The notes below the pieces were generated by a model. It searched no databases. It saw nothing but the letters and a program-made list of their open reading frames with translations, and was not told where the DNA came from. DNA of 64,000 nt from Thermoleophilaceae bacterium (GTDB lineage Bacteria > Actinomycetota > Thermoleophilia > Solirubrobacterales > Thermoleophilaceae), in NCBI GenBank assembly GCA_036378175.1, contig DASUWY010000051.1:62001-126000 (forward strand). The letters are read 5' to 3'. Below are positions 1 through 64,000 of the stretch, piece by piece. The translations under genes and the position numbers were made by a program. Position 1 is the first letter of the stretch. Each line of letters opens with the position of its first letter.

Positions 1-230
1 AGGGCCCGCGCACAAGCAGATCACACTACAGATTCTGCGGAGAATGGCCCGGAAACGCTGCTCTTTATCCCAAAGGGAGCGGCGACGCGCCAAATCGGCC
101 CGGAAGGCTTCCAAGCCGGCGCCACCCGACATATTTTGTCCTCCTCCCCCACGTCCGCACTGGCCGGCTGAGCGTTTCTCCAAGAGAGAGCTGAGGAGGG
201 GTCCTGAACGGCGGGAAGCTGTCCAACTCA
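1..230. other. Non-coding leader before the glycan locus
   Basis: No convincing gene is visible here. The open frames crossing it have compositions typical of shadow frames in GC-rich DNA. A relatively AT-rich patch near 130-140 (ACATATTTTG) could be part of a promoter for the gene starting at 231, but no good -35 element is seen. A strong purine tract (GAGGAGGGG, about 193-200) lies more than 30 bases before the chosen TTG start. Confidence 0.4.
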
Positions 231-2783
231 TTGGTCTCGCCAAACGACATCTCCACGCCCACCCGAGACGCCGCAGGCTCCAGCGCCCAAGCCTCGACCG
301 GGCCCGCCGTTGCCGTCGCTCAGTCGCCGGCCGCTCATCGCTCGAACGGTGCCTCGCCGCACAGCCGGGTGCGCGTGGACGGGAAGTTCTTCGCAACGGG
401 CGATGTGCGCTTCCAGTTCCGCGGCGTCACGTACGGGACGTTCGCCCCGCGCCGCGACGGCGCCCAGTTCCCCGAGCGGGAGCAGCTAGAGCGCGACTTC
501 GCCGCGATCCAACGAGCCGGCTTCACGGTGGTCCGCACCTACACGCCGCCCCCCGAGGACCTGCTCGAGCTGGCCAGCGCGCACGGCCTGCGCGTGCTGG
601 CCGGCGTGTTCTACCCGGACTGGCGCTACCTCCTGGGTGGGTCGCGGCGGCAGACCCGCCAGGTGGCGCGCGAGGCCCGCCGCGAGGTGAGGACCGCTGC
701 GCGCCGCTTGGCCGGCAACGAGCAGATCCTCGCGCTGTCGCTCGGAAACGAGGTGCCGGCCGACGTGCTGCGCTGGCACGGCATGGGCATGGTGGCTCGG
801 ACGATCCGGGAGCTGGTCGAGATCGTGCGCGACGAGGACCCCGAGCAGCTCGTCACGTACGCCAACTACCCCACGGCCGAATACCTCCCGCTCGAAAGCC
901 TCGACTTCATGATGTTCAACGTCTTCCTCGAGAGACAGGCGGACTTCCGGCGCTACCTCACCCGTCTTCACCACCTGGCCGGCGACCGGCCGCTCGTGCT
1001 CGGCGAGCTCGGCATCTCCGTGGGAGATGATCCCGAGGCGGAGGCGCAGCAGGCAGAGGTGCTGAACTGGCAGCTCGAGACCGCGCTCGAGCGCGGGGTG
1101 GCAGGCACGTGCGTGTTCTCGTGGACGGACGACTGGTGGGTGGGCGGCCAGCGCGTGGAGGGGTGGCACTTCGGGCTCACCGACGCCGTGCGGGCGCCGC
1201 GGCCGGCCCTGGAGGTTGCCCGGAGGTGGAACCGCTGCACGGTCCGCGACCTCTCGTTCCAGTGGCCGTCGGTGAGTGTGGTGATCTGCGCGCACAACTC
1301 GGCATCCACGCTGGAGGAGTGCCTGAGGCGCACGTGCACGCTCGAGTATCCGGACTACGAGGTGATCGTGGTGGACGACGGCTCGAGCGATGGCACCGCC
1401 GAGATCGCGCGCCGGCATTCGCGCGTTCGCCTGGTCCAGATCCCGCACAGCGGCCTGGCGGTGGCGCGCAACGAGGGCTTCCGCGCGGGCCGCGGCGACC
1501 TCGTGGCCTACCTCGACGCCGACGCCTATCCGAGCCCCGAGTGGCTGCACTACCTCGCGCTCGGGCTGGACGCTCCCAACGTGGCGGGTGTGGGCGGGCC
1601 GAACCTCCCGCCCCTTGACGATGGCACCGGCGCGCACGTGGTGGCGCGCTCGCCCGGAGGCCCGGTTCACGTGCTGGTGTCAGACGACCGCGCCGAGCAC
1701 GTGCCCGGCTGCAACATGGCGTTCTGGCGCGGCGTGCTCCCCGAGATCGGAGGGTTCGACCCCGTCTACACCGCAGCGGGCGACGACGTGGACTTCTGCT
1801 GGAAGGTGCTCGACCGCGGATGGGAGATCGGCTTTCACCCGGCGGCGGTGGTGTGGCATCACCGCAGGCCGGGACTGCACAAGTATCTGCGTCAGCAGTA
1901 CATCTACGGGAAGAGTGAGGCGCTCGTGGAGGTGCGCCACCCGGATCGCTTCACGCCGGCGGGCACAGCGCGCTGGCGCGGCCGGATCTACAACTCGCTG
2001 GCGCCCTCGCTACGGCAGCAGCGCATCTACCGAGGCGCCTACGGCGCCGCGGCGTACCAGTCCGTCTACCACGCCGGTGGCCATCTGCTCGACCTTCTGC
2101 ACCAGGTCGGAGTCCCCGCAGCCGCGCTGATGCTGCTCAGCGCCCCGCTCACCGTGTTGTCGCCGTGGCTCGCGCTGCCCGCGCTATCCGCGCTGGCCGG
2201 GCTCGTGGCGCTCGCGGTGGTGGACATGGTGCAGGCCCAGCCCCCTCGCCGGCTTGCGTCCCGCAGGCTCCGCTTCCGCGCGCGAGTGGCCCTCAACCAC
2301 CTGCTCCAGCCGCTCACCCGCTGGTGGGGCAGAGGCCGCCACCGGCAGCTCGCCCGTCGCGAGCTCGAAATTCCCCACACGCTGCCGCCGGCGGTGCGGC
2401 GCGTGCGCGGCGGCGTGGTGGTGGTGCTGGAGGATCGACCGCGCTCGGAGCTGGCCGAGGCCCTGATCGCCGCGCTGCGCCTACGCGGCATGCGCGCCAC
2501 CTGTCCGAGCGGCTGGGAGGACTACGACGCGCGCCTCTCGCTGTCGCCTTTCGCGTACGGCGAGCTGCAGACGAGCAGCCATCCCGAGGGCTACGTGCAG
2601 ATCCGCGTCCGTTTCCGGCCGCGCCGGCGTGTGGCTGCCGCTGCGGTGGCGGCCACGGCCGCGGCTCTGCTCATAAACGTCGGCCTAGCCGTGGTGCTGG
2701 TCGCGCTCCTGGCGAGCGTGGGCCGCGCGGCGATACGCGCGCGGCAGCTTCCGTCCCGGATTCTTCCCGCGGAGGCTGAGTGA
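231..2783 (+). CDS. Glycoside hydrolase-like / GT2 glycosyltransferase membrane fusion protein
   Basis: The 850-residue protein joins two carbohydrate-active domains. Residues about 45-330 resemble a TIM-barrel glycoside hydrolase, with GNEV (E174) as candidate acid/base and GELG (E259) as candidate nucleophile. Residues about 345-600 are a family 2 glycosyltransferase, with VVDDGSSDGT for nucleotide binding, a DxD-type LDADA (D429/D431) and a DDVDFCW acceptor motif. Hydrophobic segments near 625-665 and 800-835 suggest membrane attachment. The TTG start at 231 is uncertain because the best ribosome-binding tract lies further upstream; the first 45 residues look disordered, so the domains are unaffected. 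It overlaps the next gene by 4 bp (GTGA), opening a coupled run. It probably builds or remodels a surface glycan at the membrane; the substrate is unknown. Confidence 0.8.
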   Translation: MVSPNDISTPTRDAAGSSAQASTGPAVAVAQSPAAHRSNGASPHSRVRVDGKFFATGDVRFQFRGVTYGTFAPRRDGAQFPEREQLERDFAAIQRAGFTVVRTYTPPPEDLLELASAHGLRVLAGVFYPDWRYLLGGSRRQTRQVAREARREVRTAARRLAGNEQILALSLGNEVPADVLRWHGMGMVARTIRELVEIVRDEDPEQLVTYANYPTAEYLPLESLDFMMFNVFLERQADFRRYLTRLHHLAGDRPLVLGELGISVGDDPEAEAQQAEVLNWQLETALERGVAGTCVFSWTDDWWVGGQRVEGWHFGLTDAVRAPRPALEVARRWNRCTVRDLSFQWPSVSVVICAHNSASTLEECLRRTCTLEYPDYEVIVVDDGSSDGTAEIARRHSRVRLVQIPHSGLAVARNEGFRAGRGDLVAYLDADAYPSPEWLHYLALGLDAPNVAGVGGPNLPPLDDGTGAHVVARSPGGPVHVLVSDDRAEHVPGCNMAFWRGVLPEIGGFDPVYTAAGDDVDFCWKVLDRGWEIGFHPAAVVWHHRRPGLHKYLRQQYIYGKSEALVEVRHPDRFTPAGTARWRGRIYNSLAPSLRQQRIYRGAYGAAAYQSVYHAGGHLLDLLHQVGVPAAALMLLSAPLTVLSPWLALPALSALAGLVALAVVDMVQAQPPRRLASRRLRFRARVALNHLLQPLTRWWGRGRHRQLARRELEIPHTLPPAVRRVRGGVVVVLEDRPRSELAEALIAALRLRGMRATCPSGWEDYDARLSLSPFAYGELQTSSHPEGYVQIRVRFRPRRRVAAAAVAATAAALLINVGLAVVLVALLASVGRAAIRARQLPSRILPAEAE

Positions 2784-5700
2784 CCGAGGGTGACGCAGGC
2801 GCACACGCGGTCGGCGATGTAGGCGATCTCTCAGCAGAAGAACGCGCGCTGATCACCGAGATGCTGGGCGCGCCCACGACGAAGGGCGCTCTCAGGCGCG
2901 GCTTCAAGGTGATGCCGCGGATCCTTCCCTACCTCAAGCCTTACCGGAAGTTCGCGGTGATCTCGGTCACGCTCACGGTCCTCCTCGCGGTCCTCGCGCT
3001 GGCGCAACCGTGGCCGCTCGCCTTCACGGTCGACAGCATCATCGGCCACAAGGAGCCACCGAGCTGGGTAACGAACATCTTCGGCTCGAGCGTCGGGGCG
3101 AAGATCCTGCTCGCCGTCGGCGCGACGCTGTTCCTCACCGCGGTGTCCGGCCTGATGACCGTGTGGAACGAGTACCTCTCGACGACGATCGACCAGCGGA
3201 TGGTCCTCGACTTCCGCAGCGACATGTTCGAGCACGCCCAGAAGCTGTCGCTGGCGTTCCACGACACCGAGAGCAAGGGCATCCTGATGTACCGGATCAA
3301 CAACCAGGCGTCCGCCATGGGCTCGATCGTGGTCGCTCTTCCGGCGCTCGCGCAGAACCTGCTCACGGTGGTGGGCATGGCCTACATCTCGGTGAGGATC
3401 AATCCGCTGCTGGCCCTGCTCGCGCTCGGCACCACGCCGTTCGTCGTCTACTCCACCACCTACTACACAGAGCGCATCGAGCCGCGCCTTTACCGCGTGC
3501 GCGGCCTCGGCGCCATAAACCTCGCGATCGTCTACGAGGCCATGTCGATGATCCGCGTGGTGCTTGCGTTCGGCACGCAGCGCCGCGAGTTCAAGCGCTT
3601 CCGTCAGCAGGGGGAGACGTTCGTGGACGAGACCGTCGGGCTGACGGTCCGTCAGACCGCGTTCAAGCTCGGAGTGCAGTTGATCACCGCGGCCGGTACG
3701 GCTTCCGTGATCGGTGTGGGCGCCTACCAGGCGGTGAACCATCAGATCACGGCCGGCGAGCTGCTGGTGATTCTCTCCTACATCAACCAGATCTACCAGC
3801 CGCTCGAGGAGCTCACGAACACCATCACGAACTTCCAGCAGCAGTTCATCTCCCTGCTGATGTCGTTCGACCTGATGGACATCAAGCCCGACATCACGGA
3901 CAAGGAGGGTGCCCTTCCGCTCGAGCGGGCGCGCGGCGATCTCGAGTTCGACCACGTCGACTTCGGCTACGACGGACGGGATGGCGTCCTGAAGGACATC
4001 TCGTTACACATCCCCGCCGGCCAAGCCGTGGCCGTGGTGGGGCCAACCGGTGCCGGCAAATCCACGCTCGCGAGCCTGCCGCCGCGCTTCTATGACCCCG
4101 CCGGCGGCACGCTGCGGATCGACGGTCATGACCTTCGCGACCTGAAGACCGCGGATGTCCGCAAGCAGTTCAGCATCGTTCTCCAAGAGCCGCTGCTGTT
4201 CTCCGGCACGATCGCGAACAACATCAGGTACGGCAAGACGGATGCGTCGATGGAGGAGGTGATCGAGGCGGCCAAGGCGGCGAACGCCCATGACTTCATC
4301 TCCGAAATGCCTCAGGGCTACAGCACGCTGCTCGGCGAGCGCGGGACGAGGATCTCGGGCGGCGAGCGCCAGCGAATCGCAGTGGCGCGGGCGTTCCTGC
4401 GCGACGCGCCGATCCTGATCCTCGACGAGCCCACCTCCTCGATCGACTCGCGCACGGAGTCGGTGATCCTCGATGCGCTGGACCGGCTGATGGAGGGTCG
4501 TACCACGATCCTGATCGCGCACCGGCTCTCGACCATCCGGAGCGTGGACGAGATCGTGGTGATGGATCACGGCCAGATCGTGCAGCGCGGCACCCACGAG
4601 GAGCTGGCCGCGGAGGCCGGCCTGTACCGGCAGCTCTGGGAGGCGCAGACCCGGGCGGGGGACGGTCTGCCGCCGCCCACCGCGCCAGCCCTGCCTCCGC
4701 CCAAGCCGGCCCGACCGGCGATTGCGCCGGTCGCGAGATTGGACGCCCTGAGGCTGAAGCATGCGGCGGCGGCGCATGCCGAGCGCGACGGCGCGGCCAG
4801 TGAGCCGGAAGCGGCGCGCGGCGCCCGCGTGGCGTTGCCACGCCCGAAGATCGTTCTGCTCGGAATGCTCACCAAGATTCCCGTCGGCGGCGTGGCGTGG
4901 CTGGTGGGCCACTACGCCGCGGGCTTCGAGCGCCTCGGCTACGACGTCTACTACGTGGAGGCGCATGCGCGCACACCGTCGATGTTCATGACGCACGAGG
5001 ACGACGACGGCGCGGGCAAGGCCGCGGCTTACATCTCGAAGATCGCCAAGCGGTTCGGACTCGAGAATCGCTGGGCCTTCCAGGCCCTGCACGAGAACGG
5101 GCGCTGCTACGGGATGAGCGCGTCCGAGCTCGACCAGCTCTACAAGGACGCCGCGCTGATCGTGAACATGCACGGCGGCACGCTCCCGCTACCGGAGCAC
5201 GCCGCCACCGACCGCCTCGTGTTCCTCGGCACCGATCCGGTGGAGGTGGAGCTCGAGGTCGAACGCGGCGACGAGCGCGCTCTCGAGTTTCTCGACCAGC
5301 ACGTGGCCTACTTCACCTGGGGCCTCAATTTCGGGAACCAGGACTGCAAGCTGCCGTGGGCGCGCCCGTACCCGTTCGTGCCATCGCCGCCGCCCGTGGT
5401 GCTCGACTTCTGGGAGAACTCGGCCGAGCCCTCTGGCCCGTTCACCACGATCGGAAACTGGCGCCAGGAGTACCGCGACGTGGAGTTCGGCGGTCAGGTA
5501 TTTCGCTGGAGCAAGCACCAGCAGTTCATGAAGATCCTCGACCTGCCGATGCGCACGCGCGCGCGTATCGAGCTAGCGCTTTCGAGCTACGAGGGCACCG
5601 ACCGGCTGCTTCTTGCGGAGCACGGCTGGCGGGTGCGTCCCGGCCTCGAGCTCTCGCGCGATCCGGACAGCTACCGCGACTACATCGTCCAGTCCGCGGG

Positions 5701-6856
5701 CGAGGTCACCGCCGCGAAGGAACAGAACGTCCACTTCCGCACGGGCTGGTTCAGCGAACGGAGCGCCACGTACTTGGCTGCGGGACGGCCGGTGATCATG
5801 CAGGACACGGGCTTTGGCTCGGCCCTGCCCACGGGTGAGGGACTGTTCGCGTTCTCCAATCTCCAGGAAGCTGTCGAGGCGGTGAAGGAGGTGCAGGCCG
5901 ACCCGGCACGGCACCGTCGCGCCGCGAGCGAGCTCGCGCGTGAGTACCTGAGCCACGAGGTGGTGCTCGGCGACATGCTCGACCACGTGGGCCTGCGCGC
6001 GCAGAAGCAAGCGCGTCCCGCGAGCTTCCCCGGTCGCGCGGACCTTCCGCATGACCTGCCACTCGAGCTCTCAGGCGAGAGCGCATGGCGCGTCGCTCTC
6101 CGGCCCGTGCCGGCTGTGCGAGCGTCGGCACAGCGCCCGGCCGCGAGCGTGATCATGCCGGTGGACAACGACTTGCCGCGCACCCGGATGGCTCTCGAGG
6201 CGGTCCTCTCGAACAGCGCGGACTTCCCGTACGAGCTCGTGGTGGTCGATTGCGGATCCGCTGATCCCGTGCGTCAGTACCTGGAGGTCGTGGCCGCCCG
6301 TAACCGCCATGTCCGCCTCGTGCGCAGCGACGTGAAGCTCGGCTTCGCCGAGGCGTGCGACGCGGGCGCGCACGCCGGGACCGGCGACTTCCTCGTGGTG
6401 CTCGCGGCTCACACCGTCGTCACGCCGGGTTGGCTCGCGCCTCTCCTGGAATGCCTGGGCGATCCGACGGTCGGACTGGCCGGCCCGGCCACGAACAGTG
6501 CGGGAGGCGAGGACCAGATTCCCACCTCCTACGCGACCTACGGCGAGCTGGTGGATTTCGCGCGCCGGCGCCGCGAGGAGCTTGCGGGCGCCCCGCCCCG
6601 GGACGTCACCGCGAGCGAACTCTTCTGCGTCGCGCTCAACCGCGACGTCTACGAGGCGATCGGGCCATTTGCCGGGCGGGCCGACGGAGAGACGTCCGAG
6701 CACGACTACGCCGGCCGCGTCCGCAACGCCGGCCGGCGCGTGGTCTGCGCCTACGATGTCTTCGTGCATCGCTTCGGCGAGGGCTCGCTGGCGCACCTTG
6801 ACGGGGACTCCGAGCGCTCGCTCACACTGGTGGAGTCAGAGGAGGAGACCGCGTGA
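2780..6856 (+). CDS. ABC exporter fused to a CgeB-like glycosyltransferase and a GT2-like domain
   Basis: This 1358-residue protein has three parts. Residues about 40-330 are a six-helix ABC exporter membrane domain. Residues about 385-625 are its ATPase, with Walker A GPTGAGKST (about 421-429), Q-loop VLQEP, signature SGGERQ (about 526), Walker B LILDEPT (about 546-552) and switch IAHRLS, all intact. Residues about 690-1070 form a GT-B glycosyltransferase of the CgeB/spore-maturation type, with the WFSER...GRPVIMQDTG block shared with the genes at 33462, 34577 and 35714. Residues about 1117-1358 are GT2-like, but the DxD position reads LAAHT (1208-1212) where the next gene has LNDDT. GTG start, 4-bp overlaps on both sides. 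A half-exporter of the MsbA type normally stands alone, so this fusion suggests coupled synthesis and export of a glycan or glycolipid. Transport substrate unknown. Confidence 0.9.
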   Translation: MTEGDAGAHAVGDVGDLSAEERALITEMLGAPTTKGALRRGFKVMPRILPYLKPYRKFAVISVTLTVLLAVLALAQPWPLAFTVDSIIGHKEPPSWVTNIFGSSVGAKILLAVGATLFLTAVSGLMTVWNEYLSTTIDQRMVLDFRSDMFEHAQKLSLAFHDTESKGILMYRINNQASAMGSIVVALPALAQNLLTVVGMAYISVRINPLLALLALGTTPFVVYSTTYYTERIEPRLYRVRGLGAINLAIVYEAMSMIRVVLAFGTQRREFKRFRQQGETFVDETVGLTVRQTAFKLGVQLITAAGTASVIGVGAYQAVNHQITAGELLVILSYINQIYQPLEELTNTITNFQQQFISLLMSFDLMDIKPDITDKEGALPLERARGDLEFDHVDFGYDGRDGVLKDISLHIPAGQAVAVVGPTGAGKSTLASLPPRFYDPAGGTLRIDGHDLRDLKTADVRKQFSIVLQEPLLFSGTIANNIRYGKTDASMEEVIEAAKAANAHDFISEMPQGYSTLLGERGTRISGGERQRIAVARAFLRDAPILILDEPTSSIDSRTESVILDALDRLMEGRTTILIAHRLSTIRSVDEIVVMDHGQIVQRGTHEELAAEAGLYRQLWEAQTRAGDGLPPPTAPALPPPKPARPAIAPVARLDALRLKHAAAAHAERDGAASEPEAARGARVALPRPKIVLLGMLTKIPVGGVAWLVGHYAAGFERLGYDVYYVEAHARTPSMFMTHEDDDGAGKAAAYISKIAKRFGLENRWAFQALHENGRCYGMSASELDQLYKDAALIVNMHGGTLPLPEHAATDRLVFLGTDPVEVELEVERGDERALEFLDQHVAYFTWGLNFGNQDCKLPWARPYPFVPSPPPVVLDFWENSAEPSGPFTTIGNWRQEYRDVEFGGQVFRWSKHQQFMKILDLPMRTRARIELALSSYEGTDRLLLAEHGWRVRPGLELSRDPDSYRDYIVQSAGEVTAAKEQNVHFRTGWFSERSATYLAAGRPVIMQDTGFGSALPTGEGLFAFSNLQEAVEAVKEVQADPARHRRAASELAREYLSHEVVLGDMLDHVGLRAQKQARPASFPGRADLPHDLPLELSGESAWRVALRPVPAVRASAQRPAASVIMPVDNDLPRTRMALEAVLSNSADFPYELVVVDCGSADPVRQYLEVVAARNRHVRLVRSDVKLGFAEACDAGAHAGTGDFLVVLAAHTVVTPGWLAPLLECLGDPTVGLAGPATNSAGGEDQIPTSYATYGELVDFARRRREELAGAPPRDVTASELFCVALNRDVYEAIGPFAGRADGETSEHDYAGRVRNAGRRVVCAYDVFVHRFGEGSLAHLDGDSERSLTLVESEEETA

Positions 6857-8136
6857 GCAGCGCCCCGAGCGTTCACCGCCCGGCGTTCCCGGACGATCTC
6901 GTGCTCACCCCGGTGTCCCGGCGGCCGACGCGGCTCGAGGAGGCCACGCTCCGGACGATCCTCGACCGGCCGGTGCCGGCCTTTCCGGCCGCGTCAGCTG
7001 GGCCCGCCGAGACCAGCGTGATCGTGGTGACCCGAGACAACCTGCCCTTCCTGCGGCTGTGTCTCGAGAGCGCGCTCGAAGCCACGGGCGCGCCGTTCGA
7101 GCTCATCGTCGTGGACAACGGCTCGAGCGACGGGACCGCCGAGTACCTGGCGCGACTCGCCGAGCTCAACCCGGCGGTGCGGTTGATCGCGAACGCCTCG
7201 AACCGAGGTTTCGCGGCCGCCAACAACCAGGCCGCCGCGCTGGCGAGCGCGGACGTGCTCGTGCTCCTCAACGACGACACCGCGGTGACCCACGGTTGGC
7301 TAGAGCGCCTCACCGCACAGCTGGAGGGCCCCCGCGTTGGAATGGTCGGGCCCACCACCAACCGGATCGGCAACGAGGCGCAGATCGAGGCGCACTACCG
7401 GACCTGGGGCGAGCTCGTGGACTTTGCGGCCGAGCGCGCGGCGCGGCACGCGGGGGAGGCGTTCGAGATCCCGATGCTCACGATGTTCTGCGTCGCGATG
7501 CGGCGCTCGCTGTACGAGGCGATCGGTCCGCTCGACGAGCGCTTCGAGATTGGGCTGCTCGAGGATGACGACTACTCCCGGCGGGTGCGCGAGGCGGGAT
7601 ACCGATTGCTGTGTGCGGACGACGCCTTCGTCCACCACTTCGGCGAGACCTCGTTCGGCAAGCTCGCCGCGAGCGGCGAATACTCGCGCGTGCTGGAGGC
7701 CAACCGCGCCCGTTTCGAGGAGAAGTGGGGCGCGCCCTGGCAGCCGTACAACCGCCGCCAGAGCCCGTCTTATCTCGAGCTCATAGAGAACGTGCGACAG
7801 GCGGTGGCGGCCGTCGTGCCCGCAGGCGCGAAGGTGCTGATCGTGAGCCGCGGCGACGAGGAGCTGCTGCATGTGGAGGGCAGGCGCACAGGTCACTTCC
7901 CGTGCGCGGACAACGGCGCCTACGCGGGCCATCATCCCGCGGACGGGCGCGAGGCGATCGGGCTCGTGGCGGCCGAGCGCGAGGCGGGCGCCGACTACCT
8001 CGTCTTTCCCGCGACGGCCATGTGGTGGCTCGACCACTACGAGGACCTGCGGCTGCACCTCAACTCGCGCTACGCGCGCGTCGTCTCCGACCCCCAGTCG
8101 TGCGTGATCTTCGATCTCGCGGGGGCGCGCCGGTGA
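6853..8136 (+). CDS. GT2 glycosyltransferase with C-terminal recurring module
   Basis: The 427-residue protein has a family 2 glycosyltransferase domain at about 55-290: TSVIVVTRDN, VVDNGSSDGT, the metal-binding LNDDT (N140-T143) and an EDDDYS acceptor motif. It resembles rhamnosyltransferase-like enzymes of O-antigen loci. It is clearly a paralogue of the last domain of the preceding fusion, with alignable GELVDFA and YEAIGP blocks. Residues about 306-427 are a separate module (HFP...YAGHHPAD...WWLDHY) that recurs in the next two proteins. GTG start overlapping the previous stop by 4 bp; its own stop overlaps the next start by 4 bp. It probably transfers a sugar onto the same surface glycan; donor and acceptor cannot be told. 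Confidence 0.88.
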   Translation: MSSAPSVHRPAFPDDLVLTPVSRRPTRLEEATLRTILDRPVPAFPAASAGPAETSVIVVTRDNLPFLRLCLESALEATGAPFELIVVDNGSSDGTAEYLARLAELNPAVRLIANASNRGFAAANNQAAALASADVLVLLNDDTAVTHGWLERLTAQLEGPRVGMVGPTTNRIGNEAQIEAHYRTWGELVDFAAERAARHAGEAFEIPMLTMFCVAMRRSLYEAIGPLDERFEIGLLEDDDYSRRVREAGYRLLCADDAFVHHFGETSFGKLAASGEYSRVLEANRARFEEKWGAPWQPYNRRQSPSYLELIENVRQAVAAVVPAGAKVLIVSRGDEELLHVEGRRTGHFPCADNGAYAGHHPADGREAIGLVAAEREAGADYLVFPATAMWWLDHYEDLRLHLNSRYARVVSDPQSCVIFDLAGARR

Positions 8137-10475
8137 GCGACCAGGCGATCGCCACGGCGCAGGACCAGACGGTGGTCTGCGTGCTCGGCATGCACCGCAG
8201 CGGCACCTCGCTCGTCGCGCGCCTGCTCAACCTGCTGGGCGTGAACCTCGGGCCAGAGGAGCACATGATCAAGCCCACCTCGGCCAACCCGGCCGGATAT
8301 TGGGAGAGCCGCGGGGTGCAGCAGATAAACGACGAGATCCTCGAGCGCTTCGGCGGTAGCTGGCTCGCGCCGCCGGAGCTGCCCGAGGGCTGGGAGCGGA
8401 GCCCGGAGCTCGCGGACCTGCGGCAGCAAGCTCGCGAGCTGATCCGGGCCGACTTCGCGGATTCGGAGCTCCTTGGCTTCAAGGACCCGCGCAACTGCCT
8501 CACCCTGCCGTTCTGGCAGAGCCTCCTCGGACCGATGCGGTACGTGATCTGCCTGCGCAATCCCGTGGACGTCGCGGCATCGCTCGAATCGCGCGAGGAC
8601 GACACCGCGCCTTTCGAGCAGGGGGTGGAGCTGTGGCTGACGTACACCCGCGCCGCCCTTTCCGCCACGGCGGGACAGCCACGGGGGATCATGTTCTACG
8701 AGGACCTGATGGCGGAGCCGGAGGCGACCGTCAGCACGCTGGCGGGCCTGATCGGCCGTCTCGACCCCACCGAGGTGGACGCGGCGCTCGAGGTGGCGAT
8801 GCTGGAGGGCCTGTGGCATCACCGCACTGCCACCGCGAACGTGCTCGACACGCCCGGCCTCGCGTTCCACGTCAAGGCGTTCTATCTCGCGCTGCGCCAG
8901 TTCCTCTCCGGACGGGAGGACGTGGACATCGATGTGATCGAACTTTTCGGCAGCTACGCAAGCGAGGCCGGAAGGCACCTCTCTGAGCTCGGGTCCGAGC
9001 TCGAGGAGGCTCGCGAGCGCGCGCGGCTCCTGGACGGGCAACTCTCCGAGCGCAGCGCGCAGATCGGCCGCCTCGAGAGGTCATACGCGGAGGAACGGCG
9101 CCGTCGCCGGCGACTCGAGGCTGAGCTCAGGTCGAGGGACGCGGACGAAGACGATTCCTCCGCGGGGAAGAGGGGACGCGTCGCTCGTGCCCGCTACGAC
9201 AGGCTCGTGGCCGCGGTCCATGAGCGCGCGAGCGAGCTGATCCCGTCCGGGGCCACCGTGCTGGTGGCATCCAAGGGCGACGACGCGCTTCTGGACCTCA
9301 ACGGGTCAGCGGGCCGCCATTTCCCCGCGGCTCGGGACGGGAGCTACGCCGGCTATCACCCGGCGGGCGACACCGCCGCGATCGCGCAACTCGAGGCATC
9401 GCGCGCACGCGGAGCGGACCACCTCCTGCTCCCCGCCACCGCGCTGTGGTGGCTCGACCACTACGCCGGGCTGCGGCGCCATCTCGAGGACCGTTACGAG
9501 CGGTTGCTCAGCGACGACTACTGTGCGATCTACCGGCTCAGCGCACAGGCGGACGACGGCGGAAGCGCGCCGCTCGCCGTGCTCAAGCGCGCGGCCTCGT
9601 CGCTGCGGGTCCGTACCGGGCGAGATCCGTCGTTGCTCGACTGGGCCACCGGACTCGGGATCGCGAGCCTCCTGCCGGACGTCGCCGTGTTCGAGCCTCC
9701 CGACGGCGGCGACACGCTCCCGTATGTCGACGGGAGCGTCGACATCGTCGCGCTCGCCTCGGCGGACGGCGCGCGCCTCGCGGAGGCGCGACGGGTGGCG
9801 GGCAGCGCCGTGATCACGGTCGATCTCGATTCCGCCGAGACCGAGTGGGTCCAAGGCGCCGCGCCCGGATCGGGCGAGGACGTGAACGTGATCCTGCTTC
9901 CCGACGCCGATCAGCGCGCCTGGGAGGCGAGCCGCGCGGCATTTGAGGAGACGCTGGGCCAGGGATTCGCCGGCGAGTTGAGCGTCGTGGGTGCGGACGC
10001 CGGCAGCAGCCTGGCCGAGCGCGCTCGCTCGGCGGCCGCGGCCACCGGCCACGGCGTGCAGGTCTTCGTCACCACGCCGGCGATCCCGCTCGACGGCTGG
10101 CTGCCGCCGATCCTCACCCTGCTCGCCCGCAACGTGGACGTGGGGGTGATCGGCGCGAGAACCGTGTCCGGCCAGGGGATCCTGCAGGAGGCGGGCGGGA
10201 TCCTCGCGCCCGGTGACCTGCCTCAGCGCCGCGGCGAGGGCGACCACGATCCAGACCGCCCCGAGTACTCCTTCGTCAAGCGCGTGGACTTCTGCTCGCC
10301 GCCCATGTTCGCCACCCGGCGGGAGGTGTTCGAGCGGCTCGGAGGGTTCGACGCCCGCGGCGCCACCGCGGACGAGGCCGTGGTGGATTTCTCCTTGCGC
10401 GCGGGACGGACCGGTGGGCACGTCTACTACCAGCCGCACGCGTGCGTCGTGGCGATAGGGGCTGACGGGGGATGA
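8133..10475 (+). CDS. Sulfotransferase / coiled-coil / recurring module / GT2-like protein
   Basis: I set the start at GTG 8133, which overlaps the previous stop by 4 bp, because the sulfotransferase fold begins directly after it; the open frame continues upstream only as a shadow. The 780-residue product has a PAPS-dependent sulfotransferase domain (about 10-280), with the 5'-phosphosulfate loop LGMHRSGTSLV and the 3'-phosphate motif CLRNPVDVAASL. A charged coiled coil follows at about 285-345. The recurring module lies at about 351-470. A C-terminal part (about 500-780) ends in GT2-like motifs (GGFDARG, DEAVVDFSLRAG) but lacks an obvious nucleotide-binding half. Likely role: sulfation of a sugar in the glycan. 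The C-terminal half may only bind sugar. Confidence 0.82.
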   Translation: MSDQAIATAQDQTVVCVLGMHRSGTSLVARLLNLLGVNLGPEEHMIKPTSANPAGYWESRGVQQINDEILERFGGSWLAPPELPEGWERSPELADLRQQARELIRADFADSELLGFKDPRNCLTLPFWQSLLGPMRYVICLRNPVDVAASLESREDDTAPFEQGVELWLTYTRAALSATAGQPRGIMFYEDLMAEPEATVSTLAGLIGRLDPTEVDAALEVAMLEGLWHHRTATANVLDTPGLAFHVKAFYLALRQFLSGREDVDIDVIELFGSYASEAGRHLSELGSELEEARERARLLDGQLSERSAQIGRLERSYAEERRRRRRLEAELRSRDADEDDSSAGKRGRVARARYDRLVAAVHERASELIPSGATVLVASKGDDALLDLNGSAGRHFPAARDGSYAGYHPAGDTAAIAQLEASRARGADHLLLPATALWWLDHYAGLRRHLEDRYERLLSDDYCAIYRLSAQADDGGSAPLAVLKRAASSLRVRTGRDPSLLDWATGLGIASLLPDVAVFEPPDGGDTLPYVDGSVDIVALASADGARLAEARRVAGSAVITVDLDSAETEWVQGAAPGSGEDVNVILLPDADQRAWEASRAAFEETLGQGFAGELSVVGADAGSSLAERARSAAAATGHGVQVFVTTPAIPLDGWLPPILTLLARNVDVGVIGARTVSGQGILQEAGGILAPGDLPQRRGEGDHDPDRPEYSFVKRVDFCSPPMFATRREVFERLGGFDARGATADEAVVDFSLRAGRTGGHVYYQPHACVVAIGADGG

Positions 10476-12865
10476 GCGCTCGCCGAGCCCTCGTCGTGGC
10501 TCCGTGGCTACCTGAGTTCGACCGGGAGAGCGGTCTGCTCCGGGTCTCTGACATGGTCGACATGCTCGTGCGGAGGAACTGGCAGGTGACGTTCGGCTGC
10601 CTCTATCCGCCCCGGAACCCCGAGCGGTACGTGCGCGAGCTCGAACAGCGCGGCGTTGAGACATACGCGCCGCTGGAAAGCATCGAATCGATACCGGGCG
10701 CGAGCGATTTCGAGCTCGCCATCCTGGCGTACTGGTACGTCGCGGAGCGCTTTCTGCCTGAGCTGCGCGAAGCCGCTCCGGCGGCGCGAGTGCTGGTGGA
10801 CTCTGTCGACCTTCACTTCCTGCGGGAGATGCGCGAGAAGCTCCGCCTCGACGCCGACGGCACTCCCGGCCAGATCGATCGCGGCCAGGCGCAGCGAATG
10901 GTGCTCGAGATCAACAACTACGCGGCGGCGGACGGCGTGCTCACCGTGTCCGAGAAAGAGGCGCGGATGGTGGACGACCTGACCGGGCAGCCCGGTCACG
11001 CTCTTAGCCTGCCCGACGCCGAGGAGCTTCCGCTCTCGCCCGTGCCACAGAGCGAGCGGCGCGGAATCCTCTTCCTCGGAAACTTCCTGCACACGCCCAA
11101 CCGGGACGCGGTGTCGTATCTCTGCGAGGAGATCCTGCCGCACCTCGATCCGACCGTGCTCGGCGACGACGAGATCTGGATCGTCGGCACCGCGGCCGAT
11201 CAGCACGTGCCGGAACTGGTGGAGACGCTGCCTTATGTGAAGACGGTGGGCTGGGTGCCGTCCGTGCTCCCCTACCTTCATAAGGCGCGCCTCTCCATCG
11301 TTCCGTTGCGATACGGCGCCGGCACGAAGAGGAAGCTGATCCAGGCGCTCATGGCGGGCACCCCCACGGTCACCACAAGCGTGGGCGCCGAGGGTCTGCA
11401 TCTACGCGACGGGAGCGAGGTGCTGATCGCGGACGATCCGGCTGAGTTTGCCGCTGCGATCGAGCGGCTGCTGCACCGGCCGCGACTGTGGCGCAGGCTC
11501 GCGCGCCGGGGCCGCAAGCACGTGATGGGATTGCACGGCCGGGTAACCGTGGACGCCCAGTTCGACCGCGTGCTGGAGGAGGCGCTCCGCCGTCCCGCTC
11601 GCCCCATGCCGGTGAGACCGGCCGACGACGGGTTCGCGCGGGAGCCGGAGTATGCGGAGCTGGTCGAACGGGTTCGCGAGCTGGTGGAGTCCGAGGTCCC
11701 GAGGGACGCACAGGTGCTGGTGGCGACGCGAGGCGACGACGGCTTCCTCGCGTTCGACGGCCGCCTGGGCTGGCACTTCCCGCGCGACGCCGACGGGCGC
11801 TACGCGGGGCACTACCCCGCCGACAGCGAGGCCGCTATCGAGCACCTCGAGGACCTGCGGGAGGAGGGCGCCACGCACCTGGTGCTTCCGGAGACCGCGT
11901 TCTGGTGGCTTGACTTCTACGACGGCCTGCGCGAGCACCTCGCCGGCGTCTACCGGGTGGTGCACAGCGACGAGCACGCGATCGTGTACGACCTCACCAC
12001 CAGGCGGGCGGTTCTCGCGGAGCTGCATACCGCTAACGGAAATGGCCACACCGAGCCGGAACCGGCGCCTCCGGTCACCCCGGAGCTGGTTCAGAGCCTC
12101 CAGCCATCGGTGCTTCCAGCGGCCACGCGCTACCGCGATGCAAGCGAGGGTCTCCGCGTGCTCGTGCTGGGGGTGTATCTGGCCGACAAACCCAACACGG
12201 CGGAGCACGTCGCGGCCACGCTGGCTCGCGCTGGCGGCGTCGATGTGCGCCAGCGCTGGATCGCGCTCGGGGAGGGGCCGGCGAACGGCGAGCTCCGGTC
12301 GGTCACAGCATTCACGGTCACCGAGCCCACGCCCAAGTACGCGCTTCTCAACCGGCTGCTGGCCGATGAGAATCTCGCGGACTACGACTACGTCATCACC
12401 ACGGACGACGACATCGTGCTGCCCGCGGGCTTTCTCGAACTGTTTCTGGGTGTCCAGGCACGACTCGGGTTCCAGCTGGCTCAGCCGGCGCGCACCGCGA
12501 ACTCGCACGTCGACCTCCCGATCGTCATCCAGCAACGGGGCGTGCTGGCCAGGCTCACCCTATTCGTCGAGATCGGCCCGCTGGTGAGCTTCGGCCGCGA
12601 CATCTTCGACCTCGTCTTCCCGTTCGACGAGACGAACGCGATGGGATGGGGGTTCGAGAACGTCTGGTCCCAACTCCTGTCCGAGCGCGGCCTCGCTCAG
12701 GGGATAGTGGACGCCGTGCCAATCGACCACAGCATCCGCAAGCCCCTCGCGCACTACAGGTGGACGGACGCGGACGCGGACCGGGCCCGCTACCTGGCGC
12801 AGCATCCGCATCTGCCGAACGACGCGTGCTTCCGTGTCCTCGACATCGTCGGAGTGGACCAGTGA
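10472..12865 (+). CDS. GT4-type glycosyltransferase / recurring module / GT-A-like protein
   Basis: This 797-residue protein has three regions. Residues about 1-375 are a GT-B glycosyltransferase, with RGILFLGNF, VGWVPSVLPYL and the donor-binding block RYGAGTKRKLIQALMAG followed by VTTSVGAEGL. Residues about 393-509 are the same module seen in the two preceding proteins (GWHFP...YAGHYPAD...WWLDFY). Residues about 560-797 look like a second GT-A-type or DUF707-like domain, with VITTDDDIVLP carrying an acidic metal-binding motif and DETNAMGWGFENVW as a likely acceptor region. ATG start sharing ATGA with the upstream stop, and a GTGA overlap downstream. It probably adds one or two sugars to the locus product; specificities are unknown. 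Confidence 0.85.
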   Translation: MSARRALVVAPWLPEFDRESGLLRVSDMVDMLVRRNWQVTFGCLYPPRNPERYVRELEQRGVETYAPLESIESIPGASDFELAILAYWYVAERFLPELREAAPAARVLVDSVDLHFLREMREKLRLDADGTPGQIDRGQAQRMVLEINNYAAADGVLTVSEKEARMVDDLTGQPGHALSLPDAEELPLSPVPQSERRGILFLGNFLHTPNRDAVSYLCEEILPHLDPTVLGDDEIWIVGTAADQHVPELVETLPYVKTVGWVPSVLPYLHKARLSIVPLRYGAGTKRKLIQALMAGTPTVTTSVGAEGLHLRDGSEVLIADDPAEFAAAIERLLHRPRLWRRLARRGRKHVMGLHGRVTVDAQFDRVLEEALRRPARPMPVRPADDGFAREPEYAELVERVRELVESEVPRDAQVLVATRGDDGFLAFDGRLGWHFPRDADGRYAGHYPADSEAAIEHLEDLREEGATHLVLPETAFWWLDFYDGLREHLAGVYRVVHSDEHAIVYDLTTRRAVLAELHTANGNGHTEPEPAPPVTPELVQSLQPSVLPAATRYRDASEGLRVLVLGVYLADKPNTAEHVAATLARAGGVDVRQRWIALGEGPANGELRSVTAFTVTEPTPKYALLNRLLADENLADYDYVITTDDDIVLPAGFLELFLGVQARLGFQLAQPARTANSHVDLPIVIQQRGVLARLTLFVEIGPLVSFGRDIFDLVFPFDETNAMGWGFENVWSQLLSERGLAQGIVDAVPIDHSIRKPLAHYRWTDADADRARYLAQHPHLPNDACFRVLDIVGVDQ

Positions 12866-13596
12866 GGGATCAACGGTTCTTCTTCGTGCACATGATGAAG
12901 ACGGCCGGCACCGCGCTCCGCTACCGGCTGATCAACCACTTCGGCGCAGAAGCGGTCTACCCGGCCCACGTCCTTGACGGAACGGGCAAGGATTTCGTGC
13001 AGGGCGTGTTGTCGGTCAAGTACCTCACGGAGCGGCTGGCCGAGCGGGGAGACCAGATCCGTGTGATCACAGGGCACTTCCCGCTGTGTACCGCCGACCT
13101 GTTCGGCGAACGGTTCACAACCTTCACGCTCCTGCGCGAACCCGTCGAGCGCACGCTCTCATTCCTCCGTGATCGCCGGGAACACGAGCCGGCATACCGC
13201 GACAAGCCGCTGGAGGACATCTACGACGATCCGTTCTGGTTCAACGCCTTCGCGCACAACCACATGACGAAGATGCTCTCGCTGACGGTGCCAGAGATGC
13301 GGGACGGGATGTTCACGCACGTCAGCTTCAGTCCCCGGCACGTCGAGCGCGCCAAGGAGGCGCTCACGCGGATGGAGGCCGTGGGCCTCCAAGAGCGCTA
13401 CGAGGAATTCTGCGGCGAGCTGAGCGCCCGCTTCGGCTGGAACCTTGGCGAGCCACAGATCGTGAACTCGAGCGAGCCGGTCGAGGTCTCCGACGTTTTC
13501 CGGGAGCGCATCGCGGAGGACAACGCGCTCGACCTCGAGCTGTACGAGTTCGCTCGGGCGCACGTGGGCGGGCGGGTGGCGGGAGCGGCACAGTGA
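12862..13596 (+). CDS. Sulfotransferase family 2-like protein
   Basis: The 244-residue protein starts at GTG 12862, where the 4-bp overlap with the previous stop fixes the choice. It begins directly with the PAPS-binding strand-loop FVHMMKTAGTALRY, typical of the Sulfotransfer_2 (heparan/chondroitin sulfotransferase-like) family. The 3'-phosphate motif FTLLREPVERTLSFL follows at about residue 90. Length fits a single catalytic domain, with no signal peptide or membrane segment. Sitting between two glycosyltransferase genes in a coupled run, it most likely sulfates a hydroxyl of the growing glycan in the cytoplasm. Confidence 0.85.
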   Translation: MRDQRFFFVHMMKTAGTALRYRLINHFGAEAVYPAHVLDGTGKDFVQGVLSVKYLTERLAERGDQIRVITGHFPLCTADLFGERFTTFTLLREPVERTLSFLRDRREHEPAYRDKPLEDIYDDPFWFNAFAHNHMTKMLSLTVPEMRDGMFTHVSFSPRHVERAKEALTRMEAVGLQERYEEFCGELSARFGWNLGEPQIVNSSEPVEVSDVFRERIAEDNALDLELYEFARAHVGGRVAGAAQ

Positions 13597-15476
13597 GTGA
13601 TCAGCTGCCGCAGATCAGCGTCGTGATCCCCACCCACGAGCGCGCCGAGTTGCTCGAGCGCTCGCTCGAGAGCTTCACCGCGCAAACGCTTCCACGCTCG
13701 CGGTTCGAGGTCATCGTGGTAGACGACGGCTCGGAGGACCCCACGGCGGATGTCTGTGCGCGGCTCGCCGAGGATCTGCAGCTTCGCTATCTCCGGATAG
13801 ACAAGGCCGGCACATCGGCAGCAAAGAACCTCGGGCTGTTCGCCTCGAAGGCGCCGCTCGTGCTCTTCTTCGACGACGACGATCTGGCCGACACGACGCT
13901 GCTCGAGGCGCACGTCGACGTTCACCAGACCCATCCGGAAGACAACGTCGCCGTGCTCGGATACACCACCTGGGCGCCCGAGCTCGAAGTAACGCCTGTG
14001 ATGGCGCACCTGACCGAGCTGGGGCAGCAGATGTTCTCCTACAGCAGCATCGAGGACGGCCAGTGGCTCGACCACACGTACTTCTGGGCCGGCAGGGTCT
14101 CGTGCAAACGCTCACTTCTCGTCCATCACGGGGCGTACGACCAGGACTTCGAGGCGATCGAGGACATCGAGCTTGGCTTTCGCCTGGCGCAACACGGACT
14201 GCGGGTGGTCTACGCGCGCTCCGCCAGGAGCTTCATGGCGCGTCCCGTGACGTTCGACGACTTCGCCCGGCGCTGCGTGAAGCACGGCAGGTTCCTGTGG
14301 CTCTTCAGCCGCCGCCACTCCGATCCTCCCGTGCAGAGCTACTGCCGCGTGGCCGAGGCGCTCGCGAAATGGTCCTCGCTCGAGCCGGTCCTCGAAGGGA
14401 AGGTCGAACGGATCCGCGAGCTGGAGCGCCGGTACGAAGAGGACGGCGTACTCGGCGACGCCGCTTACTCCGAGCTGGACGACTTGTACAGGTGGACGTT
14501 CGAAGCGCTTCGGGCGCGCGGCATCGCCGAGGCCGCGGCGGAAGCCTCGGAGGCGACGCCGGCGCAACCGGAGGTGGTGTCCAACGGACGGCCTCCGGCG
14601 GCCGCCATCTGCCCCGACCCGGTCTTCGTGATCGGCTCACCCAGGTCGGGCACCACCGTCCTCGCCCACGCGCTCGCGCAGCACAGCGACTTCTGGGTGT
14701 CCGGCGAGTCCCACTTCCTCACGTACCTGTTCCCGCGCGACCTGCCTGAGCGCGCTTACGACCGCGCGATGGAGGTGGCCGGGCAGGGGTGGCTTCGAGC
14801 CGAGGACGTCAGCAAAGACGAGTTCCTCGCCCACGTCGGGATGGGTGTCAACGCGCTGATCACGAGCCGCAGCCAGGGCTTGCGCTGGATCGATCAGACA
14901 CCTCACTACACGATGATGGTCGGGACCCTCGCGCGTCTGTTCCCCGGCGCACGCTTTCTTCACATATTGCGCGACGGTCGCGAGGTCGTGCATTCGATGC
15001 TCAACTTCGCGGATGCGCACCCCGACCCCGAGGTCGCCGACTTCCTGCGCCAAAGCGTCCCGTGGGCCACCGATATGCGCAGTGCGTGCGAGTTCTGGCG
15101 CGACCACGTGGACACGGCGATGGTGTTTTGCGAGGAGCAGCCCGCTCGCGCGATGGTGGTGCGGCACGAGGAGCTCGTCACCGCCCCTGACGGGATGTTC
15201 CGCCGGATACATGAGTTCCTCCGGGCGGCTGACGAGGACGGCCCGGCGAGCTTCCTCGCGTCGAAGCGCCTCAATTCGAGCTTCAGCGGCGCCTCGCGGC
15301 TTTCCGCGACCGAGATCTGGGAGGGCTGGAACGAGGAGCAACGCCGCCTGTTTGCCGAGGTGGCGGGGCCGACCATGACCAGGTGCGGTTTCTGGGTGCC
15401 TGACGAGGCCCGAGGTCGGCCGGGCGGCGACCGCGCGCGCGGCGAGTGCGCGAAGCAGAGCGCACCACCTTTGTGA
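13593..15476 (+). CDS. GT2 glycosyltransferase-sulfotransferase fusion
   Basis: The 627-residue protein combines an N-terminal GT2 domain (about 5-300) with a C-terminal sulfotransferase (about 345-615). GT2 motifs are VVIPTHERAELL, VVDDGSED and the acidic FFDDDD metal site. The sulfotransferase has FVIGSPRSGTTVLA for the 5'-phosphosulfate and FLHILRDGREVVHSM for the 3'-phosphate. GTG start overlapping the previous stop by 4 bp. Joining a transferase that adds a sugar to one that can sulfate it suggests that sulfation follows directly on sugar addition. It is the third sulfotransferase domain in about 7 kb. The sulfated sugar is unknown. Confidence 0.87.
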   Translation: MSDQLPQISVVIPTHERAELLERSLESFTAQTLPRSRFEVIVVDDGSEDPTADVCARLAEDLQLRYLRIDKAGTSAAKNLGLFASKAPLVLFFDDDDLADTTLLEAHVDVHQTHPEDNVAVLGYTTWAPELEVTPVMAHLTELGQQMFSYSSIEDGQWLDHTYFWAGRVSCKRSLLVHHGAYDQDFEAIEDIELGFRLAQHGLRVVYARSARSFMARPVTFDDFARRCVKHGRFLWLFSRRHSDPPVQSYCRVAEALAKWSSLEPVLEGKVERIRELERRYEEDGVLGDAAYSELDDLYRWTFEALRARGIAEAAAEASEATPAQPEVVSNGRPPAAAICPDPVFVIGSPRSGTTVLAHALAQHSDFWVSGESHFLTYLFPRDLPERAYDRAMEVAGQGWLRAEDVSKDEFLAHVGMGVNALITSRSQGLRWIDQTPHYTMMVGTLARLFPGARFLHILRDGREVVHSMLNFADAHPDPEVADFLRQSVPWATDMRSACEFWRDHVDTAMVFCEEQPARAMVVRHEELVTAPDGMFRRIHEFLRAADEDGPASFLASKRLNSSFSGASRLSATEIWEGWNEEQRRLFAEVAGPTMTRCGFWVPDEARGRPGGDRARGECAKQSAPPL

Positions 15477-16654
15477 GGCGACGGCGGTCAGAGATCGCGG
15501 TGGCGCTTGCGGCGCTGCTGTGGATTGGCGGCGTCGCGGCGGCGGTGCACTCGGAGTTTCACAAGCGGGGAGTGAGCTTGAGCCGGGCTCGCCCTCTGCC
15601 TGGAAACGTGTGCCCGGGCCTTGTGGTCGGCGTCAACTCCAGCCTCGGGTCTACGGACAAGACACCCAGCGAGAGCGCAACCGTCGCGGCGATTCAGAAG
15701 ACGCTCCACGCTCAGGTGGTTCGTGTGAGCCTCCGCTGGGATCAGGTGGAGCCGGCTCAGGGGAAATTCGACTGGAGCCGCCTCGACGACGTTGTCGCCA
15801 ACCTCAGAGCGGCGGGGATCGAACCGGTGTTCGTGGTGGTTGGCTCCCCGTCATGGGCCAACGGGATGCGAGCCTCCAAGCGCAACCAATATCTGTACGT
15901 GCCGCCGCGAGGCGCGGCGCTCAGCAAGTGGCTCCGGAACTATTCGAGCTTCCTTGCCCTCGCCGTCAAGCGCTATGACCGCTTCGTCAGGCGCTGGGAA
16001 ATCTGGAACGAGCCGAACCTGGCGGCCACCTGGCGACCGCGGCCCGACCCGGCCGAGTACGTCTCGGTTTACGAGCGGCTCCGCAACACGATCGTCATCC
16101 GCGAGCCACAGGCACAGGTGGCGGTCGGCGGCCTCGGTGACCCGTCAACGGCAAGCGCCCCCAACGTTTCGGGGCTCGCCTTCCTCCGCGCCCTCATACG
16201 GGCGCAGGCGCCGCTCGACAACGTGGCGATCCAGCCGTTTACGTCCAACGACCACCCTCCGGGCACTCACGTCTCCGGGCAGAACAACTTCGACGACATC
16301 GAGCAGGTGCACAAACTGCTCGTTCGGCACGGCGTGCGAGCTGCCATGTGGGTCACGGCGTGGGGCTGGCCGAGCACCAAGGTGGGCGCGGAACGACAGG
16401 CGCAGTACGTCGACAGGTCGATGTCGCTGCTCGAAAACCGCTATCCATTCGTGCGGCTCGCCGCGTACTCTCTCGATCACGACGTTCCCCCCGTCTTCTC
16501 GCAGGGGCTCCTCAGCGGAGGTCTGAAGCCGAAGCCCGCGGCCGTCGCGTTCCGCGCCCACGCGGACCTGGCCGCCATCCGATGCAGCACGCAGACCGCG
16601 CTGGCCGGCGCTCCCGGCCGGCGGGGGCAGACACCCTCAGCGGCCGGCGGGTAA
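15473..16654 (+). CDS. Membrane-anchored glycoside hydrolase-like protein, nucleophile apparently lost
   Basis: I chose GTG 15473 because it makes the usual 4-bp overlap with the previous stop and leaves a positively charged head (RRRR) before one hydrophobic segment (about residues 7-25), giving a signal anchor. A further GTG at 15446 is possible. The 393-residue product then has a TIM-barrel domain like GH39/GH5-type enzymes. The acid/base motif IWNEPN (E180) is intact. The strand expected to carry the nucleophile reads WVTAWGWPS, with alanine A296 (codon 16358-16360) where related enzymes usually have glutamate. It may bind rather than cleave polysaccharide outside the membrane, unless another residue serves. 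Confidence 0.75.
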   Translation: MRRRRSEIAVALAALLWIGGVAAAVHSEFHKRGVSLSRARPLPGNVCPGLVVGVNSSLGSTDKTPSESATVAAIQKTLHAQVVRVSLRWDQVEPAQGKFDWSRLDDVVANLRAAGIEPVFVVVGSPSWANGMRASKRNQYLYVPPRGAALSKWLRNYSSFLALAVKRYDRFVRRWEIWNEPNLAATWRPRPDPAEYVSVYERLRNTIVIREPQAQVAVGGLGDPSTASAPNVSGLAFLRALIRAQAPLDNVAIQPFTSNDHPPGTHVSGQNNFDDIEQVHKLLVRHGVRAAMWVTAWGWPSTKVGAERQAQYVDRSMSLLENRYPFVRLAAYSLDHDVPPVFSQGLLSGGLKPKPAAVAFRAHADLAAIRCSTQTALAGAPGRRGQTPSAAGG

Positions 16655-16658
16655 CGCC

Positions 16659-18161
16659 GTGGGTAGGCCCTCGACGCTCCGCTCGCCCGAGCATCGGCGT
16701 GGCCGCCTGCTGCTTGCCCTGGTGGCGCTCCTGGCGGCCATCGCCGTGGCCGTGCTGCTCCTCGCAACACGCGGCTCCGGCCTCCCTCTTGGCGAGGCAC
16801 CGAACTACTACGTCGACGCCGTTCATGGACGGGACTCGAACTCCGGCACCAGTCCCGCGAAGGCGTGGCGGACACTCGCGCGAGTCGAGCGGATCAGGTA
16901 CCGCGGCGGTGAGGCCGTCCGCCTGCGTGGAGGACAGCGCTTTCCGGGCACGATCCACATCGGCCCGGACAACCTGACGGGAACCTCGCGGGCGGCCGCC
17001 CTCACGATCACGTCGTACGGGCGCGGGCGCGCGATCATCGCCGCTCCGCCGGGTGACGATGGGATCGATGCGCGCAATGTGGCCGGCATCAGGATCGCGA
17101 ACATCCAGATCGCGGGACAGAGCCACGGGTGCAGCAACGTCAAACGCGGATATCGCACGGGCGCGGCTGGAGTCCGCCTGGAGGCCGGCGGAATCCATGG
17201 GACCCTCGGTCAGGGACTGACGCTCGCCACCGCCGACGTGAGCGGGTTCTGCAACGGGATCGTGATCGCCTCGCGCGACGACGGCAGCAGGATCGCGCAT
17301 ATCCGGGTGTCGCATGTGAGCTCGCACGACAACGCAAACGCTGGCCTCTGGACCTATGACCAGGCCAGGGCGCAGCACTCGATCCGGGACGTGGTGGTGT
17401 CGCACATGCGCGTCTATCGCAACGAGAGACTCGGCGGGATCGCGCTCTTCGGGGTCGACGGCGGGACCGTCGAGAACAGCAAGGCGTTCGAGAACGCAAG
17501 CCAAGCGGGAGGTGGCGTGGGCATCTGGGCTTTCGATGCGCGCCGCATCCTTTTCACCCACAACGAGTCGTACCGCAACGGAAGCGTGACGCTCACGGAT
17601 GACGGCGACGGCTTCGACTTCGACCGCGGCGTAAGCAGCTCCGTCATGGAGCACAACTACTCACACGACAACGCCGGCGTCGGGTTCCTGCTGTGCTCCT
17701 GCAACGGGAGCGATCCGGCCTTCTATCGCATGGACCGCGTGACCATGCGGTCGAACGTGAGCCGCAATGACGGGAGCTCCGGCCAGGCGAGCCTTCTCAT
17801 CGGTGGCGGCGAAGAACCAATGTCGAGAGCGACCGTTGTCTCAAATCGCGTGGAGTCCTCGACACAAGGGGCGCCGCTCGTCTATGCATACGGCTGCCGG
17901 AGCTGCCGCGCCGGGCGGCTGTACACGAGCGTCGACTTCCGTGACAACACGTTTGTCTCGCATGCCGGCAAGCAGCTCCTCCTGGTCGACCCGGAACGCG
18001 GGACGAAGCTGACGTTCGAGCAGAACCGATGGCGAGCGACGGGTGGCCCACTGAGGCTCCAATGGGGGCTGCGCCAGCTCGTGACAAGCGACCCATCGCG
18101 GGCCAACGCTTTCACTGGGGTTTCGCTTGATACGAGGGGTCGGCCCCGGCGCACTCCCTGA
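16659..18161 (+). CDS. Secreted or anchored right-handed beta-helix protein
   Basis: The 500-residue protein starts at GTG 16659, four bases after the preceding stop. A basic head and a long hydrophobic stretch (about 15-38) form a signal peptide or anchor. The mature part opens with YYVDAVHGRDSNSGTS followed by KAWRTLARV, a common opening of extracellular beta-helix (DUF1565/pectate-lyase-like) proteins. Many short Asn- and Gly-rich turns then follow (for example VENSKAFENAS and MEHNYSHDNAG), as in PbH1 coils. Such folds usually bind, cleave or epimerise acidic polysaccharides. No definite catalytic set is recognisable, so the activity is left open. Its neighbours suggest action on the locus product outside the cell. 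Confidence 0.75.
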   Translation: MGRPSTLRSPEHRRGRLLLALVALLAAIAVAVLLLATRGSGLPLGEAPNYYVDAVHGRDSNSGTSPAKAWRTLARVERIRYRGGEAVRLRGGQRFPGTIHIGPDNLTGTSRAAALTITSYGRGRAIIAAPPGDDGIDARNVAGIRIANIQIAGQSHGCSNVKRGYRTGAAGVRLEAGGIHGTLGQGLTLATADVSGFCNGIVIASRDDGSRIAHIRVSHVSSHDNANAGLWTYDQARAQHSIRDVVVSHMRVYRNERLGGIALFGVDGGTVENSKAFENASQAGGGVGIWAFDARRILFTHNESYRNGSVTLTDDGDGFDFDRGVSSSVMEHNYSHDNAGVGFLLCSCNGSDPAFYRMDRVTMRSNVSRNDGSSGQASLLIGGGEEPMSRATVVSNRVESSTQGAPLVYAYGCRSCRAGRLYTSVDFRDNTFVSHAGKQLLLVDPERGTKLTFEQNRWRATGGPLRLQWGLRQLVTSDPSRANAFTGVSLDTRGRPRRTP

Positions 18162-18196
18162 TACGCGCAATCGCCGGATGTACCCTGCCCCTTGAG

Positions 18197-18850
18197 ATGC
18201 GCTACTGGCACGACCTGTTGAACGACCGCTGGATTGTCGAATGCGTGTTTCCGGGTCTCCGAGGCGGATACTTCGTGGAGGCGGGCGCCGGCGGAGGGAT
18301 GCATTCGAGTGCGACGTACGTGCTCGAAACCGAGCTGGCGTGGGATGGCATATGCGTGGAGCCGGTTGAGGAGTACTACGACCTGCTGGTGCAGACGCGC
18401 GCATGTGCCACGGACCCGCGCTGTCTATGGTCGCGGTCCGACGAGCCGGTGCGGTTCACCAACTTTGTGGGCGTCGGCGCCACCGCGCGGAGCGGCATCA
18501 CGGACGTCAACAAGAATCTCGGCGACGAGAGGTGGGTGCACGCTTCCCGGCCTCCGGTCGAAAAGCAAACCGTCACGCTCCACGATCTCCTCGCCGCGCA
18601 TGGCGCTCCCTCGACGATCCATTACATGTGTCTCGACATCGAGGGGGCGGAGCGGTCAGTTCTTCAGGCGTTCGACTTCGGCAATCCCTACCGGGTGCTT
18701 GCGGTGAGCATCGAGGATCATCACTGCGACGACCTGATGGCCGCAGCGGGCTACGTCCGTGCCAGAAACCCGTTCACGGACGCCAGGTATGAGCACTACT
18801 TTCTCGTCCCCGAACTGGCCCAGGCGCGGCCGGAGCTGATTCTCGAGTAG
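18197..18850 (+). CDS. FkbM-family methyltransferase
   Basis: The 217-residue protein starts at ATG 18197. It shows the SAM-binding FVEAGAGGGMHSS loop, the ICVEPVEEYYD strand that binds SAM ribose, and the CLDIEGAE motif typical of the FkbM family, which O-methylates sugars and related hydroxyls. Length is normal for the single domain. It follows the beta-helix gene by 35 bases and precedes the phosphoesterase gene by 6. In this context it most likely methylates a sugar hydroxyl of the surface glycan. The site of methylation cannot be told. Confidence 0.82.
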   Translation: MRYWHDLLNDRWIVECVFPGLRGGYFVEAGAGGGMHSSATYVLETELAWDGICVEPVEEYYDLLVQTRACATDPRCLWSRSDEPVRFTNFVGVGATARSGITDVNKNLGDERWVHASRPPVEKQTVTLHDLLAAHGAPSTIHYMCLDIEGAERSVLQAFDFGNPYRVLAVSIEDHHCDDLMAAAGYVRARNPFTDARYEHYFLVPELAQARPELILE

Positions 18851-18856
18851 CGCGTC

Positions 18857-20872
18857 GTGGAGCAAAGCTGCTCTAGCCATCGGAGAAGCGTCATCCGCCT
18901 CCTGCTGATCGTTTCGCCGTTGCTGGTATTGGTGGCCGCGCCCCGTGGCGTGGAGGCGCATGCGGCGGCAGCGTCGGCGCGGGGGTCGGCCTCGCACGCG
19001 ATCAAGATCAGCGTCAGACCCAATCCGTCGCGCGGCAACCGGCGGGTGGTGATCACGGGCCGCGTGCTGCGTGCGGGGCGGGGTAGGCGGGTCGTGCTCC
19101 GGGAGCGCATTCGCTCCTCAAAGCGGAAGAAGTTCCGGAGGATCGCCGTGACGCGTACCCGCCTACACGGCCGGTACCGGTTCGTGCGGAGTGCTCGGAA
19201 GGTGCCCACCAACAGGCAGTGGTTCGTGGCCTCCGGCGGGCGTCGAAGCCGGGTAGTGAGCGTGCGCGTCCACGCGCGGTTGAGCCTTTCGGCGTCCGCC
19301 GGGAGCGTGCTCTCTGGGAGCACCGTCACGTTCACGGGCCGCGTGAGCCCTTCGCATGCCGGAGCGATCGTCCTGCTCCGCCGGCGTGCGGGATCGCTGC
19401 CGTGGAGCACAATCGCGAGCTCCCGGCTCAGCCGGAAATCGAGGTTCTCCATCAGCAGGGCCTTCACGCTCGCGGCCACCCACGAGCTGCAAGTGGTCCT
19501 GCCGTCGAGCAAGCGGAACATCCGGTCCGCCTCGCCAACGGTCTCGCTCAAGGTCACCCAGCCGCTCGTGGGGATTCACAAGATCCAGCACGTCGTGATC
19601 ATCATGCAGGAGAACCGCTCGTTCGATCAGTACTTCGGCACCTATCCCGGCGCAGGCGGGATCCCGCCCGGGGTCTGTCTGCCGGACCCGGGGAACGGCG
19701 GCTGCGTCCGGCCGTTCCACGACACCGCAGATCTGAATTACGGAGGACCGCACGCGCACAAGGATGCGCTCGCGGACATCGACGGCGGGAAGATGGACGG
19801 CTTCGTGCGCGCTGCGGAGTCGGGTCAGACCTGCACCGGCACGACACCCACCTGCAGCCCCTGCACCACCACGTCGCAGTCGAACTGCGTCGACACGATG
19901 GGCTTTCACAACGCTAGCGAGATTCCCAACTACTGGACCTACGCACGCGACTTCGTGCTTCAGGACCACATGTTCGAGCCGAACACGTCGTCGAGCCTGC
20001 CAGCCCACATGTTCTTCGTCTCCGAGTGGGCCGCGGTCTGTTCCAACCCGTTCGATCCCTTCTCGTGCACGAACGCCATCGAGCCGACCCAGCCCGGCAA
20101 TCCGGTGCCCGACGGCCAGCCGCACTATGCCTGGACCGATCTCACGTACCTGCTGCACAGGGCCGGCGTGAGCTGGGGCTATTACATCTTCCAGGGCAGC
20201 GAGCCGGACTGCGAAGAAGACGCCGCGATGACGTGTGTGCCGGGGAAGTTGAGCCCGAAGTCGCCAAGTATCTGGAACCCGCTGATCTCGTTCACGGACG
20301 TCCAGCAGAACGGCCAGAGCGGGAACGTTCAGACGCTTTCGCACTTCTTCAGCGCCGCGCACAACGGGACGCTTCCCTCCGTCTCGTGGGTGATCCCTAA
20401 CAACAACGTGTCCGAGCACCCGCCAGGATTGGTGAGCGCCGGCCAGACGTACGTCACCGGGCTGGTCAACGCGATCATGCGGGGACCGGACTGGAACAGC
20501 ACGGCCATCTTCATGTCCTGGGACGACTGGGGAGGCTTCTACGACCACGTCGTGCCTCCGTCGGCGGACATGAACGGCTACGGTCTCCGCGTGCCGGCGC
20601 TCGTGATCAGCCCATACGCGCGGCAGGGCATGATCGATCACCAGGTGCTGAGCCAGGACGCGTACGTCAAGTTCATCGAGGACGACTTCCTCGGAGGGCA
20701 GCGGCTCAACCCGGCCACAGATGGGCGTCCCGACCCGCGGCCGGACGTCCGCGAGGCCAACCCACTGCTGGGCGACCTGCGCGCGGACTTCAACTTCAAC
20801 CAGGCGCCGCGCCCGCCCGTGCTTTTGCCGCTGTGTCCCAAGACGGATCTGAAGCCGGCACCGAAGTGCTAG
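18857..20872 (+). CDS. Secreted phospholipase C/acid phosphatase-type phosphoesterase
   Basis: The 671-residue protein starts at GTG 18857 and has a signal peptide (basic head, hydrophobic stretch about 12-28). A beta-rich N-terminal part (about 45-230) contains two Ig-like or Ig-fold carbohydrate-binding-like repeats ([13 protein letters not shown] and [13 protein letters not shown] starts). The catalytic domain begins with [17 protein letters not shown], the hallmark of the PF04185 phosphoesterase family (phospholipase C, AcpA acid phosphatase), and contains [14 protein letters not shown], a metal-site block near the C-terminus. It is likely exported and hydrolyses phosphodiester or phosphomonoester bonds. 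It lies 6 bases after the FkbM gene and is followed by a hairpin terminator shared with a convergent gene. Confidence 0.85.
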
Positions 20873-20881
20873 CGCCCGTGT

Positions 20882-20921
20882 GAGGATCTACGCGACCTCC
20901 GGCGCCCGGCCGTAGATCCTC
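20882..20921. terminator. Bidirectional hairpin terminator
   Basis: A perfect 11-bp inverted repeat (GAGGATCTACG at 20882-20892 and its complement at 20911-20921) encloses an 18-base GC-rich loop. It lies just after the + strand phosphoesterase stop and covers the stop codon and last codons of the convergent - strand glycosyltransferase. No T-run follows, as is common in GC-rich actinobacteria. Confidence 0.65.
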
Positions 20922-21682
20922 TGCCACTCGAAGATCGGTTCCGGATTGAGATCGCTCACGCCGTCGTCGACGTGGAGGGCGGAGCCGGGTATCCGCAGCG
21001 ACTCGGGGTGGAGCTTCATGTTCTCGTAGTGGAAGTTCATGTTGCCCCGGCGCAGCCCGGCGCGGTCCCGCAGGACGCGGACCTGCATCTGCGCCGCTGA
21101 GCGCATCGGATAGTGGCGAAGGTTGAAGAGCCGGGGCGACGGAGTGCCGTCCAGCGGGTTGTGGTTGAAGTGGCGGATGTTCGTCCTGCACGCCCGCCAA
21201 GCGCGGATACGTGGCGGGCAATCGGGCCGCAGCGAGTAGTGGCGAACGCGGCGGGTGGTCTGCGAGATCGCCGGGTCATCCTCGTCCGTCCACCAGTAGT
21301 TGAAGTTCCTGAATTCGATCCAGTCGATGCCCGACTCGTGCGCCTCGGCGACGTACTCGAAGTAGGAGCGATCCCGCGCGGGCCCCTCGAGGAACTCGTC
21401 CTGGTCCGGCCAGGAGATCCAGTCGTACTCGTCGATGTAGTGCTCGATCAGATGACGCGACATGGCCGGGTAGAGCTCGTAGAAGTCGAACGAGCGAGAT
21501 ATCCGCCGAATCTCGCGGCACTCGCCCCGGAAGCGCTCGAGGATGGCCGGCGTCTCGTCGGTCGAGCCGTGGTCCCACGCGATGAGGTCGTGATCCTGTT
21601 CGAGCAGGTACGAGATCGACTCCTCGAGCAGGTCACCGTCGTTGTAACAGAGGAGAACCCCCAGACACCGAGGCGCGCTCAT
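20888..21682 (-). CDS. GT2-like glycosyltransferase
   Basis: I start the protein at ATG 21682, two bases after the previous gene's stop, because the fold begins there (CLGVLLCYNDGDLLEES). The frame extends upstream with no conserved features. The 264-residue product has WDHGSTDETP, matching the nucleotide-binding DxGSxDgT block, and WPDQDEF as DxD-type metal site. The remainder is rich in aromatic and basic residues, as in the Glyco_tranf_2_4/GT92-like group. No membrane segment is present. It ends a three-gene - strand operon with the StrF-like/methyltransferase fusion and a TylF-type methyltransferase. Donor and acceptor are unknown. Confidence 0.8.
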   Translation of the reverse strand: MSAPRCLGVLLCYNDGDLLEESISYLLEQDHDLIAWDHGSTDETPAILERFRGECREIRRISRSFDFYELYPAMSRHLIEHYIDEYDWISWPDQDEFLEGPARDRSYFEYVAEAHESGIDWIEFRNFNYWWTDEDDPAISQTTRRVRHYSLRPDCPPRIRAWRACRTNIRHFNHNPLDGTPSPRLFNLRHYPMRSAAQMQVRVLRDRAGLRRGNMNFHYENMKLHPESLRIPGSALHVDDGVSDLNPEPIFEWQRIYGRAPEVA

Positions 21683-21684
21683 CG

Positions 21685-23289
21685 CTACTGGTGGCGGAAG
21701 ACGAACGCCTTGTTCACAAAGCCGTCCGTATGGGGCGGCCGGTTCAGCGTCCAGTCGCGATCCAGGGAAAAACCGAGCTCGGACATCTTGGCTACGAGAT
21801 CGGCGTCGGTGATGCCCCATTGGAACACGGTGCTCCCGTCCCGATGCCGCCGCGCCTGCGTGGAATCCCACTTGTCCAGTCGGTTGAACAAGCCGTGTGT
21901 TCCAGGCCAGGGCGGGACTGACTTGAGGTACTCCTCCTCGCCAAGCTCGATGAGCCGGATCGTCTCGTCACCGCGGTCCCACTGCGGGTTGGCGATCACG
22001 AAGGCCGATGTGGCCGGCGCGTACCGCTCGAGCAGCTCGTCCCAGTCGGGGTCGACGAGGCGAACGAGCACGTCGCAGATCAGGATCGCGTCAACCTGAG
22101 CGAGTTCGGCCACCGTCGCCGGTTCCGAGACCGTGCCCTCGAGGACGCGCATCCCGGGATGCTCGGCAGCGAGCTCCACGGCGCTCAGGATGGAATCGCC
22201 CGAGCGGGCGAATCCGGCATCGATGAGCGCGCCCTCGCGCACACCTGGTTTGGCGATCGTGTAGAACGCGACCTGGCCGCATGCCGGCCCGATTTCCAGG
22301 CTCGCAAACGACTCAATCGCCAGCTCTTCGATCGCGTAATCGAGTGCGAGTTTCATGCCTCCCGGCACGGCGGCGGCACCCTGTCCGTTGGAGGACGTTT
22401 CGCTCGGAGGCTCCGGTTTGGCCGCCGCGACTTCCCGCTTGGCCGCTTGGAGCTCCTCCCTGGTGATCTCCAGCTCCCGCTTCACCCGTTCGAGCTGTCG
22501 GTAGGCCGCCTGATGTTTCATCTGGTGCGAGACCATCAGCGCCCGCGCGCATGCCGCCTCGGCCTCGGCACGCAGGGCGTGCTGGCCGGGATCGGCGCCA
22601 TTGCTCGGGAACAGGTGCTGCCACTTCTCCACGAGCCGGATGTAGGTCTGCGTCCAGTTTTCCGGGTCGTTGATCAGCTCGAGCGAGTGGTGGTGGATCA
22701 CTCGGAAGTCCACGGTCACCACCTTCTTGCCGGCGGCCTTCGCCTGCATGCAGATGTCGAAGTCGTAGCCGTGCAGCTTCCCCAGCGACTCGTCGAAGCG
22801 CAGCTCGCGGACAGCCCACGGTGACAGCACCAGCACGAGGCCGTCGAGCGAGTCCACTTCGCCGGTGGCGGCGTACGGGGGCGCCTCCTGCGGCCGCCAT
22901 GCCATCGCCGGGAAATCGCCGCCGCCGTACTCCGGGTATCGGTGCGTCATCGCCGCCCAGGTAACGGCGCCCTGCCACCACGCGATGCTGCGCACCCCCA
23001 CGGCGCCGACACAGCCGAGGATCGCGACGTCCGGATCCCGGAGCGCTTCCCGGACCTTTATCGGGAAGTCGGAGTCCGCGATCTCGACGTCCTGGTGGAG
23101 CAGCACCAATGCCTCGAGGTCCTCGTGCTCGGCCGCCTTGTCGAGCAGCACGTTGTAGTTGTGGAACACCGAACCCGCCGTGTGGTGGGCTATGACAACC
23201 GAGTCGGGCTCACTCGCGCGACGGATGCCCGGCAGGGCGCACAGCTCGTAGGCCTCGGAGTCCGTTACCGAGGTGCCGAATACGATCAT
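21685..23289 (-). CDS. StrF-like glycosyltransferase / coiled coil / methyltransferase-like fusion
   Basis: The 534-residue protein has an N-terminal glycosyltransferase-like domain (about 1-235) with VLLHQDVEI, the metal-site motif of the Glyco_tranf_2_5 (StrF-type) group, and a GGDFPAMAW block. A coiled coil follows at about 250-295 (QLERVKRELEITREELQAAK). The C-terminal part (about 310-534) looks like a Rossmann methyltransferase: SLEIGPACGQVAFY, ALIDAGFA and AILICDVLVRL correspond to SAM-binding strands, although the usual GxGxG loop is not typical. ATG start overlaps the previous stop by 4 bp (ATGA). It probably transfers and modifies a sugar. Function of the C-terminal half is inferred only from fold-like motifs. 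Confidence 0.75.
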   Translation of the reverse strand: MIVFGTSVTDSEAYELCALPGIRRASEPDSVVIAHHTAGSVFHNYNVLLDKAAEHEDLEALVLLHQDVEIADSDFPIKVREALRDPDVAILGCVGAVGVRSIAWWQGAVTWAAMTHRYPEYGGGDFPAMAWRPQEAPPYAATGEVDSLDGLVLVLSPWAVRELRFDESLGKLHGYDFDICMQAKAAGKKVVTVDFRVIHHHSLELINDPENWTQTYIRLVEKWQHLFPSNGADPGQHALRAEAEAACARALMVSHQMKHQAAYRQLERVKRELEITREELQAAKREVAAAKPEPPSETSSNGQGAAAVPGGMKLALDYAIEELAIESFASLEIGPACGQVAFYTIAKPGVREGALIDAGFARSGDSILSAVELAAEHPGMRVLEGTVSEPATVAELAQVDAILICDVLVRLVDPDWDELLERYAPATSAFVIANPQWDRGDETIRLIELGEEEYLKSVPPWPGTHGLFNRLDKWDSTQARRHRDGSTVFQWGITDADLVAKMSELGFSLDRDWTLNRPPHTDGFVNKAFVFRHQ

Positions 23290-24398
23290 GCCTGCTGCTC
23301 GTCCTCCTCGACGCCGAGCCGCTCGCGAAGCGCGCGCAGCTCGCGCTCGAGCTCGAGCTCGCGTTCCGTCGGAATGTGTGGCCGCGCATTCTGCGCGTCG
23401 TCGTCGCGGCTCGGGCGGGGTACCTGGCGCGGTGCGGGCTCCGGCTGCGGGCCGGCATCCGGCGCGCTCTCACGGCGCCAGCGCACGCCGTTCCAGTCGA
23501 TCTCCTCGATCGGCTCTGTGATCCCGTGCTCGGCGCGATAGTCATCCACCGCGCCGCGGCACTCCCTGATCAGCTTGTAGTCGTCCACGATCAGATACCC
23601 GCCCGCCGAGAGACCGGGATAGAGCGAATCCAATGCCGCCCAGGTGGCCTCGTAGGTATCGCCGTCCAGGCGGACCACTGACCAGCGGTGCCCGCGGAGC
23701 GTCGGGAGGGTCTGATCGAAGAAGCCCTCCACGAACTCGACGCCCTGATCGCACCCGAAGCGCGCGAAGTGACTGCGGACCTCATCCACCGGGACGGAGA
23801 GGAACTCGACGTAGCTCAGGTCGAGGTCCTCATCCTCCGGGAACGCACCTGGATCCGGCGCCGGCAGTCCCTGGAACGAATCCGCCACCCACACGGTGCG
23901 GTCGTCGGCGCCCAGCGAGTCGAGCGTCGCCCGGGCCAGGATCGACGCTCCGCCGCGCCATGCTCCGGTCTCGATCACATCCCCCTCGACTCCATCGGCC
24001 ACCACGGACTCGATGCAGGCCTGAAGGTCGTCGAGGCGCTCGAGGCCCACCATCGACAGCCCGCTGAACGGCCAGTCCGAGCCCATCACGCGCAGGCTCA
24101 GCTGGTCCGGGTCGAGCTCCCAGGATTTCACCTGGCTGTCCCGGCGCCGCGTGTCGCCGGTTCGGCTCACCGACAGCGTGCGTGCTCCGGCAAGGTCGCA
24201 CACCGCAAGCTTCAGGAGCTCGAGATAGGCCACGCGCATTCGCTCCAGCTCGGGTCGCGGCCGGGCGGCCCGGATCTCTCGGGCGCTCTTTCGCTTGACG
24301 TTGTGCGCCCGCAGCGACTCCTCGGTCTCGTGCCGCTTCTTGGGCGCGTCGGCCGCGCGCATGGGGTCGACCGCCTGCGGATCGCTGGGAGTGCTCAC
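23286..24398 (-). CDS. TylF/MycF-type sugar O-methyltransferase
   Basis: I place the start at GTG 24398 (370 residues). The frame runs further upstream but into the divergent promoter area and the neighbouring + gene. The catalytic domain (about 120-325) has the TylF family blocks VIETGAWRGGASILARA (SAM loop), VWVADSFQGLPAPD, VRLDGDTYEATW (metal-binding Asp) and LIVDDYK (Asp pair). The family methylates sugar hydroxyls on macrolides and on surface polysaccharides. The C-terminal tail is charged and ends in a helix rich in Glu and Arg. It heads the three-gene - strand operon and faces the GH5-like gene across about 90 bases. Confidence 0.87.
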   Translation of the reverse strand: MSTPSDPQAVDPMRAADAPKKRHETEESLRAHNVKRKSAREIRAARPRPELERMRVAYLELLKLAVCDLAGARTLSVSRTGDTRRRDSQVKSWELDPDQLSLRVMGSDWPFSGLSMVGLERLDDLQACIESVVADGVEGDVIETGAWRGGASILARATLDSLGADDRTVWVADSFQGLPAPDPGAFPEDEDLDLSYVEFLSVPVDEVRSHFARFGCDQGVEFVEGFFDQTLPTLRGHRWSVVRLDGDTYEATWAALDSLYPGLSAGGYLIVDDYKLIRECRGAVDDYRAEHGITEPIEEIDWNGVRWRRESAPDAGPQPEPAPRQVPRPSRDDDAQNARPHIPTERELELERELRALRERLGVEEDEQQA

Positions 24399-24488
24399 GC
24401 CAAAAAGATATGAGTACCCCGGCGAGAGTGCCACTCCCGATCGAGCAGGCAGCGCTCCGGCCTCTCCGGCGGGAGTACGGTCCGCGGC
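24399..24488. promoter_or_regulatory. Divergent promoter region
   Basis: These 90 bases separate the TylF-type methyltransferase (start 24398, - strand) from the GH5-like gene (start 24489, + strand). An AT-rich patch at 24401-24413 (AAAAAGATATGAG) stands out against the GC-rich background and could hold a -10 element for the - strand gene. No clear operator or -35 box was seen. Confidence 0.4.
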
Positions 24489-25619
24489 GTGCGCAGGCTC
24501 ACCCGCCGGGAGCTCGTCTATACGGCCGCGATAGGCGCGGGCGCTGCGGCTGGGGGAGTGGGCATTCATTTCGCCCTTGGTGGCAGGCGCCGGGCGGTCA
24601 TGCCGGCCACTCCCACGCTGGAGCTCCTACGCGTGGACGCGCGCCGCACCGGGTTTGTGGGCGCCCTTTCCGGCGAGCCCTTCAGGGCGTGGGGATTCAA
24701 TTGGGGCGGCCCCGGCGCGTACCGGGACCTGGGCCTCGTGCGCCAGCGATTCGCCGAGATGCGCGCACTTGGCGCGAACACCGTCCGCGTGCACCTCCAG
24801 TTCGGTGACCTGATGCAGTCGCCAACGCGGGCAAGCGGAAGGGAGCTCGCCCACATTGCGTCGATTGTCGATGCGGCGGAGCGCGAGCGCATCTACCTCG
24901 ACATCTCGGGCAACGAGGTCTGGCTGCCTGCCAGCGCTCCGGCGTGGTACGGCCGCCTGAGCGAGGCGGGTCGTTGGGAGGCTCAGGCGGCGTACTGGTC
25001 CGCCGTGGCGCGCGTATGCGCACCGAGCCCAGCCGTGTTCTGCTACGACCTGCTGAGCGAGCCGATCGTTGGCGACGGTCTGTCGCCGGGGGACTGGTAC
25101 ACCGGCAAGTTCGGCGGCTACTTCTTCGGCCAGCGCATATCCCTCGACTTGGCAGGGCGGACACGGGATGAGGTGGCGAGAGCGTGGACCGCCCAGCTGG
25201 CGGCGGCTGTCCGGGCTCACGACCAGCGGCATCTGATCACCGTGGGGATGGTCCCCAATATGGTGGCGAGCGGGTTCCACGCCGGCGCGGTCGCGCCGCA
25301 GCTCGACTTCCTCGCGGTGCACCTCTATCCCAGGAGCGGACGGGCCGTTCAGTCAGTCGACGTCGTGAAGCAGCTCGCGGCGACCGGCAAGCCGCTGCTG
25401 GTGGAGGAGACGTATCCCCTGTGGGCCGATGCGCCCACCGTCGAGCGCTTCATCCTGGCCACGCGGCCGTATGCAGCGGGATGGCTCGGCTTCTACTTAC
25501 CGCAGGCCCTGGACCGCCGGGAAGGCGCGGGCGCGGAGATCGCTCACGCGTGGCTGCAGCTCTTCCGCACGCTGGCGCCGGCGCTGGCGTATACGCCCGG
25601 CAGCGGACTGTCCAGCTAG
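24489..25619 (+). CDS. Secreted GH5-type glycoside hydrolase, probable Tat substrate
   Basis: The 376-residue protein starts at GTG 24489. RRLTRRELVYTAAIGAGAAA at the N-terminus has twin arginines and a hydrophobic stretch, as in a Tat signal or anchor. The rest is a TIM-barrel hydrolase of the cellulase/mannanase type. The FRAWGFNWGG opening, a YDLLSEP motif (E191 candidate acid/base) and LLVEETYPL (E306 or E307 candidate nucleophile) support retaining catalysis. Unlike the similar protein encoded at 15473, both acidic residues are present. It probably trims or degrades a polysaccharide outside the cell. It is followed after 21 bases by a GT2 gene on the same strand. Confidence 0.8.
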   Translation: MRRLTRRELVYTAAIGAGAAAGGVGIHFALGGRRRAVMPATPTLELLRVDARRTGFVGALSGEPFRAWGFNWGGPGAYRDLGLVRQRFAEMRALGANTVRVHLQFGDLMQSPTRASGRELAHIASIVDAAERERIYLDISGNEVWLPASAPAWYGRLSEAGRWEAQAAYWSAVARVCAPSPAVFCYDLLSEPIVGDGLSPGDWYTGKFGGYFFGQRISLDLAGRTRDEVARAWTAQLAAAVRAHDQRHLITVGMVPNMVASGFHAGAVAPQLDFLAVHLYPRSGRAVQSVDVVKQLAATGKPLLVEETYPLWADAPTVERFILATRPYAAGWLGFYLPQALDRREGAGAEIAHAWLQLFRTLAPALAYTPGSGLSS

Positions 25620-25640
25620 GAACCAATAGCGTGCCCTTCC

Positions 25641-27107
25641 GTGAGCGGCGTCCGCAATGGCGCAGCGGAGGAGGAGGGGCTCGTGGTTGCTCTCGGCAGG
25701 GCGCTGCCCCCAGTGCTTCCGGTGGGCCACGCAACAGCGGTTTTCTGCATGGGCACCTGCTTCCATCGCCAGCGCGCCGTCACCGACCTCGCCATCGTCG
25801 CGAACGGGGCGCGCCACCGACCGGACGCGTGGGGGATGCCGCGTCTCGACCGCTTCGAGGAGGACCCGCGTGCCTATCGGAGTGGTTTCTGGGCCACGAT
25901 CCCGATACCGGCCCAGGAACGGCCCGGGCAGGTCGAGCTCACCGTGGAGGCGCGGCTCGAGGGCGGCTCGACGGCCTGCGCACGAATCGGGACGATTGCG
26001 GTGGTGCCGCGCCAGGAGCCGGCACGTGACGCTCGCCTGCCCGAAGCGGGCGCGAGGGCTCTGATCGCCATCTGCATGGCCACGTACAACCCGGACGCAG
26101 AGCTCTTCCGGATTCAGATCGAGTCGATCAGGGGGCAGACCGACCGGGATTGGATCTGCCTGATCAGCGACGACTGCTCGGAGGCAAATCCCTTCGAGGC
26201 CATACGCAACACCGTCGAAGGCGATCCGCGCTTCGTGGTCTCGCGCGCGGACAGGCGCCAGGGCTTCTACCGGAACTTCGAGCGTGCTCTGAACATGGCT
26301 CCGGCGGATGCGGAGCTCGTGGCACTGAGCGACCAGGACGATCGCTGGTACCCCGACAAGCTCGAGGCGCTGAGGGCCGCGATCGGACCCGCGCAGCTCG
26401 CCTACAGCGATCTTCGGCGCGTCGACGAGCACGGCGAGGTCCGTGCCGAGACGCTGTGGAAGGGGCGCCGCAGGAACGACACGAACCTCGCCTCCCTGCT
26501 GATCTCGAACTCGATCCCGGGCGCAGCCTGCCTCTTCCGCCGGCAGACGATCGAGCGTTCACTGCCGTTTCCGGACGGGCCCGGCTGGGACTTCCACGAT
26601 CACTGGCTCGCCGTCGTCGCGCTCGCGCTCGGCGACATCGCCTACGTCGATCGCCCGCTCTACGACTACGTCCAGCATCCGCGCGCCGTGCTCGGTCGCG
26701 TGGCCTCGGGCCAGGAGCCGCCGAGACCGCTCGATAGCTTCGACCGCTGGCGCGCCGCCTACTTCAGCCTCTATCTCCAGCGGGAGTTCCTCGCCCGGGT
26801 CCTCCTCGCGCGCTGCGATGCCGAGCTGACTTCGCGCAAGCGCCGCGCGCTGCGCCTCTTCATCGACGCCACTCGTTCTCCGCTGGCTTTCGCGTGGCTC
26901 GCGGGGCGGTCGGCGCGGGCGCTCGTGGGCCGCAACGACACGCTCAGAGTGGAGGAGGTGCTGGCCAAGGGAATCGTCTGGCGCCACCTGATCGCGCTGA
27001 GCGCCGGACGGCGAGAGCAGCCAGGCCGATTCACGCGCGACGCGAGAATGCCCCCCGTGAATCCGGGGGCCGTGGAACAGCGGCAGCGACGCTGGCTCGC
27101 GCCTTAA
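25641..27107 (+). CDS. GT2 glycosyltransferase with N-terminal beta-rich domain
   Basis: The 488-residue protein starts at GTG 25641. Residues about 10-130 form an extra domain of unknown role, apparently beta-rich. The GT2 domain (about 135-360) carries ALIAICMATYNP, LISDDCSEANPF for nucleotide binding, and ALSDQDDRWYPDKL as the DxD-type metal site, resembling rhamnosyltransferases. The C-terminal 120 residues are helical and basic. Its TAA stop at 27105-27107 overlaps the TAA stop of the convergent methyltransferase, sharing the palindrome TTAA. It probably transfers a deoxysugar or hexose onto the surface glycan; the sugar is not known. Confidence 0.83.
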   Translation: MSGVRNGAAEEEGLVVALGRALPPVLPVGHATAVFCMGTCFHRQRAVTDLAIVANGARHRPDAWGMPRLDRFEEDPRAYRSGFWATIPIPAQERPGQVELTVEARLEGGSTACARIGTIAVVPRQEPARDARLPEAGARALIAICMATYNPDAELFRIQIESIRGQTDRDWICLISDDCSEANPFEAIRNTVEGDPRFVVSRADRRQGFYRNFERALNMAPADAELVALSDQDDRWYPDKLEALRAAIGPAQLAYSDLRRVDEHGEVRAETLWKGRRRNDTNLASLLISNSIPGAACLFRRQTIERSLPFPDGPGWDFHDHWLAVVALALGDIAYVDRPLYDYVQHPRAVLGRVASGQEPPRPLDSFDRWRAAYFSLYLQREFLARVLLARCDAELTSRKRRALRLFIDATRSPLAFAWLAGRSARALVGRNDTLRVEEVLAKGIVWRHLIALSAGRREQPGRFTRDARMPPVNPGAVEQRQRRWLAP

Positions 27108-27850
27108 CCGGCAGCCGCCGGCCTCAGCCAGTCCCTGACCGCATTCTCGTCGTTCGTGATCTGCCCCGGCATCTCATCCCTGTGCGCCAGGTAGTAATCG
27201 AAGCCGAGGTCCATGTACGAGTCCACGATCGCCGGCAGCTCCCGCTCGAGCTGCTCACCTGAGGCATCCAGCCCCCGTACCAGGCACAGGCCCGTGGGGG
27301 CCGTGGGCACGATCGCCATGTCGAGGTCCGGCCGCGCACGCCTGAGCGCGAGCGTGGCCTTCCACACGTCGCCGGAGTAGAAGTCGGTCGTTCGCTCGCG
27401 GCTCGCCGTCGTCTCGTCGAGTGGCACGCAGTCGTGCAGGAGAATCACCGCGTCCGGCGCGGAATGCCTCTCGAGGTTCACGAAGTCACGCAAGACCTGC
27501 TCGAACAGATGCAGGCCATCGATGAACGCCAGCTCCACGGGGCCGCCGAGCAGCGCGTTCAGGTCGTGGCGGGCAAAGAAGTCGTCGCTCGTCAGCTCAT
27601 AGATCGTGGCGTCTGGAACCTCCCGGTCGACGTCAGGCGCCGGATCGATACCGATCGTGGGCGTCCCATCGCACGCCTGCACCAGCGAGACGCCCTTGTG
27701 AACGCCGATCTCCACGTAATTCGCTGGCTCGAGGATCCGGTGGATCCACCTCAGCACGTTGTAGTAGGCGGGACCTGGCAAGCGCTCCAGGGATTCCCGG
27801 AGGTGCTCCCCAAGGAGCGCCACGTCGCGTGCTTCGCTTCCTTCCATCAA
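27104..27850 (-). CDS. Class I SAM-dependent methyltransferase
   Basis: The 248-residue protein starts at ATG 27850. It contains YVEIGVHKGVSLVQA (SAM loop), IGIDPAPD, LAFIDGLHLFEQVLRDF and VILLHDCVPLD, the pattern of the Methyltransf_24 group found in glycan and antibiotic clusters. No membrane segment is seen. It is transcribed with the sulfotransferase gene upstream (stop-to-start gap 35 bases) and ends convergently on the GT2 gene with a shared TTAA. Likely role is O-methylation of a sugar or glycan-linked acid. Confidence 0.8.
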   Translation of the reverse strand: MMEGSEARDVALLGEHLRESLERLPGPAYYNVLRWIHRILEPANYVEIGVHKGVSLVQACDGTPTIGIDPAPDVDREVPDATIYELTSDDFFARHDLNALLGGPVELAFIDGLHLFEQVLRDFVNLERHSAPDAVILLHDCVPLDETTASRERTTDFYSGDVWKATLALRRARPDLDMAIVPTAPTGLCLVRGLDASGEQLERELPAIVDSYMDLGFDYYLAHRDEMPGQITNDENAVRDWLRPAAAG

Positions 27851-27885
27851 ACCCTCGCTTTCGACACGTCCTGCCCCAGAGTGTT

Positions 27886-28863
27886 CTAAACCAAATAGCC
27901 CAGCCTGGCGAGTGCATTGCCCATGATCTCGTTGGCTGCGTGCTGCTCATCGGACGAAAGGTTCTGCCGCCACAGCCCGGGAGTCGCGGCCCGAGCGAAC
28001 TCGGTTGGACCGGTTGGCTCGTTGGTCCCAAACGCGTTCGCGCCAACTGTCGCCTCCAGCGCTCGCTCGTCGCGGTCGACGCCAATCCAGCGGCAGAGCG
28101 AGCGGAGCTGCCCCACAGGGTCGGCGAGCAGCTCCTCATACCGGACCATTCGCCGAAGATCCGGCGCATGAGCGTCCCACGCTGCGAGGCACGAGTCCGT
28201 CCAGCACGCCCAGTCGATCGCCTTCCTGCGAAGGAAGTCAAGCCGATCGTCCGTGGACGTGATCAAGGGCTTCGCGACCCGAGCGAACCAGGAGCCGGGC
28301 TGCGCGGCGTGCATCAGCGAGTCGATCACGTCGCGTCCATCCCTGACGAGGAAGAGAAAGCGCGACCGCGGCAGCAGCGACATGGTGCTGTTGGCCGCGT
28401 GGGAGACGCCCACGTCCTTGATCACCACGGCCGGATCGTCGCCCACCGGGAACCGGCGCGCGGCTCGGTCGACGATCGCGTGGAGACGAACCAGCACGAG
28501 GCGCCGGAGCTCCGGCCGCCAGATGTCCTCGAAGTGGCTGGACAGCATGTAATGCGCGTGGGGGGACCAGAAGGAGTTGACGGTCGCCGCCACGTACCGC
28601 CCATCCGGTGCCTTCGTGGGGTCGCCCACTTGAGGCGCAAGATGGTGGCCGAGGAGGAACTCGTCCACCGGAAGCACGTCCGCCGGCGGTGCAACACCGG
28701 CCTCCGCGGGCAGGCTGAATCCCAGCCCGTCCTGTGGCTGCAACGTGAGTGGGTGGCAGAGCAGTCGCAGCAGCCACGTGCTTCCGCTCCGGGTGGAACC
28801 GAAGATCCAGACCAGACGCGCCTCGAAGGCGTCGTCGTCAAAGCTCAAGCCGGCGTCGCTCAT
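27886..28863 (-). CDS. PAPS-dependent sulfotransferase
   Basis: The 325-residue protein starts at ATG 28863. A PAPS-binding loop is visible near residue 20 (WIFGSTRSGSTWLLR) and a 3'-phosphate motif at about 160-175 (FLFLVRDGRDVIDSL), as in the Sulfotransfer_1/3 families. The order and length fit a complete single-domain enzyme. No signal peptide is present, so sulfation would be cytoplasmic. It is the fourth sulfotransferase domain of the locus and shares a - strand unit with the downstream methyltransferase. The acceptor is probably a sugar of the same glycan. Confidence 0.87.
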   Translation of the reverse strand: MSDAGLSFDDDAFEARLVWIFGSTRSGSTWLLRLLCHPLTLQPQDGLGFSLPAEAGVAPPADVLPVDEFLLGHHLAPQVGDPTKAPDGRYVAATVNSFWSPHAHYMLSSHFEDIWRPELRRLVLVRLHAIVDRAARRFPVGDDPAVVIKDVGVSHAANSTMSLLPRSRFLFLVRDGRDVIDSLMHAAQPGSWFARVAKPLITSTDDRLDFLRRKAIDWACWTDSCLAAWDAHAPDLRRMVRYEELLADPVGQLRSLCRWIGVDRDERALEATVGANAFGTNEPTGPTEFARAATPGLWRQNLSSDEQHAANEIMGNALARLGYLV

Positions 28864-28962
28864 CAGGCGGGGTCAGACGCACCCTATTACGGACGCTTGC
28901 GCCAGCGCGACTATGGATTACGCTGGAGGTTCCCCGTCGGCCCCAGCAGGTAGCGAGACTCG
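28864..28962. promoter_or_regulatory. Divergent promoter region
   Basis: These 99 bases lie between the - strand sulfotransferase and the + strand three-domain protein. The stretches CCTATTACGG (about 28881-28890) and CTATGGATTACG (about 28911-28922) are AT-richer than the surroundings and may hold -10 elements. No palindrome long enough to call an operator was seen. Confidence 0.35.
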
Positions 28963-31449
28963 GTGGAGAGCGAACAGCTAACGAGCGAGCCCTCGCTCGC
29001 GCGGAATGGCAATGATGCGGATGCAGCGGCGCGCGCTACGCGCCGCTATCTGGACCTGCTCAGCGACGTACTGCTCGACGAGCACTACCTCGAGAACGAG
29101 GTGCGCATCGATCACCTGCTCGAGTGCGCAGGCACCGGACGGGCGCCGAATCCGAAGATCCTGGCCGACCCGAGTCGCTATAAGCCGCTCGCCCTACGCG
29201 AGCTCAGGGAAGCGCGCCGGACGGGCAGCCCGGCGAAGGGCACGGGCACCTTGCACAATCTCGCGTACGCGACCCTCGGCCGGGTTCGTCTCGACCATCT
29301 CGAGACGTGCCTCGAGGCGATCCGCGCCGACGGGGTCGAGGGTGATCTCGTGGAGTGCGGCAGCGGCCGAGCCGGAGCGGCGATTTTCATGCGCGGCTTC
29401 GTGGAGGCTCATGAGCTGGCCGGGCCGCGGGTGTGGGCCATCGATCGCTGGGGCGGCGGAGGCACCGGCGGCGCTGACAGGCCAACGTTCGTGGCCGACC
29501 TGAACGCGGTCAGGGAGGGCTTTGCGCGCTTCGGCCTGCTCGATGAGCGCGTGGCGTTCGCGCAGGGCGCGCTCGCCACAGCCGTTGGCGAGGTCTCTGC
29601 GGATGCGATCGCGCTCCTTCGGATCGACAGCGGAGATCCCGAGGACGTGAAAGCCGTGCTCGACGCTCTCTACGACCGAGTGAGGCCCGGCGGTTTCGTG
29701 GTGATCGACGGATATGGCGAGGCGGACTGCCGCGCCGCGGTCGACCGCTTCCGCGCCGAGCACGGCGTGCTCGATCCGCTCGAGCGCGTGGACTGGAGCG
29801 CCGCGACCTGGCGAAAGACGGCCGAGCCGCAGCCCGTGCGGGCTTCGAACGGCGCCGTCCGCGCCGCTCGAAAGACAGCGACGAAGGACCTCGCCGTGAT
29901 CGTCGTGACGTACAACATGCGCCGCGAGGCCTCGAGAACGCTCCATTCGCTGTCTCGGAGCTACCAGCGCGGAATTGATCACCTCGACTACGAGGTGATC
30001 GTGGTCGACAACGGCTCGCGGCCCGAGGAGCGGCTGGGGGAGGAGTTCGTTCGCAGCTTCGGCCCGCATTTCCGCTACATCGAGCTGGGAGCCGATTCGG
30101 CGCCGTCGCCCGCGCATGCGATCAACCGGGGCATCGCGGCATCCGATGCGAGCGCCGTCGCGATCATGATCGATGGCGCTCACGTGCTCACGCCCGGCGT
30201 CCTCCGCTTTGGGACGCTCGCGCTGTCCACCTACGAGCCGGCGGTGGCGGTCACGAAGCAGTGGTATCTCGGGCCGGGCCAGCAGCCCCAGACGGTCGCG
30301 GCGGGTTACGACAAGGACTACGAGGACCGCCTGTTCGCCCAGATCGACTGGCCGGCCGACGGGTACCGGCTCTTTGACGTCGGTCACTTCATCGGCAACC
30401 GCGACTGGTTCGACGGCGATTGGGAGAGCAACTGCATCTTCGTGCCGCGCTCGCTGATCGAGCAGGCGGGCGGGATGGACGAGAGCTTCTCGGTGCCCGG
30501 AGGCGGCTTCGTGAACCTCGACTTCTTCGAGCGGATGGTGGGCACGCCCGGGGCCACGGTGGTGACGATCCTCGGCGAGGGTTCGTTCCACCAGCTTCAC
30601 GGAGGGACGACCACGAACGAGGTCGAGCCCGACGACCTGATCAGGTCCTATGACGACCAGTACGAGGCGCTGAGAGGACGGCGCTTTCAGGTGCCCACAC
30701 CGCGGACGCACTTCATCGGCGGTATGCCGGACAGAGCCCGCCGCACAAGACCGCGCCACATGGCCAACTTCCGGGACTTCAAAGGCGCCCACGTGGGAGC
30801 GAGGGGCACGCGGCCGTCCCGCCCGGTGCCAGTGCCCCAGGATCTCAAGCTGGAGTTCATCGACGCCTTCTGGCGCAGCGGCGAGTGGCACAACACTCAA
30901 TGGCTCGGCAGGGCGGTGCACAGGGCACCCACCGACCTGTTTGCCTACCAGGAACTCGTCTTCCGGCTGAGGCCGGACTGGATCGTGGAGACCCGCACGG
31001 GCAGCGGCGGCCGTGCTCTGTTTCTCGCATCGATCTGCGATCTCGCGGGCGAGGGCCAGGTGCTCTCGATCGACGGCAATTCGCTCGCGACTCCTCCAGA
31101 GCACCCGCGGATCAAGTACCTGCACGGAAACGCGGCCGCCCCGCAAACCGCCGCACAGGCGCGGGACATCGTGGGGGAGAGCCCGAACGCACTCGTGATC
31201 CTGGGCGGCGGCTCGAACGTCCAGGTGCTCGATGCCTTCCGCAACTACGCCCCGTTCGTGCCCGTGGGGTCGTACGTCGTGGTCGAGGACACGATCCTGC
31301 AGGGCAACCCCGTGTGGACCGACTTCGGGCCGGGCCCGGCGGCCTCGGTTCAAGCGATCCTGAAGGAGGGCGATTTCGTTCCCGACTATTCACTCGAGCG
31401 CTTCGGGCTGACCTTCAACACGGGTGGCTACCTGAGGCGTGTGCGGTAG
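28963..31449 (+). CDS. TylF-like / GT2 / CmcI-like three-domain glycan-modifying protein
   Basis: The 828-residue protein starts at GTG 28963. Residues about 25-285 are TylF-like (LVECGSGRAGAAIFMRG and so on) but degenerate: the Asp pair expected in the metal site (VDDY in the paralogues) reads IDGYG, and the SFQGLP block is missing. Residues about 308-600 are a GT2 domain with VIVVTYNMRREASR and VVDNGSRPEE; the metal-site region reads IMIDGAHVL, with a single Asp. Residues about 622-828 resemble the cephalosporin-hydroxylase/CmcI-like SAM methyltransferase group (IVETRTGSGGRALFLASI, VLSIDGN). A protein with three modifying domains may act as a scaffold or multistep enzyme. It is followed by a stand-alone TylF gene five bases away. 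Confidence 0.8.
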   Translation: MESEQLTSEPSLARNGNDADAAARATRRYLDLLSDVLLDEHYLENEVRIDHLLECAGTGRAPNPKILADPSRYKPLALRELREARRTGSPAKGTGTLHNLAYATLGRVRLDHLETCLEAIRADGVEGDLVECGSGRAGAAIFMRGFVEAHELAGPRVWAIDRWGGGGTGGADRPTFVADLNAVREGFARFGLLDERVAFAQGALATAVGEVSADAIALLRIDSGDPEDVKAVLDALYDRVRPGGFVVIDGYGEADCRAAVDRFRAEHGVLDPLERVDWSAATWRKTAEPQPVRASNGAVRAARKTATKDLAVIVVTYNMRREASRTLHSLSRSYQRGIDHLDYEVIVVDNGSRPEERLGEEFVRSFGPHFRYIELGADSAPSPAHAINRGIAASDASAVAIMIDGAHVLTPGVLRFGTLALSTYEPAVAVTKQWYLGPGQQPQTVAAGYDKDYEDRLFAQIDWPADGYRLFDVGHFIGNRDWFDGDWESNCIFVPRSLIEQAGGMDESFSVPGGGFVNLDFFERMVGTPGATVVTILGEGSFHQLHGGTTTNEVEPDDLIRSYDDQYEALRGRRFQVPTPRTHFIGGMPDRARRTRPRHMANFRDFKGAHVGARGTRPSRPVPVPQDLKLEFIDAFWRSGEWHNTQWLGRAVHRAPTDLFAYQELVFRLRPDWIVETRTGSGGRALFLASICDLAGEGQVLSIDGNSLATPPEHPRIKYLHGNAAAPQTAAQARDIVGESPNALVILGGGSNVQVLDAFRNYAPFVPVGSYVVVEDTILQGNPVWTDFGPGPAASVQAILKEGDFVPDYSLERFGLTFNTGGYLRRVR

Positions 31450-31454
31450 CGGGT

Positions 31455-32273
31455 TTGCGCACGCACGCCGATCAGCTCACAACGGCGCTCCGTGAGCGCT
31501 ACCTCGATCTGCTGATCGGGGCGCTCACACACACCCTGTACGCGGACGTGGATGCGATTGAGCCTCCAGCCGAGCTGTTCGACGCCGGCGGGATGTTCAC
31601 GCTCGAGGAGTACCGGCAGCGCGCGGACTTCGCCCTCGAGCGCGCCGAGGGCCGCGACTGGCCGCGGCACGGGCAGACGATGATCGGCCTGAAGCGCATG
31701 CGGAACATCAGGGACTGCGTGCAGGCAATCGTCACCGATGACGTGCCGGGAGATCTCATCGAGGCGGGTGTGTGGCGGGGCGGCGCCTCGATCCTCATGC
31801 GCGGAGCGCTGGAGGCCTTCGGCGACGACCAACGGCACGTCTGGCTGGCCGATTCATTCCAGGGTCTGCCGGAGCCCGATCTGGAGCGTTATCCCGCCGA
31901 CGCCGACCAGGCCTGGGCACAGAGCCTCGACGTGCTTGCCGTGTCAGTCGAGCAGGTGCGCGACAACTTCCGCCGCTACGGCTTGCTCGACGACCGGGTG
32001 CACTTCGTGGAGGGCTGGTTCAGCGACACACTGCCAGGGCTGCGCGACCGAACCTGGGGGATGATCCGCCTGGACGGCGATATGTACGAGTCGACCATGG
32101 ACGGTCTCGTAAACCTCTACGACGGGCTCGCGCCGGGCGGCTTCCTACTGGTGGACGACTACGCGCTCCCGTCCTGCCGCGAGGCGGTGGACGACTTCCG
32201 CCGCGAGCACGGCATCGACGATCCGATCGAGCGCATCGACTGGACCGGCGTGTTCTGGCGCAAGCGGGGCTAG
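31455..32273 (+). CDS. TylF/MycF-type sugar O-methyltransferase
   Basis: I place the start at TTG 31455, five bases after the previous stop. Conserved family sequence (RERYLDLLIGALTHTLY) starts soon after, and no ATG or GTG is available before it. The 272-residue product is a complete TylF domain with LIEAGVWRGGASILMRGA, VWLADSFQGLPEPDLE, IRLDGDMYESTMD and LLVDDYALPS; all metal and SAM residues seem intact. It probably O-methylates a sugar. Its TAG stop overlaps the TAG stop of the convergent acyltransferase by the palindrome CTAG. It is the third TylF-type domain within about 9 kb. Confidence 0.83.
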   Translation: MRTHADQLTTALRERYLDLLIGALTHTLYADVDAIEPPAELFDAGGMFTLEEYRQRADFALERAEGRDWPRHGQTMIGLKRMRNIRDCVQAIVTDDVPGDLIEAGVWRGGASILMRGALEAFGDDQRHVWLADSFQGLPEPDLERYPADADQAWAQSLDVLAVSVEQVRDNFRRYGLLDDRVHFVEGWFSDTLPGLRDRTWGMIRLDGDMYESTMDGLVNLYDGLAPGGFLLVDDYALPSCREAVDDFRREHGIDDPIERIDWTGVFWRKRG

Positions 32274-32833
32274 GCGCGGACCGCGACCCACTCGCCGGCC
32301 GCGTCGTCCCACCGCTTGACCACGCGGGCTGGATTGCCGACGACCACCGAGCGCGGCGGCACGTCCTCGGTCACAACGGCGCCCGCTCCGACGTAGCCGT
32401 TCTCGCCCACCGTGACCCCGGGCAGGACGATCGCGCCCACGCCGAGGAACGCCCCACGCCCGATCCGCACCGGCCTCGGATCGATGAGGTGTTGGCGCGC
32501 CACCGGCATCCGCGGGTTGCGGTAGTCGTGGTAGGTGTCGCCGATGAAGATGCGGTCCGCGCTGAGCACGTCGTCCTCAATCTCCACGGAGCCGATGCAC
32601 GCCACCACCGCGTCGCGCCCGAGCGATACGCGGTCGCCGATCCGCAGGCGCGGCTCGTAATTTCGCCCGTTGTGCTCCTCCATTACCGACAGCCAGGCGC
32701 CGGGCATGACGAACACGCCCTCGCCGATCTCGATCAGCCGCGGGCACGGGACCATCGCAGGCGGCGCGATCATGCTGCCCTGTCCGAAGGCGGCAAAGGC
32801 CTCGGGCGGCGGAGGGGAGCCCGGCTGGGTCAC
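32270..32833 (-). CDS. Left-handed beta-helix acyl/acetyltransferase
   Basis: The 187-residue protein starts at GTG 32833, overlapping the previous stop by 4 bp. Hexapeptide repeats are evident (for example IGRGAFLGVGAIVLPGVTVGENGYVGAGAVVTEDV), ending in the family signature VVVGNPARVVKRWD. Length and pattern fit WbbJ/LacA-like O-acetyltransferases that decorate polysaccharides. It works next to a CysE-like protein and a CgeB-like glycosyltransferase in one - strand unit. Probable donor is acetyl-CoA; the acceptor is unknown. Confidence 0.85.
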   Translation of the reverse strand: MTQPGSPPPPEAFAAFGQGSMIAPPAMVPCPRLIEIGEGVFVMPGAWLSVMEEHNGRNYEPRLRIGDRVSLGRDAVVACIGSVEIEDDVLSADRIFIGDTYHDYRNPRMPVARQHLIDPRPVRIGRGAFLGVGAIVLPGVTVGENGYVGAGAVVTEDVPPRSVVVGNPARVVKRWDDAAGEWVAVRA

Positions 32834-33435
32834 CCTTCGATGGCTCGCGCCGGAATGCCCACGACCGTGGTGTTCGGCGGCACGTCGTCGAGCACCACCG
32901 CATTCACTCCCACGCGTGCCTGGGCACCCACTTCGATCTCGCCCAGGACCTTTGCCCCGGTGCCGATCTGGGCGAGCGGGCCGATGGTCGGGCCCACGAG
33001 ACCGCCCGCGATCGGCGACACCGTGACCCAGGGCAGCAGCGTGACCCCTGGATGGATTTCCACCACTCCGTAGATCACCACCTGGCCGCTTGGGATGAAG
33101 ACCCCGGGATGTACCAGCACGGCGTCCCCGATCGAGATCTGCGCTGACATCATCGCCAGCCTGTGGGCGATCCAGGGCAGCACCGGGATCCCGCGGGCCT
33201 GCAGGCTCGCCTTTGCGCGGTAGGCCGCGAGCGCGAAGAACGCATCCGTCTTCAGCATCAGGCGTAGCGCCTGCAGGACGCCGTCGAGGCGGGAGCGGAA
33301 CTTGGATCGTTCGCCCCGGAGGGCGGCGGCCAGGCGCGTATCGGCCAGCAGCGCCTCCATGAACGGCGGATGGCGGGAGCTGACCTCGCGAGCGCGGGCC
33401 TTGGCTTGATCGAGCGCGGAGATCGACTCGCTCAC
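32830..33435 (-). CDS. Serine acetyltransferase-like hexapeptide acyltransferase
   Basis: I chose GTG 33435 (201 residues). A TTG at 33489 would add 18 residues and overlap the preceding gene. After a helical N-terminal half (about 1-100), hexapeptide repeats begin (ISIGDAVLVHPGVFIPSG, IGTGAKVLGEIEVGAQARVG) and end in TTVVGIPARAI. The layout is like serine O-acetyltransferase (CysE), but no cysteine genes are nearby. In this setting a role in acetylating a sugar or amino sugar of the glycan is more likely. Its stop overlaps the next start by 4 bp. Confidence 0.72.
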   Translation of the reverse strand: MSESISALDQAKARAREVSSRHPPFMEALLADTRLAAALRGERSKFRSRLDGVLQALRLMLKTDAFFALAAYRAKASLQARGIPVLPWIAHRLAMMSAQISIGDAVLVHPGVFIPSGQVVIYGVVEIHPGVTLLPWVTVSPIAGGLVGPTIGPLAQIGTGAKVLGEIEVGAQARVGVNAVVLDDVPPNTTVVGIPARAIEG

Positions 33436-33461
33436 GGAAGCGGCGATCTTATCCGCGGTCG

Positions 33462-34580
33462 CTACGGCTGGATACCCGCCTCCTCGCAAAACCGCGCCAG
33501 CACCAGTTCCGCCGCGAAGTGCTCCTCCGCGATCCGCCGCGCCGCGGAGCAGTGCTCCTCGTAGCGGGCGGCGATGTCGGCTGCGCCCGCCACGGCCTCC
33601 TCGAGATTGCTGAACGGCACAAGGCCCTCACCCACCGGCAACGTGCGGCTGAAGCCGGTGTCCTGCACCAGCGCGGGCTTGCCTGAGGCGAGGTAGCGTA
33701 CCGTGCGGTCGCTGAACCAGGCGCACCCGGTGCCGACGTAGACTCCCTGCGCCACCGAGAACTCGGCGCCCGAGCCCTGCACGTAGGAGCGGAACTCGTC
33801 CGGCGTGCGGGCCACCGCGCGTGGGTCCACCAGCACCCAGCCGTTTTCCCGCAGGGCCCTCAGGTCCGGCTCCTCGGCCGGGTGGATGTCCAGCGCGAGC
33901 TCGAAGCGCTGCGGCGAGCGGCGGGGCAGCTCCATAACCTTGCGGAACTCGTGGTGCTTGAGACCGTACGTGCGCCCGCCGTACTCGAGCGAGCCGAACG
34001 GGGCGCGCCAGCTCGCGACGGTGGTGAACCGGTCGAGCTCCGGCAGCGGCGTGGCCGGCCAGTCCTCCAGCACCACCGGCTGGCGAACGTGCTTCCAGTC
34101 GATGCCGGACGTCGGCACCGGGCACCCGGGCGTGCCGATCAGCTCGCCGATGGTGAAGTGGAGGTCGTGGCCGTCTAGGCGAGCGCCCGGGTCGCCCTGC
34201 TCGTGCCAGATCTGAGTGAAACCCGGGTCGGCGTCCACGAACACGCGCCGGCGGAAGGCATCGAAGAGGCGCCCGGGCGCGAGATGGCCGCTCATGTTCA
34301 CGAGCGTGGCGTCCGGGGCGAGCGCGAGCAGGTCGTCGAGGGAAGGTCCCGCAACGCCGACTCCGGCCGCGAGCAGGGTCGCGCGGCCGGTCATCTCGAA
34401 GCGCTCCATCACCTCGCTGAACCACGCAAGGGCCGCCGGTTCCGGGTAGGCGAGCTCCTCCACGAAGCGCACGTCCAGGCCGAGCCGCTCGAATCCGCGA
34501 ATCCAGCTCATCCGGAACCACGGCTCGCCTCCCACGCCCACCTTGTTGGCGAGTGCGCCCGCCACCACCACGACGCTCAT
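33462..34580 (-). CDS. CgeB-like GT-B glycosyltransferase
   Basis: The 372-residue protein starts at ATG 34580. It contains the block CAWFSDRTVRYLASGKPALV followed by QDTGFSRTLPVGEGLVPFS, characteristic of the CgeB/spore-maturation glycosyltransferase group, with a Rossmann-type N-terminal half (VVVVAGALANKVGVGGEPW). It is a paralogue of the next two genes and of residues about 690-1070 of the exporter fusion at 2780. The stop of the upstream gene overlaps its start by 4 bp. It likely transfers a sugar to the locus product; donor is unknown. Confidence 0.82.
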   Translation of the reverse strand: MSVVVVAGALANKVGVGGEPWFRMSWIRGFERLGLDVRFVEELAYPEPAALAWFSEVMERFEMTGRATLLAAGVGVAGPSLDDLLALAPDATLVNMSGHLAPGRLFDAFRRRVFVDADPGFTQIWHEQGDPGARLDGHDLHFTIGELIGTPGCPVPTSGIDWKHVRQPVVLEDWPATPLPELDRFTTVASWRAPFGSLEYGGRTYGLKHHEFRKVMELPRRSPQRFELALDIHPAEEPDLRALRENGWVLVDPRAVARTPDEFRSYVQGSGAEFSVAQGVYVGTGCAWFSDRTVRYLASGKPALVQDTGFSRTLPVGEGLVPFSNLEEAVAGAADIAARYEEHCSAARRIAEEHFAAELVLARFCEEAGIQP

Positions 34581-35689
34581 GACACTCCGAGCTTGCCGAT
34601 GAGCCGGGCGAGTACGCGGTCGGCCGCGAAGTGCTCCTCCGCGATCTCGCGCGCGGCGCGGCTGTGGCGCTCGTAGGCCCCGCTGATCTCCTCAGCCCCC
34701 GCCACCGCCTCGTCGAGGGTGGAGAAGGTGAGGAGACCCTCGCCGACCGGCACGAGTCCGTCGAGACCCGTGTCCTGAGCCAGCACCGGCCTGCCGGTGG
34801 CGAGGTAGCACGCGCTGCGATCGCTGAACCACCCCGCGCGCGTGTCCACATAGAGATTCTTCGCCACCATCAGCTCGGCGGACGATCCGCGCACGTAGTC
34901 CCGATAGCGCCACGGATCGCCGGCCACGGCGCGGGGGTCCACCAGGCGCCAGCCGTGCCGGCGCAGCCGCTCCAGATCGTCCGTCTCGGCCTCGTGGATG
35001 TCGAGCGCCAGCTCAAAATCGACGGGGCTGCGAGACGGAAGCTCGAGGAAGCGGCGGAACTCGTGAACGCGCAGCCCGTAGGTCCGGCCGGCGTACTCGA
35101 TCGGTCCGAACGCCCCCCGCCAGCTCGACACGCTCGTGAAGCGGCGGCCGCCCCCGCGCGCGTAAGGCCATTCGGCGAGGGCCACCGGCTGCTTGGTGGT
35201 CACCCAATCGATCCCGCACGTGGGCACGTCGCAGCCCGGCAGGCCTATCCGCTCCCCGATCGTCACGTAGCGGTGGTGTGCCTGGAATGGATCGTGCAGC
35301 CCCAGCTCGCGCCACATCTGCCCGAAGCCGGGATCGATGTCGAGGAACGCGCGCAGCGGCGCGGCTGCGAGCGTCTCCTCGTCGTCGAGGAAGCCCATCA
35401 CGTTGAGAAGCAGGACCGAACGCCGCGCCCGCTCCACCACCTCAGGCCGGCTCAGGCCGGCCACCTCGCGCCCCCCGTCGCGGAACAGCGCCCACGGGAT
35501 GTCGAAGTGCTCCATCACGTCCGCGAGGTAGCGCTGCCCGTCCTCCATGTCCGGCTCGAGGCGGTCCAGGAACAGAACGTCGTAGCCGAGGTGGCGAAAT
35601 CCGAGCAGATACTGGAGAAAGACCCATGTGTGCCCGCCCACGTACGGCCTCGCCGCGAGCGAGCCGGCGACGACTATGGTCTCGCCCAT
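34577..35689 (-). CDS. CgeB-like GT-B glycosyltransferase
   Basis: I start this 370-residue protein at ATG 35689, where the fold begins (MGETIVVAGSLAARPYVGG), although the frame is open further upstream. It shares with its neighbours the GWFSDRSACYLATGRPVLAQ block, a following DTG, and a GIDW...PVALAEW segment in the middle. Start codons of this gene and the next (+ strand, 35714) are only 24 bases apart. A GGGCGGGGG tract before the ATG may serve as ribosome-binding site. Role as in its paralogues: sugar transfer to the surface glycan, specificity unknown. Confidence 0.82.
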   Translation of the reverse strand: MGETIVVAGSLAARPYVGGHTWVFLQYLLGFRHLGYDVLFLDRLEPDMEDGQRYLADVMEHFDIPWALFRDGGREVAGLSRPEVVERARRSVLLLNVMGFLDDEETLAAAPLRAFLDIDPGFGQMWRELGLHDPFQAHHRYVTIGERIGLPGCDVPTCGIDWVTTKQPVALAEWPYARGGGRRFTSVSSWRGAFGPIEYAGRTYGLRVHEFRRFLELPSRSPVDFELALDIHEAETDDLERLRRHGWRLVDPRAVAGDPWRYRDYVRGSSAELMVAKNLYVDTRAGWFSDRSACYLATGRPVLAQDTGLDGLVPVGEGLLTFSTLDEAVAGAEEISGAYERHSRAAREIAEEHFAADRVLARLIGKLGVS

Positions 35690-35713
35690 GGCCCCCGCCC
35701 AGGAGCGGACTCG

Positions 35714-36835
35714 TTGAGCGCGCCGAGCCTCATCGTCAGCGGCATGATCGCAGCGACCCCGTGGCAGGGTGGGGCCACCTGGGCGGTGCTGCAGTACCTG
35801 CTCGGCTTCCGGCGCCTCGGCTGTGGCGTGTACTTCGCCGAGCCGGTCGACACGGTGGACCCCGATTCGGCCGCCTACTGCGAGCGGGTGATGCGGGACT
35901 TCGGGTTCGAGGGACGCTGGGCGCTCGTGCCCCGCGACGCCGGGGAGCCGGCCGGCATGTCGCGCGAGCGGCTGCGCGCCGCCGCACGCGAGGCGGACCT
36001 GCTCCTCAACGTGTCGGGAATGCTCGCCGAGCCCGACGTGCTCGAACACGTGCCCGTGCGCGCGTATCTCGATCTCGACCCGGCCTTCCTTCAGCTCTGG
36101 CACGCGGTGGAGGGCGTGGACATGCGTCTCGATGCCCACACGCACTTCGTGAGCGTGGCTGACGCGATCGGCAGCCCCGGCTGCCCGATCCCCACTTGCG
36201 GCCGAGACTGGCTCCCCACGCTCCCGCCCGTGGTGCTCGATGAATGGCCCGTGGCCTCCCGGCTCGAGCACCGCGCGAGCACCACCGTCGGGCACTGGCG
36301 CAGCTACGGCGCGATCTGGCACGAGGGCGTGCAGTACGGCCAGAAGGCGCACTCGCTTCGCCCGCTGATGGAGTTGCCGCGCCGGGCGCCGTCGCGCTTC
36401 GAGCTCGCGGTCGCGATCCATCCGGACGAGGCGAGCGACCTCGCCGCGCTGGAGGAGAACGGCTGGACCCTGCTCGACCCGGCCGAGGTGGCGGCGACGC
36501 CGGACGACTACCGCCGCTTCGTGCAGGGCTCGTGGGCGGAGTTCGGGTTGGCGAAGTCGGGCTACGTGGTGTCCGGCTCCGGCTGGTTCAGCGACCGCAG
36601 CGCCTGCTACCTCGCCTCGGGGCGCCCGGTGATCGCGCAAGACACGGGATTTGATCGCCGCCTCCCCACGGGCGAGGGGCTGTTCAGCTTCTCCTCCGTC
36701 GACGACGTCGTGGGGGCCATCGAGCAAATCGACGCGGACTACGAGCGCCAGCGCGCGGGGGCTCGCGCGATCGCCGAGGACCATCTCGACTCCGACCGCG
36801 TTCTCGGCGCGCTGCTGGAGAGGCTATGTCCCTGA
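35714..36835 (+). CDS. CgeB-like GT-B glycosyltransferase
   Basis: I start at TTG 35714, preceded by AGGAG at 35701-35705, because the conserved N-terminus (SLIVSGMIAATPWQGGATW) begins there; the frame upstream is the antisense of the previous gene. The 373-residue product ends with the GWFSDRSACYLASGRPVIAQ block and LPTGEGLFSFS, as in the paralogues. It heads a + strand unit with the kinase-like gene (10-bp overlap) and the HpnK-like deacetylase gene (4-bp overlap). That physical linkage joins the glycan locus with the hopanoid cluster. Confidence 0.82.
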   Translation: MSAPSLIVSGMIAATPWQGGATWAVLQYLLGFRRLGCGVYFAEPVDTVDPDSAAYCERVMRDFGFEGRWALVPRDAGEPAGMSRERLRAAAREADLLLNVSGMLAEPDVLEHVPVRAYLDLDPAFLQLWHAVEGVDMRLDAHTHFVSVADAIGSPGCPIPTCGRDWLPTLPPVVLDEWPVASRLEHRASTTVGHWRSYGAIWHEGVQYGQKAHSLRPLMELPRRAPSRFELAVAIHPDEASDLAALEENGWTLLDPAEVAATPDDYRRFVQGSWAEFGLAKSGYVVSGSGWFSDRSACYLASGRPVIAQDTGFDRRLPTGEGLFSFSSVDDVVGAIEQIDADYERQRAGARAIAEDHLDSDRVLGALLERLCP

Positions 36836-37767
36836 GCACCGTGCCGACGGACGGTGAGCTGCGCGAGCTGCTCGGAGGGGACGAGGTGGTGGAGCTGTCG
36901 CGCCGCCCGTATCGGTACGCCACGAGCGCAGCGCTCGACGAGCTGCAGGTCCGGCTGCGGGACGGCACGGAGCTCTCGCTCATCCTCAAGGAGCTCGCGC
37001 GCGAGCGTCTGATCGGCGACGCCCGGATCACCAAGCCCGACTTCACCTACGAGCCCGAACGCGAGCTCGCCACCTACCGCGACGTGCTCGCACCCGCCGG
37101 AATCGGCCCACGGTTCTACGGCACGGGCGAGGGGCAGTGGTTCGTGATCGAGAAGGTGCCCGGCGTCGAGCTGTGGCAGGTGGGCGAGCTCGAAATCTGG
37201 GAGGGCGTGGCAGGCTGGCTCGCCGGGTTTCACGCTCGCTTCGCGAATCGGGTGGACGCCGTGCGCGGAGCGAACCCGTACCTGATCGAGCACACCGAAG
37301 CGTGGTTCTGCGATTGGTGCGACCGGGCGCGTGCGGCGCTTGCCGGCGCGGGCGATCCTCGAGCCCCGGAGCTCGTGAGGGCGCTCAGCGGCTACGGCGA
37401 GGTGGCCGCCGCGCTGGCCAGCCTGCCGCGCCACTTCGTTCACGGCGAGTTCTACCCATCGAACGTGCTCGTTCGGCCGAGGCCGTTGCGCGTTTGCCCA
37501 GTGGACTGGGAGATGGCCGCAATCGGCCCGGCGGCCATGGACCTCGCGGCGCTCGTGGGCGGCTGGGGCGACGCAGAGCGCGAGCGGCTCATCGACGCGT
37601 ACGCGCGCGCCGGCACGCGGCTGCCGCACGGCGATGTGGAGCGCTGCCGCCTGCATTTCGCCCTCCAATGGCTCGGCTGGTCGCGGGAGTGGCGGCCGCC
37701 CCGCGAGCACGCGCACGACTGGGTGGGCGAGGCGCTCACGCTGGTGAGATCGCTGGGGCTCGCATGA
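36826..37767 (+). CDS. Aminoglycoside phosphotransferase-family (APH) kinase
   Basis: The 313-residue protein starts at ATG 36826, overlapping the previous gene by 10 bp. The kinase-like core has HGEFYPSNVLV, the catalytic loop where most APH enzymes have HGD, and CPVDWEMAAIGPAAMDLAAL as the metal-binding DxD-equivalent. N-terminal Lys and Glu residues of an ATP site are plausible (LILKEL). APH-type enzymes in such places phosphorylate sugars or small metabolites; an antibiotic-resistance role cannot be claimed. It is coupled to the HpnK-like gene by 4 bp, so its substrate may be a sugar of a hopanoid or glycan intermediate. Confidence 0.78.
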   Translation: MSLSTVPTDGELRELLGGDEVVELSRRPYRYATSAALDELQVRLRDGTELSLILKELARERLIGDARITKPDFTYEPERELATYRDVLAPAGIGPRFYGTGEGQWFVIEKVPGVELWQVGELEIWEGVAGWLAGFHARFANRVDAVRGANPYLIEHTEAWFCDWCDRARAALAGAGDPRAPELVRALSGYGEVAAALASLPRHFVHGEFYPSNVLVRPRPLRVCPVDWEMAAIGPAAMDLAALVGGWGDAERERLIDAYARAGTRLPHGDVERCRLHFALQWLGWSREWRPPREHAHDWVGEALTLVRSLGLA

Positions 37768-38462
37768 CCCGCAGGATCCTGATCGTGAACGCCGACGACT
37801 TCGGGCGCTCCCCCGGCGTCAACCGCGGCGTGATCCGGGCGCACGAGGAGGGGATAGTCACGAGCGCCTCGCTGATGGTCAGATGGGACGCCGCGGAGGA
37901 GGCGGCGACATACGCGCGCCGAAGCGATTCGCTGAGCGTGGGCCTCCATGTGGACCTTGGCGAGTGGGAGTACCGCGACGGCGATTGGCGCGCGCGCTAC
38001 GAGGTGCTCGCCGAGGAGACGCCGGCCGCGGTGGAAGAGGAGCTGCGACGGCAGCTCGAGCGTTTCGAGCGGCAGGTGGGGCGCCAGCCGACACATCTCG
38101 ACTCACACCAGCACGTCCACCGCGACGAGCCCGCGAGGTCGGCGGTGCTGGCGGCGGGCGAGCGCCTCGGCGTGCCCGTGCGCGCGCTCACGCCGAGCAT
38201 CGCCTACAGCGGTGTCTTCTATGGCCAGGACGGCAGGGGGTGGCCGGTGCCCGAGGCCATCGAGGTCGATGCGCTCGTGGCGGCGATCCAGGGATTGCCA
38301 GCGGGTACCACCGAGTTCGCATGCCACCCGGCCGCGGAGGCCGACCACGAATCGTCCTACGGCGAGGAGCGCACAAAGGAGCTCGAGACTCTGTGCGATC
38401 CCCGAGTCAAGGAGGCAATAGGAGCCGCCGGCATAGACCTGAGGGGCTTCGCGGATCTCTGA
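37764..38462 (+). CDS. ChbG/HpnK (YdjC)-family carbohydrate deacetylase
   Basis: I start at ATG 37764, the 4-bp overlap with the kinase gene, giving 232 residues of expected length. NADDFGRSPGVNRGVI near the N-terminus and THLDSHQHVHRDE at about 110 are the metal-binding motifs of the YdjC family, which removes acetyl groups from N-acetylated sugars. Members called HpnK occur in hopanoid clusters, and hpnC starts about 0.6 kb away. It might deacetylate an N-acetylhexosamine attached to a hopanoid or to the glycan. The exact substrate is inferred from position only. Confidence 0.82.
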   Translation: MTRRILIVNADDFGRSPGVNRGVIRAHEEGIVTSASLMVRWDAAEEAATYARRSDSLSVGLHVDLGEWEYRDGDWRARYEVLAEETPAAVEEELRRQLERFERQVGRQPTHLDSHQHVHRDEPARSAVLAAGERLGVPVRALTPSIAYSGVFYGQDGRGWPVPEAIEVDALVAAIQGLPAGTTEFACHPAAEADHESSYGEERTKELETLCDPRVKEAIGAAGIDLRGFADL

Positions 38463-38484
38463 CCGCTTCAGGCGGCCGGCCTGC

Positions 38485-38988
38485 TCAATCGCACCGCGCC
38501 TCGCCGATGAGCAGCTCGACGATCACCGTATCCATCCAGCGGCCATTGAGCTTCGCATGTCGCCGGTACACGCCCACTTCGCGGAAGCCGAGCGAGCGGC
38601 ACAGCGCGAGGCTTGCCACGTTCTCCGGAAAGATCCGGCTCACGAGCTTCCACATGTCACGTCGCGTGCATTCAGCGATCAGCGCCTCCACCGCCACACG
38701 CCCCGCGCCGCGACCGCGCGCCTCGCGCGCCACATAGACGGAGAAGTCGGCAACCCCGGAATACGGCGGCCGAGACGGCCGGTACGGCGGCGCGGACGCC
38801 CAGGCCACCACACCGGCATCCTCAACCACCACGAGCGGAAAGCCGGCGTCGAGCCAGCCCAAGATGTCGCCGGCCGCGCGCGGCGCCGTCTCGAACGTGG
38901 CGAGACCGTCCTCGATTCCCTCGTTGTAGATCCGCGCGATCGCCTCCGCGTCACGCGCCGTGGCTGTCCGTGCAAGCAATCCGCCCAT
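38485..38988 (-). CDS. GNAT-family N-acetyltransferase
   Basis: The 167-residue protein starts at ATG 38988. It has the layout of the phosphinothricin/methionine-sulfoximine acetyltransferase group: IYNEGIEDGLATFETAPR near the N-terminus, then YVAREARGRGAGRVAVEAL as the acetyl-CoA pyrophosphate loop and FPENVASLALCRSLGFREVG at the end. Length is complete. It lies between hpnK-like and hpnC genes on the opposite strand and is probably independent of them. Substrate is likely a small amino acid-like amine. Confidence 0.83.
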   Translation of the reverse strand: MGGLLARTATARDAEAIARIYNEGIEDGLATFETAPRAAGDILGWLDAGFPLVVVEDAGVVAWASAPPYRPSRPPYSGVADFSVYVAREARGRGAGRVAVEALIAECTRRDMWKLVSRIFPENVASLALCRSLGFREVGVYRRHAKLNGRWMDTVIVELLIGEARCD

Positions 38989-39074
38989 TGTGCGCGAATG
39001 TCACCAACAAGACCCCCCGGATGGGCGGCCGAATGGAAGAACCCGCCCTGGTCGCGGTAGTGTGCCGGGAACCT
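38989..39074. promoter_or_regulatory. Promoter region of the hopanoid operon
   Basis: These 86 bases separate the divergent GNAT gene from hpnC, so the promoter for the hpnC-hpnH operon should lie here or just inside the GNAT gene. GGTAGTGT at about 39056-39063 may be a -10 region. A weak GGGA stands four bases before the hpnC ATG. No operator-like palindrome was seen. Confidence 0.4.
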
Positions 39075-39986
39075 ATGTCGTCGACCCCGCTGCAAGCTCC
39101 CGCTTCTGCGTCTGAGCAGGGTGAATTGACCGCTGCGAAGGTCCCGCCGGGCCGCCTCCCGAGCGCCGAAGAGGTGATGGGGAAGTCGCGCCTCGAGAAC
39201 TTCCGCGTGGCCAACCCGGTGCTGCCGCGCGCGCTTCGCGCCGACCTCTACGCGCTGTACGGCTTCGCCCGCCTCGTGGACGACATCGGTGACGAGGCGG
39301 AGGGCGACCGCCTGGCGATGCTCGACTGGCTCGACGGCGAGGTGAACGCGCTCTATGCGGGCCGGCCGGAGCACGAGCTCATGCAACGTCTATTGCCGAC
39401 GGTCCGCGCGCACGCAATCCCCCCCGACCCGTTCCGCCGGCTGATCGAGGCCAACCGGCGCGACCAGGAGGTCACGCGCTACCGCACGTTCGACGAGCTG
39501 CTCGACTATTGCCGGCTCTCGGCGGACCCGGTCGGCCATCTCGTGCTCTACGTCTTCGACCGTGCCACGCCCGAGCGCATGGAGCTGTCGGACCGCGTGT
39601 GCTCGGGTCTCCAGATCGTCGAGCACCTTCAGGACGTGGCGGAGGACCTCGACCGCGGCCGCATCTACCTTCCCCTGGAGGACATGGAGAGATACGGCTG
39701 CACGGTGGAGGACCTTGCAACGCGTCCCACTCCAGTGGGCGTGCGGCAGGTGGTGGCGTTCGAGGCGCTGCGCGCTCGCCGCCTGCTCGACGAGGGCGCG
39801 CCGCTCGCGCGCACGTTGCCGTGGCGCGCGGGCCTCGCGGTGGCGGGCTTCGCGGCCGGCGGCCGGGCCGCTCTCGGCGCGATCGAGCGCTGCGACTACG
39901 ACGTGCTCGCCGGCGCCCCGCGCGCGTCGCAGCCGCGCCGCCTCGCCGCCTTCTTGACCATCCTGCTCCGGCTCGCGAGGACCTGA
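39075..39986 (+). CDS. hpnC: Hydroxysqualene synthase HpnC
   Basis: I start at ATG 39075 (303 residues); the frame upstream is the antisense of the GNAT gene. The trans-prenyltransferase fold has the two acidic Mg2+ motifs DDIGD (residues 69-73) and DVAED, plus GRIYLPLEDMERYG. In the hopanoid pathway HpnC converts presqualene diphosphate to hydroxysqualene, acting between HpnD and HpnE. The next gene (hpnD) starts directly at the following base, so both are clearly in one operon. Assignment to HpnC rather than HpnD rests on sequence style and gene order. Confidence 0.88.
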   Translation: MSSTPLQAPASASEQGELTAAKVPPGRLPSAEEVMGKSRLENFRVANPVLPRALRADLYALYGFARLVDDIGDEAEGDRLAMLDWLDGEVNALYAGRPEHELMQRLLPTVRAHAIPPDPFRRLIEANRRDQEVTRYRTFDELLDYCRLSADPVGHLVLYVFDRATPERMELSDRVCSGLQIVEHLQDVAEDLDRGRIYLPLEDMERYGCTVEDLATRPTPVGVRQVVAFEALRARRLLDEGAPLARTLPWRAGLAVAGFAAGGRAALGAIERCDYDVLAGAPRASQPRRLAAFLTILLRLART

Positions 39987-40829
39987 GTGCAGGATCTCAC
40001 CAGCGCATACCGCCACTGCGAGCGGGTCACTCGGCGTAGGGCGGCCAACTTCTTCTATGGCATCAGGCTGCTGCCGCCGGCGAAGCGCCGCGCGATGTGC
40101 GCGGCGTACGCGTTCGCGCGCGAGGTCGATGACATCGGCGACGGCACGATGTCGCCCGAGCAGAAGCTCGCCGCGCTCGACGAGCTCCAGGGCCGCCTCC
40201 ACGGGTCGAACGGCCACGAGCCCACGCCGATGATGGTCGCGCTCGGCGATGCCACGCAGCGCTTCCAGCTCCCGGTGGACGCCTTCGACGACCTGATCGC
40301 CGGCGTGCGCACCGACATCTATCCCGCGCGCTTCGACACCTTCGACGAGACGGTGATCTACTGCCGCCGGGTCGCGGGATCGATAGGCCGGCTCTGCCTC
40401 GCCATCTTTGGTTCAACCGACCCGGAGAGGGCATATGTACTCGCAGATGACCTCGGCGTGGCAATGCAGCTCACGAACATCCTGCGAGACGTCCGCGAGG
40501 ACGCCTTGGGCGGTCGCGTCTACCTGCCGCGCGAGGACCTCGTGCGCTTCGACTGCCCGAACTTCCCGGAGGGATCGCCCGAGGCCCTTTCCGCACTGGT
40601 GTCGTTCCAGGCCGGCCGGGCGCGCGAGTGGTTCGACCGCGGGCTCGAGCTCGTGCCGCTGCTCGACACAAGGAGCGCCTCTTGCGTGCTCGCAATGACC
40701 GGCATCTACAGGCGATTGCTGGAGCGGATCGAGGAGTCGCCCGGTCTCGTGATGGAGCGGCGAGTGTCGCTTCCGGGTTGGGAGAAGGCGTGGGTGGCGG
40801 CGCGCAGCCTGATGGAGGCGGCGGCGTGA
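39987..40829 (+). CDS. hpnD: Presqualene diphosphate synthase HpnD
   Basis: The 280-residue protein starts at GTG 39987, immediately after the hpnC stop. It has both Asp-rich motifs of squalene/phytoene synthases (VDDIGDG, first Asp at 48, and RDVREDALGGRVYLP), the Arg/Tyr-rich ITRRRAANFFYGI-like start and the MQLTNILRDV helix. It condenses two farnesyl diphosphates to presqualene diphosphate. It is coupled to hpnE by a 4-bp overlap. Together HpnD, HpnC and HpnE replace a single squalene synthase. Confidence 0.9.
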   Translation: MQDLTSAYRHCERVTRRRAANFFYGIRLLPPAKRRAMCAAYAFAREVDDIGDGTMSPEQKLAALDELQGRLHGSNGHEPTPMMVALGDATQRFQLPVDAFDDLIAGVRTDIYPARFDTFDETVIYCRRVAGSIGRLCLAIFGSTDPERAYVLADDLGVAMQLTNILRDVREDALGGRVYLPREDLVRFDCPNFPEGSPEALSALVSFQAGRAREWFDRGLELVPLLDTRSASCVLAMTGIYRRLLERIEESPGLVMERRVSLPGWEKAWVAARSLMEAAA

Positions 40830-42163
40830 GCGGCCGGCGCGTGGTGGTGGTCGGCGGCGGGCTGGCCGGCATCACCGCGGCGCTCGACCTCGCTGAGGCC
40901 GGCGCCGAGGTCACGCTGCTCGAGGTGCGCACGCGGCTCGGCGGCGCGGCTTACTCGTTCGAGCGCGACGGCCTCGAGATCGACAACGGCCAGCACGTGT
41001 TCCTGCGCTGCTGCACGAACTACCGGGCGCTGCTCGACCGGCTCGGCGTGACCCGTCACACCCTGCTGCAGGAGCGCCTCTCGATTCCCGTGATCGCCCC
41101 CGACGGACGGCGCGGCACCCTCGCGCGCACGGGTCTGCCCACTCCCCTCCATCTGGCGGGAGCGCTCGCCACCTACCCGTTCCTATCGCCGCTCCAGCGG
41201 CTGCGCGCGGCGTCCACGGCGCGGGCGCTGTCGAAGCTCGAGCTCGAGGATCCGTCGCTCGACTCTCAGTCGTTCGGCTCCTGGCTCGCGCAGCGCGGCG
41301 AGAGCCAGGCGGCGATCGACTCGCTCTGGAATCTGATCGCGCTTCCCACGCTCAACCTCCCGGCCGAGCGTGCGTCGCTCGCGATGGCCGCGAAGGTCTT
41401 CCAGACAGGCCTGCTCGACGCCGCCGACGCCGGCGACGTGGGCTACGCGCGCGTGCCGCTCTCCCGCCTCCACGCGGATCCCGCCGAGCGCGCGCTTCGC
41501 GAGGCCGGCGTGGACGTGCGCCTCAAGACGCGTGTGCACGCGGTGCGGCCGGGCCTGGAGATCGAGTCGGACGCGGGCGCGCTCAGTGCAGATGCCGCGG
41601 TGGTGGCCGTCCCGCACGACCGTGCCGCGGGGATGCTCCCGGCCGGCGCCGTGAACGTGCCGCTCGATGGCCTCGGCACCTCGCCGATCGTGAACGCGCA
41701 CGTGATCTATCGCCGCGCGGTCACGGACCTGCCGCTCGCCGCCGGGCTCCAGACGCCGGTGCAATGGCTGTTCGACCGCACCGAGGAGTCGGGGCTCGAG
41801 CGCGGCCAGCACCTCGCGCTGTCGCTCTCGGGCGCGGATCGGGAGATGAGCATGTCGAACGAGGAGCTGCGAGACGAGCTGCTGCCCGCGCTGGGGGAGC
41901 TGCTGCCCGCCGCGCGCGACGCGCGGGTGGAGGACTTCTTCATCGTGCGCGAGCACGCCGCCACCTTCCGTGCGGAGCCCGGCTCCGGGCGGCTTCGCCC
42001 CGGCGCGCGGACGGGCGTGCCGGGCCTCTTCCTCGCCGGCGCGTGGACCGCCACCGGCTGGCCCGCCACGATGGAGGGCGCGGTGCGCAGCGGGCACACG
42101 GCGGTCAGCGAGGCGCTCGCAACGCTCGGGAACTCCACACCCGCGATGGTGCACGCCGCATGA
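40826..42163 (+). CDS. hpnE: Hydroxysqualene dehydroxylase HpnE
   Basis: I place the start at GTG 40826, overlapping hpnD by 4 bp. The 445-residue protein begins with the FAD-binding VVVVGGGLAGITAALDLAEAG and the IDNGQHVFLRCC block, and ends with FLAGAWTATGWPATMEGAVRSG, all as in the squalene-associated FAD-dependent desaturase family. It reduces hydroxysqualene to squalene using FADH2. Its place between hpnD and the IspH fusion, with 4-bp overlaps on both sides, supports the role. Confidence 0.92.
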   Translation: MSGRRVVVVGGGLAGITAALDLAEAGAEVTLLEVRTRLGGAAYSFERDGLEIDNGQHVFLRCCTNYRALLDRLGVTRHTLLQERLSIPVIAPDGRRGTLARTGLPTPLHLAGALATYPFLSPLQRLRAASTARALSKLELEDPSLDSQSFGSWLAQRGESQAAIDSLWNLIALPTLNLPAERASLAMAAKVFQTGLLDAADAGDVGYARVPLSRLHADPAERALREAGVDVRLKTRVHAVRPGLEIESDAGALSADAAVVAVPHDRAAGMLPAGAVNVPLDGLGTSPIVNAHVIYRRAVTDLPLAAGLQTPVQWLFDRTEESGLERGQHLALSLSGADREMSMSNEELRDELLPALGELLPAARDARVEDFFIVREHAATFRAEPGSGRLRPGARTGVPGLFLAGAWTATGWPATMEGAVRSGHTAVSEALATLGNSTPAMVHAA

Positions 42164-43689
42164 ACGGAAGCGCCCAGGGCCTCGTGGTGCTCGCGCCCAT
42201 CCCCCTTGATGCCCGCGCGGCTCGCGTTGGATCTGCCGAGGCGCATGTGGTCTACAGCGGCATCGGTTCCAGGCTGTCGCGCCGTGCGGCCGAGCGCGCG
42301 CTGCGCGCACCCGGCTCCGCCGTGGCCGTGACGGGTGTGTGCATGGCCATCGACCCCTCGCTGGAGGCGGGCGATCTCGTGCTCGCCAACGAGATCCGCT
42401 ACCCGGACGGCACCGTGCCCATCCCCGCGGCGGGAATTCTTGCGGGCGCGCTGCGCCGCGCGGGAATCGAGGTGCGCGTGGGTCCGATCGTCTCGAATCC
42501 GCACGGCATCGCCCTGCTGCGCAGCAAGCGCGCGCAGCTCCGAGAGAGCGGCGCGATCGCGGCCGACACCGGGTCGGGCTGGCTGGCGAACGGCGCCGGC
42601 GGCCGCCCGTTTGCCGTGCTGCGCGCCGTGGTGCGCAGCGGCTCCAACCAGCTTGGGCGGCCGCTCGTGGCGGCCGCCAGCGGGGCGCGGGCGCACCGGG
42701 CGCTCGCCGAGGCCACCTGGGTGCTCGACCGCTGGGCGCATGCCGTCGCGCCGCGCCGGGTGCTGCTGGCGGCGCCGCGCGCGTCATGCGCGGGGGTGGA
42801 GCGCGCGATCGAGGTGGTGGAGAGGGCGCTCGAGCGCCACGGCGCGCCGGTGTTCGTGCGCCGCCAGATCGTCCACAACCGGCATGTGGTGGCCGAACTC
42901 GAGGAGCGCGGCGCCGTGTTCGTGAACGAGGTGGACGAGGTGCCGGAGGGCGCTACCACTGTGCTCTCCGCTCACGGCGTCGCGCCGGTGGTGCGCGGCA
43001 TGGCGGCGGAACGCGACCTCAACCTGATCGACGCCACCTGCCCGCTCGTGGGCAAGGTTCACCGCGAGGCGCGCCAGTTCGCCGATGCCGGCTACACGAT
43101 CATCCTCATCGGCCACGCCGGGCACGACGAGGTGGAGGGCACGCTCGGCCACGCGCCCGAGCGAATCAAGCTCGTGGCGAGCGTGGAGGAGGCCGAGACG
43201 GTGGAGGTGGACGACCCGGGCCGGGTGGCCTACCTCACTCAGACCACGCTTGCCGTGGACGAGACACGCGCGGTGATCGACGTGCTCGAGCGCCGTTTCC
43301 CGGATCTCGTGGGCCCGCGGTCCGACGACATCTGTTACGCCACGCAGAACCGCCAGGACGCTGTGCGCTCGCTCGCCGGCCAATGCGACACGGTGCTCGT
43401 GGTGGGCTCGCGGAACTCGTCCAACTCCAACCGCCTCGTGGAGGTGGTGCGGCGGCTCGGCACGCCCGCCTACCTGATCGACGACGAGGAGGACATCGAG
43501 CTGAGCTGGCTCGACGGCGCGCAGACGGTGGGGCTTGCCGCGGGAGCGTCGGCGCCGGAGCGGATCGTGCAGCGGGTGCTCGACTCGCTCGGCGGGCTCG
43601 GCCCGCTCGAGGTGGAGGAGCAGGCGGTGGCGAGGGAGACAGTGCGCTTCGGCCTCCCGCGCGAGCTGGGAGTCGCGCGCGGTGAGTGA
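42160..43689 (+). CDS. ispH: HpnG-like domain fused to IspH (HMBPP reductase)
   Basis: I start at ATG 42160, overlapping hpnE by 4 bp (509 residues). Residues about 200-490 are IspH, the [4Fe-4S] enzyme that makes IPP and DMAPP from HMBPP: the three cluster cysteines C210 (ASCAGV), C294 (DATCPLV) and C392 (DDICYATQNRQ), TQTTL and SSNSNRL are intact. Residues about 1-195 resemble the nucleoside-phosphorylase-like HpnG encoded at 45562. Where HpnG has DMES (M129, E130) and VVD (D151), this domain has DTGS (T137, G138) and VVR (R159). These positions normally bind ribose and base, so the domain is probably inactive and may be regulatory or structural. IspH supplies precursors for hopanoids. Confidence 0.9.
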   Translation: MNGSAQGLVVLAPIPLDARAARVGSAEAHVVYSGIGSRLSRRAAERALRAPGSAVAVTGVCMAIDPSLEAGDLVLANEIRYPDGTVPIPAAGILAGALRRAGIEVRVGPIVSNPHGIALLRSKRAQLRESGAIAADTGSGWLANGAGGRPFAVLRAVVRSGSNQLGRPLVAAASGARAHRALAEATWVLDRWAHAVAPRRVLLAAPRASCAGVERAIEVVERALERHGAPVFVRRQIVHNRHVVAELEERGAVFVNEVDEVPEGATTVLSAHGVAPVVRGMAAERDLNLIDATCPLVGKVHREARQFADAGYTIILIGHAGHDEVEGTLGHAPERIKLVASVEEAETVEVDDPGRVAYLTQTTLAVDETRAVIDVLERRFPDLVGPRSDDICYATQNRQDAVRSLAGQCDTVLVVGSRNSSNSNRLVEVVRRLGTPAYLIDDEEDIELSWLDGAQTVGLAAGASAPERIVQRVLDSLGGLGPLEVEEQAVARETVRFGLPRELGVARGE

Positions 43690-45565
43690 CGTCTCCGTCG
43701 CGCCCTCGCGGGCCGACGAGGCGGCCCGCGACGCTCTCGCACACGCGCGCGAGCACCTGCTCTCGCTGCAGCGCGCCGACGGCTACTGGCGCGGCCTGCT
43801 CGAGACCAACGTGTCGATGGACGCGGAGGACCTGCTGCTGCGTGAGTTCCTCGGCATCCGCGAGGAGGAGCGCAGCCGGCTGTCCGCCAACTGGATCCGT
43901 TCGCAGCAGCGCGAGGACGGCAGCTGGGGCAACTTCTACGGCGCGCCGGGCGATCTCTCCACGACGGTGGAGTCCTACGCCGCGCTGAGGCTCTGCGGTG
44001 ATCCGCTCGATGCCGATCACATGGTGCGCGCCCGCGAGTTCATCCTCGCGCACGGCGGCGTGGAGAACGCACGCGTGTTCACGCACATCTGGCTCGCGCT
44101 GTTCGGCATCTGGTCCTGGGACCACATCCCGGCGCTGCCCCCGGAGCTGATGCTGCTGCCGGGCGGGGCGCCGGTGAGCATCTACTCGTTCGCCTGCTGG
44201 GGCAGGCAGACCGTGGCCGCGCTCACGGTGGTGTGGGCGCACCGCCCGGTGCGGCCGCTTCCCTTCGGCCTCGAGGAGCTGTTCACGGGGGTGCCGCGCG
44301 GCGTCGAGCGCGGATCGCTGCGCACGCTGCGCGGCTGGTTCGGTGTGCTCGACCGCGCGTTGCGCGCCTACGAGCGCCGGCCCCTTCGCTGGCTGCGGCG
44401 GATCGCCCTCACGCGTGCCGAGAGCTGGATCATCGCCCGCCAGGAGGCCGACGGCTCGTGGGGCGGGATCCAGCCGCCGTGGGTCTACTCGATGATGGCG
44501 CTCGACCTTCAGGGCTATCCGATCGACCACCCGCTGATGCAGGCGTCGCTCGAGGGCCTCGAGTCGTTCACCGTCTACGAGGAGGATCGCTGCTGGCTCG
44601 AGGCCTGCCAGTCGCCCGTTTGGGACACGGCCCTGGCGATCATCGCGCTGCGCGACGCGGGCATCGCAGCCGATGATCCGGCCCTGATCCGCGCGGCCGA
44701 CTGGCTTCTCGACGAGGAGGTGCGCCTGCGCGGCGACTGGGCGGTGCGGCGCCCCGCGCTTGAGCCCGGCGGCTGGGCGTTCGAGTTCGAGAACGACAAC
44801 TACCCGGACATCGACGACACCGCCGAGGTGGTGCTGGCGCTGCGGCGCGTGGCGCACCCGGATCGCGAGCGGGTGGACGCGGCGGTGCGGCGGGGCGTGA
44901 ACTGGATCGTGGGGATGCAGTCCTCGAACGATGGCTGGGGCGCCTTTGACGCCGACAACTTTCACGGCCTGGTGGAGAAGCACCCGTTCTGCGACTTCGG
45001 CGAGGTGACCGATCCGCCGAGCGCCGACGTGACGGCGCACGCGATCGAGATGCTCGCCGCCGAGGGCATGGCGCACGGCGAGCCCGCGAGGCGCGGCCTC
45101 GCATGGCTGTTGCGCGAGCAGGAGGCCGACGGCTCCTGGTACGGGCGCTGGGGCGTGAACTACGTGTATGGAACCGGCGCGGCGCTGCCCGCCCTCGCGG
45201 CCATGGGCGTGGCGAGCGACGACCCGGCGATGCGGCGCGCGGTGGAGTGGCTGCGCGCGCACCAGAACGAGGACGGCGGCTGGGGCGAGGACTGCCGCTC
45301 GTACGTGGACCGCTCCTGGAGCGGGCGCGGCGAGTCCACCGCGTCGCAGACGGCGTGGGCTCTGATCGGGCTGCACGCTGCCGGGCACCCGCGCGACGAG
45401 ATGGTCGATCGCGCTCTCACATGGCTCTCCTCGACCCAGCGCGAGGACGGCACCTGGGACGAGCCGTACTACACCGGCACCGGCTTCCCCGGCGACTTCT
45501 ACATCAACTACCACCTGTACCGGCTCGTGTTCCCGGTCACGGCGCTCGGGCGCTGGGTCGCGTGA
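43682..45565 (+). CDS. shc: Squalene-hopene cyclase
   Basis: The 627-residue protein starts at GTG 43682, overlapping the IspH fusion by 8 bp. It has the catalytic DIDDTA motif (D376, D378, D379) that protonates the terminal double bond of squalene, and many QW repeats of the alpha/alpha barrels (for example QREDGSWG, QEADGSW, QNEDGGWG). Length and layout match SHC/HpnF enzymes of about 630 residues. It is a monotopic membrane enzyme making hopene and hopanol. The gene lies centrally between hpnC-hpnE and hpnG-hpnH. Confidence 0.95.
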   Translation: MSDVSVAPSRADEAARDALAHAREHLLSLQRADGYWRGLLETNVSMDAEDLLLREFLGIREEERSRLSANWIRSQQREDGSWGNFYGAPGDLSTTVESYAALRLCGDPLDADHMVRAREFILAHGGVENARVFTHIWLALFGIWSWDHIPALPPELMLLPGGAPVSIYSFACWGRQTVAALTVVWAHRPVRPLPFGLEELFTGVPRGVERGSLRTLRGWFGVLDRALRAYERRPLRWLRRIALTRAESWIIARQEADGSWGGIQPPWVYSMMALDLQGYPIDHPLMQASLEGLESFTVYEEDRCWLEACQSPVWDTALAIIALRDAGIAADDPALIRAADWLLDEEVRLRGDWAVRRPALEPGGWAFEFENDNYPDIDDTAEVVLALRRVAHPDRERVDAAVRRGVNWIVGMQSSNDGWGAFDADNFHGLVEKHPFCDFGEVTDPPSADVTAHAIEMLAAEGMAHGEPARRGLAWLLREQEADGSWYGRWGVNYVYGTGAALPALAAMGVASDDPAMRRAVEWLRAHQNEDGGWGEDCRSYVDRSWSGRGESTASQTAWALIGLHAAGHPRDEMVDRALTWLSSTQREDGTWDEPYYTGTGFPGDFYINYHLYRLVFPVTALGRWVA

Positions 45566-46146
45566 GCGGAGGGTTGCTCGTGCTCGCGCCGTTGCGGATA
45601 GAGGCATTCGCCGCCCGCCGGGCCGGCCGCGTGATGCGGACGGGGATGGGGCCCGACCGCGCTCGCGCCGCCGCGGCGCGGGCCGCTGCGGTGCCGGCGC
45701 GGGCGGTCGCGGTGCTCGGCTTCTGTGGTGCGCTTGCCGACGACCTGCAGCCAGGCGACCTGGTCCTCGCGGACGAGCTGCGCGGCGATGGGGCGGCTCT
45801 TCAGTGCCAGCGCTTACCGCAGCTGGTGAAGGAGCTCTCCGGATCGGGCCTCACCGTCCGCCAAGGCCCGATCGTCTCGGTGCCCAAGCTCTCGCGGGGG
45901 GCCGAGCGGGCACGTCTGGCGGCGGATGGCTCGATCGCCGTCGACATGGAGTCGGTCTGGCTGGCGACAGCCGCAGCCGATCGCCCGTTTGCCGCGCTTC
46001 GCGCGGTGGTAGACACGCCCACTCGTGAACTTGTCCGATTTTCGACAATGACAGGCGGGATTAAGGCGTATCGTGCTTTAGGAAGCGCTGCACGAGCGCT
46101 CGAGAACTGGACCGCAACGCTGCCCGACCCAACCAAGGAGACCTGA
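45562..46146 (+). CDS. hpnG: Adenosylhopane nucleoside phosphorylase/nucleosidase HpnG
   Basis: I start at GTG 45562, overlapping shc by 4 bp. The 194-residue protein belongs to the nucleoside phosphorylase superfamily: AVLGFCGAL at about 50, AVDMESVWLA with the ribose-binding Met-Glu pair (M129, E130) and RAVVDTP with the base-recognising Asp (D151). In hopanoid synthesis HpnG removes adenine from adenosylhopane on the way to ribosylhopane. Its last 25 codons use unusually AT-rich codons, including a TTA leucine codon at 46078. hpnH starts 3 bases after its stop. Confidence 0.85.
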   Translation: MSGGLLVLAPLRIEAFAARRAGRVMRTGMGPDRARAAAARAAAVPARAVAVLGFCGALADDLQPGDLVLADELRGDGAALQCQRLPQLVKELSGSGLTVRQGPIVSVPKLSRGAERARLAADGSIAVDMESVWLATAAADRPFAALRAVVDTPTRELVRFSTMTGGIKAYRALGSAARALENWTATLPDPTKET

Positions 46147-46149
46147 CAT

Positions 46150-47154
46150 ATGCCGGTACCCCTCAGGCAGAGCGTGAGAGTGGGCTCTTATCTCATGAAG
46201 CAGAAGCTCCGCGGCGTGGAGAAGTTCCCGCTGCTCGTCGAGCTCGAGCCGCTCTTCCAGTGCAACCTGGCCTGCTCCTTCTGCGGGAAGATCCAGCATC
46301 CCGAGCACATCCTCAAGCAGCGGATGCCGGTGGATCAGGCGATCGGCGCGATCGAGGAATGCGGGGCGCCGATGGTCTCCATAGCGGGCGGGGAGCCGCT
46401 GGTTCATCCCGAGATCCACGTGATGGTGGAGGAGCTCCTCAAGCGCAAGAAGTTCGTCTTTCTCTGCACCAACGCGATCCTGCTCGAGAAGAAGATGGAC
46501 AATTTCAAGCCGTCGCCCTACTTCACCTGGGTCGTGCATCTCGACGGCCTGCGCGAGCGGCACGACCAGTTCGTGGAGCGCGACGGGATCTTCGACAAGG
46601 CGGTGGCCGGGATCAGGGAGGCCAAGGCGCGCGGCTTCCGGGTGGGGACCAACACCACCTTCCTCAACACGGACACGCCCGACACCGTGAAGGAGGTGCT
46701 CGACTTCCTCAACGACGAGCTCGAGGTCGACACCATTCAGATCTCGCCCGCGTATGCGTACGAGAAGGCGCCGGACCAGGACCACTTCCCGGGCGTCGAG
46801 CAGACGCGCGCGCTGTTCTCGGCCGCGTTCGCCGACGGCGGCCGCAAGAAGTGGCGCCTCAACCACTCGCCCCTCTTCCTCGACTTCCTCGAGGGCAAGG
46901 TGGACTACCAGTGCACGCCGTGGGGGATTCCGAGCTACTCGATCTTCGGCTGGCAGCGCCCCTGCTACCTGATGGGCGACGGCTACGCGAAGACCTACAA
47001 GGAGCTGATCGAGACCACCGACTGGTCGAAGTACGGCCGCGGCAACGACGACCGGTGCAACAACTGCATGGCCCATTGCGGCTACGAGCCCACCGCCGTG
47101 CTGGCCACGAGCAAGTCGCTCAAGGAGTCGGTGCGCGCGATGGCGATGAGGTGA
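46150..47154 (+). CDS. hpnH: Radical SAM adenosylhopane synthase HpnH
   Basis: The 334-residue protein starts at ATG 46150 with AAGGAG nine bases upstream (46135-46140). The radical SAM cluster motif CNLACSFC (C38, C42, C45) is followed by SIAGGEPLVHPEI, a SAM-binding GGE-type motif, and a C-terminal cysteine group (CNNCMAHCGYEP). HpnH joins the 5'-deoxyadenosyl radical to hopene, giving adenosylhopane, the first step to extended hopanoids. The last 35 bases overlap the convergent AbiEi-like gene. The operon appears to end here. Confidence 0.93.
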   Translation: MPVPLRQSVRVGSYLMKQKLRGVEKFPLLVELEPLFQCNLACSFCGKIQHPEHILKQRMPVDQAIGAIEECGAPMVSIAGGEPLVHPEIHVMVEELLKRKKFVFLCTNAILLEKKMDNFKPSPYFTWVVHLDGLRERHDQFVERDGIFDKAVAGIREAKARGFRVGTNTTFLNTDTPDTVKEVLDFLNDELEVDTIQISPAYAYEKAPDQDHFPGVEQTRALFSAAFADGGRKKWRLNHSPLFLDFLEGKVDYQCTPWGIPSYSIFGWQRPCYLMGDGYAKTYKELIETTDWSKYGRGNDDRCNNCMAHCGYEPTAVLATSKSLKESVRAMAMR

Positions 47155-48076
47155 GACGCCGGCGAATCGCGGCCGCAAGGTCGTCCGGCTCGCGCGTGAG
47201 CCAGCGATGAGTCACGCGCAGCAGGCGATGGTTCTCCCCTAGGACCGCATCCCGCCGCCGATCCTCTTCGAAGGAGCGACGCGTTTTGTGGTGTTCCCAG
47301 GTGTCGAGCTCGACGATGAGTCGCGCCTCGGGCCAGTAGGCGTCCACCGTGTAGCCGTCGACGCTGACATTCATGGCGGGCGCTTCGATTTCGTAGCGTC
47401 TACAGAACGCAATAAGGAGGCGCTCCATCTTGCTGCGCGTGTGCATGGCTTCCGGCTCGATCTCCCTTATTGCCTGCCGTAGGGGTTGGATCCCACGGCG
47501 CCCGCGGTTCCTGCCGATGCACGCTTCGATTTCCTGGACGTCCAGCGCCTGCATCCGCTCAGCCTGCTCGAGCGCATAGACAAGCTTGCGCCGCGGCAGC
47601 ACCTCGGCGAGGTCGACGAGCGTGCGCGCGAGGCTGGTCACCGGGATCCCGTCGACTTCATCGCGATCGTCGGGGTGCAGGCGGCGCGCGCGATGGACCC
47701 TGATTCCGTCGCGGCCGGCACAGCGACCACGGAGAACGGTCACATCGATGTCGCTCCACGCCGACCCCAGAAGATTCCGGTGGGCTCCCGCGCTTCTGTG
47801 GCTCAGCAGCGCACCGTCTCCGCAAGACAAGACGGCGCCCATGAACCGTCCCCGTGGCGACGGAGTGGGAGTCCCGACCGCGTACACGCCGGTGAACAGC
47901 GGGTGCAGCCGGCCGATGTGAACGCGGTACTCGATCGCGTCCTCCCCGATGCCGAGCTCGACCAGCTGCCGGCGCGCGATCACCGATCCCTGGGAATCGG
48001 CAAGCTGCGCCAGCTCCCACTCACCTGGACCATATTTACCGTGAAGAGCACGGAAAATATGGTCCACGTCGGTCAT
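47120..48076 (-). CDS. AbiEi antitoxin-like / DUF559 endonuclease-like protein
   Basis: The 318-residue protein starts at ATG 48076. Its N-terminal part (about 15-60) resembles the winged-helix domain of type IV toxin-antitoxin AbiEi proteins (ARRQLVELGIGEDAIEYRV, GRLHPLFTGVYAVG). The C-terminal part (about 215-318) resembles the restriction-endonuclease-like DUF559 fold (TVDAYWPEARLIVELDTWEHH, RRRDAVLGENHRLLRVTHRWL). No partner toxin gene lies next to it, so a working TA pair is unproven. The 3' end overlaps hpnH by 35 bp. Codons about 5-17 form a long palindrome with unusual AT-rich codons. Function in regulation or defence is unknown. Confidence 0.75.
   Translation of the reverse strand: MTDVDHIFRALHGKYGPGEWELAQLADSQGSVIARRQLVELGIGEDAIEYRVHIGRLHPLFTGVYAVGTPTPSPRGRFMGAVLSCGDGALLSHRSAGAHRNLLGSAWSDIDVTVLRGRCAGRDGIRVHRARRLHPDDRDEVDGIPVTSLARTLVDLAEVLPRRKLVYALEQAERMQALDVQEIEACIGRNRGRRGIQPLRQAIREIEPEAMHTRSKMERLLIAFCRRYEIEAPAMNVSVDGYTVDAYWPEARLIVELDTWEHHKTRRSFEEDRRRDAVLGENHRLLRVTHRWLTREPDDLAAAIRRRLTSSPSRAPTP
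48027..48065. repeat. Long inverted repeat inside the AbiEi-like gene
   Basis: Arms of 17 bases (48027-48043 and 48049-48065) pair with one mismatch around a 5-base loop (AAGAG). The left arm starts GGACCATATTT and the right arm ends AAATATGGTCC. The element lies within about codons 5-17 of the AbiEi-like gene and is much more AT-rich than the surroundings. It could be an operator for the protein or a translation-controlling hairpin in its mRNA. Confidence 0.8.
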
Positions 48077-48154
48077 GCGCCGACGATTTCACGACCGGAG
48101 TAACGCCTCCAGGCGCTCCGGCAACAACCTCGCGACGGGTTTGTAACGAAGGCG

Positions 48155-48484
48155 CTACAGCTGCTCGAGCTGGCCCTCGCGGTCCTCGGCTTCGGCCTCG
48201 TGCCGGGCGGCGAAGCGCTTCGACCGCTCGGCCTGCGCCTCGAGCTGCTCGGCCTCGGCGAGATGGCGCGCCGCCTCGTCGCGGTGCGCTGCCGCCTGCG
48301 GTTCGAGCTCGGACGCACGTGAGGAGTGCGCCGCCGCCTCCTGGCGATGGCCGCCCAGCTCGGACTCGAGCCGTTCGCGGCGCCGCGCCTTCCCGATCGT
48401 GCGCCGGCGCGCCTCGAAGGCGAGCACCGCGGCCACGACGATTACGGCGGCGATGATGATCAGAACGATGGCGAGTGTGCTCAT
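48155..48484 (-). CDS. Small membrane-anchored coiled-coil protein
   Basis: The 109-residue protein starts at ATG 48484; a GTG two codons earlier is also possible. A single hydrophobic segment (about 3-22, LAIVLIIIAAVIVVAAVLAF) is followed by an alpha-helical tail very rich in Ala, Glu, Arg and His, with heptad-like spacing, so a membrane-tethered coiled coil is likely. I recognise no family. No ribosome-binding site is clear, but the composition (strong hydrophobic block then charged helix) is unlike a shadow frame. Function unknown. Confidence 0.6.
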   Translation of the reverse strand: MSTLAIVLIIIAAVIVVAAVLAFEARRRTIGKARRRERLESELGGHRQEAAAHSSRASELEPQAAAHRDEAARHLAEAEQLEAQAERSKRFAARHEAEAEDREGQLEQL

Positions 48485-48539
48485 GCGCACAGCTGTACCC
48501 GGGCTGACATTCGCCTAGGCCCGAGCTTCGGCGCCAGGA

Positions 48540-48553
48540 GTGATGTACATCAC
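48540..48553. promoter_or_regulatory. Perfect 14-bp palindrome upstream of the monooxygenase gene
   Basis: GTGATGTACATCAC is fully self-complementary and lies 65 bases before the monooxygenase ATG at 48618. It has the size of a TetR/GntR-type operator. A possible promoter (TTTACC near 48556, TACTGT near 48569) lies just downstream. No regulator gene is adjacent, so the binding protein is unknown. Confidence 0.5.
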
Positions 48554-48617
48554 TGTTTACCACGCGCTACTGTGGGGTAATGCACAGGACGGGAGATCGG
48601 GCGAACGAGGGGGACGC

Positions 48618-50135
48618 ATGAGCAGCGCCAGCAATGGGACGGTCAAGTCGCTTCCGGAGCACGTCCGGTTCGCGATAGTGGGGAGCGGCTTCGCGGGCAT
48701 CGGCTGCGGAATCCGCCTGAAGCAGGAGGGCGAGAACGACTTCCTGATCCTCGAGCGCGCCGGCGACGTGGGCGGCACGTGGCGGGACAACACCTATCCC
48801 GGCTGCGCGTGCGACGTGCCATCGCACCTCTACTCGTTCTCCTTCGAGCCGAACCCGAACTGGAGCCGCACGTTCTCGCCCCAGCCGGAGATCTGGGACT
48901 ACCTGCGCCACTGCACGAAGAAGTACGGCATCGAGCCCCACATCCGCTTCAACCACATGGTCACCGAGGCGGCCTGGGACGACGAGGCGGAGGTGTGGCG
49001 TGTGGAGACCGAGCAGGGCAGCCTCACTGCCGACTTCCTCATCGCGGGTGTGGGACCGCTGAGCGATCCGCGGCTGCCGGACATCCCGGGCATCGAGAGC
49101 TTCGAGGGGCGCATGTTCCACACGGCGCGCTGGGATCACGACTACGACCTGCGCGGCAAGCGCGTGGCGGTGATCGGCACCGGCGCGTCGTCGATCCAGG
49201 TGGTGCCGAAGATCCAGCCGCTCGTGGGCAAGCTGCACGTGTTCCAGCGCACGGCGCCGTGGATCGTCCCGCAGCGCGACCGCGAGCTCACCAGGCTCGA
49301 GAAGCGCCTGTACAAGCTCTTCCCGCCCGCCCAGCTCGCGATGCGCGCGGCGATCTACTGGATGCGCGAGCTGTTCGTGATCGGCTTCATGCACCCGCGC
49401 GAGGGAGGCGTGAACGAGAAGCTCGCCCGCACGCATCTGCAGCGGCAGGTGAAGGATCCCGAGCTGCGCGCGAAGCTCACGCCGAACTACCGCATGGGCT
49501 GCAAGCGGGTGCTGATCTCAGACAGCTACTACCCCGCGCTGCAGCAGCCCAATGCCGAGGTGGTCACCGACCGCATCACGGAGATCAGGCCGCACTCGAT
49601 CGTCACGGCGGACGGCGAGGAGCGCGAGGTGGACGCGATCGTTCTCGGCACGGGCTTCCACGTGACCGACATGCCGGTGGCCGAGTACGTGAAGGGGCGC
49701 GGGGGTCGCACGATGGCCGACATGTGGCAGGGCAGCCCGCAGGCGTATCTCGGCAGCACGGTGGCCGGGTTCCCCAACCTGTTCTTCCTGGTTGGGCCGA
49801 ACACGGGTCTTGGCCACAACTCGATCGTGTTCATGATCGAGTCGCAGCTCAACTACCTGGCCGAGTGCCTGGAGCACATGAAGGTGCGCGACGCGGACGT
49901 GTTCGAGGTGCGCGACGACGTGCAGGAGCGCTTCAACGCGCGCATCCAGAAGCAGCTCGAGGGCACGGTGTGGAACTCGGGCGGCTGCGCCAGCTGGTAC
50001 ATCGACGAGAACGGCAAGAACACGACGATCTGGCCGGGCTTCACCTGGCCGTACCGCCAGCAGACGCGCCACTTCAATCCGGCGGACTACGCGCTCACCG
50101 CGAGGCGCCGGGCGCCGCAGCCCGTGGCCGCCTGA
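48618..50135 (+). CDS. Flavin-containing Baeyer-Villiger-type monooxygenase
   Basis: I prefer ATG 48618 (505 residues), because a GAGGGGGA tract stands just before it and the FAD motif follows soon; an ATG at 48540 would put the palindrome inside the gene. FAIVGSGFAGIGCG binds FAD, VAVIGTGASSIQV binds NADPH, and FEGRMFHTARWD between them matches the Baeyer-Villiger fingerprint FxGxxxHxxxW(P/D). Such enzymes insert oxygen into ketones or oxidise alkyl chains and amines. No operon partner is seen. Substrate unknown. Confidence 0.87.
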   Translation: MSSASNGTVKSLPEHVRFAIVGSGFAGIGCGIRLKQEGENDFLILERAGDVGGTWRDNTYPGCACDVPSHLYSFSFEPNPNWSRTFSPQPEIWDYLRHCTKKYGIEPHIRFNHMVTEAAWDDEAEVWRVETEQGSLTADFLIAGVGPLSDPRLPDIPGIESFEGRMFHTARWDHDYDLRGKRVAVIGTGASSIQVVPKIQPLVGKLHVFQRTAPWIVPQRDRELTRLEKRLYKLFPPAQLAMRAAIYWMRELFVIGFMHPREGGVNEKLARTHLQRQVKDPELRAKLTPNYRMGCKRVLISDSYYPALQQPNAEVVTDRITEIRPHSIVTADGEEREVDAIVLGTGFHVTDMPVAEYVKGRGGRTMADMWQGSPQAYLGSTVAGFPNLFFLVGPNTGLGHNSIVFMIESQLNYLAECLEHMKVRDADVFEVRDDVQERFNARIQKQLEGTVWNSGGCASWYIDENGKNTTIWPGFTWPYRQQTRHFNPADYALTARRRAPQPVAA

Positions 50136-50169
50136 GCCACTTCACCCAACGGCGGTAATCCACTTTGCA

Positions 50170-50204
50170 CCCCCCGATCGGGGGGCGTATATTCCCGCGC
50201 GGGA
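50170..50204. promoter_or_regulatory. Two adjacent palindromes upstream of the secreted repeat protein
   Basis: A 16-bp palindrome CCCCCCGATCGGGGGG (50170-50185) is followed by TCCCGCGCGGGA (50193-50204), with GTATATT between them. The first may terminate transcription of the monooxygenase gene. The AT-rich spacer with the second palindrome may be part of the promoter or operator of the gene starting at 50223. Confidence 0.45.
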
Positions 50205-50222
50205 GGCGACCGGTTTCTCGCC

Positions 50223-53159
50223 GTGCGCCACACATTTTCCGTTCAGAGGAAGACTCGCTGGCTCGCGTTCATCGCGGGGCCTCTCGTGCTGCTTGCGCTC
50301 GCCGCGCCCGCTCATGCGGCGCTGGGCATCAGCAGCTTCAGCGTTGCGCCTGCGAGCACGCAGGCGGCGGGTCACCCGGACCTGACCATCGCCACCACGT
50401 TTTCGAATGCGGGCGACAACCTGAAGAACCTGACGATCCATCTGCCGCCCGGGCTCGTGGGGAACCCGAACGCGGCCACGAAGTGCTCACAGGTCGACTT
50501 CGCCGCGGACAACTGCCCGGCGGACAGCAAGGTCGGCTCCGTGTCGGTGGACGCCACGGCCACCATCCTGCTCGTGCCGACGTCGATCACCGCGCCCGGC
50601 GACGTGTACGACGTCGCGCCTAGCCCGGGCGAGCCGGCGCGACTCGGCGCGTGGGTGCGTCCGCTGCTCGGGATACTCGGGACGATCGGGTTGCCCGTGC
50701 AGGTGTCGGTGCGACCCACGGACTTTGGCCTCGACACCACGATTCAGAACATCCCCACGTCGCTGAACGGGATCCCCACGGAGATCGATGCGATGTCGCT
50801 CACGCTCAACGACAAGACGACCTCCGGCGGCGACTTCGTCACGCTGCCGAGCTCGTGCACGCCGGCGACGACGCGCATCGATGTGAGCTCGTACGCGAGC
50901 AACTCGGCGTCCGCCACCTCCACCTTCACCCCCACCGGCTGCGGCTCGGTGCCGTTCCACCCGACGATGGGCGTGGCGCTCGAGACCACGCGCGCGGACA
51001 CGCCCAGCGGATATACGGTCACGCTGGGCGTGCCCTCTGGCAACTCGACCGTCAAGCGCGCGCAGGTGGTGCTCCCTGTGGGCACGGTGCTCTCGCCCAA
51101 GGCGGCCGACGGCGCCACCGCGTGCACCGACGCCCAGCTCGGCGCGGGTTCGAGCGCGCCCGGCGCGTGCCCGGACAGCTCTCAGATCGGCACCGCCACG
51201 ATCGACACGCCGCTGCTCGGCACGCTGGCCGGAAAGGTCTTCCTCGGCCAGCCCACTCCCACACAGCTGCTGCGGCTCTTCGTGGACATCGAGCAGTCGG
51301 GCGTGAAGATCAAGCTGCCCGGCACCGTCACGCCGGACCAAAGCAACGGGCAGCTCACCACGGTGTTCGACGGGCTGCCCCAGGTGCCGTTCACCTCGTT
51401 TGCGCTCTCCTTCCGGGGCGGCGCCGCGGCGATCCTCAGCAACCCGCAGGACTGCGGCAGCCACACCGCCACAGCCACGCTCACGCCCTGGAGCGGCGCG
51501 TCAGACGGCAGCGCGCAGGACAGCTTCTCGATCACGGGTGACGGAGTGAGCGGACCTTGTCCCGCCAAGTGGCCGTTCACGCCCAGCCTGGCCGACAGCG
51601 CGGCAAGCACGCTGGCGGACGGGGACCCGGGTTCGTTCGCGATTACGGTGAATCGGCCCGACCGCGACCAGCGCCTGCGCTCGGTGAGCTTCTCGCTCCC
51701 GCCGGGCCTGCTTGGCCGGGTGGCCGGCGTGCAGCTCTGCCCGGAAGCCGACGCCCCGGGCGGGAACTGCCCGGCGAACACGCAGGCCGGCGTGGTGACC
51801 GCCACGGTGGGAACGGGACCGCAGCCCGTCACGCTCAGCGGCCCCGTGTACATGGGCGGGCCCTACAGGGGCGGCCTGCTCAGCCTTATCGCGGCGCTGC
51901 CGGCGAAGGTGGGCCCGCTCGACCTCGGCACCACCGTCCTCCGCAGCGCGATCTCCCTGCGCTCGACGGACGGCGGGCTCGATGTGTCGTCCGACGACCT
52001 GCCGCGCTTCGTCCAGGGAATCCCCGTGGATGTGCGGTCGCTCACCGTCGACCTCAACAAGCCCGGCACCCTCCTCAACCCCACGGACTGCTCGCCGCTG
52101 TCGGTGAGCGGCACGCTCACCTCCGCGCTCGGCGACACCGCGACGACGAGCGCGCCGTTCCAGGCCACGGGCTGCGACAAGCTGCCGTTCGCGCCGGCGA
52201 TCACCGCGGTTGCGGGCGGCAAGGGCAACACCGGCAAGGGCAAGCGGCCCGTGCTGCGCGCGATCGTGTCTCAGCCGATCGAACAGGCGCGGCTCGCCTC
52301 CACCACGGTCACGCTGCCCACCGGCCTGGGGGTCGCGCTCGGCAAGGCGCTGTGTCTCGCCGCGCAGGCCGACGCCGGCAGCTGCCCGGCGAACTCGCAG
52401 GTGGGCACCGCGAGCGCGTCCACTCCGCTTCTTCCACTGCCGCTGTCCGGCCCCGTCTACCTGATTCAAATCCCCGGCAATCCGCTCCCCGGGGTGCTCG
52501 TGCAGCTCCACGGACTCGTGGACCTGAGTCTGCGCGGCAAGGTATCGACGGGGCCGGGCGGTGCGCTCGTGAATCGCTTTGACGGCATTCCCGACGTCCC
52601 GATCTCCCGGTTCGAGCTCGACTTCACCGGTGGCAAGAACGGCACGCTCGTCACCTCGCACGACCTCTGCCGCGGCGCGGTTCAGAAGCTCAGCGCCTCG
52701 TTCATCGGCCACAACGGCGCCACCTTCACGCGCAGCGCGCCGGTGGGCATCCAGGGCTGCAAGCCGATCATCACCGCCTCGATCCGGCACGCGGCGAGCT
52801 CGCGTCCCAAGCTGCTGATGTCCCTCCGCGAGCCCGCCGTGTCGACCGCCATCGCGAAGCTCACGCTGCGGCTGCCGGCCACACTCAAGGGCAAGCGCCA
52901 TGCGCGCACCGGCGTTCGCGTGCTGGCGGGCAAGCGGCGCATCAGCCGCAGGAACTTCTCCCTCACGAGCCGCACGCTCGTGATCAAGAGGCTCCCCGCG
53001 AACACCCACGTACTGAAGATCGGCCTCTCGACCGGCGCGATCAGGCCGCGCAGGTCGAAGCAGCGTCTAGCGGGGAAGAAGCTGAAGCTCGGAATCCAGT
53101 CCATCGACTCCGCCGGAACGAAGTCGAGCTTCAGCGTGAAGGCAAAGGCGAGGCCATAG
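50223..53159 (+). CDS. Large secreted protein of four tandem repeats
   Basis: The 978-residue protein starts at GTG 50223 and has a clear signal peptide (basic head, hydrophobic core, cleavage near AHA-AL at about 31). Four related units follow, with anchor motifs at about residues 74 (LPPGLVGNPNAATKC), 282 (LPVGTVLSPKAADGATAC), 492 (LPPGLLGRVAGVQLC) and 698 (LPTGLGVALGKALC). The period is about 209 residues, and each unit has a CPA(N/D)(S/T) or CPDSSQ cysteine block soon after the anchor. The Gly/Thr/Ser-rich pattern fits beta-sandwich domains stabilised by disulfides. The C-terminus is basic (about 860-978). Probably a cell-surface or adhesion protein; no activity is suggested. Confidence 0.82.
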   Translation: MRHTFSVQRKTRWLAFIAGPLVLLALAAPAHAALGISSFSVAPASTQAAGHPDLTIATTFSNAGDNLKNLTIHLPPGLVGNPNAATKCSQVDFAADNCPADSKVGSVSVDATATILLVPTSITAPGDVYDVAPSPGEPARLGAWVRPLLGILGTIGLPVQVSVRPTDFGLDTTIQNIPTSLNGIPTEIDAMSLTLNDKTTSGGDFVTLPSSCTPATTRIDVSSYASNSASATSTFTPTGCGSVPFHPTMGVALETTRADTPSGYTVTLGVPSGNSTVKRAQVVLPVGTVLSPKAADGATACTDAQLGAGSSAPGACPDSSQIGTATIDTPLLGTLAGKVFLGQPTPTQLLRLFVDIEQSGVKIKLPGTVTPDQSNGQLTTVFDGLPQVPFTSFALSFRGGAAAILSNPQDCGSHTATATLTPWSGASDGSAQDSFSITGDGVSGPCPAKWPFTPSLADSAASTLADGDPGSFAITVNRPDRDQRLRSVSFSLPPGLLGRVAGVQLCPEADAPGGNCPANTQAGVVTATVGTGPQPVTLSGPVYMGGPYRGGLLSLIAALPAKVGPLDLGTTVLRSAISLRSTDGGLDVSSDDLPRFVQGIPVDVRSLTVDLNKPGTLLNPTDCSPLSVSGTLTSALGDTATTSAPFQATGCDKLPFAPAITAVAGGKGNTGKGKRPVLRAIVSQPIEQARLASTTVTLPTGLGVALGKALCLAAQADAGSCPANSQVGTASASTPLLPLPLSGPVYLIQIPGNPLPGVLVQLHGLVDLSLRGKVSTGPGGALVNRFDGIPDVPISRFELDFTGGKNGTLVTSHDLCRGAVQKLSASFIGHNGATFTRSAPVGIQGCKPIITASIRHAASSRPKLLMSLREPAVSTAIAKLTLRLPATLKGKRHARTGVRVLAGKRRISRRNFSLTSRTLVIKRLPANTHVLKIGLSTGAIRPRRSKQRLAGKKLKLGIQSIDSAGTKSSFSVKAKARP

Positions 53160-53165
53160 GTCGCA

Positions 53166-53197
53166 GGGTCGCAGGAGTAGTGAAGCTCCTGCGACCC
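53166..53197. terminator. Bidirectional hairpin terminator
   Basis: A perfect 12-bp stem (GGGTCGCAGGAG at 53166-53177 with its complement at 53186-53197) encloses an 8-base loop. It stands between the stop of the repeat protein (+, 53159) and that of the convergent substrate-binding protein (-, 53217). No T-tract is present. Confidence 0.75.
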
Positions 53198-53216
53198 GCG
53201 ACCTGCCACCTGCGAC

Positions 53217-54176
53217 CTAAGCCAATCCGTTCGCCTGCAGAAACTGCTTGGCAACAGATGCCGGCGACTGCTTGTCGAGGTCCACTGCCCCGTTCATCTG
53301 CTGCATCGCCTTCGTGGTGAGCTTCGCGCTCACCGCGTTGATCGTCTGAGCAAACGCCGGACCTTCCTTGGTCAGCGTCTTCTTGTTCACGATCGGCGCA
53401 ACCTGCTCGAAGCCGAAGATGTTCTTCGGGTCCGTGAGCACCGTGTACTTGCCGCTCTGGAGCTGGCCGTCCGTGGTGAACACGTCCGCGGCCTGCACCT
53501 TGCCGTCATTCAGCGCCTTGTACTGCACGCCGATCGTGAGCGGCACGAGCGTGGCGTTGTTGATCCCGTAGACCTTCTTCATGCCCACGAGTCCGGTGAA
53601 GCGTGTGCGGAACTCCGGCGGGGCGCCGATCTTGAACGGCCCCGCGTTCTTCAGGTCGGCCACCGACTTGAGCTTGTGCTGCTGGGCGTAGGCCGGCTTG
53701 ACCGCGATGGCGTCAACGTCCGTGAACGGCGTCTCGTCGAGCAACGTGAAGCCGCGGCCCTCGTTGAACTTCTTGAGGGCGTTGTAGGCCGCCTGCGCGC
53801 TGGGGTACGACTTGTCGTCATGCGCCACGGCGGTGAGCCCCACTCCGATGTACTCGGGGTAGAAGTCGATGTTCCCGCTCGTCAGGCCCTTGTCGATGAT
53901 CTCGGTGGAGCCGATGTTGTTCTTCAGGTTCACCTTGAAGCCCTTGGCCTCGAGCGCCTGCTTGTAGAGCTGGCCGAGCACGAACTGCTCGGTGAAGTTC
54001 TTCGCCCCAAGCGTGACGGCCGGCTTGCCGGCGCCGGGCTTGCCCGCGGGCGCCGCGTTGGTGCTCGCGCTCGTGCTGGTGTTCCCGCCGCCGCTCGAGC
54101 CGCACGCGGCCACGGCCAGCGCCAACGCCGTGGCGAGCACGCCTGCCGCGCCTCGTCTCATGTGTCGGACCTTCAC
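53217..54176 (-). CDS. Glycine betaine/choline-type ABC transporter substrate-binding lipoprotein
   Basis: The 319-residue protein starts at GTG 54176, with GGAG (54184-54187) seven bases before it. A lipoprotein signal ends in AVAAC (Cys about residue 25), and a Ser/Gly/Thr-rich linker follows. The binding domain begins VTLGAKNFTEQFVLGQLY and has GNIDFYPEYIGVGL, as in OpuCC/OsmF/YehZ proteins (OpuAC family). It captures quaternary amines such as glycine betaine or choline outside the membrane. It is the last gene of the - strand four-gene importer operon. Confidence 0.88.
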   Translation of the reverse strand: MKVRHMRRGAAGVLATALALAVAACGSSGGGNTSTSASTNAAPAGKPGAGKPAVTLGAKNFTEQFVLGQLYKQALEAKGFKVNLKNNIGSTEIIDKGLTSGNIDFYPEYIGVGLTAVAHDDKSYPSAQAAYNALKKFNEGRGFTLLDETPFTDVDAIAVKPAYAQQHKLKSVADLKNAGPFKIGAPPEFRTRFTGLVGMKKVYGINNATLVPLTIGVQYKALNDGKVQAADVFTTDGQLQSGKYTVLTDPKNIFGFEQVAPIVNKKTLTKEGPAFAQTINAVSAKLTTKAMQQMNGAVDLDKQSPASVAKQFLQANGLA

Positions 54177-54199
54177 CCTGTCTCTCCTTTTGTCTGGGT

Positions 54200-54907
54200 C
54201 TATGCAGTCTCTGCGGCGGTGCGAGTGAGCTCGTATTCCTCCGCCGCTCCAAAGATCTCGTTGTCGTCCGCGCGCAGCCCGCGCGGGGTGATCAGGCGTT
54301 GCGCCAGCGCGAGCAGCAGGTCGGTGCCCAGCGCGAGCACGGTCACCACGATCGCTGCTCCCACCACTCCGTCGAGCCCGTAGCTGGCCTGGTTGGAGAT
54401 GATGTCGCCGAGCCCGCCGCCGCCGAAGAAGCCGGCGAGCGTGGCGGTGGCCACCACGTACACCGCCGCGGTGCGGATGCCGGCGAACGTGAGTGGCACC
54501 GCCAGCGGCAGCTCCACCTTCGCGAACAGCTCGCGCGGCTTCATCCCCATCCCGCGGGCGGCCTCAACAGCGTCCGTGTCCACCTCGTCCACGGCCACGT
54601 ACGCGTTCGTGAGGATCGGCGGCACCGCGAGGATCACGAGCGCCACCACCACGTTGAGCTTGCCGATGCCGAGGAAGGACAGACCGATCGCGAGCACCGC
54701 GAGGCTGGGCAGCGCCCGGCCGATGTTCGCCGTGTTCACCGCGAGGAAGGAGCCGCGATGGAGATGCCCGAGCCAGAGCCCGATCGGCAGCGCGATCGCG
54801 AGGGCGATGCCGACGGCCACCGCGGAGATGGCCATGTGCTCGAGCGACTTGTGCCACAGCAGGCCGGCGTTGTCGCCGATGAACTGGAACGCGTGGATGA
54901 ACGTCAT
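54200..54907 (-). CDS. Compatible-solute ABC transporter permease
   Basis: The 235-residue protein starts at ATG 54907, four bases after the upstream permease stop. It has five or six hydrophobic helices and the ABC permease loop EAARGMGMKPRELFAKVELP (EAA motif). IGRALPSLAVLAIGL is typical of OpuCB/OpuCD and YehW/YehY. With the second permease it should form the membrane channel of the importer. The C-terminus is polar and extended compared with the family. Confidence 0.88.
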   Translation of the reverse strand: MTFIHAFQFIGDNAGLLWHKSLEHMAISAVAVGIALAIALPIGLWLGHLHRGSFLAVNTANIGRALPSLAVLAIGLSFLGIGKLNVVVALVILAVPPILTNAYVAVDEVDTDAVEAARGMGMKPRELFAKVELPLAVPLTFAGIRTAAVYVVATATLAGFFGGGGLGDIISNQASYGLDGVVGAAIVVTVLALGTDLLLALAQRLITPRGLRADDNEIFGAAEEYELTRTAAETA

Positions 54908-54911
54908 TCCG

Positions 54912-55633
54912 TCACGCCCTCCGCATCCGCGCCCATGGGGTGATCAGCCGCTGCGCGAGAAGGAGCAGTCCGTCGGCGGCGAGGGCGAGCGCGACCGCCA
55001 GCGCACCGGCCGCGATCAGCTCGGTGGTGAAGTTCGATTGGAGGGCGTGGAAGATCGGCGAGCCCAGCCCCTGGTCGATGATGAAGGACGCGATCGTGGC
55101 GAGGCTGATCACCGTCACGGCCGCCACCCTCAGCCCCGCGATGATCGCCGGCACCGCCAGCGGCAGCTCGACCTTCCACAGCATCTGCCGCTCCGAGAGA
55201 CCCATCCCGCGCGCGGCCTCGCGCGTGTCCTCCGGCACGCTGCGCAGGCCGGTGAGCGTGTTGCGGAACAGGATCAGGAGCGTGTAGGAGACGAGCGCGA
55301 TCTCCACGGTGAGCGTGGACAATCCGCTGATCGGCACGAGCAGCTGGAACAGCGCGAGGCTCGGGATCGTGTAGAGGATTCCCGAGAAGGTGCCGAAGGG
55401 GCGCTCGAACCACCCGTGCCGGTGGGCGAAGAACGCGCACGCGAGGGAGATCGCGAAGCCGATGCTGAGCGCGATCAGCGTGAGCACGATGTGCTGCACG
55501 AGGGCGGGGCCCAGCGTGTCGCTCCAGTGCTGCTTCACCCAGCTCCAGCAGAAGGTGTGGTTGTCGCGCACGCAGGTGCTGCCGTGCCCGAAGTTCGGGA
55601 TCACGGGCCCGCTGTCCGCGAGGACCTGCGCGA

Positions 55634-55637
<4 letters not shown>
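54912..55637 (-). CDS. Compatible-solute ABC transporter permease
   Basis: The 241-residue protein starts at GTG 55637, overlapping the ATPase stop by 4 bp. An N-terminal extracytoplasmic part of about 45 residues precedes the helices and contains two cysteines (CVRDNHTFCW), possibly a disulfide. TIPSLALFQLLVPISG and the EAA loop EAARGMGLSERQMLWKVELP identify the OpuC/ProW-type permease. It should pair with the permease encoded at 54200. Confidence 0.87.
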
Positions 55638-56644
<1,007 letters not shown>

Positions 56645-56810
56645 GGGACATGGGGGTCGAGGACGGGGGGCCACGCCGAGCCAGTGCCCTCAGCGAGATC
56701 CAAGCTGTCAGAAGATCGTTCACGAGCTTCCGGGGGCGGGAAGCGGCCACTCTAGCAACGCTCAGCGTGCGAAAAGCCGGTTTGCCGGTGTGGTGCGTAC
56801 GCTGCGCGCC
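56645..56810. promoter_or_regulatory. Divergent promoter region between importer and ChrA gene
   Basis: These 166 bases lie between the importer operon (-, from 56644) and the ChrA-type gene (+, from 56811) and must hold promoters for both. The relatively AT-rich stretch at 56751-56760 (TCTAGCAACG) may carry a -10 element. I see no convincing palindrome or small gene. Confidence 0.4.
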
Positions 56811-57980
56811 GTGGGCACGCAAGCCGCTCCCGCCGCTGCGCGCGTACCTTCGCTGGGCGAGATCTTCAGAGAGTGGGGGAGGATCGGCTGCGTGGGGTTC
56901 GGCGGGCCGCCCGCGCACATCGCGCTGCTGCGTGGCCTCTGCGTCGAGCGCCGCGGATGGATTGATGCAGAGGAGTTCGAGCGCGCCATCGCGGCCACGA
57001 GCATGCTGCCGGGGCCGGCATCCACGCAGATGTCGATCTGGTGCGCGTGGCGGCTGCGCGGCCCCGCCGGCGCTCTCATCGGTGGAGCGTGCTTCATCGT
57101 GCCGGGCCTCATCCTCATCCTCGCCCTTGCCGCGGCGTTCCTCTCGTCATCGCCGCCGGATTGGCTCCGAGGCGCGGGCGCCGGCGCGGGGGCGGCCGTG
57201 GCTGCAGTGGCGGTGCAGGCTGGGCTCCGGCTGGCGCTGCCGGCCTGGGGCCGCGGTGCGCGCGACGAACGGGTGCGGGCGGTGGCCTACGCGCTCGCCG
57301 GCGGCGTGGCCGCGGCGCTGGTGGGGCCGTGGCTCGTGCTCGTGCTGATCGCCTGCGGTGGAGTGGAGCTCGCGTGGCGGAGCCTTCGCGGAGCGATACA
57401 GGCGCATGCGTGGCCCCTGCTGATCGCAGCGGCCGCCTCCACAGGCGGCATGGGCGCTCTGTGCTGGACCGCCCTCAAGGTGGGGGCGCTCTCGTTCGGC
57501 GGTGGCTTCGTGGTCATCCCGCTCATGCAGGGTGATGCCGTCCACCAGCACCACTGGATGACGAGCGCCCAGTTCCTGAACGCGGTGGCGCTCGGGCAGG
57601 CGACGCCCGGACCGGTGGTGCATACGGTGGCGGCGGTGGGCTACGCCGCCGGAGGGGTGGGCGGCGGCCTCCTGGCCGCCCTTGTGGGCTTCGCGCCCTC
57701 GTTCGCGTTCATCCTGATCGGCGCCCACCGCTTCAATCGCATGCTCGCGAACGCCCGCTTCCGCGCCTTCCTCGGCGGCGCGGCTCCCGCGGCCATCGGC
57801 GCGATCATCGGCTCGGCGGTACCGCTCACCCGCGCGCTCGGCGAGACGTGGCAGTTCGTCGTGCTTGCGGCCGCCGCTGTTTGGCTGCTCGTGCTGCGTC
57901 GTGGCGTTGTGAGCGCGCTGCTCGCGGCAGGAGTGGCTGGAGCCGTGCTCGCGCTGGCCGGAGCGCCGCTACCGCACTGA
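56811..57980 (+). CDS. ChrA-type chromate transporter family protein
   Basis: I start at GTG 56811 (389 residues); a GTG at 56793 is equally possible. The N-terminal half opens with FREWGRIGCVGFGGPPAHIAL and the second half has WTALKVGALSFGGGFVVIPLMQ, the two conserved motifs of the ChrA (CHR) family, each followed by several membrane helices. CHR proteins expel chromate, but many homologues have an unknown anion substrate. The 3' end overlaps the convergent GH15 gene by 12 bp. Confidence 0.88.
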   Translation: MGTQAAPAAARVPSLGEIFREWGRIGCVGFGGPPAHIALLRGLCVERRGWIDAEEFERAIAATSMLPGPASTQMSIWCAWRLRGPAGALIGGACFIVPGLILILALAAAFLSSSPPDWLRGAGAGAGAAVAAVAVQAGLRLALPAWGRGARDERVRAVAYALAGGVAAALVGPWLVLVLIACGGVELAWRSLRGAIQAHAWPLLIAAAASTGGMGALCWTALKVGALSFGGGFVVIPLMQGDAVHQHHWMTSAQFLNAVALGQATPGPVVHTVAAVGYAAGGVGGGLLAALVGFAPSFAFILIGAHRFNRMLANARFRAFLGGAAPAAIGAIIGSAVPLTRALGETWQFVVLAAAAVWLLVLRRGVVSALLAAGVAGAVLALAGAPLPH

Positions 57981-59771
57981 GGCCACGCGGTCTCTCGCGT
58001 TGGCGAGCGCGACCGCGCCGTTGATCACGCCCAGGTGCGAGAGCGCCTGCGGGAAATTCCCCAGCAGCTCGTGGCTCTCCGGGTCGACCTCCTCCGACAG
58101 CAGACCCACGTCGTTCGCCAGGTCGCACATAGCCGCCATCACCTCTTCGGCCTCGTGGATCCGGCCGGCCAGAGCGAGTGCCTCCACCAGCCAGAACGAG
58201 CACACGATGAACGCGCCCTCCTTGTCCTCCATGCCGCTGTAGCGGTAGAGCAGAGGGCCGCGGCCCAGCTCGCTGCGCAGGGCTGCGATCGTGCCCTCCA
58301 TGCGCGGATCCGGCAGTTCGAGATAGCCCATGCGCGCGATCAGCAGCGTGGCCGCGTCGACCTCGTCCGTGCCGGGATAGCGCGTGTACGCGTTGCGCTT
58401 GTCCGACCAGCACTCGCGCTCGATGTAGTCGCGAAGCTCGCCGTGCACGGCGCGCCAGCGGTCGCTGTCGCGGCTCGAGAGGTGCCCGCCGTCGACCATC
58501 TTCAGAGCGCACTCGAGCGCGTCCCAGCACGCGAGCTTCGACTGCGTGTAATCGTGCCTCTCGCCTAGCTCCCAGATGCTCGCGTCCGGGTTGCGCCAGA
58601 TCCTGCAAACCAGATCCACCACCTCGCGCAGCCGGAGCGCGCTCTCCGGGTCGAGGCGGTTTCCATCCGACACGTAGCGCCAAGCAGTCTCCAGCAGGTC
58701 GCCGTAGTTGCCGAGCTGGAGCTGCGACTCGGCAGGATTTCCATCCAGCACCGGCGTTGAGCCGCGGTAGCCGGAGAGCGGCAGCTTGCTGGCGCTCGGG
58801 TCATAGGAGCCGTCGAGCTTGTAGTAGGGCCGCAGGTGCGGGTGCGTGCGGCGCGTGGCGGCGAGTACCCACGACAGCGTGCCGTGCACCTGCGTGCCGT
58901 GCCCGAGCTGAAGCATCGCGTCGAGAGCGAAGCTCGTGTCGCGCAACCACGCGTAGCGGTAATCGAAGTTGCGCGAGCCGCCGACCTTCTCGGGCAGCCC
59001 GGTGGTGGGGGCGGCGACCATCGCACCCGTCTGCGCGTCCACGAGCAGGCCGAGCGCGAGCGCGCTCCGTATCACCTCGTCGTGCCATGGACCGTCGTAC
59101 TCGACTGCCGAGAGCCACGCGCGCCAGTAGGACGCCGTCTCGTCGAGGCGCGCCTCCACCGCGTCGCGGTCCGACAGCAGGATGGGCTCCGCGTGGAAGC
59201 AACCGAGCGCCAGAAGGGCGCGCTCGCCATCGCGGATCGTGAAGGAGCCGGCCACATCTCCGTCGCCGGTCTCCGGCTCGCCGGCATCCCACGCCTGCAC
59301 CGCGAGCGAGTACTTCCCGTGGGTGATCACAGGTGTGCCTTCGCCTCTGCTCACCGTCCCGCGCTCGGTCCACTCGAAGCGCGGGCTCACGCGCCAGCGC
59401 ATGGGCACGTTCCCGCTCAGCCCCTCGATGCGGCGCGTGAGCTCGTTCCACGGCAGGGTCGGTGCGCCCGGGAGCGCCAGCGCGTCCGTCACGCGCACGC
59501 GCCCGCCGCTCGTCTCGAAGGTCGTCTCGAGCACGTTTGTTTCAGGGATGTAGCGGCGCTCGGCCTTGAAGGGCTCGGCCGGCTGCAGCTCGAAGCGCCC
59601 GCCGCGCTCGGCGTCCACGATTGCGCCGAACACGCCCGGCGCGGCGAAGTCCGGAAGCGGCAGCCAGTCCACGGTCCCGTCGAGGGCGACGAGCGCCGAG
59701 GTGCGACGGTCACCGAGGGCCGCGTACTGGCGGATCGGCGCGTAGCCGTCGATGCGCGTTGGTTCTTCCAT
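57969..59771 (-). CDS. GH15-family glycoside hydrolase (glucoamylase/trehalase-like)
   Basis: The 600-residue protein starts at ATG 59771. An N-terminal beta-domain (about 1-230) precedes the (alpha/alpha)6 barrel. RYAWLRDTSFALDAM, IWELGERHDYTQSK (E401, candidate acid) and LLSEEVDPESHELLGNFPQ (E560/E561, candidate base) are typical GH15 motifs. No signal peptide is present, so it is cytoplasmic and probably breaks alpha-glucosides or trehalose. Length is normal for bacterial GH15 members of this type. Confidence 0.92.
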   Translation of the reverse strand: MEEPTRIDGYAPIRQYAALGDRRTSALVALDGTVDWLPLPDFAAPGVFGAIVDAERGGRFELQPAEPFKAERRYIPETNVLETTFETSGGRVRVTDALALPGAPTLPWNELTRRIEGLSGNVPMRWRVSPRFEWTERGTVSRGEGTPVITHGKYSLAVQAWDAGEPETGDGDVAGSFTIRDGERALLALGCFHAEPILLSDRDAVEARLDETASYWRAWLSAVEYDGPWHDEVIRSALALGLLVDAQTGAMVAAPTTGLPEKVGGSRNFDYRYAWLRDTSFALDAMLQLGHGTQVHGTLSWVLAATRRTHPHLRPYYKLDGSYDPSASKLPLSGYRGSTPVLDGNPAESQLQLGNYGDLLETAWRYVSDGNRLDPESALRLREVVDLVCRIWRNPDASIWELGERHDYTQSKLACWDALECALKMVDGGHLSSRDSDRWRAVHGELRDYIERECWSDKRNAYTRYPGTDEVDAATLLIARMGYLELPDPRMEGTIAALRSELGRGPLLYRYSGMEDKEGAFIVCSFWLVEALALAGRIHEAEEVMAAMCDLANDVGLLSEEVDPESHELLGNFPQALSHLGVINGAVALANARDRVASVR

Positions 59772-59857
59772 GGGGATGAGGTACCCGGCAACGGCGGTAC
59801 GTACATGTCCCGCTTCTGACCGTTTGCCCCTCCCACGGCGAGGGTAAGCGACCTGGC
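59772..59857. promoter_or_regulatory. Divergent promoter region between GH15 and SDR genes
   Basis: These 86 bases separate two divergent genes. A short palindromic stretch GTACGTAC (about 59798-59805) is present, but it is too small for a confident operator call. No clear ribosome-binding site precedes the SDR start at 59858. Confidence 0.35.
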
Positions 59858-60853
59858 ATGAGCGACGGAAAAGTAGTGGTGGTCACCGGTGCATCCGCCG
59901 GCGTGGGGCGCGCGATCGCGCGCCGTTTTGCGCAGGACGGCGCCCGCGTGGCGCTACTTGCGCGCGATCGCGAAGGCCTCGAGGGGGCGCGCAAGGAAGT
60001 GGAGGGCGAGGGCGGCGAGGCGATGGTGCTGCCCGTGGACGTGGCGGATCACGTGGCCGTTGAGGCCGCCGCCGATGCGGTGGAGGAGAGCTTTGGCGCG
60101 ATCGACGTCTGGGTGAACGACGCGATGGCCACGATCTTCTCCTTCTTCGAGGACATCGACCCCGATGAGTTCGAGCGGTCGACTGACGTGACCTACCACG
60201 GCACCGTGTGGGGAACGCGCTCCGCGCTCAAGCGGATGCTGCCGCGCGACCACGGCTCGATCGTCCAGGTGGGTTCCGCGATGGCGTACCGCGGCATCCC
60301 GCTACAGGCGCCCTACTGCGGCGCCAAGCACGCGATCAAGGGCTTCGTCGAGTCCGTGCGCACCGAGCTCCGGCACAAGGGCTCGAACGTTCACGTGGGG
60401 ATGGTCCAGCTGCCCGGCGTCAACACGCCGCAGTTCGACCACGGGCGCAGCAAGATGCCCAAGAAGCCGATGCCCGTGCCGCCGATCTATCAGCCCGAGG
60501 TGGCGGCCGAGGCCGTGCACCACTGCTGGAAGGCGCGCCGCCGCGAGATGTACGTGGGCGGATCCGCCGTCTACACGATCTGGGGCAACAAGATCTCGCC
60601 GCTCGCGGCCGAGATCTACCTGGCGAAGACCGGCGTGAACTCGCAGCTCACGGACCAGCCGATCGACGCTCCGCGCCCGGGCAACCTCTTCGAGCCCACG
60701 AACAAGGACGAGGGCGCGCACGGGGACTACAACGACAAGGCCCACCCGCGCAGCGCTCAGCTGTGGCTGACGAAGCACCGCCGCGCGCTGGGCGGCGGCT
60801 TAGCGGCTGCGGCGCTTGCGGCCGGCGGGGCCGCGTACGGTCTGAGTCGCTGA
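59858..60853 (+). CDS. Short-chain dehydrogenase/reductase with C-terminal extension
   Basis: The 331-residue protein starts at ATG 59858. VVTGASAGVGRAIA binds NAD(P), a Ser (VGSAMAYRG) and a Tyr-x3-Lys (YCGAKHA) complete the catalytic set, and the core ends near residue 240. The remaining 90 residues, including a basic segment and a hydrophobic tail (GGGLAAAALAAGGAAYGL), may attach the enzyme to the membrane. The last 54 bases overlap the convergent penicillin-acylase-family gene. Substrate unknown. Confidence 0.88.
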   Translation: MSDGKVVVVTGASAGVGRAIARRFAQDGARVALLARDREGLEGARKEVEGEGGEAMVLPVDVADHVAVEAAADAVEESFGAIDVWVNDAMATIFSFFEDIDPDEFERSTDVTYHGTVWGTRSALKRMLPRDHGSIVQVGSAMAYRGIPLQAPYCGAKHAIKGFVESVRTELRHKGSNVHVGMVQLPGVNTPQFDHGRSKMPKKPMPVPPIYQPEVAAEAVHHCWKARRREMYVGGSAVYTIWGNKISPLAAEIYLAKTGVNSQLTDQPIDAPRPGNLFEPTNKDEGAHGDYNDKAHPRSAQLWLTKHRRALGGGLAAAALAAGGAAYGLSR

Positions 60854-63265
60854 GCCCGACGACACGGTCGTCTTCGTGACCGTGTTGGCATTCACGTCAC
60901 TCGCGCAGAAGCGCTCGTGCACCCAGCGCTTGCGGCTGAACATCGCGGTCTGATCGTCGAAGAACCGCGAGCGCGGGTTGTCGGACTCGGAGTACGTGAG
61001 GATGGTGCGCGCCAGCGGGCATGCGCTGTCGTTCCAGGTGACCGCCTGCACGTATGACGAGCCCATCGTCACGGGATCGAAGCCCTTGCCCGCGGTGAAG
61101 TTCGCGTAGATCGCGTTGAAGTCGCCGTTCGGGTCGCCCGGCCCGCCGTGCACCGGCACCCCGCCTGGGCCCTTTTGCACGTCGCCCGGCGCGGCGTCGA
61201 GCGGGATGTGCGCGCCCTCCAGGTCGTTGATGGCGTCGCCGAGGGCGAGCCGCACCTGCGGGTTGTTCGTGTCGAGCGTGTTCGGCGTGTGCACCGGATC
61301 CGAGGAGCTGAACGGCACCGCCCAAGGGGACGGCTCCGCGCCGGACGCGTGGTCCCAGAAGCGGCGGAAAAGCACGGCGCCCTTCGAGTTCAGGTTCTCG
61401 TGCAGGTCCCAGTTCGCGAGCACGTCGCATGCGCTGCCCACCTGCACCGGCGGCCCGGATGAGGTGGGCGCGAGGCCGCCGGGCATCGAGCGGCACATGC
61501 CCACGAGCGCGTCGCGCGTGAGCTCGCCCGCGTACTGGCGGTCGCTGAAGACCATGTTCTGCATGTCCCGCAGAGTGAAGCCGCCGTGGTCCACCTGGTC
61601 CTGGGTCATGATCAGCCCGATGCGGGTACGCAGCGTGCGCGCCGTGTTCTCGTCGCCGATGATGCGCGCGAAGCCCGTGAGCGGGTGGTGGGGATTTGAC
61701 AGCCAGTAGCTGTCGTTCGAGTTCGTCACGTAGTCGCTGCGGAAGAGGTGGGGGAGATGCGACGGGCCGAACAGACCGGGCTCGATCGCGTCCTTGTCCG
61801 TGTCCCAGTTGCACGCGGAACGCGACCCGTCGAGCACCGGCAGGCCGAGCAGCTTGAACGTGGCCGCGCCGAGCGCCGTGTCGCACGACTGCGCCTTGGC
61901 GTCGGGCACGTTCGGAATCGCGCCGATGTCCGCGTACAGCGCGTGGCCCCTGCGGTCCGCGACGATCGTGTTCACCCACGGGATCCCCTCGTACTTCTTG
62001 AGGATGTCGAGCTCCTGATTCGCGGACTTCGCCATGTCCGTGTCGAGGAAGTGGTTGAACACGCGGAAGTTGTCCGCGTTGGCATCCGCGAGCGCGAAGG
62101 CCGTGGTGGGCGTCCACGGCAGCGGGATGCCCTCGATCGAGTTGAAGATCGGGCCGAAGCGGCTCGAGTACAGCGTGCGCGACTCGGGCTTGATCGAGCC
62201 ATCCGGCTGGCGCACCTGGACCGTGACGGTACGGCTCGTCATCTGTTCCGGCTTGCCGTCGTAGAGGTAGGTGGTGGGCGAGCCGGGCACCAGCGTGAGC
62301 TGATACGGCGTGAAGCGGAACGCGGTGGACACCGTGTGGCTCCACGCGATGTTGTCGTTGTGGCCGATGAGCACCACCGGCACCCCGAACAGCGCCGCGC
62401 CCTCCACGTTGATCTTGCCGGGGATCGTGGCCTGCGCCTGGTAGAAGCGCTCGGTGCCCACCCACGGGAAGTGCGGGTTGCCGAGCAGCAGGCCGTGCTT
62501 GTGGTCGCGCGTGCCGCCCTTGCCCACCGCCACCGCGTTCGACCCGATCGCGCCCAGCCCGGGCAGCTTCTGCGCGAGCTCGCCGGCGGTCTTCGGGATG
62601 TTGAGCTGCGGAGCGCCGGTGGGCAGCGGCAGCGAGGGCGTGGGCGGCTGCGCCTCGGCGATGCCCGGGATCACGACGTCGCCGCTCGCCAGCTCCACCA
62701 GCTGGTAGAAGCGCAGGTAGGCGTCCTGCGTGGTGATCGGCCGCACCCACGCCTTGCCGCGGCAGCGCGGGTCGGGCACGCCGTTCCGCCCGCCGACGTC
62801 GGCGAGGTACCTGTTGTAGCCCGCCACGTAGCCCTTCACCGCCTGGCGCACCTCCGGCTTCGGACCCATCGGCGCCGGCTTTGCCAGGAGCTTGTCGATC
62901 ACGTGGGAGTCCTTGATCTGCTGGAAGAAGAAGTCGGAGTCCAGGTTGTTCACGGTCACGCCGTTGCCGCCCTGGTAGTACGTGCCGTCCGGGCCGAAGT
63001 ACTTCGACCGCTCGCCCTCCACCGTCACGTAGTCCTCCGCCATCGTGCAGAGGTCGTCCTGCGCGAACGCGTAGCCGTAGCCGAAGCCGAGGCCGCCGAA
63101 GTTCTTTGCGGTGATGTGCGGAATGCCGTGCGCGGTCCGCTTGATCACGGCGCTGTAGCCGGCGGCCGCGTGCGCGTGAGCGGACGGCTTCGCCGCTGAA
63201 ACCGGGATCGCGAGAAGGGCGAGCGCAACCGTCGCCGAGATGACCCCCTGCCAAAGGCGTCCCAT
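60800..63265 (-). CDS. Secreted penicillin-acylase/AHL-acylase family enzyme
   Basis: I start at ATG 63265 (821 residues) because a signal peptide begins there; the frame upstream is shadow. After the signal (cleavage near residue 24) comes the alpha-chain region. The autocatalytic site is visible as AIGSNAVAVG, with S242 as N-terminal nucleophile of the beta chain, followed by LLLGNPHFPW and IGHNDNIAWSHT. The family (PvdQ, QuiP, penicillin G acylase) cleaves amide bonds of acyl-homoserine lactones or beta-lactams. The size is normal. The last 54 bases overlap the SDR gene. Confidence 0.9.
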   Translation of the reverse strand: MGRLWQGVISATVALALLAIPVSAAKPSAHAHAAAGYSAVIKRTAHGIPHITAKNFGGLGFGYGYAFAQDDLCTMAEDYVTVEGERSKYFGPDGTYYQGGNGVTVNNLDSDFFFQQIKDSHVIDKLLAKPAPMGPKPEVRQAVKGYVAGYNRYLADVGGRNGVPDPRCRGKAWVRPITTQDAYLRFYQLVELASGDVVIPGIAEAQPPTPSLPLPTGAPQLNIPKTAGELAQKLPGLGAIGSNAVAVGKGGTRDHKHGLLLGNPHFPWVGTERFYQAQATIPGKINVEGAALFGVPVVLIGHNDNIAWSHTVSTAFRFTPYQLTLVPGSPTTYLYDGKPEQMTSRTVTVQVRQPDGSIKPESRTLYSSRFGPIFNSIEGIPLPWTPTTAFALADANADNFRVFNHFLDTDMAKSANQELDILKKYEGIPWVNTIVADRRGHALYADIGAIPNVPDAKAQSCDTALGAATFKLLGLPVLDGSRSACNWDTDKDAIEPGLFGPSHLPHLFRSDYVTNSNDSYWLSNPHHPLTGFARIIGDENTARTLRTRIGLIMTQDQVDHGGFTLRDMQNMVFSDRQYAGELTRDALVGMCRSMPGGLAPTSSGPPVQVGSACDVLANWDLHENLNSKGAVLFRRFWDHASGAEPSPWAVPFSSSDPVHTPNTLDTNNPQVRLALGDAINDLEGAHIPLDAAPGDVQKGPGGVPVHGGPGDPNGDFNAIYANFTAGKGFDPVTMGSSYVQAVTWNDSACPLARTILTYSESDNPRSRFFDDQTAMFSRKRWVHERFCASDVNANTVTKTTVSSGSATQTVRGPAGRKRRSR

Positions 63266-63443
63266 CGCGCGGCAACGTACACGGTGGCGCGGGCGCGTGC
63301 GCCGGTTCGTCTCCGCCGGCCTGCCTGTGGGCGGCTCGAACTGCAGCAATAAAGGCGGCTCGTCTTGAGGAGAGCTATCCCATCCAGGTGTGCTCTGGGA
63401 ACAGTTACTTGGGACAGCTTCCTGCTTTGACCCCCCGCGCTGC
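63266..63443. other. Intergenic region before the penicillin-acylase-family gene
   Basis: This 178-base gap should contain the promoter for the acylase gene (- strand) and the end of the stress-protein gene. It is less GC-rich around 63340-63425, where the related words GGGAACAG and GGGACAG occur about 13 bases apart (63399 and 63412) as imperfect direct repeats. No coding region is convincing. Confidence 0.4.
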
Positions 63444-63872
63444 CTACGCCTTGTTGTGCACCACCAACACAGGCACCGGCGCCTCGTGCAGCACCTCATG
63501 CGACACGCTCCCCAGCAGCGCCGCGCTCGCTCGGCCGCGGCCGCGGGAGCCGATAACGATCAGGTCGTGGTCGTACTCGCGGGCGGCCTTCACGATCGTG
63601 CGCGCCACGTTGCCCTCCAGGAGAAGCGTGGTGATGGGGAGGTTCTTCGGCACTTTTTCGATCGCCTCGTGAAGGACCTTCTCGTGGTACTCGGGCAGCT
63701 CGGCCGCCGTGGCCGCGCCTGCGGCCGTGGTCCTCAGCGAGGCGGGTGCGGGCGTGCACACGTGCAGCAGAGTGAGACGCGCGTTTGACCCGAGCGCGAG
63801 GTCGATCGCCGCGTCGAGGGCGAGGTTCGACTCCTTCGAGCCGTCGATCGCGACGAGCAGGTTCCGGTACAC
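63444..63872 (-). CDS. Universal stress protein (UspA family)
   Basis: The 142-residue protein starts at GTG 63872. It opens with LLVAIDGSKESNLALDAA and ends with the ATP-binding motif of the family, G-x2-G-x9-G-(S/T), seen as GSRGRGRASAALLGSVS, followed by VPVLVVH. The length matches a single USP domain with ATP-binding type. It probably helps stress tolerance. The upstream partial gene stops two bases before its start, so the two may form an operon. Confidence 0.92.
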   Translation of the reverse strand: MYRNLLVAIDGSKESNLALDAAIDLALGSNARLTLLHVCTPAPASLRTTAAGAATAAELPEYHEKVLHEAIEKVPKNLPITTLLLEGNVARTIVKAAREYDHDLIVIGSRGRGRASAALLGSVSHEVLHEAPVPVLVVHNKA

Positions 63873-63874
63873 GC

Positions 63875-64000
63875 CTAGCTCCGTGACCCGGCGGTGACAG
63901 GTGCTGGGGCGGTCGGCGCGGCGCTTGGCTTGCTCGGCACCGCGAGTGCCGACAGGAAGCTCACGAATAGCGCCCCCGCCGCAATGCCGAACGCAATCGT
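63875..64000 (-). CDS. C-terminal end of a probable membrane transporter (partial)
   Basis: The reverse strand is open from the window edge to a TAG at 63875-63877, giving 41 residues. They form a hydrophobic helix (FGIAAGALFVSFLSALAV) and a Pro/Ala-rich tail ending in GSRS. The pattern fits the last helix of an MFS-type or similar permease, but family cannot be fixed from this much. It sits two bases upstream of the universal stress protein gene. The rest lies beyond the window. Confidence 0.5.
   Translation of the reverse strand, partial: TIAFGIAAGALFVSFLSALAVPSKPSAAPTAPAPVTAGSRS

Follow-up and report, generated by a model that had tools for sequence, protein, structure and literature searches.

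Four ancient lineages of predicted GT-B glycosyltransferases in a putative glycan assembly and export cassette common to several bacterial phyla

The enzymes discussed here can be compared with several described systems. GT4-type GT-B enzymes (BshA, PimA, HepE, tetrahydrobiopterin glucosyltransferase) resemble one of our glycosyltransferases, copy A, in their whole fold and in the GxP turn of the donor-binding half, but share only about 11-13% identity with it. In retaining enzymes of the GT4 type, an EX7E motif precedes the GxP turn, whereas the family studied here lacks its glutamates. A second point of comparison is Glyco_trans_1_2 (PF13524), which we take to be the family that bears the CgeB label. 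Of the 122 family members, 68 match it at E <= 0.01 (best 2.2e-7), while the copies under study either stay under its curated cut-off or do not match. The titles and abstract openings of the literature searched make no link between CgeB and such a cassette. Single-chain ABC exporters of lipid-linked glycans (MsbA, PglK, Wzk) are similar to the exporter half encoded here (440.6 bits with the MsbA model TIGR02203), and Wzk and PglK provide the analogy behind the role that we give to this exporter. Unlike MsbA, it scores below the model cut-off of 602 and is C-terminally fused to two glycosyltransferase domains. ChbG and HpnK, of the YdjC family, have PF04794 and the motifs NADDF and DSHQH in common with the YdjC protein of our locus, yet this protein is neither of the two named enzymes (127.9 bits with the ChbG model NF002559 and 124 with HpnK, against cut-offs of 227 and 232.6). 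Finally, in ABC-dependent capsules, KpsC and KpsS make a constant linker. The counterpart here would be a conserved set of glycan-linker genes that accompanies an ABC exporter amid variable neighbors, as an analogy of idea only. Combinations of GT-B transferases and an ABC glycan exporter are a known kind, and the present set is a variant of this kind that is older and wider than first thought. No description of this gene set was found in the literature searched, which comprised titles and abstract openings with few subscription journals and preprints.

The window, i.e., the whole 64-kb stretch of DNA that was analyzed, contains four copies of one family, named after the clades (A to D) in which they fall. 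The clade A copy (34577..35689, minus strand) encodes 370 aa from an ATG at 35689. Its stop is overlapped by 4 bases by the start of the clade B copy (33462..34580, minus strand; 372 aa). The clade C copy (35714..36835, plus strand; 373 aa) is divergent from A and has a TTG start with AGGAG upstream. About 27 kb away from these three lies the clade D copy (4844..6004, plus strand), which corresponds to residues 689-1075 of a 1358-aa exporter fusion (2780..6856, plus strand) composed of an MsbA-like ABC exporter (ABC_membrane at 61-342, ABC_tran at 404-553), the clade D GT-B domain and a GT2 tail. A six-frame scan for WFS[DE]R[ST] finds exactly four sites in the window (5747 and 36584 on the plus strand, 34831 and 33719 on the minus strand), all within long open frames and followed by YLA.G[KR]P, QDTG and P.GEGL. 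The motifs listed in a preliminary description of this DNA are thus present in all four copies, apart from the spacing between P and QDTG, which is three residues where five had been given. The four domains can be aligned end to end and are homologous across their full length, with pairwise identities of 33-50%: 49.9% for B-A, 46.5% for A-C, 43.4% for B-C and 33.4-36.0% for the fused D domain against the stand-alone copies. A profile of the four, for which all 30 candidates were scored, retrieves these copies and nothing else from the whole 4.29-Mb genome. Motif scan, full-length alignment and genome profile search together bear out the earlier view of one glycosyltransferase family with four linked copies, one of them exporter-fused. 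A and C diverge from start codons that lie 24 bases apart (35690-35713); promoters would have to sit within coding sequence. Short divergent gaps are seen again in loci L019 and L026.

The AlphaFold2 model of copy A, based on a 122-row alignment, has a mean pLDDT of 97.3 and a pTM of 0.95, and displays the two Rossmann-like domains of the GT-B fold. Its top Foldseek match in the PDB is a mannosyltransferase (E 2e-9), and a structural aligner superposes it on GT-B enzymes with Z values of 22.6-23.5 across 313-323 residues, the value of 23.5 belonging to a UDP-bound glucosyltransferase. By sequence, no PDB relative was found below E 0.27. Because the best Z values obtained with the model all belong to GT-B enzymes, copy A is a predicted GT-B protein and, by homology to the modelled copy, so are B, C and D. 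Neither Pfam nor NCBIfam provided a confident family for the stand-alone copies. The label "CgeB-like", used in the preliminary description, finds weak support: with PF13524 (cut-off 25 bits), C scores 19.2 and D, within the fusion, 16.6, while A and B have no match at E <= 0.1. Gly19, Asp119-Pro120, Glu272 and Arg291 are 99-100% conserved across the clades in 182 members (Arg291 is called invariant), which suggests a common active site. The EX7E glutamates are absent when the spacing is counted from the GxP turn. The two positions are occupied by Gly286 (98%) and by the clade-specific residue 294, which is C, R, C and T in clades A, B, C and D, respectively. Donor binding may therefore differ, or some copies may be non-catalytic.

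To compare loci, one genome per species was scanned for 84,980 species. This confirmed 506 related stretches, and the best 80 of these 506 gave 69 loci, a sample that leans to close relatives. The loci come from eleven named phyla according to labels from database records, some of which may be wrong. Six loci that looked like second copies of others were removed before counting per locus. In the non-duplicate loci, A occurs in 38, B in 54, C in 50 and D in 20, with a maximum of one copy per clade in each. The arrangement is conserved in two groups. One runs from an ABC exporter to D (usually with GT2), the other from A-B-C to an APH-like kinase and then to a YdjC deacetylase. In 39 of 39 loci, B comes after A on the same strand (within 200 bases in 28), and C comes after B in 46 of 53 (within 200 bases in 31). 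An APH-like gene comes directly after C (within 300 bases) in 37 of the 42 loci with room, and YdjC is the next gene in 24 of the 32 of those loci with room. C points away from A-B in the window, and the close relatives L017, L019 and L026 show the same divergent layout. The linked copies that the preliminary description proposed to seek in related genomes are thus indeed found, with A-B-C in conserved order and never two genes of one clade at a locus. Distances between A, B and C are correlated (Mantel r of 0.605 for A-B, 0.585 for B-C and 0.541 for A-C, reached by 0 of 2000 permutations each), and so are C-D distances (8 loci; 4 of 2000 permutations). The A-D and B-D correlations are not significant (reached by 166 and 225 of 2000 permutations), so that D may have moved independently of A and B. 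B and C occur without full-length A or D within the sequence covered in 14 of 75 loci. All four clades, together with exporter, YdjC and APH-like genes, are found in the cultured Singulisphaera acidiphila DSM 18658 (L025). Judged by these sequence comparisons, the four clades recur together with exporter, APH-like and YdjC genes as a gene set common to several phyla.

In the window, the APH-like (PF01636) kinase gene (36826..37767, plus strand) overlaps clade C by 10 bases, and its product scores 61.3 bits with the PF01636 model. APH kinases have their catalytic Asp in an HGD....N loop; the window protein reads HGEFYPSN, and Glu replaces the catalytic Asp in 36 of the 42 APH-like genes near C (35 HGE, 1 HNE). 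No NCBIfam antibiotic-kinase model comes near its cut-off for the window protein. The YdjC/ChbG-like deacetylase gene (37764..38462, plus strand) follows with an ATGA overlap of 4 bases, and its product matches PF04794 at 4.3e-50.

The exporter half of the fusion has ABC_membrane and ABC_tran domains with Walker A, signature and Walker B, as is typical of ABC exporters of the half-transporter type. Of the 18 D genes with room (window included), 14 have an exporter directly upstream. The other four are L025, L027, L029 and L040, of which L025 has an exporter downstream. Best-match identities were compared in three carrier genomes and the window's own genome. In three of the three other carriers, no protein matches the window exporter better than the exporter encoded next to D (55, 51 and 48%, versus 31-40% for the next long matches), which argues that the exporter belongs to the set. 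As to the earlier suggestion that an exporter captured one of the copies, the fusion is real, but D already adjoins an exporter in other genomes, so that it joined pre-existing neighbors. Exporter and D are fused in the window and in L086. Placing these two D domains in one clade is rejected (AU p 4.6e-22). The two were thus probably fused twice; otherwise, one old fusion would have been split many times later. A domain scan further shows D fused to GT2 in eleven loci (window included), B fused to C in L033, and C fused to the APH-like domain in L017. The GT2 tail of the window fusion (6134..6799, plus strand), its C-terminal domain, reads AAHT at the DXD-like motif instead of the N[NS]DT that all 10 other GT2 domains fused to D have, and it may be inactive. 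Directly after the fusion, a separate GT2 glycosyltransferase gene (6853..8136, plus strand), of a family that neighbors the set in other loci too, has an intact NDDT. Since the C-terminus of the ABC domain lies in the cytoplasm, the fused D and GT2 domains would be cytoplasmic as well. In L086, the fusion of ABC exporter and clade D domain is part of an open frame of 3181 aa (308-9850) that further includes GT2, sulfotransferase and GT4 domains.

Upstream of and between the cassette parts, the window carries GT2, GT4 and sulfotransferase genes, genes for TylF methyltransferases, further GT2 genes and genes for two hexapeptide acyltransferases. Across loci, the neighboring families recur but vary: APH-like in 36 loci, YdjC in 32, GT2 in 20, exporter in 18 and others in at most 13, counts that are limited by flank length. 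A protein with three domains, TylF-GT2-RMNT_CmcI, is encoded at 28963-31449, with an identical order in L016 and L026. Directly after the cassette, a hopanoid run is found (38613-46146: hpnC, hpnD, hpnE, ispH, squalene-hopene cyclase, hpnG-like). A PF02397 enzyme, which would initiate a polymer, is missing from the window's contig and encoded only elsewhere in the genome. Copy A has no match in the plasmid collection, and there is no PHROG family below E 0.35 and hence no phage link. The set occurs in 7 of 61 near genomes (own included), and a same-genus genome that is 88% complete is without the copies. Matches were obtained in 29 of 399 genomes of the class (26 strong) and in 11 of 396 of the phylum (7 strong), in searches that scored four candidates per genome and would miss copy numbers above four. 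Such a patchy distribution is what one expects of a surface-glycan locus that is exchanged.

For the phylogeny, domain matches below 100 bits or covering fewer than 320 model positions were removed, as were eight overlapping loci. IQ-TREE, using 95 of the 182 rows (the long row L013 is among those omitted), places each window copy in a clade of its own, with 100% bootstrap for all four, and FastTree with 182 rows likewise separates them into four. Clades A, B and C each include Actinomycetota, Planctomycetota, Chloroflexota, Gemmatimonadota, Verrucomicrobiota and Acidobacteriota, and clade D the first four of these phyla, where the lists include fragments assigned by best match. A further 44 rows fall in related clades outside A-D and are often tandem as well. 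Each of the 131 members with a locus-mate is nearer to an orthologue from elsewhere than to any of its mates, and none of the 131 has the profile of a recent tandem duplicate. Each window copy has an orthologue in another genome at 63-69% identity, against 33-50% to its mates in the window. With four multi-phylum clades and orthologues closer than locus-mates, the duplications appear older than the spread of the set, and the four copies are, by this phylogenetic evidence, ancient distinct lineages and not recent duplicates. The preliminary description had instead proposed a recent local duplication in this lineage, after which the exporter captured one copy. The linkage of the copies in one genome, where they occur nowhere else, and the same-genus genome without them fit that proposal. 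However, it had itself named copies branching far apart as the tree pattern that speaks against it, and this is the pattern obtained. The 100%-supported clades and the closer orthologues in 131 of 131 cases rule it out, and its remaining probability is negligible.

The reading that we prefer, and that we consider about evenly balanced between right and wrong, is that A-D are four ancient, non-interchangeable GT-B transferases of one subfamily, fixed in a multi-phylum cassette for glycan assembly and export and each adding its own sugar. The cassette probably builds and exports a surface sugar chain. Because no clade is represented twice at any locus, four distinct steps appear likelier than the repeated sugar or the several acceptors suggested earlier. 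Unlikely, but deserving some weight, is the idea that the product is not a cell-surface polysaccharide but a small natural product (a glycoside or glycolipid), which the APH-like protein would phosphorylate to protect the producer and the ABC pump would export. The patchy distribution would fit, and the APH-like, ABC exporter and deacetylase genes recall the parts list of aminoglycoside-type clusters. The exchange of the catalytic Asp for Glu in the APH-like proteins beside C and the distance to any antibiotic-kinase model argue against it, as do the polysaccharide-type glycosyltransferases and sulfotransferases among the neighbors. Somewhat less probable still is that at least one of the paralogues lacks catalytic activity and serves as partner of an active copy in a heteromeric complex. 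The replacement of both EX7E glutamates, with a clade-specific residue at the second position, agrees with such a role, and the B-C and C-APH fusions suggest physical contact, but the residues kept at 99-100% suggest a shared active site. We regard a membrane lipid, perhaps a hopanoid, as a very unlikely target of the glycosylation. This would be in line with the start of hpnC, hpnD, hpnE and squalene-hopene cyclase just past the YdjC gene and with the score of the YdjC protein for HpnK. That score is far under the cut-off, however, and the window hopanoid genes have no match at any other locus examined. The hopanoid link was rejected, as these genes follow the cassette in this window only among the loci examined.

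If the preferred reading of four distinct transferases is correct, A, B and C would each add one sugar on the cytoplasmic side and thus assemble a constant oligosaccharide (core or linker). The YdjC enzyme would take an acetyl group off an N-acetylhexosamine of this oligosaccharide, and the APH-like protein would phosphorylate it or otherwise act on it. At the exporter, tethered or adjacent to the nucleotide-binding domain, D would add the sugar by which the chain becomes committed to export. The variable neighbors (GT2, GT4, sulfotransferases, TylF methyltransferases, hexapeptide acyltransferases) would decorate or extend the glycan, and the exporter would carry the finished glycan over the membrane. 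More broadly, it is conceivable, though on the whole doubtful, that the six phyla listed for clades A-C share an undescribed glycan-export pathway. In this pathway, paralogous transferases would build a constant linker and a transferase coupled to the ABC exporter, and apparently twice fused with it, would perform the last or committing step, making synthesis and export one machine. Nearly all carriers found are uncultured bacteria from metagenomes. A, B, C and D with the exporter, APH-like and YdjC genes could serve as a marker set to recognize and count the glycan locus in genomes. The exporter-transferase fusion offers a direct way to ask whether completing the chain is coupled to its export, and the cultured carrier S. 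acidiphila makes experiments possible. At a further locus (L049), an APS kinase gene (6024-6797) adjoins the cassette, consistent with a sulfated product.
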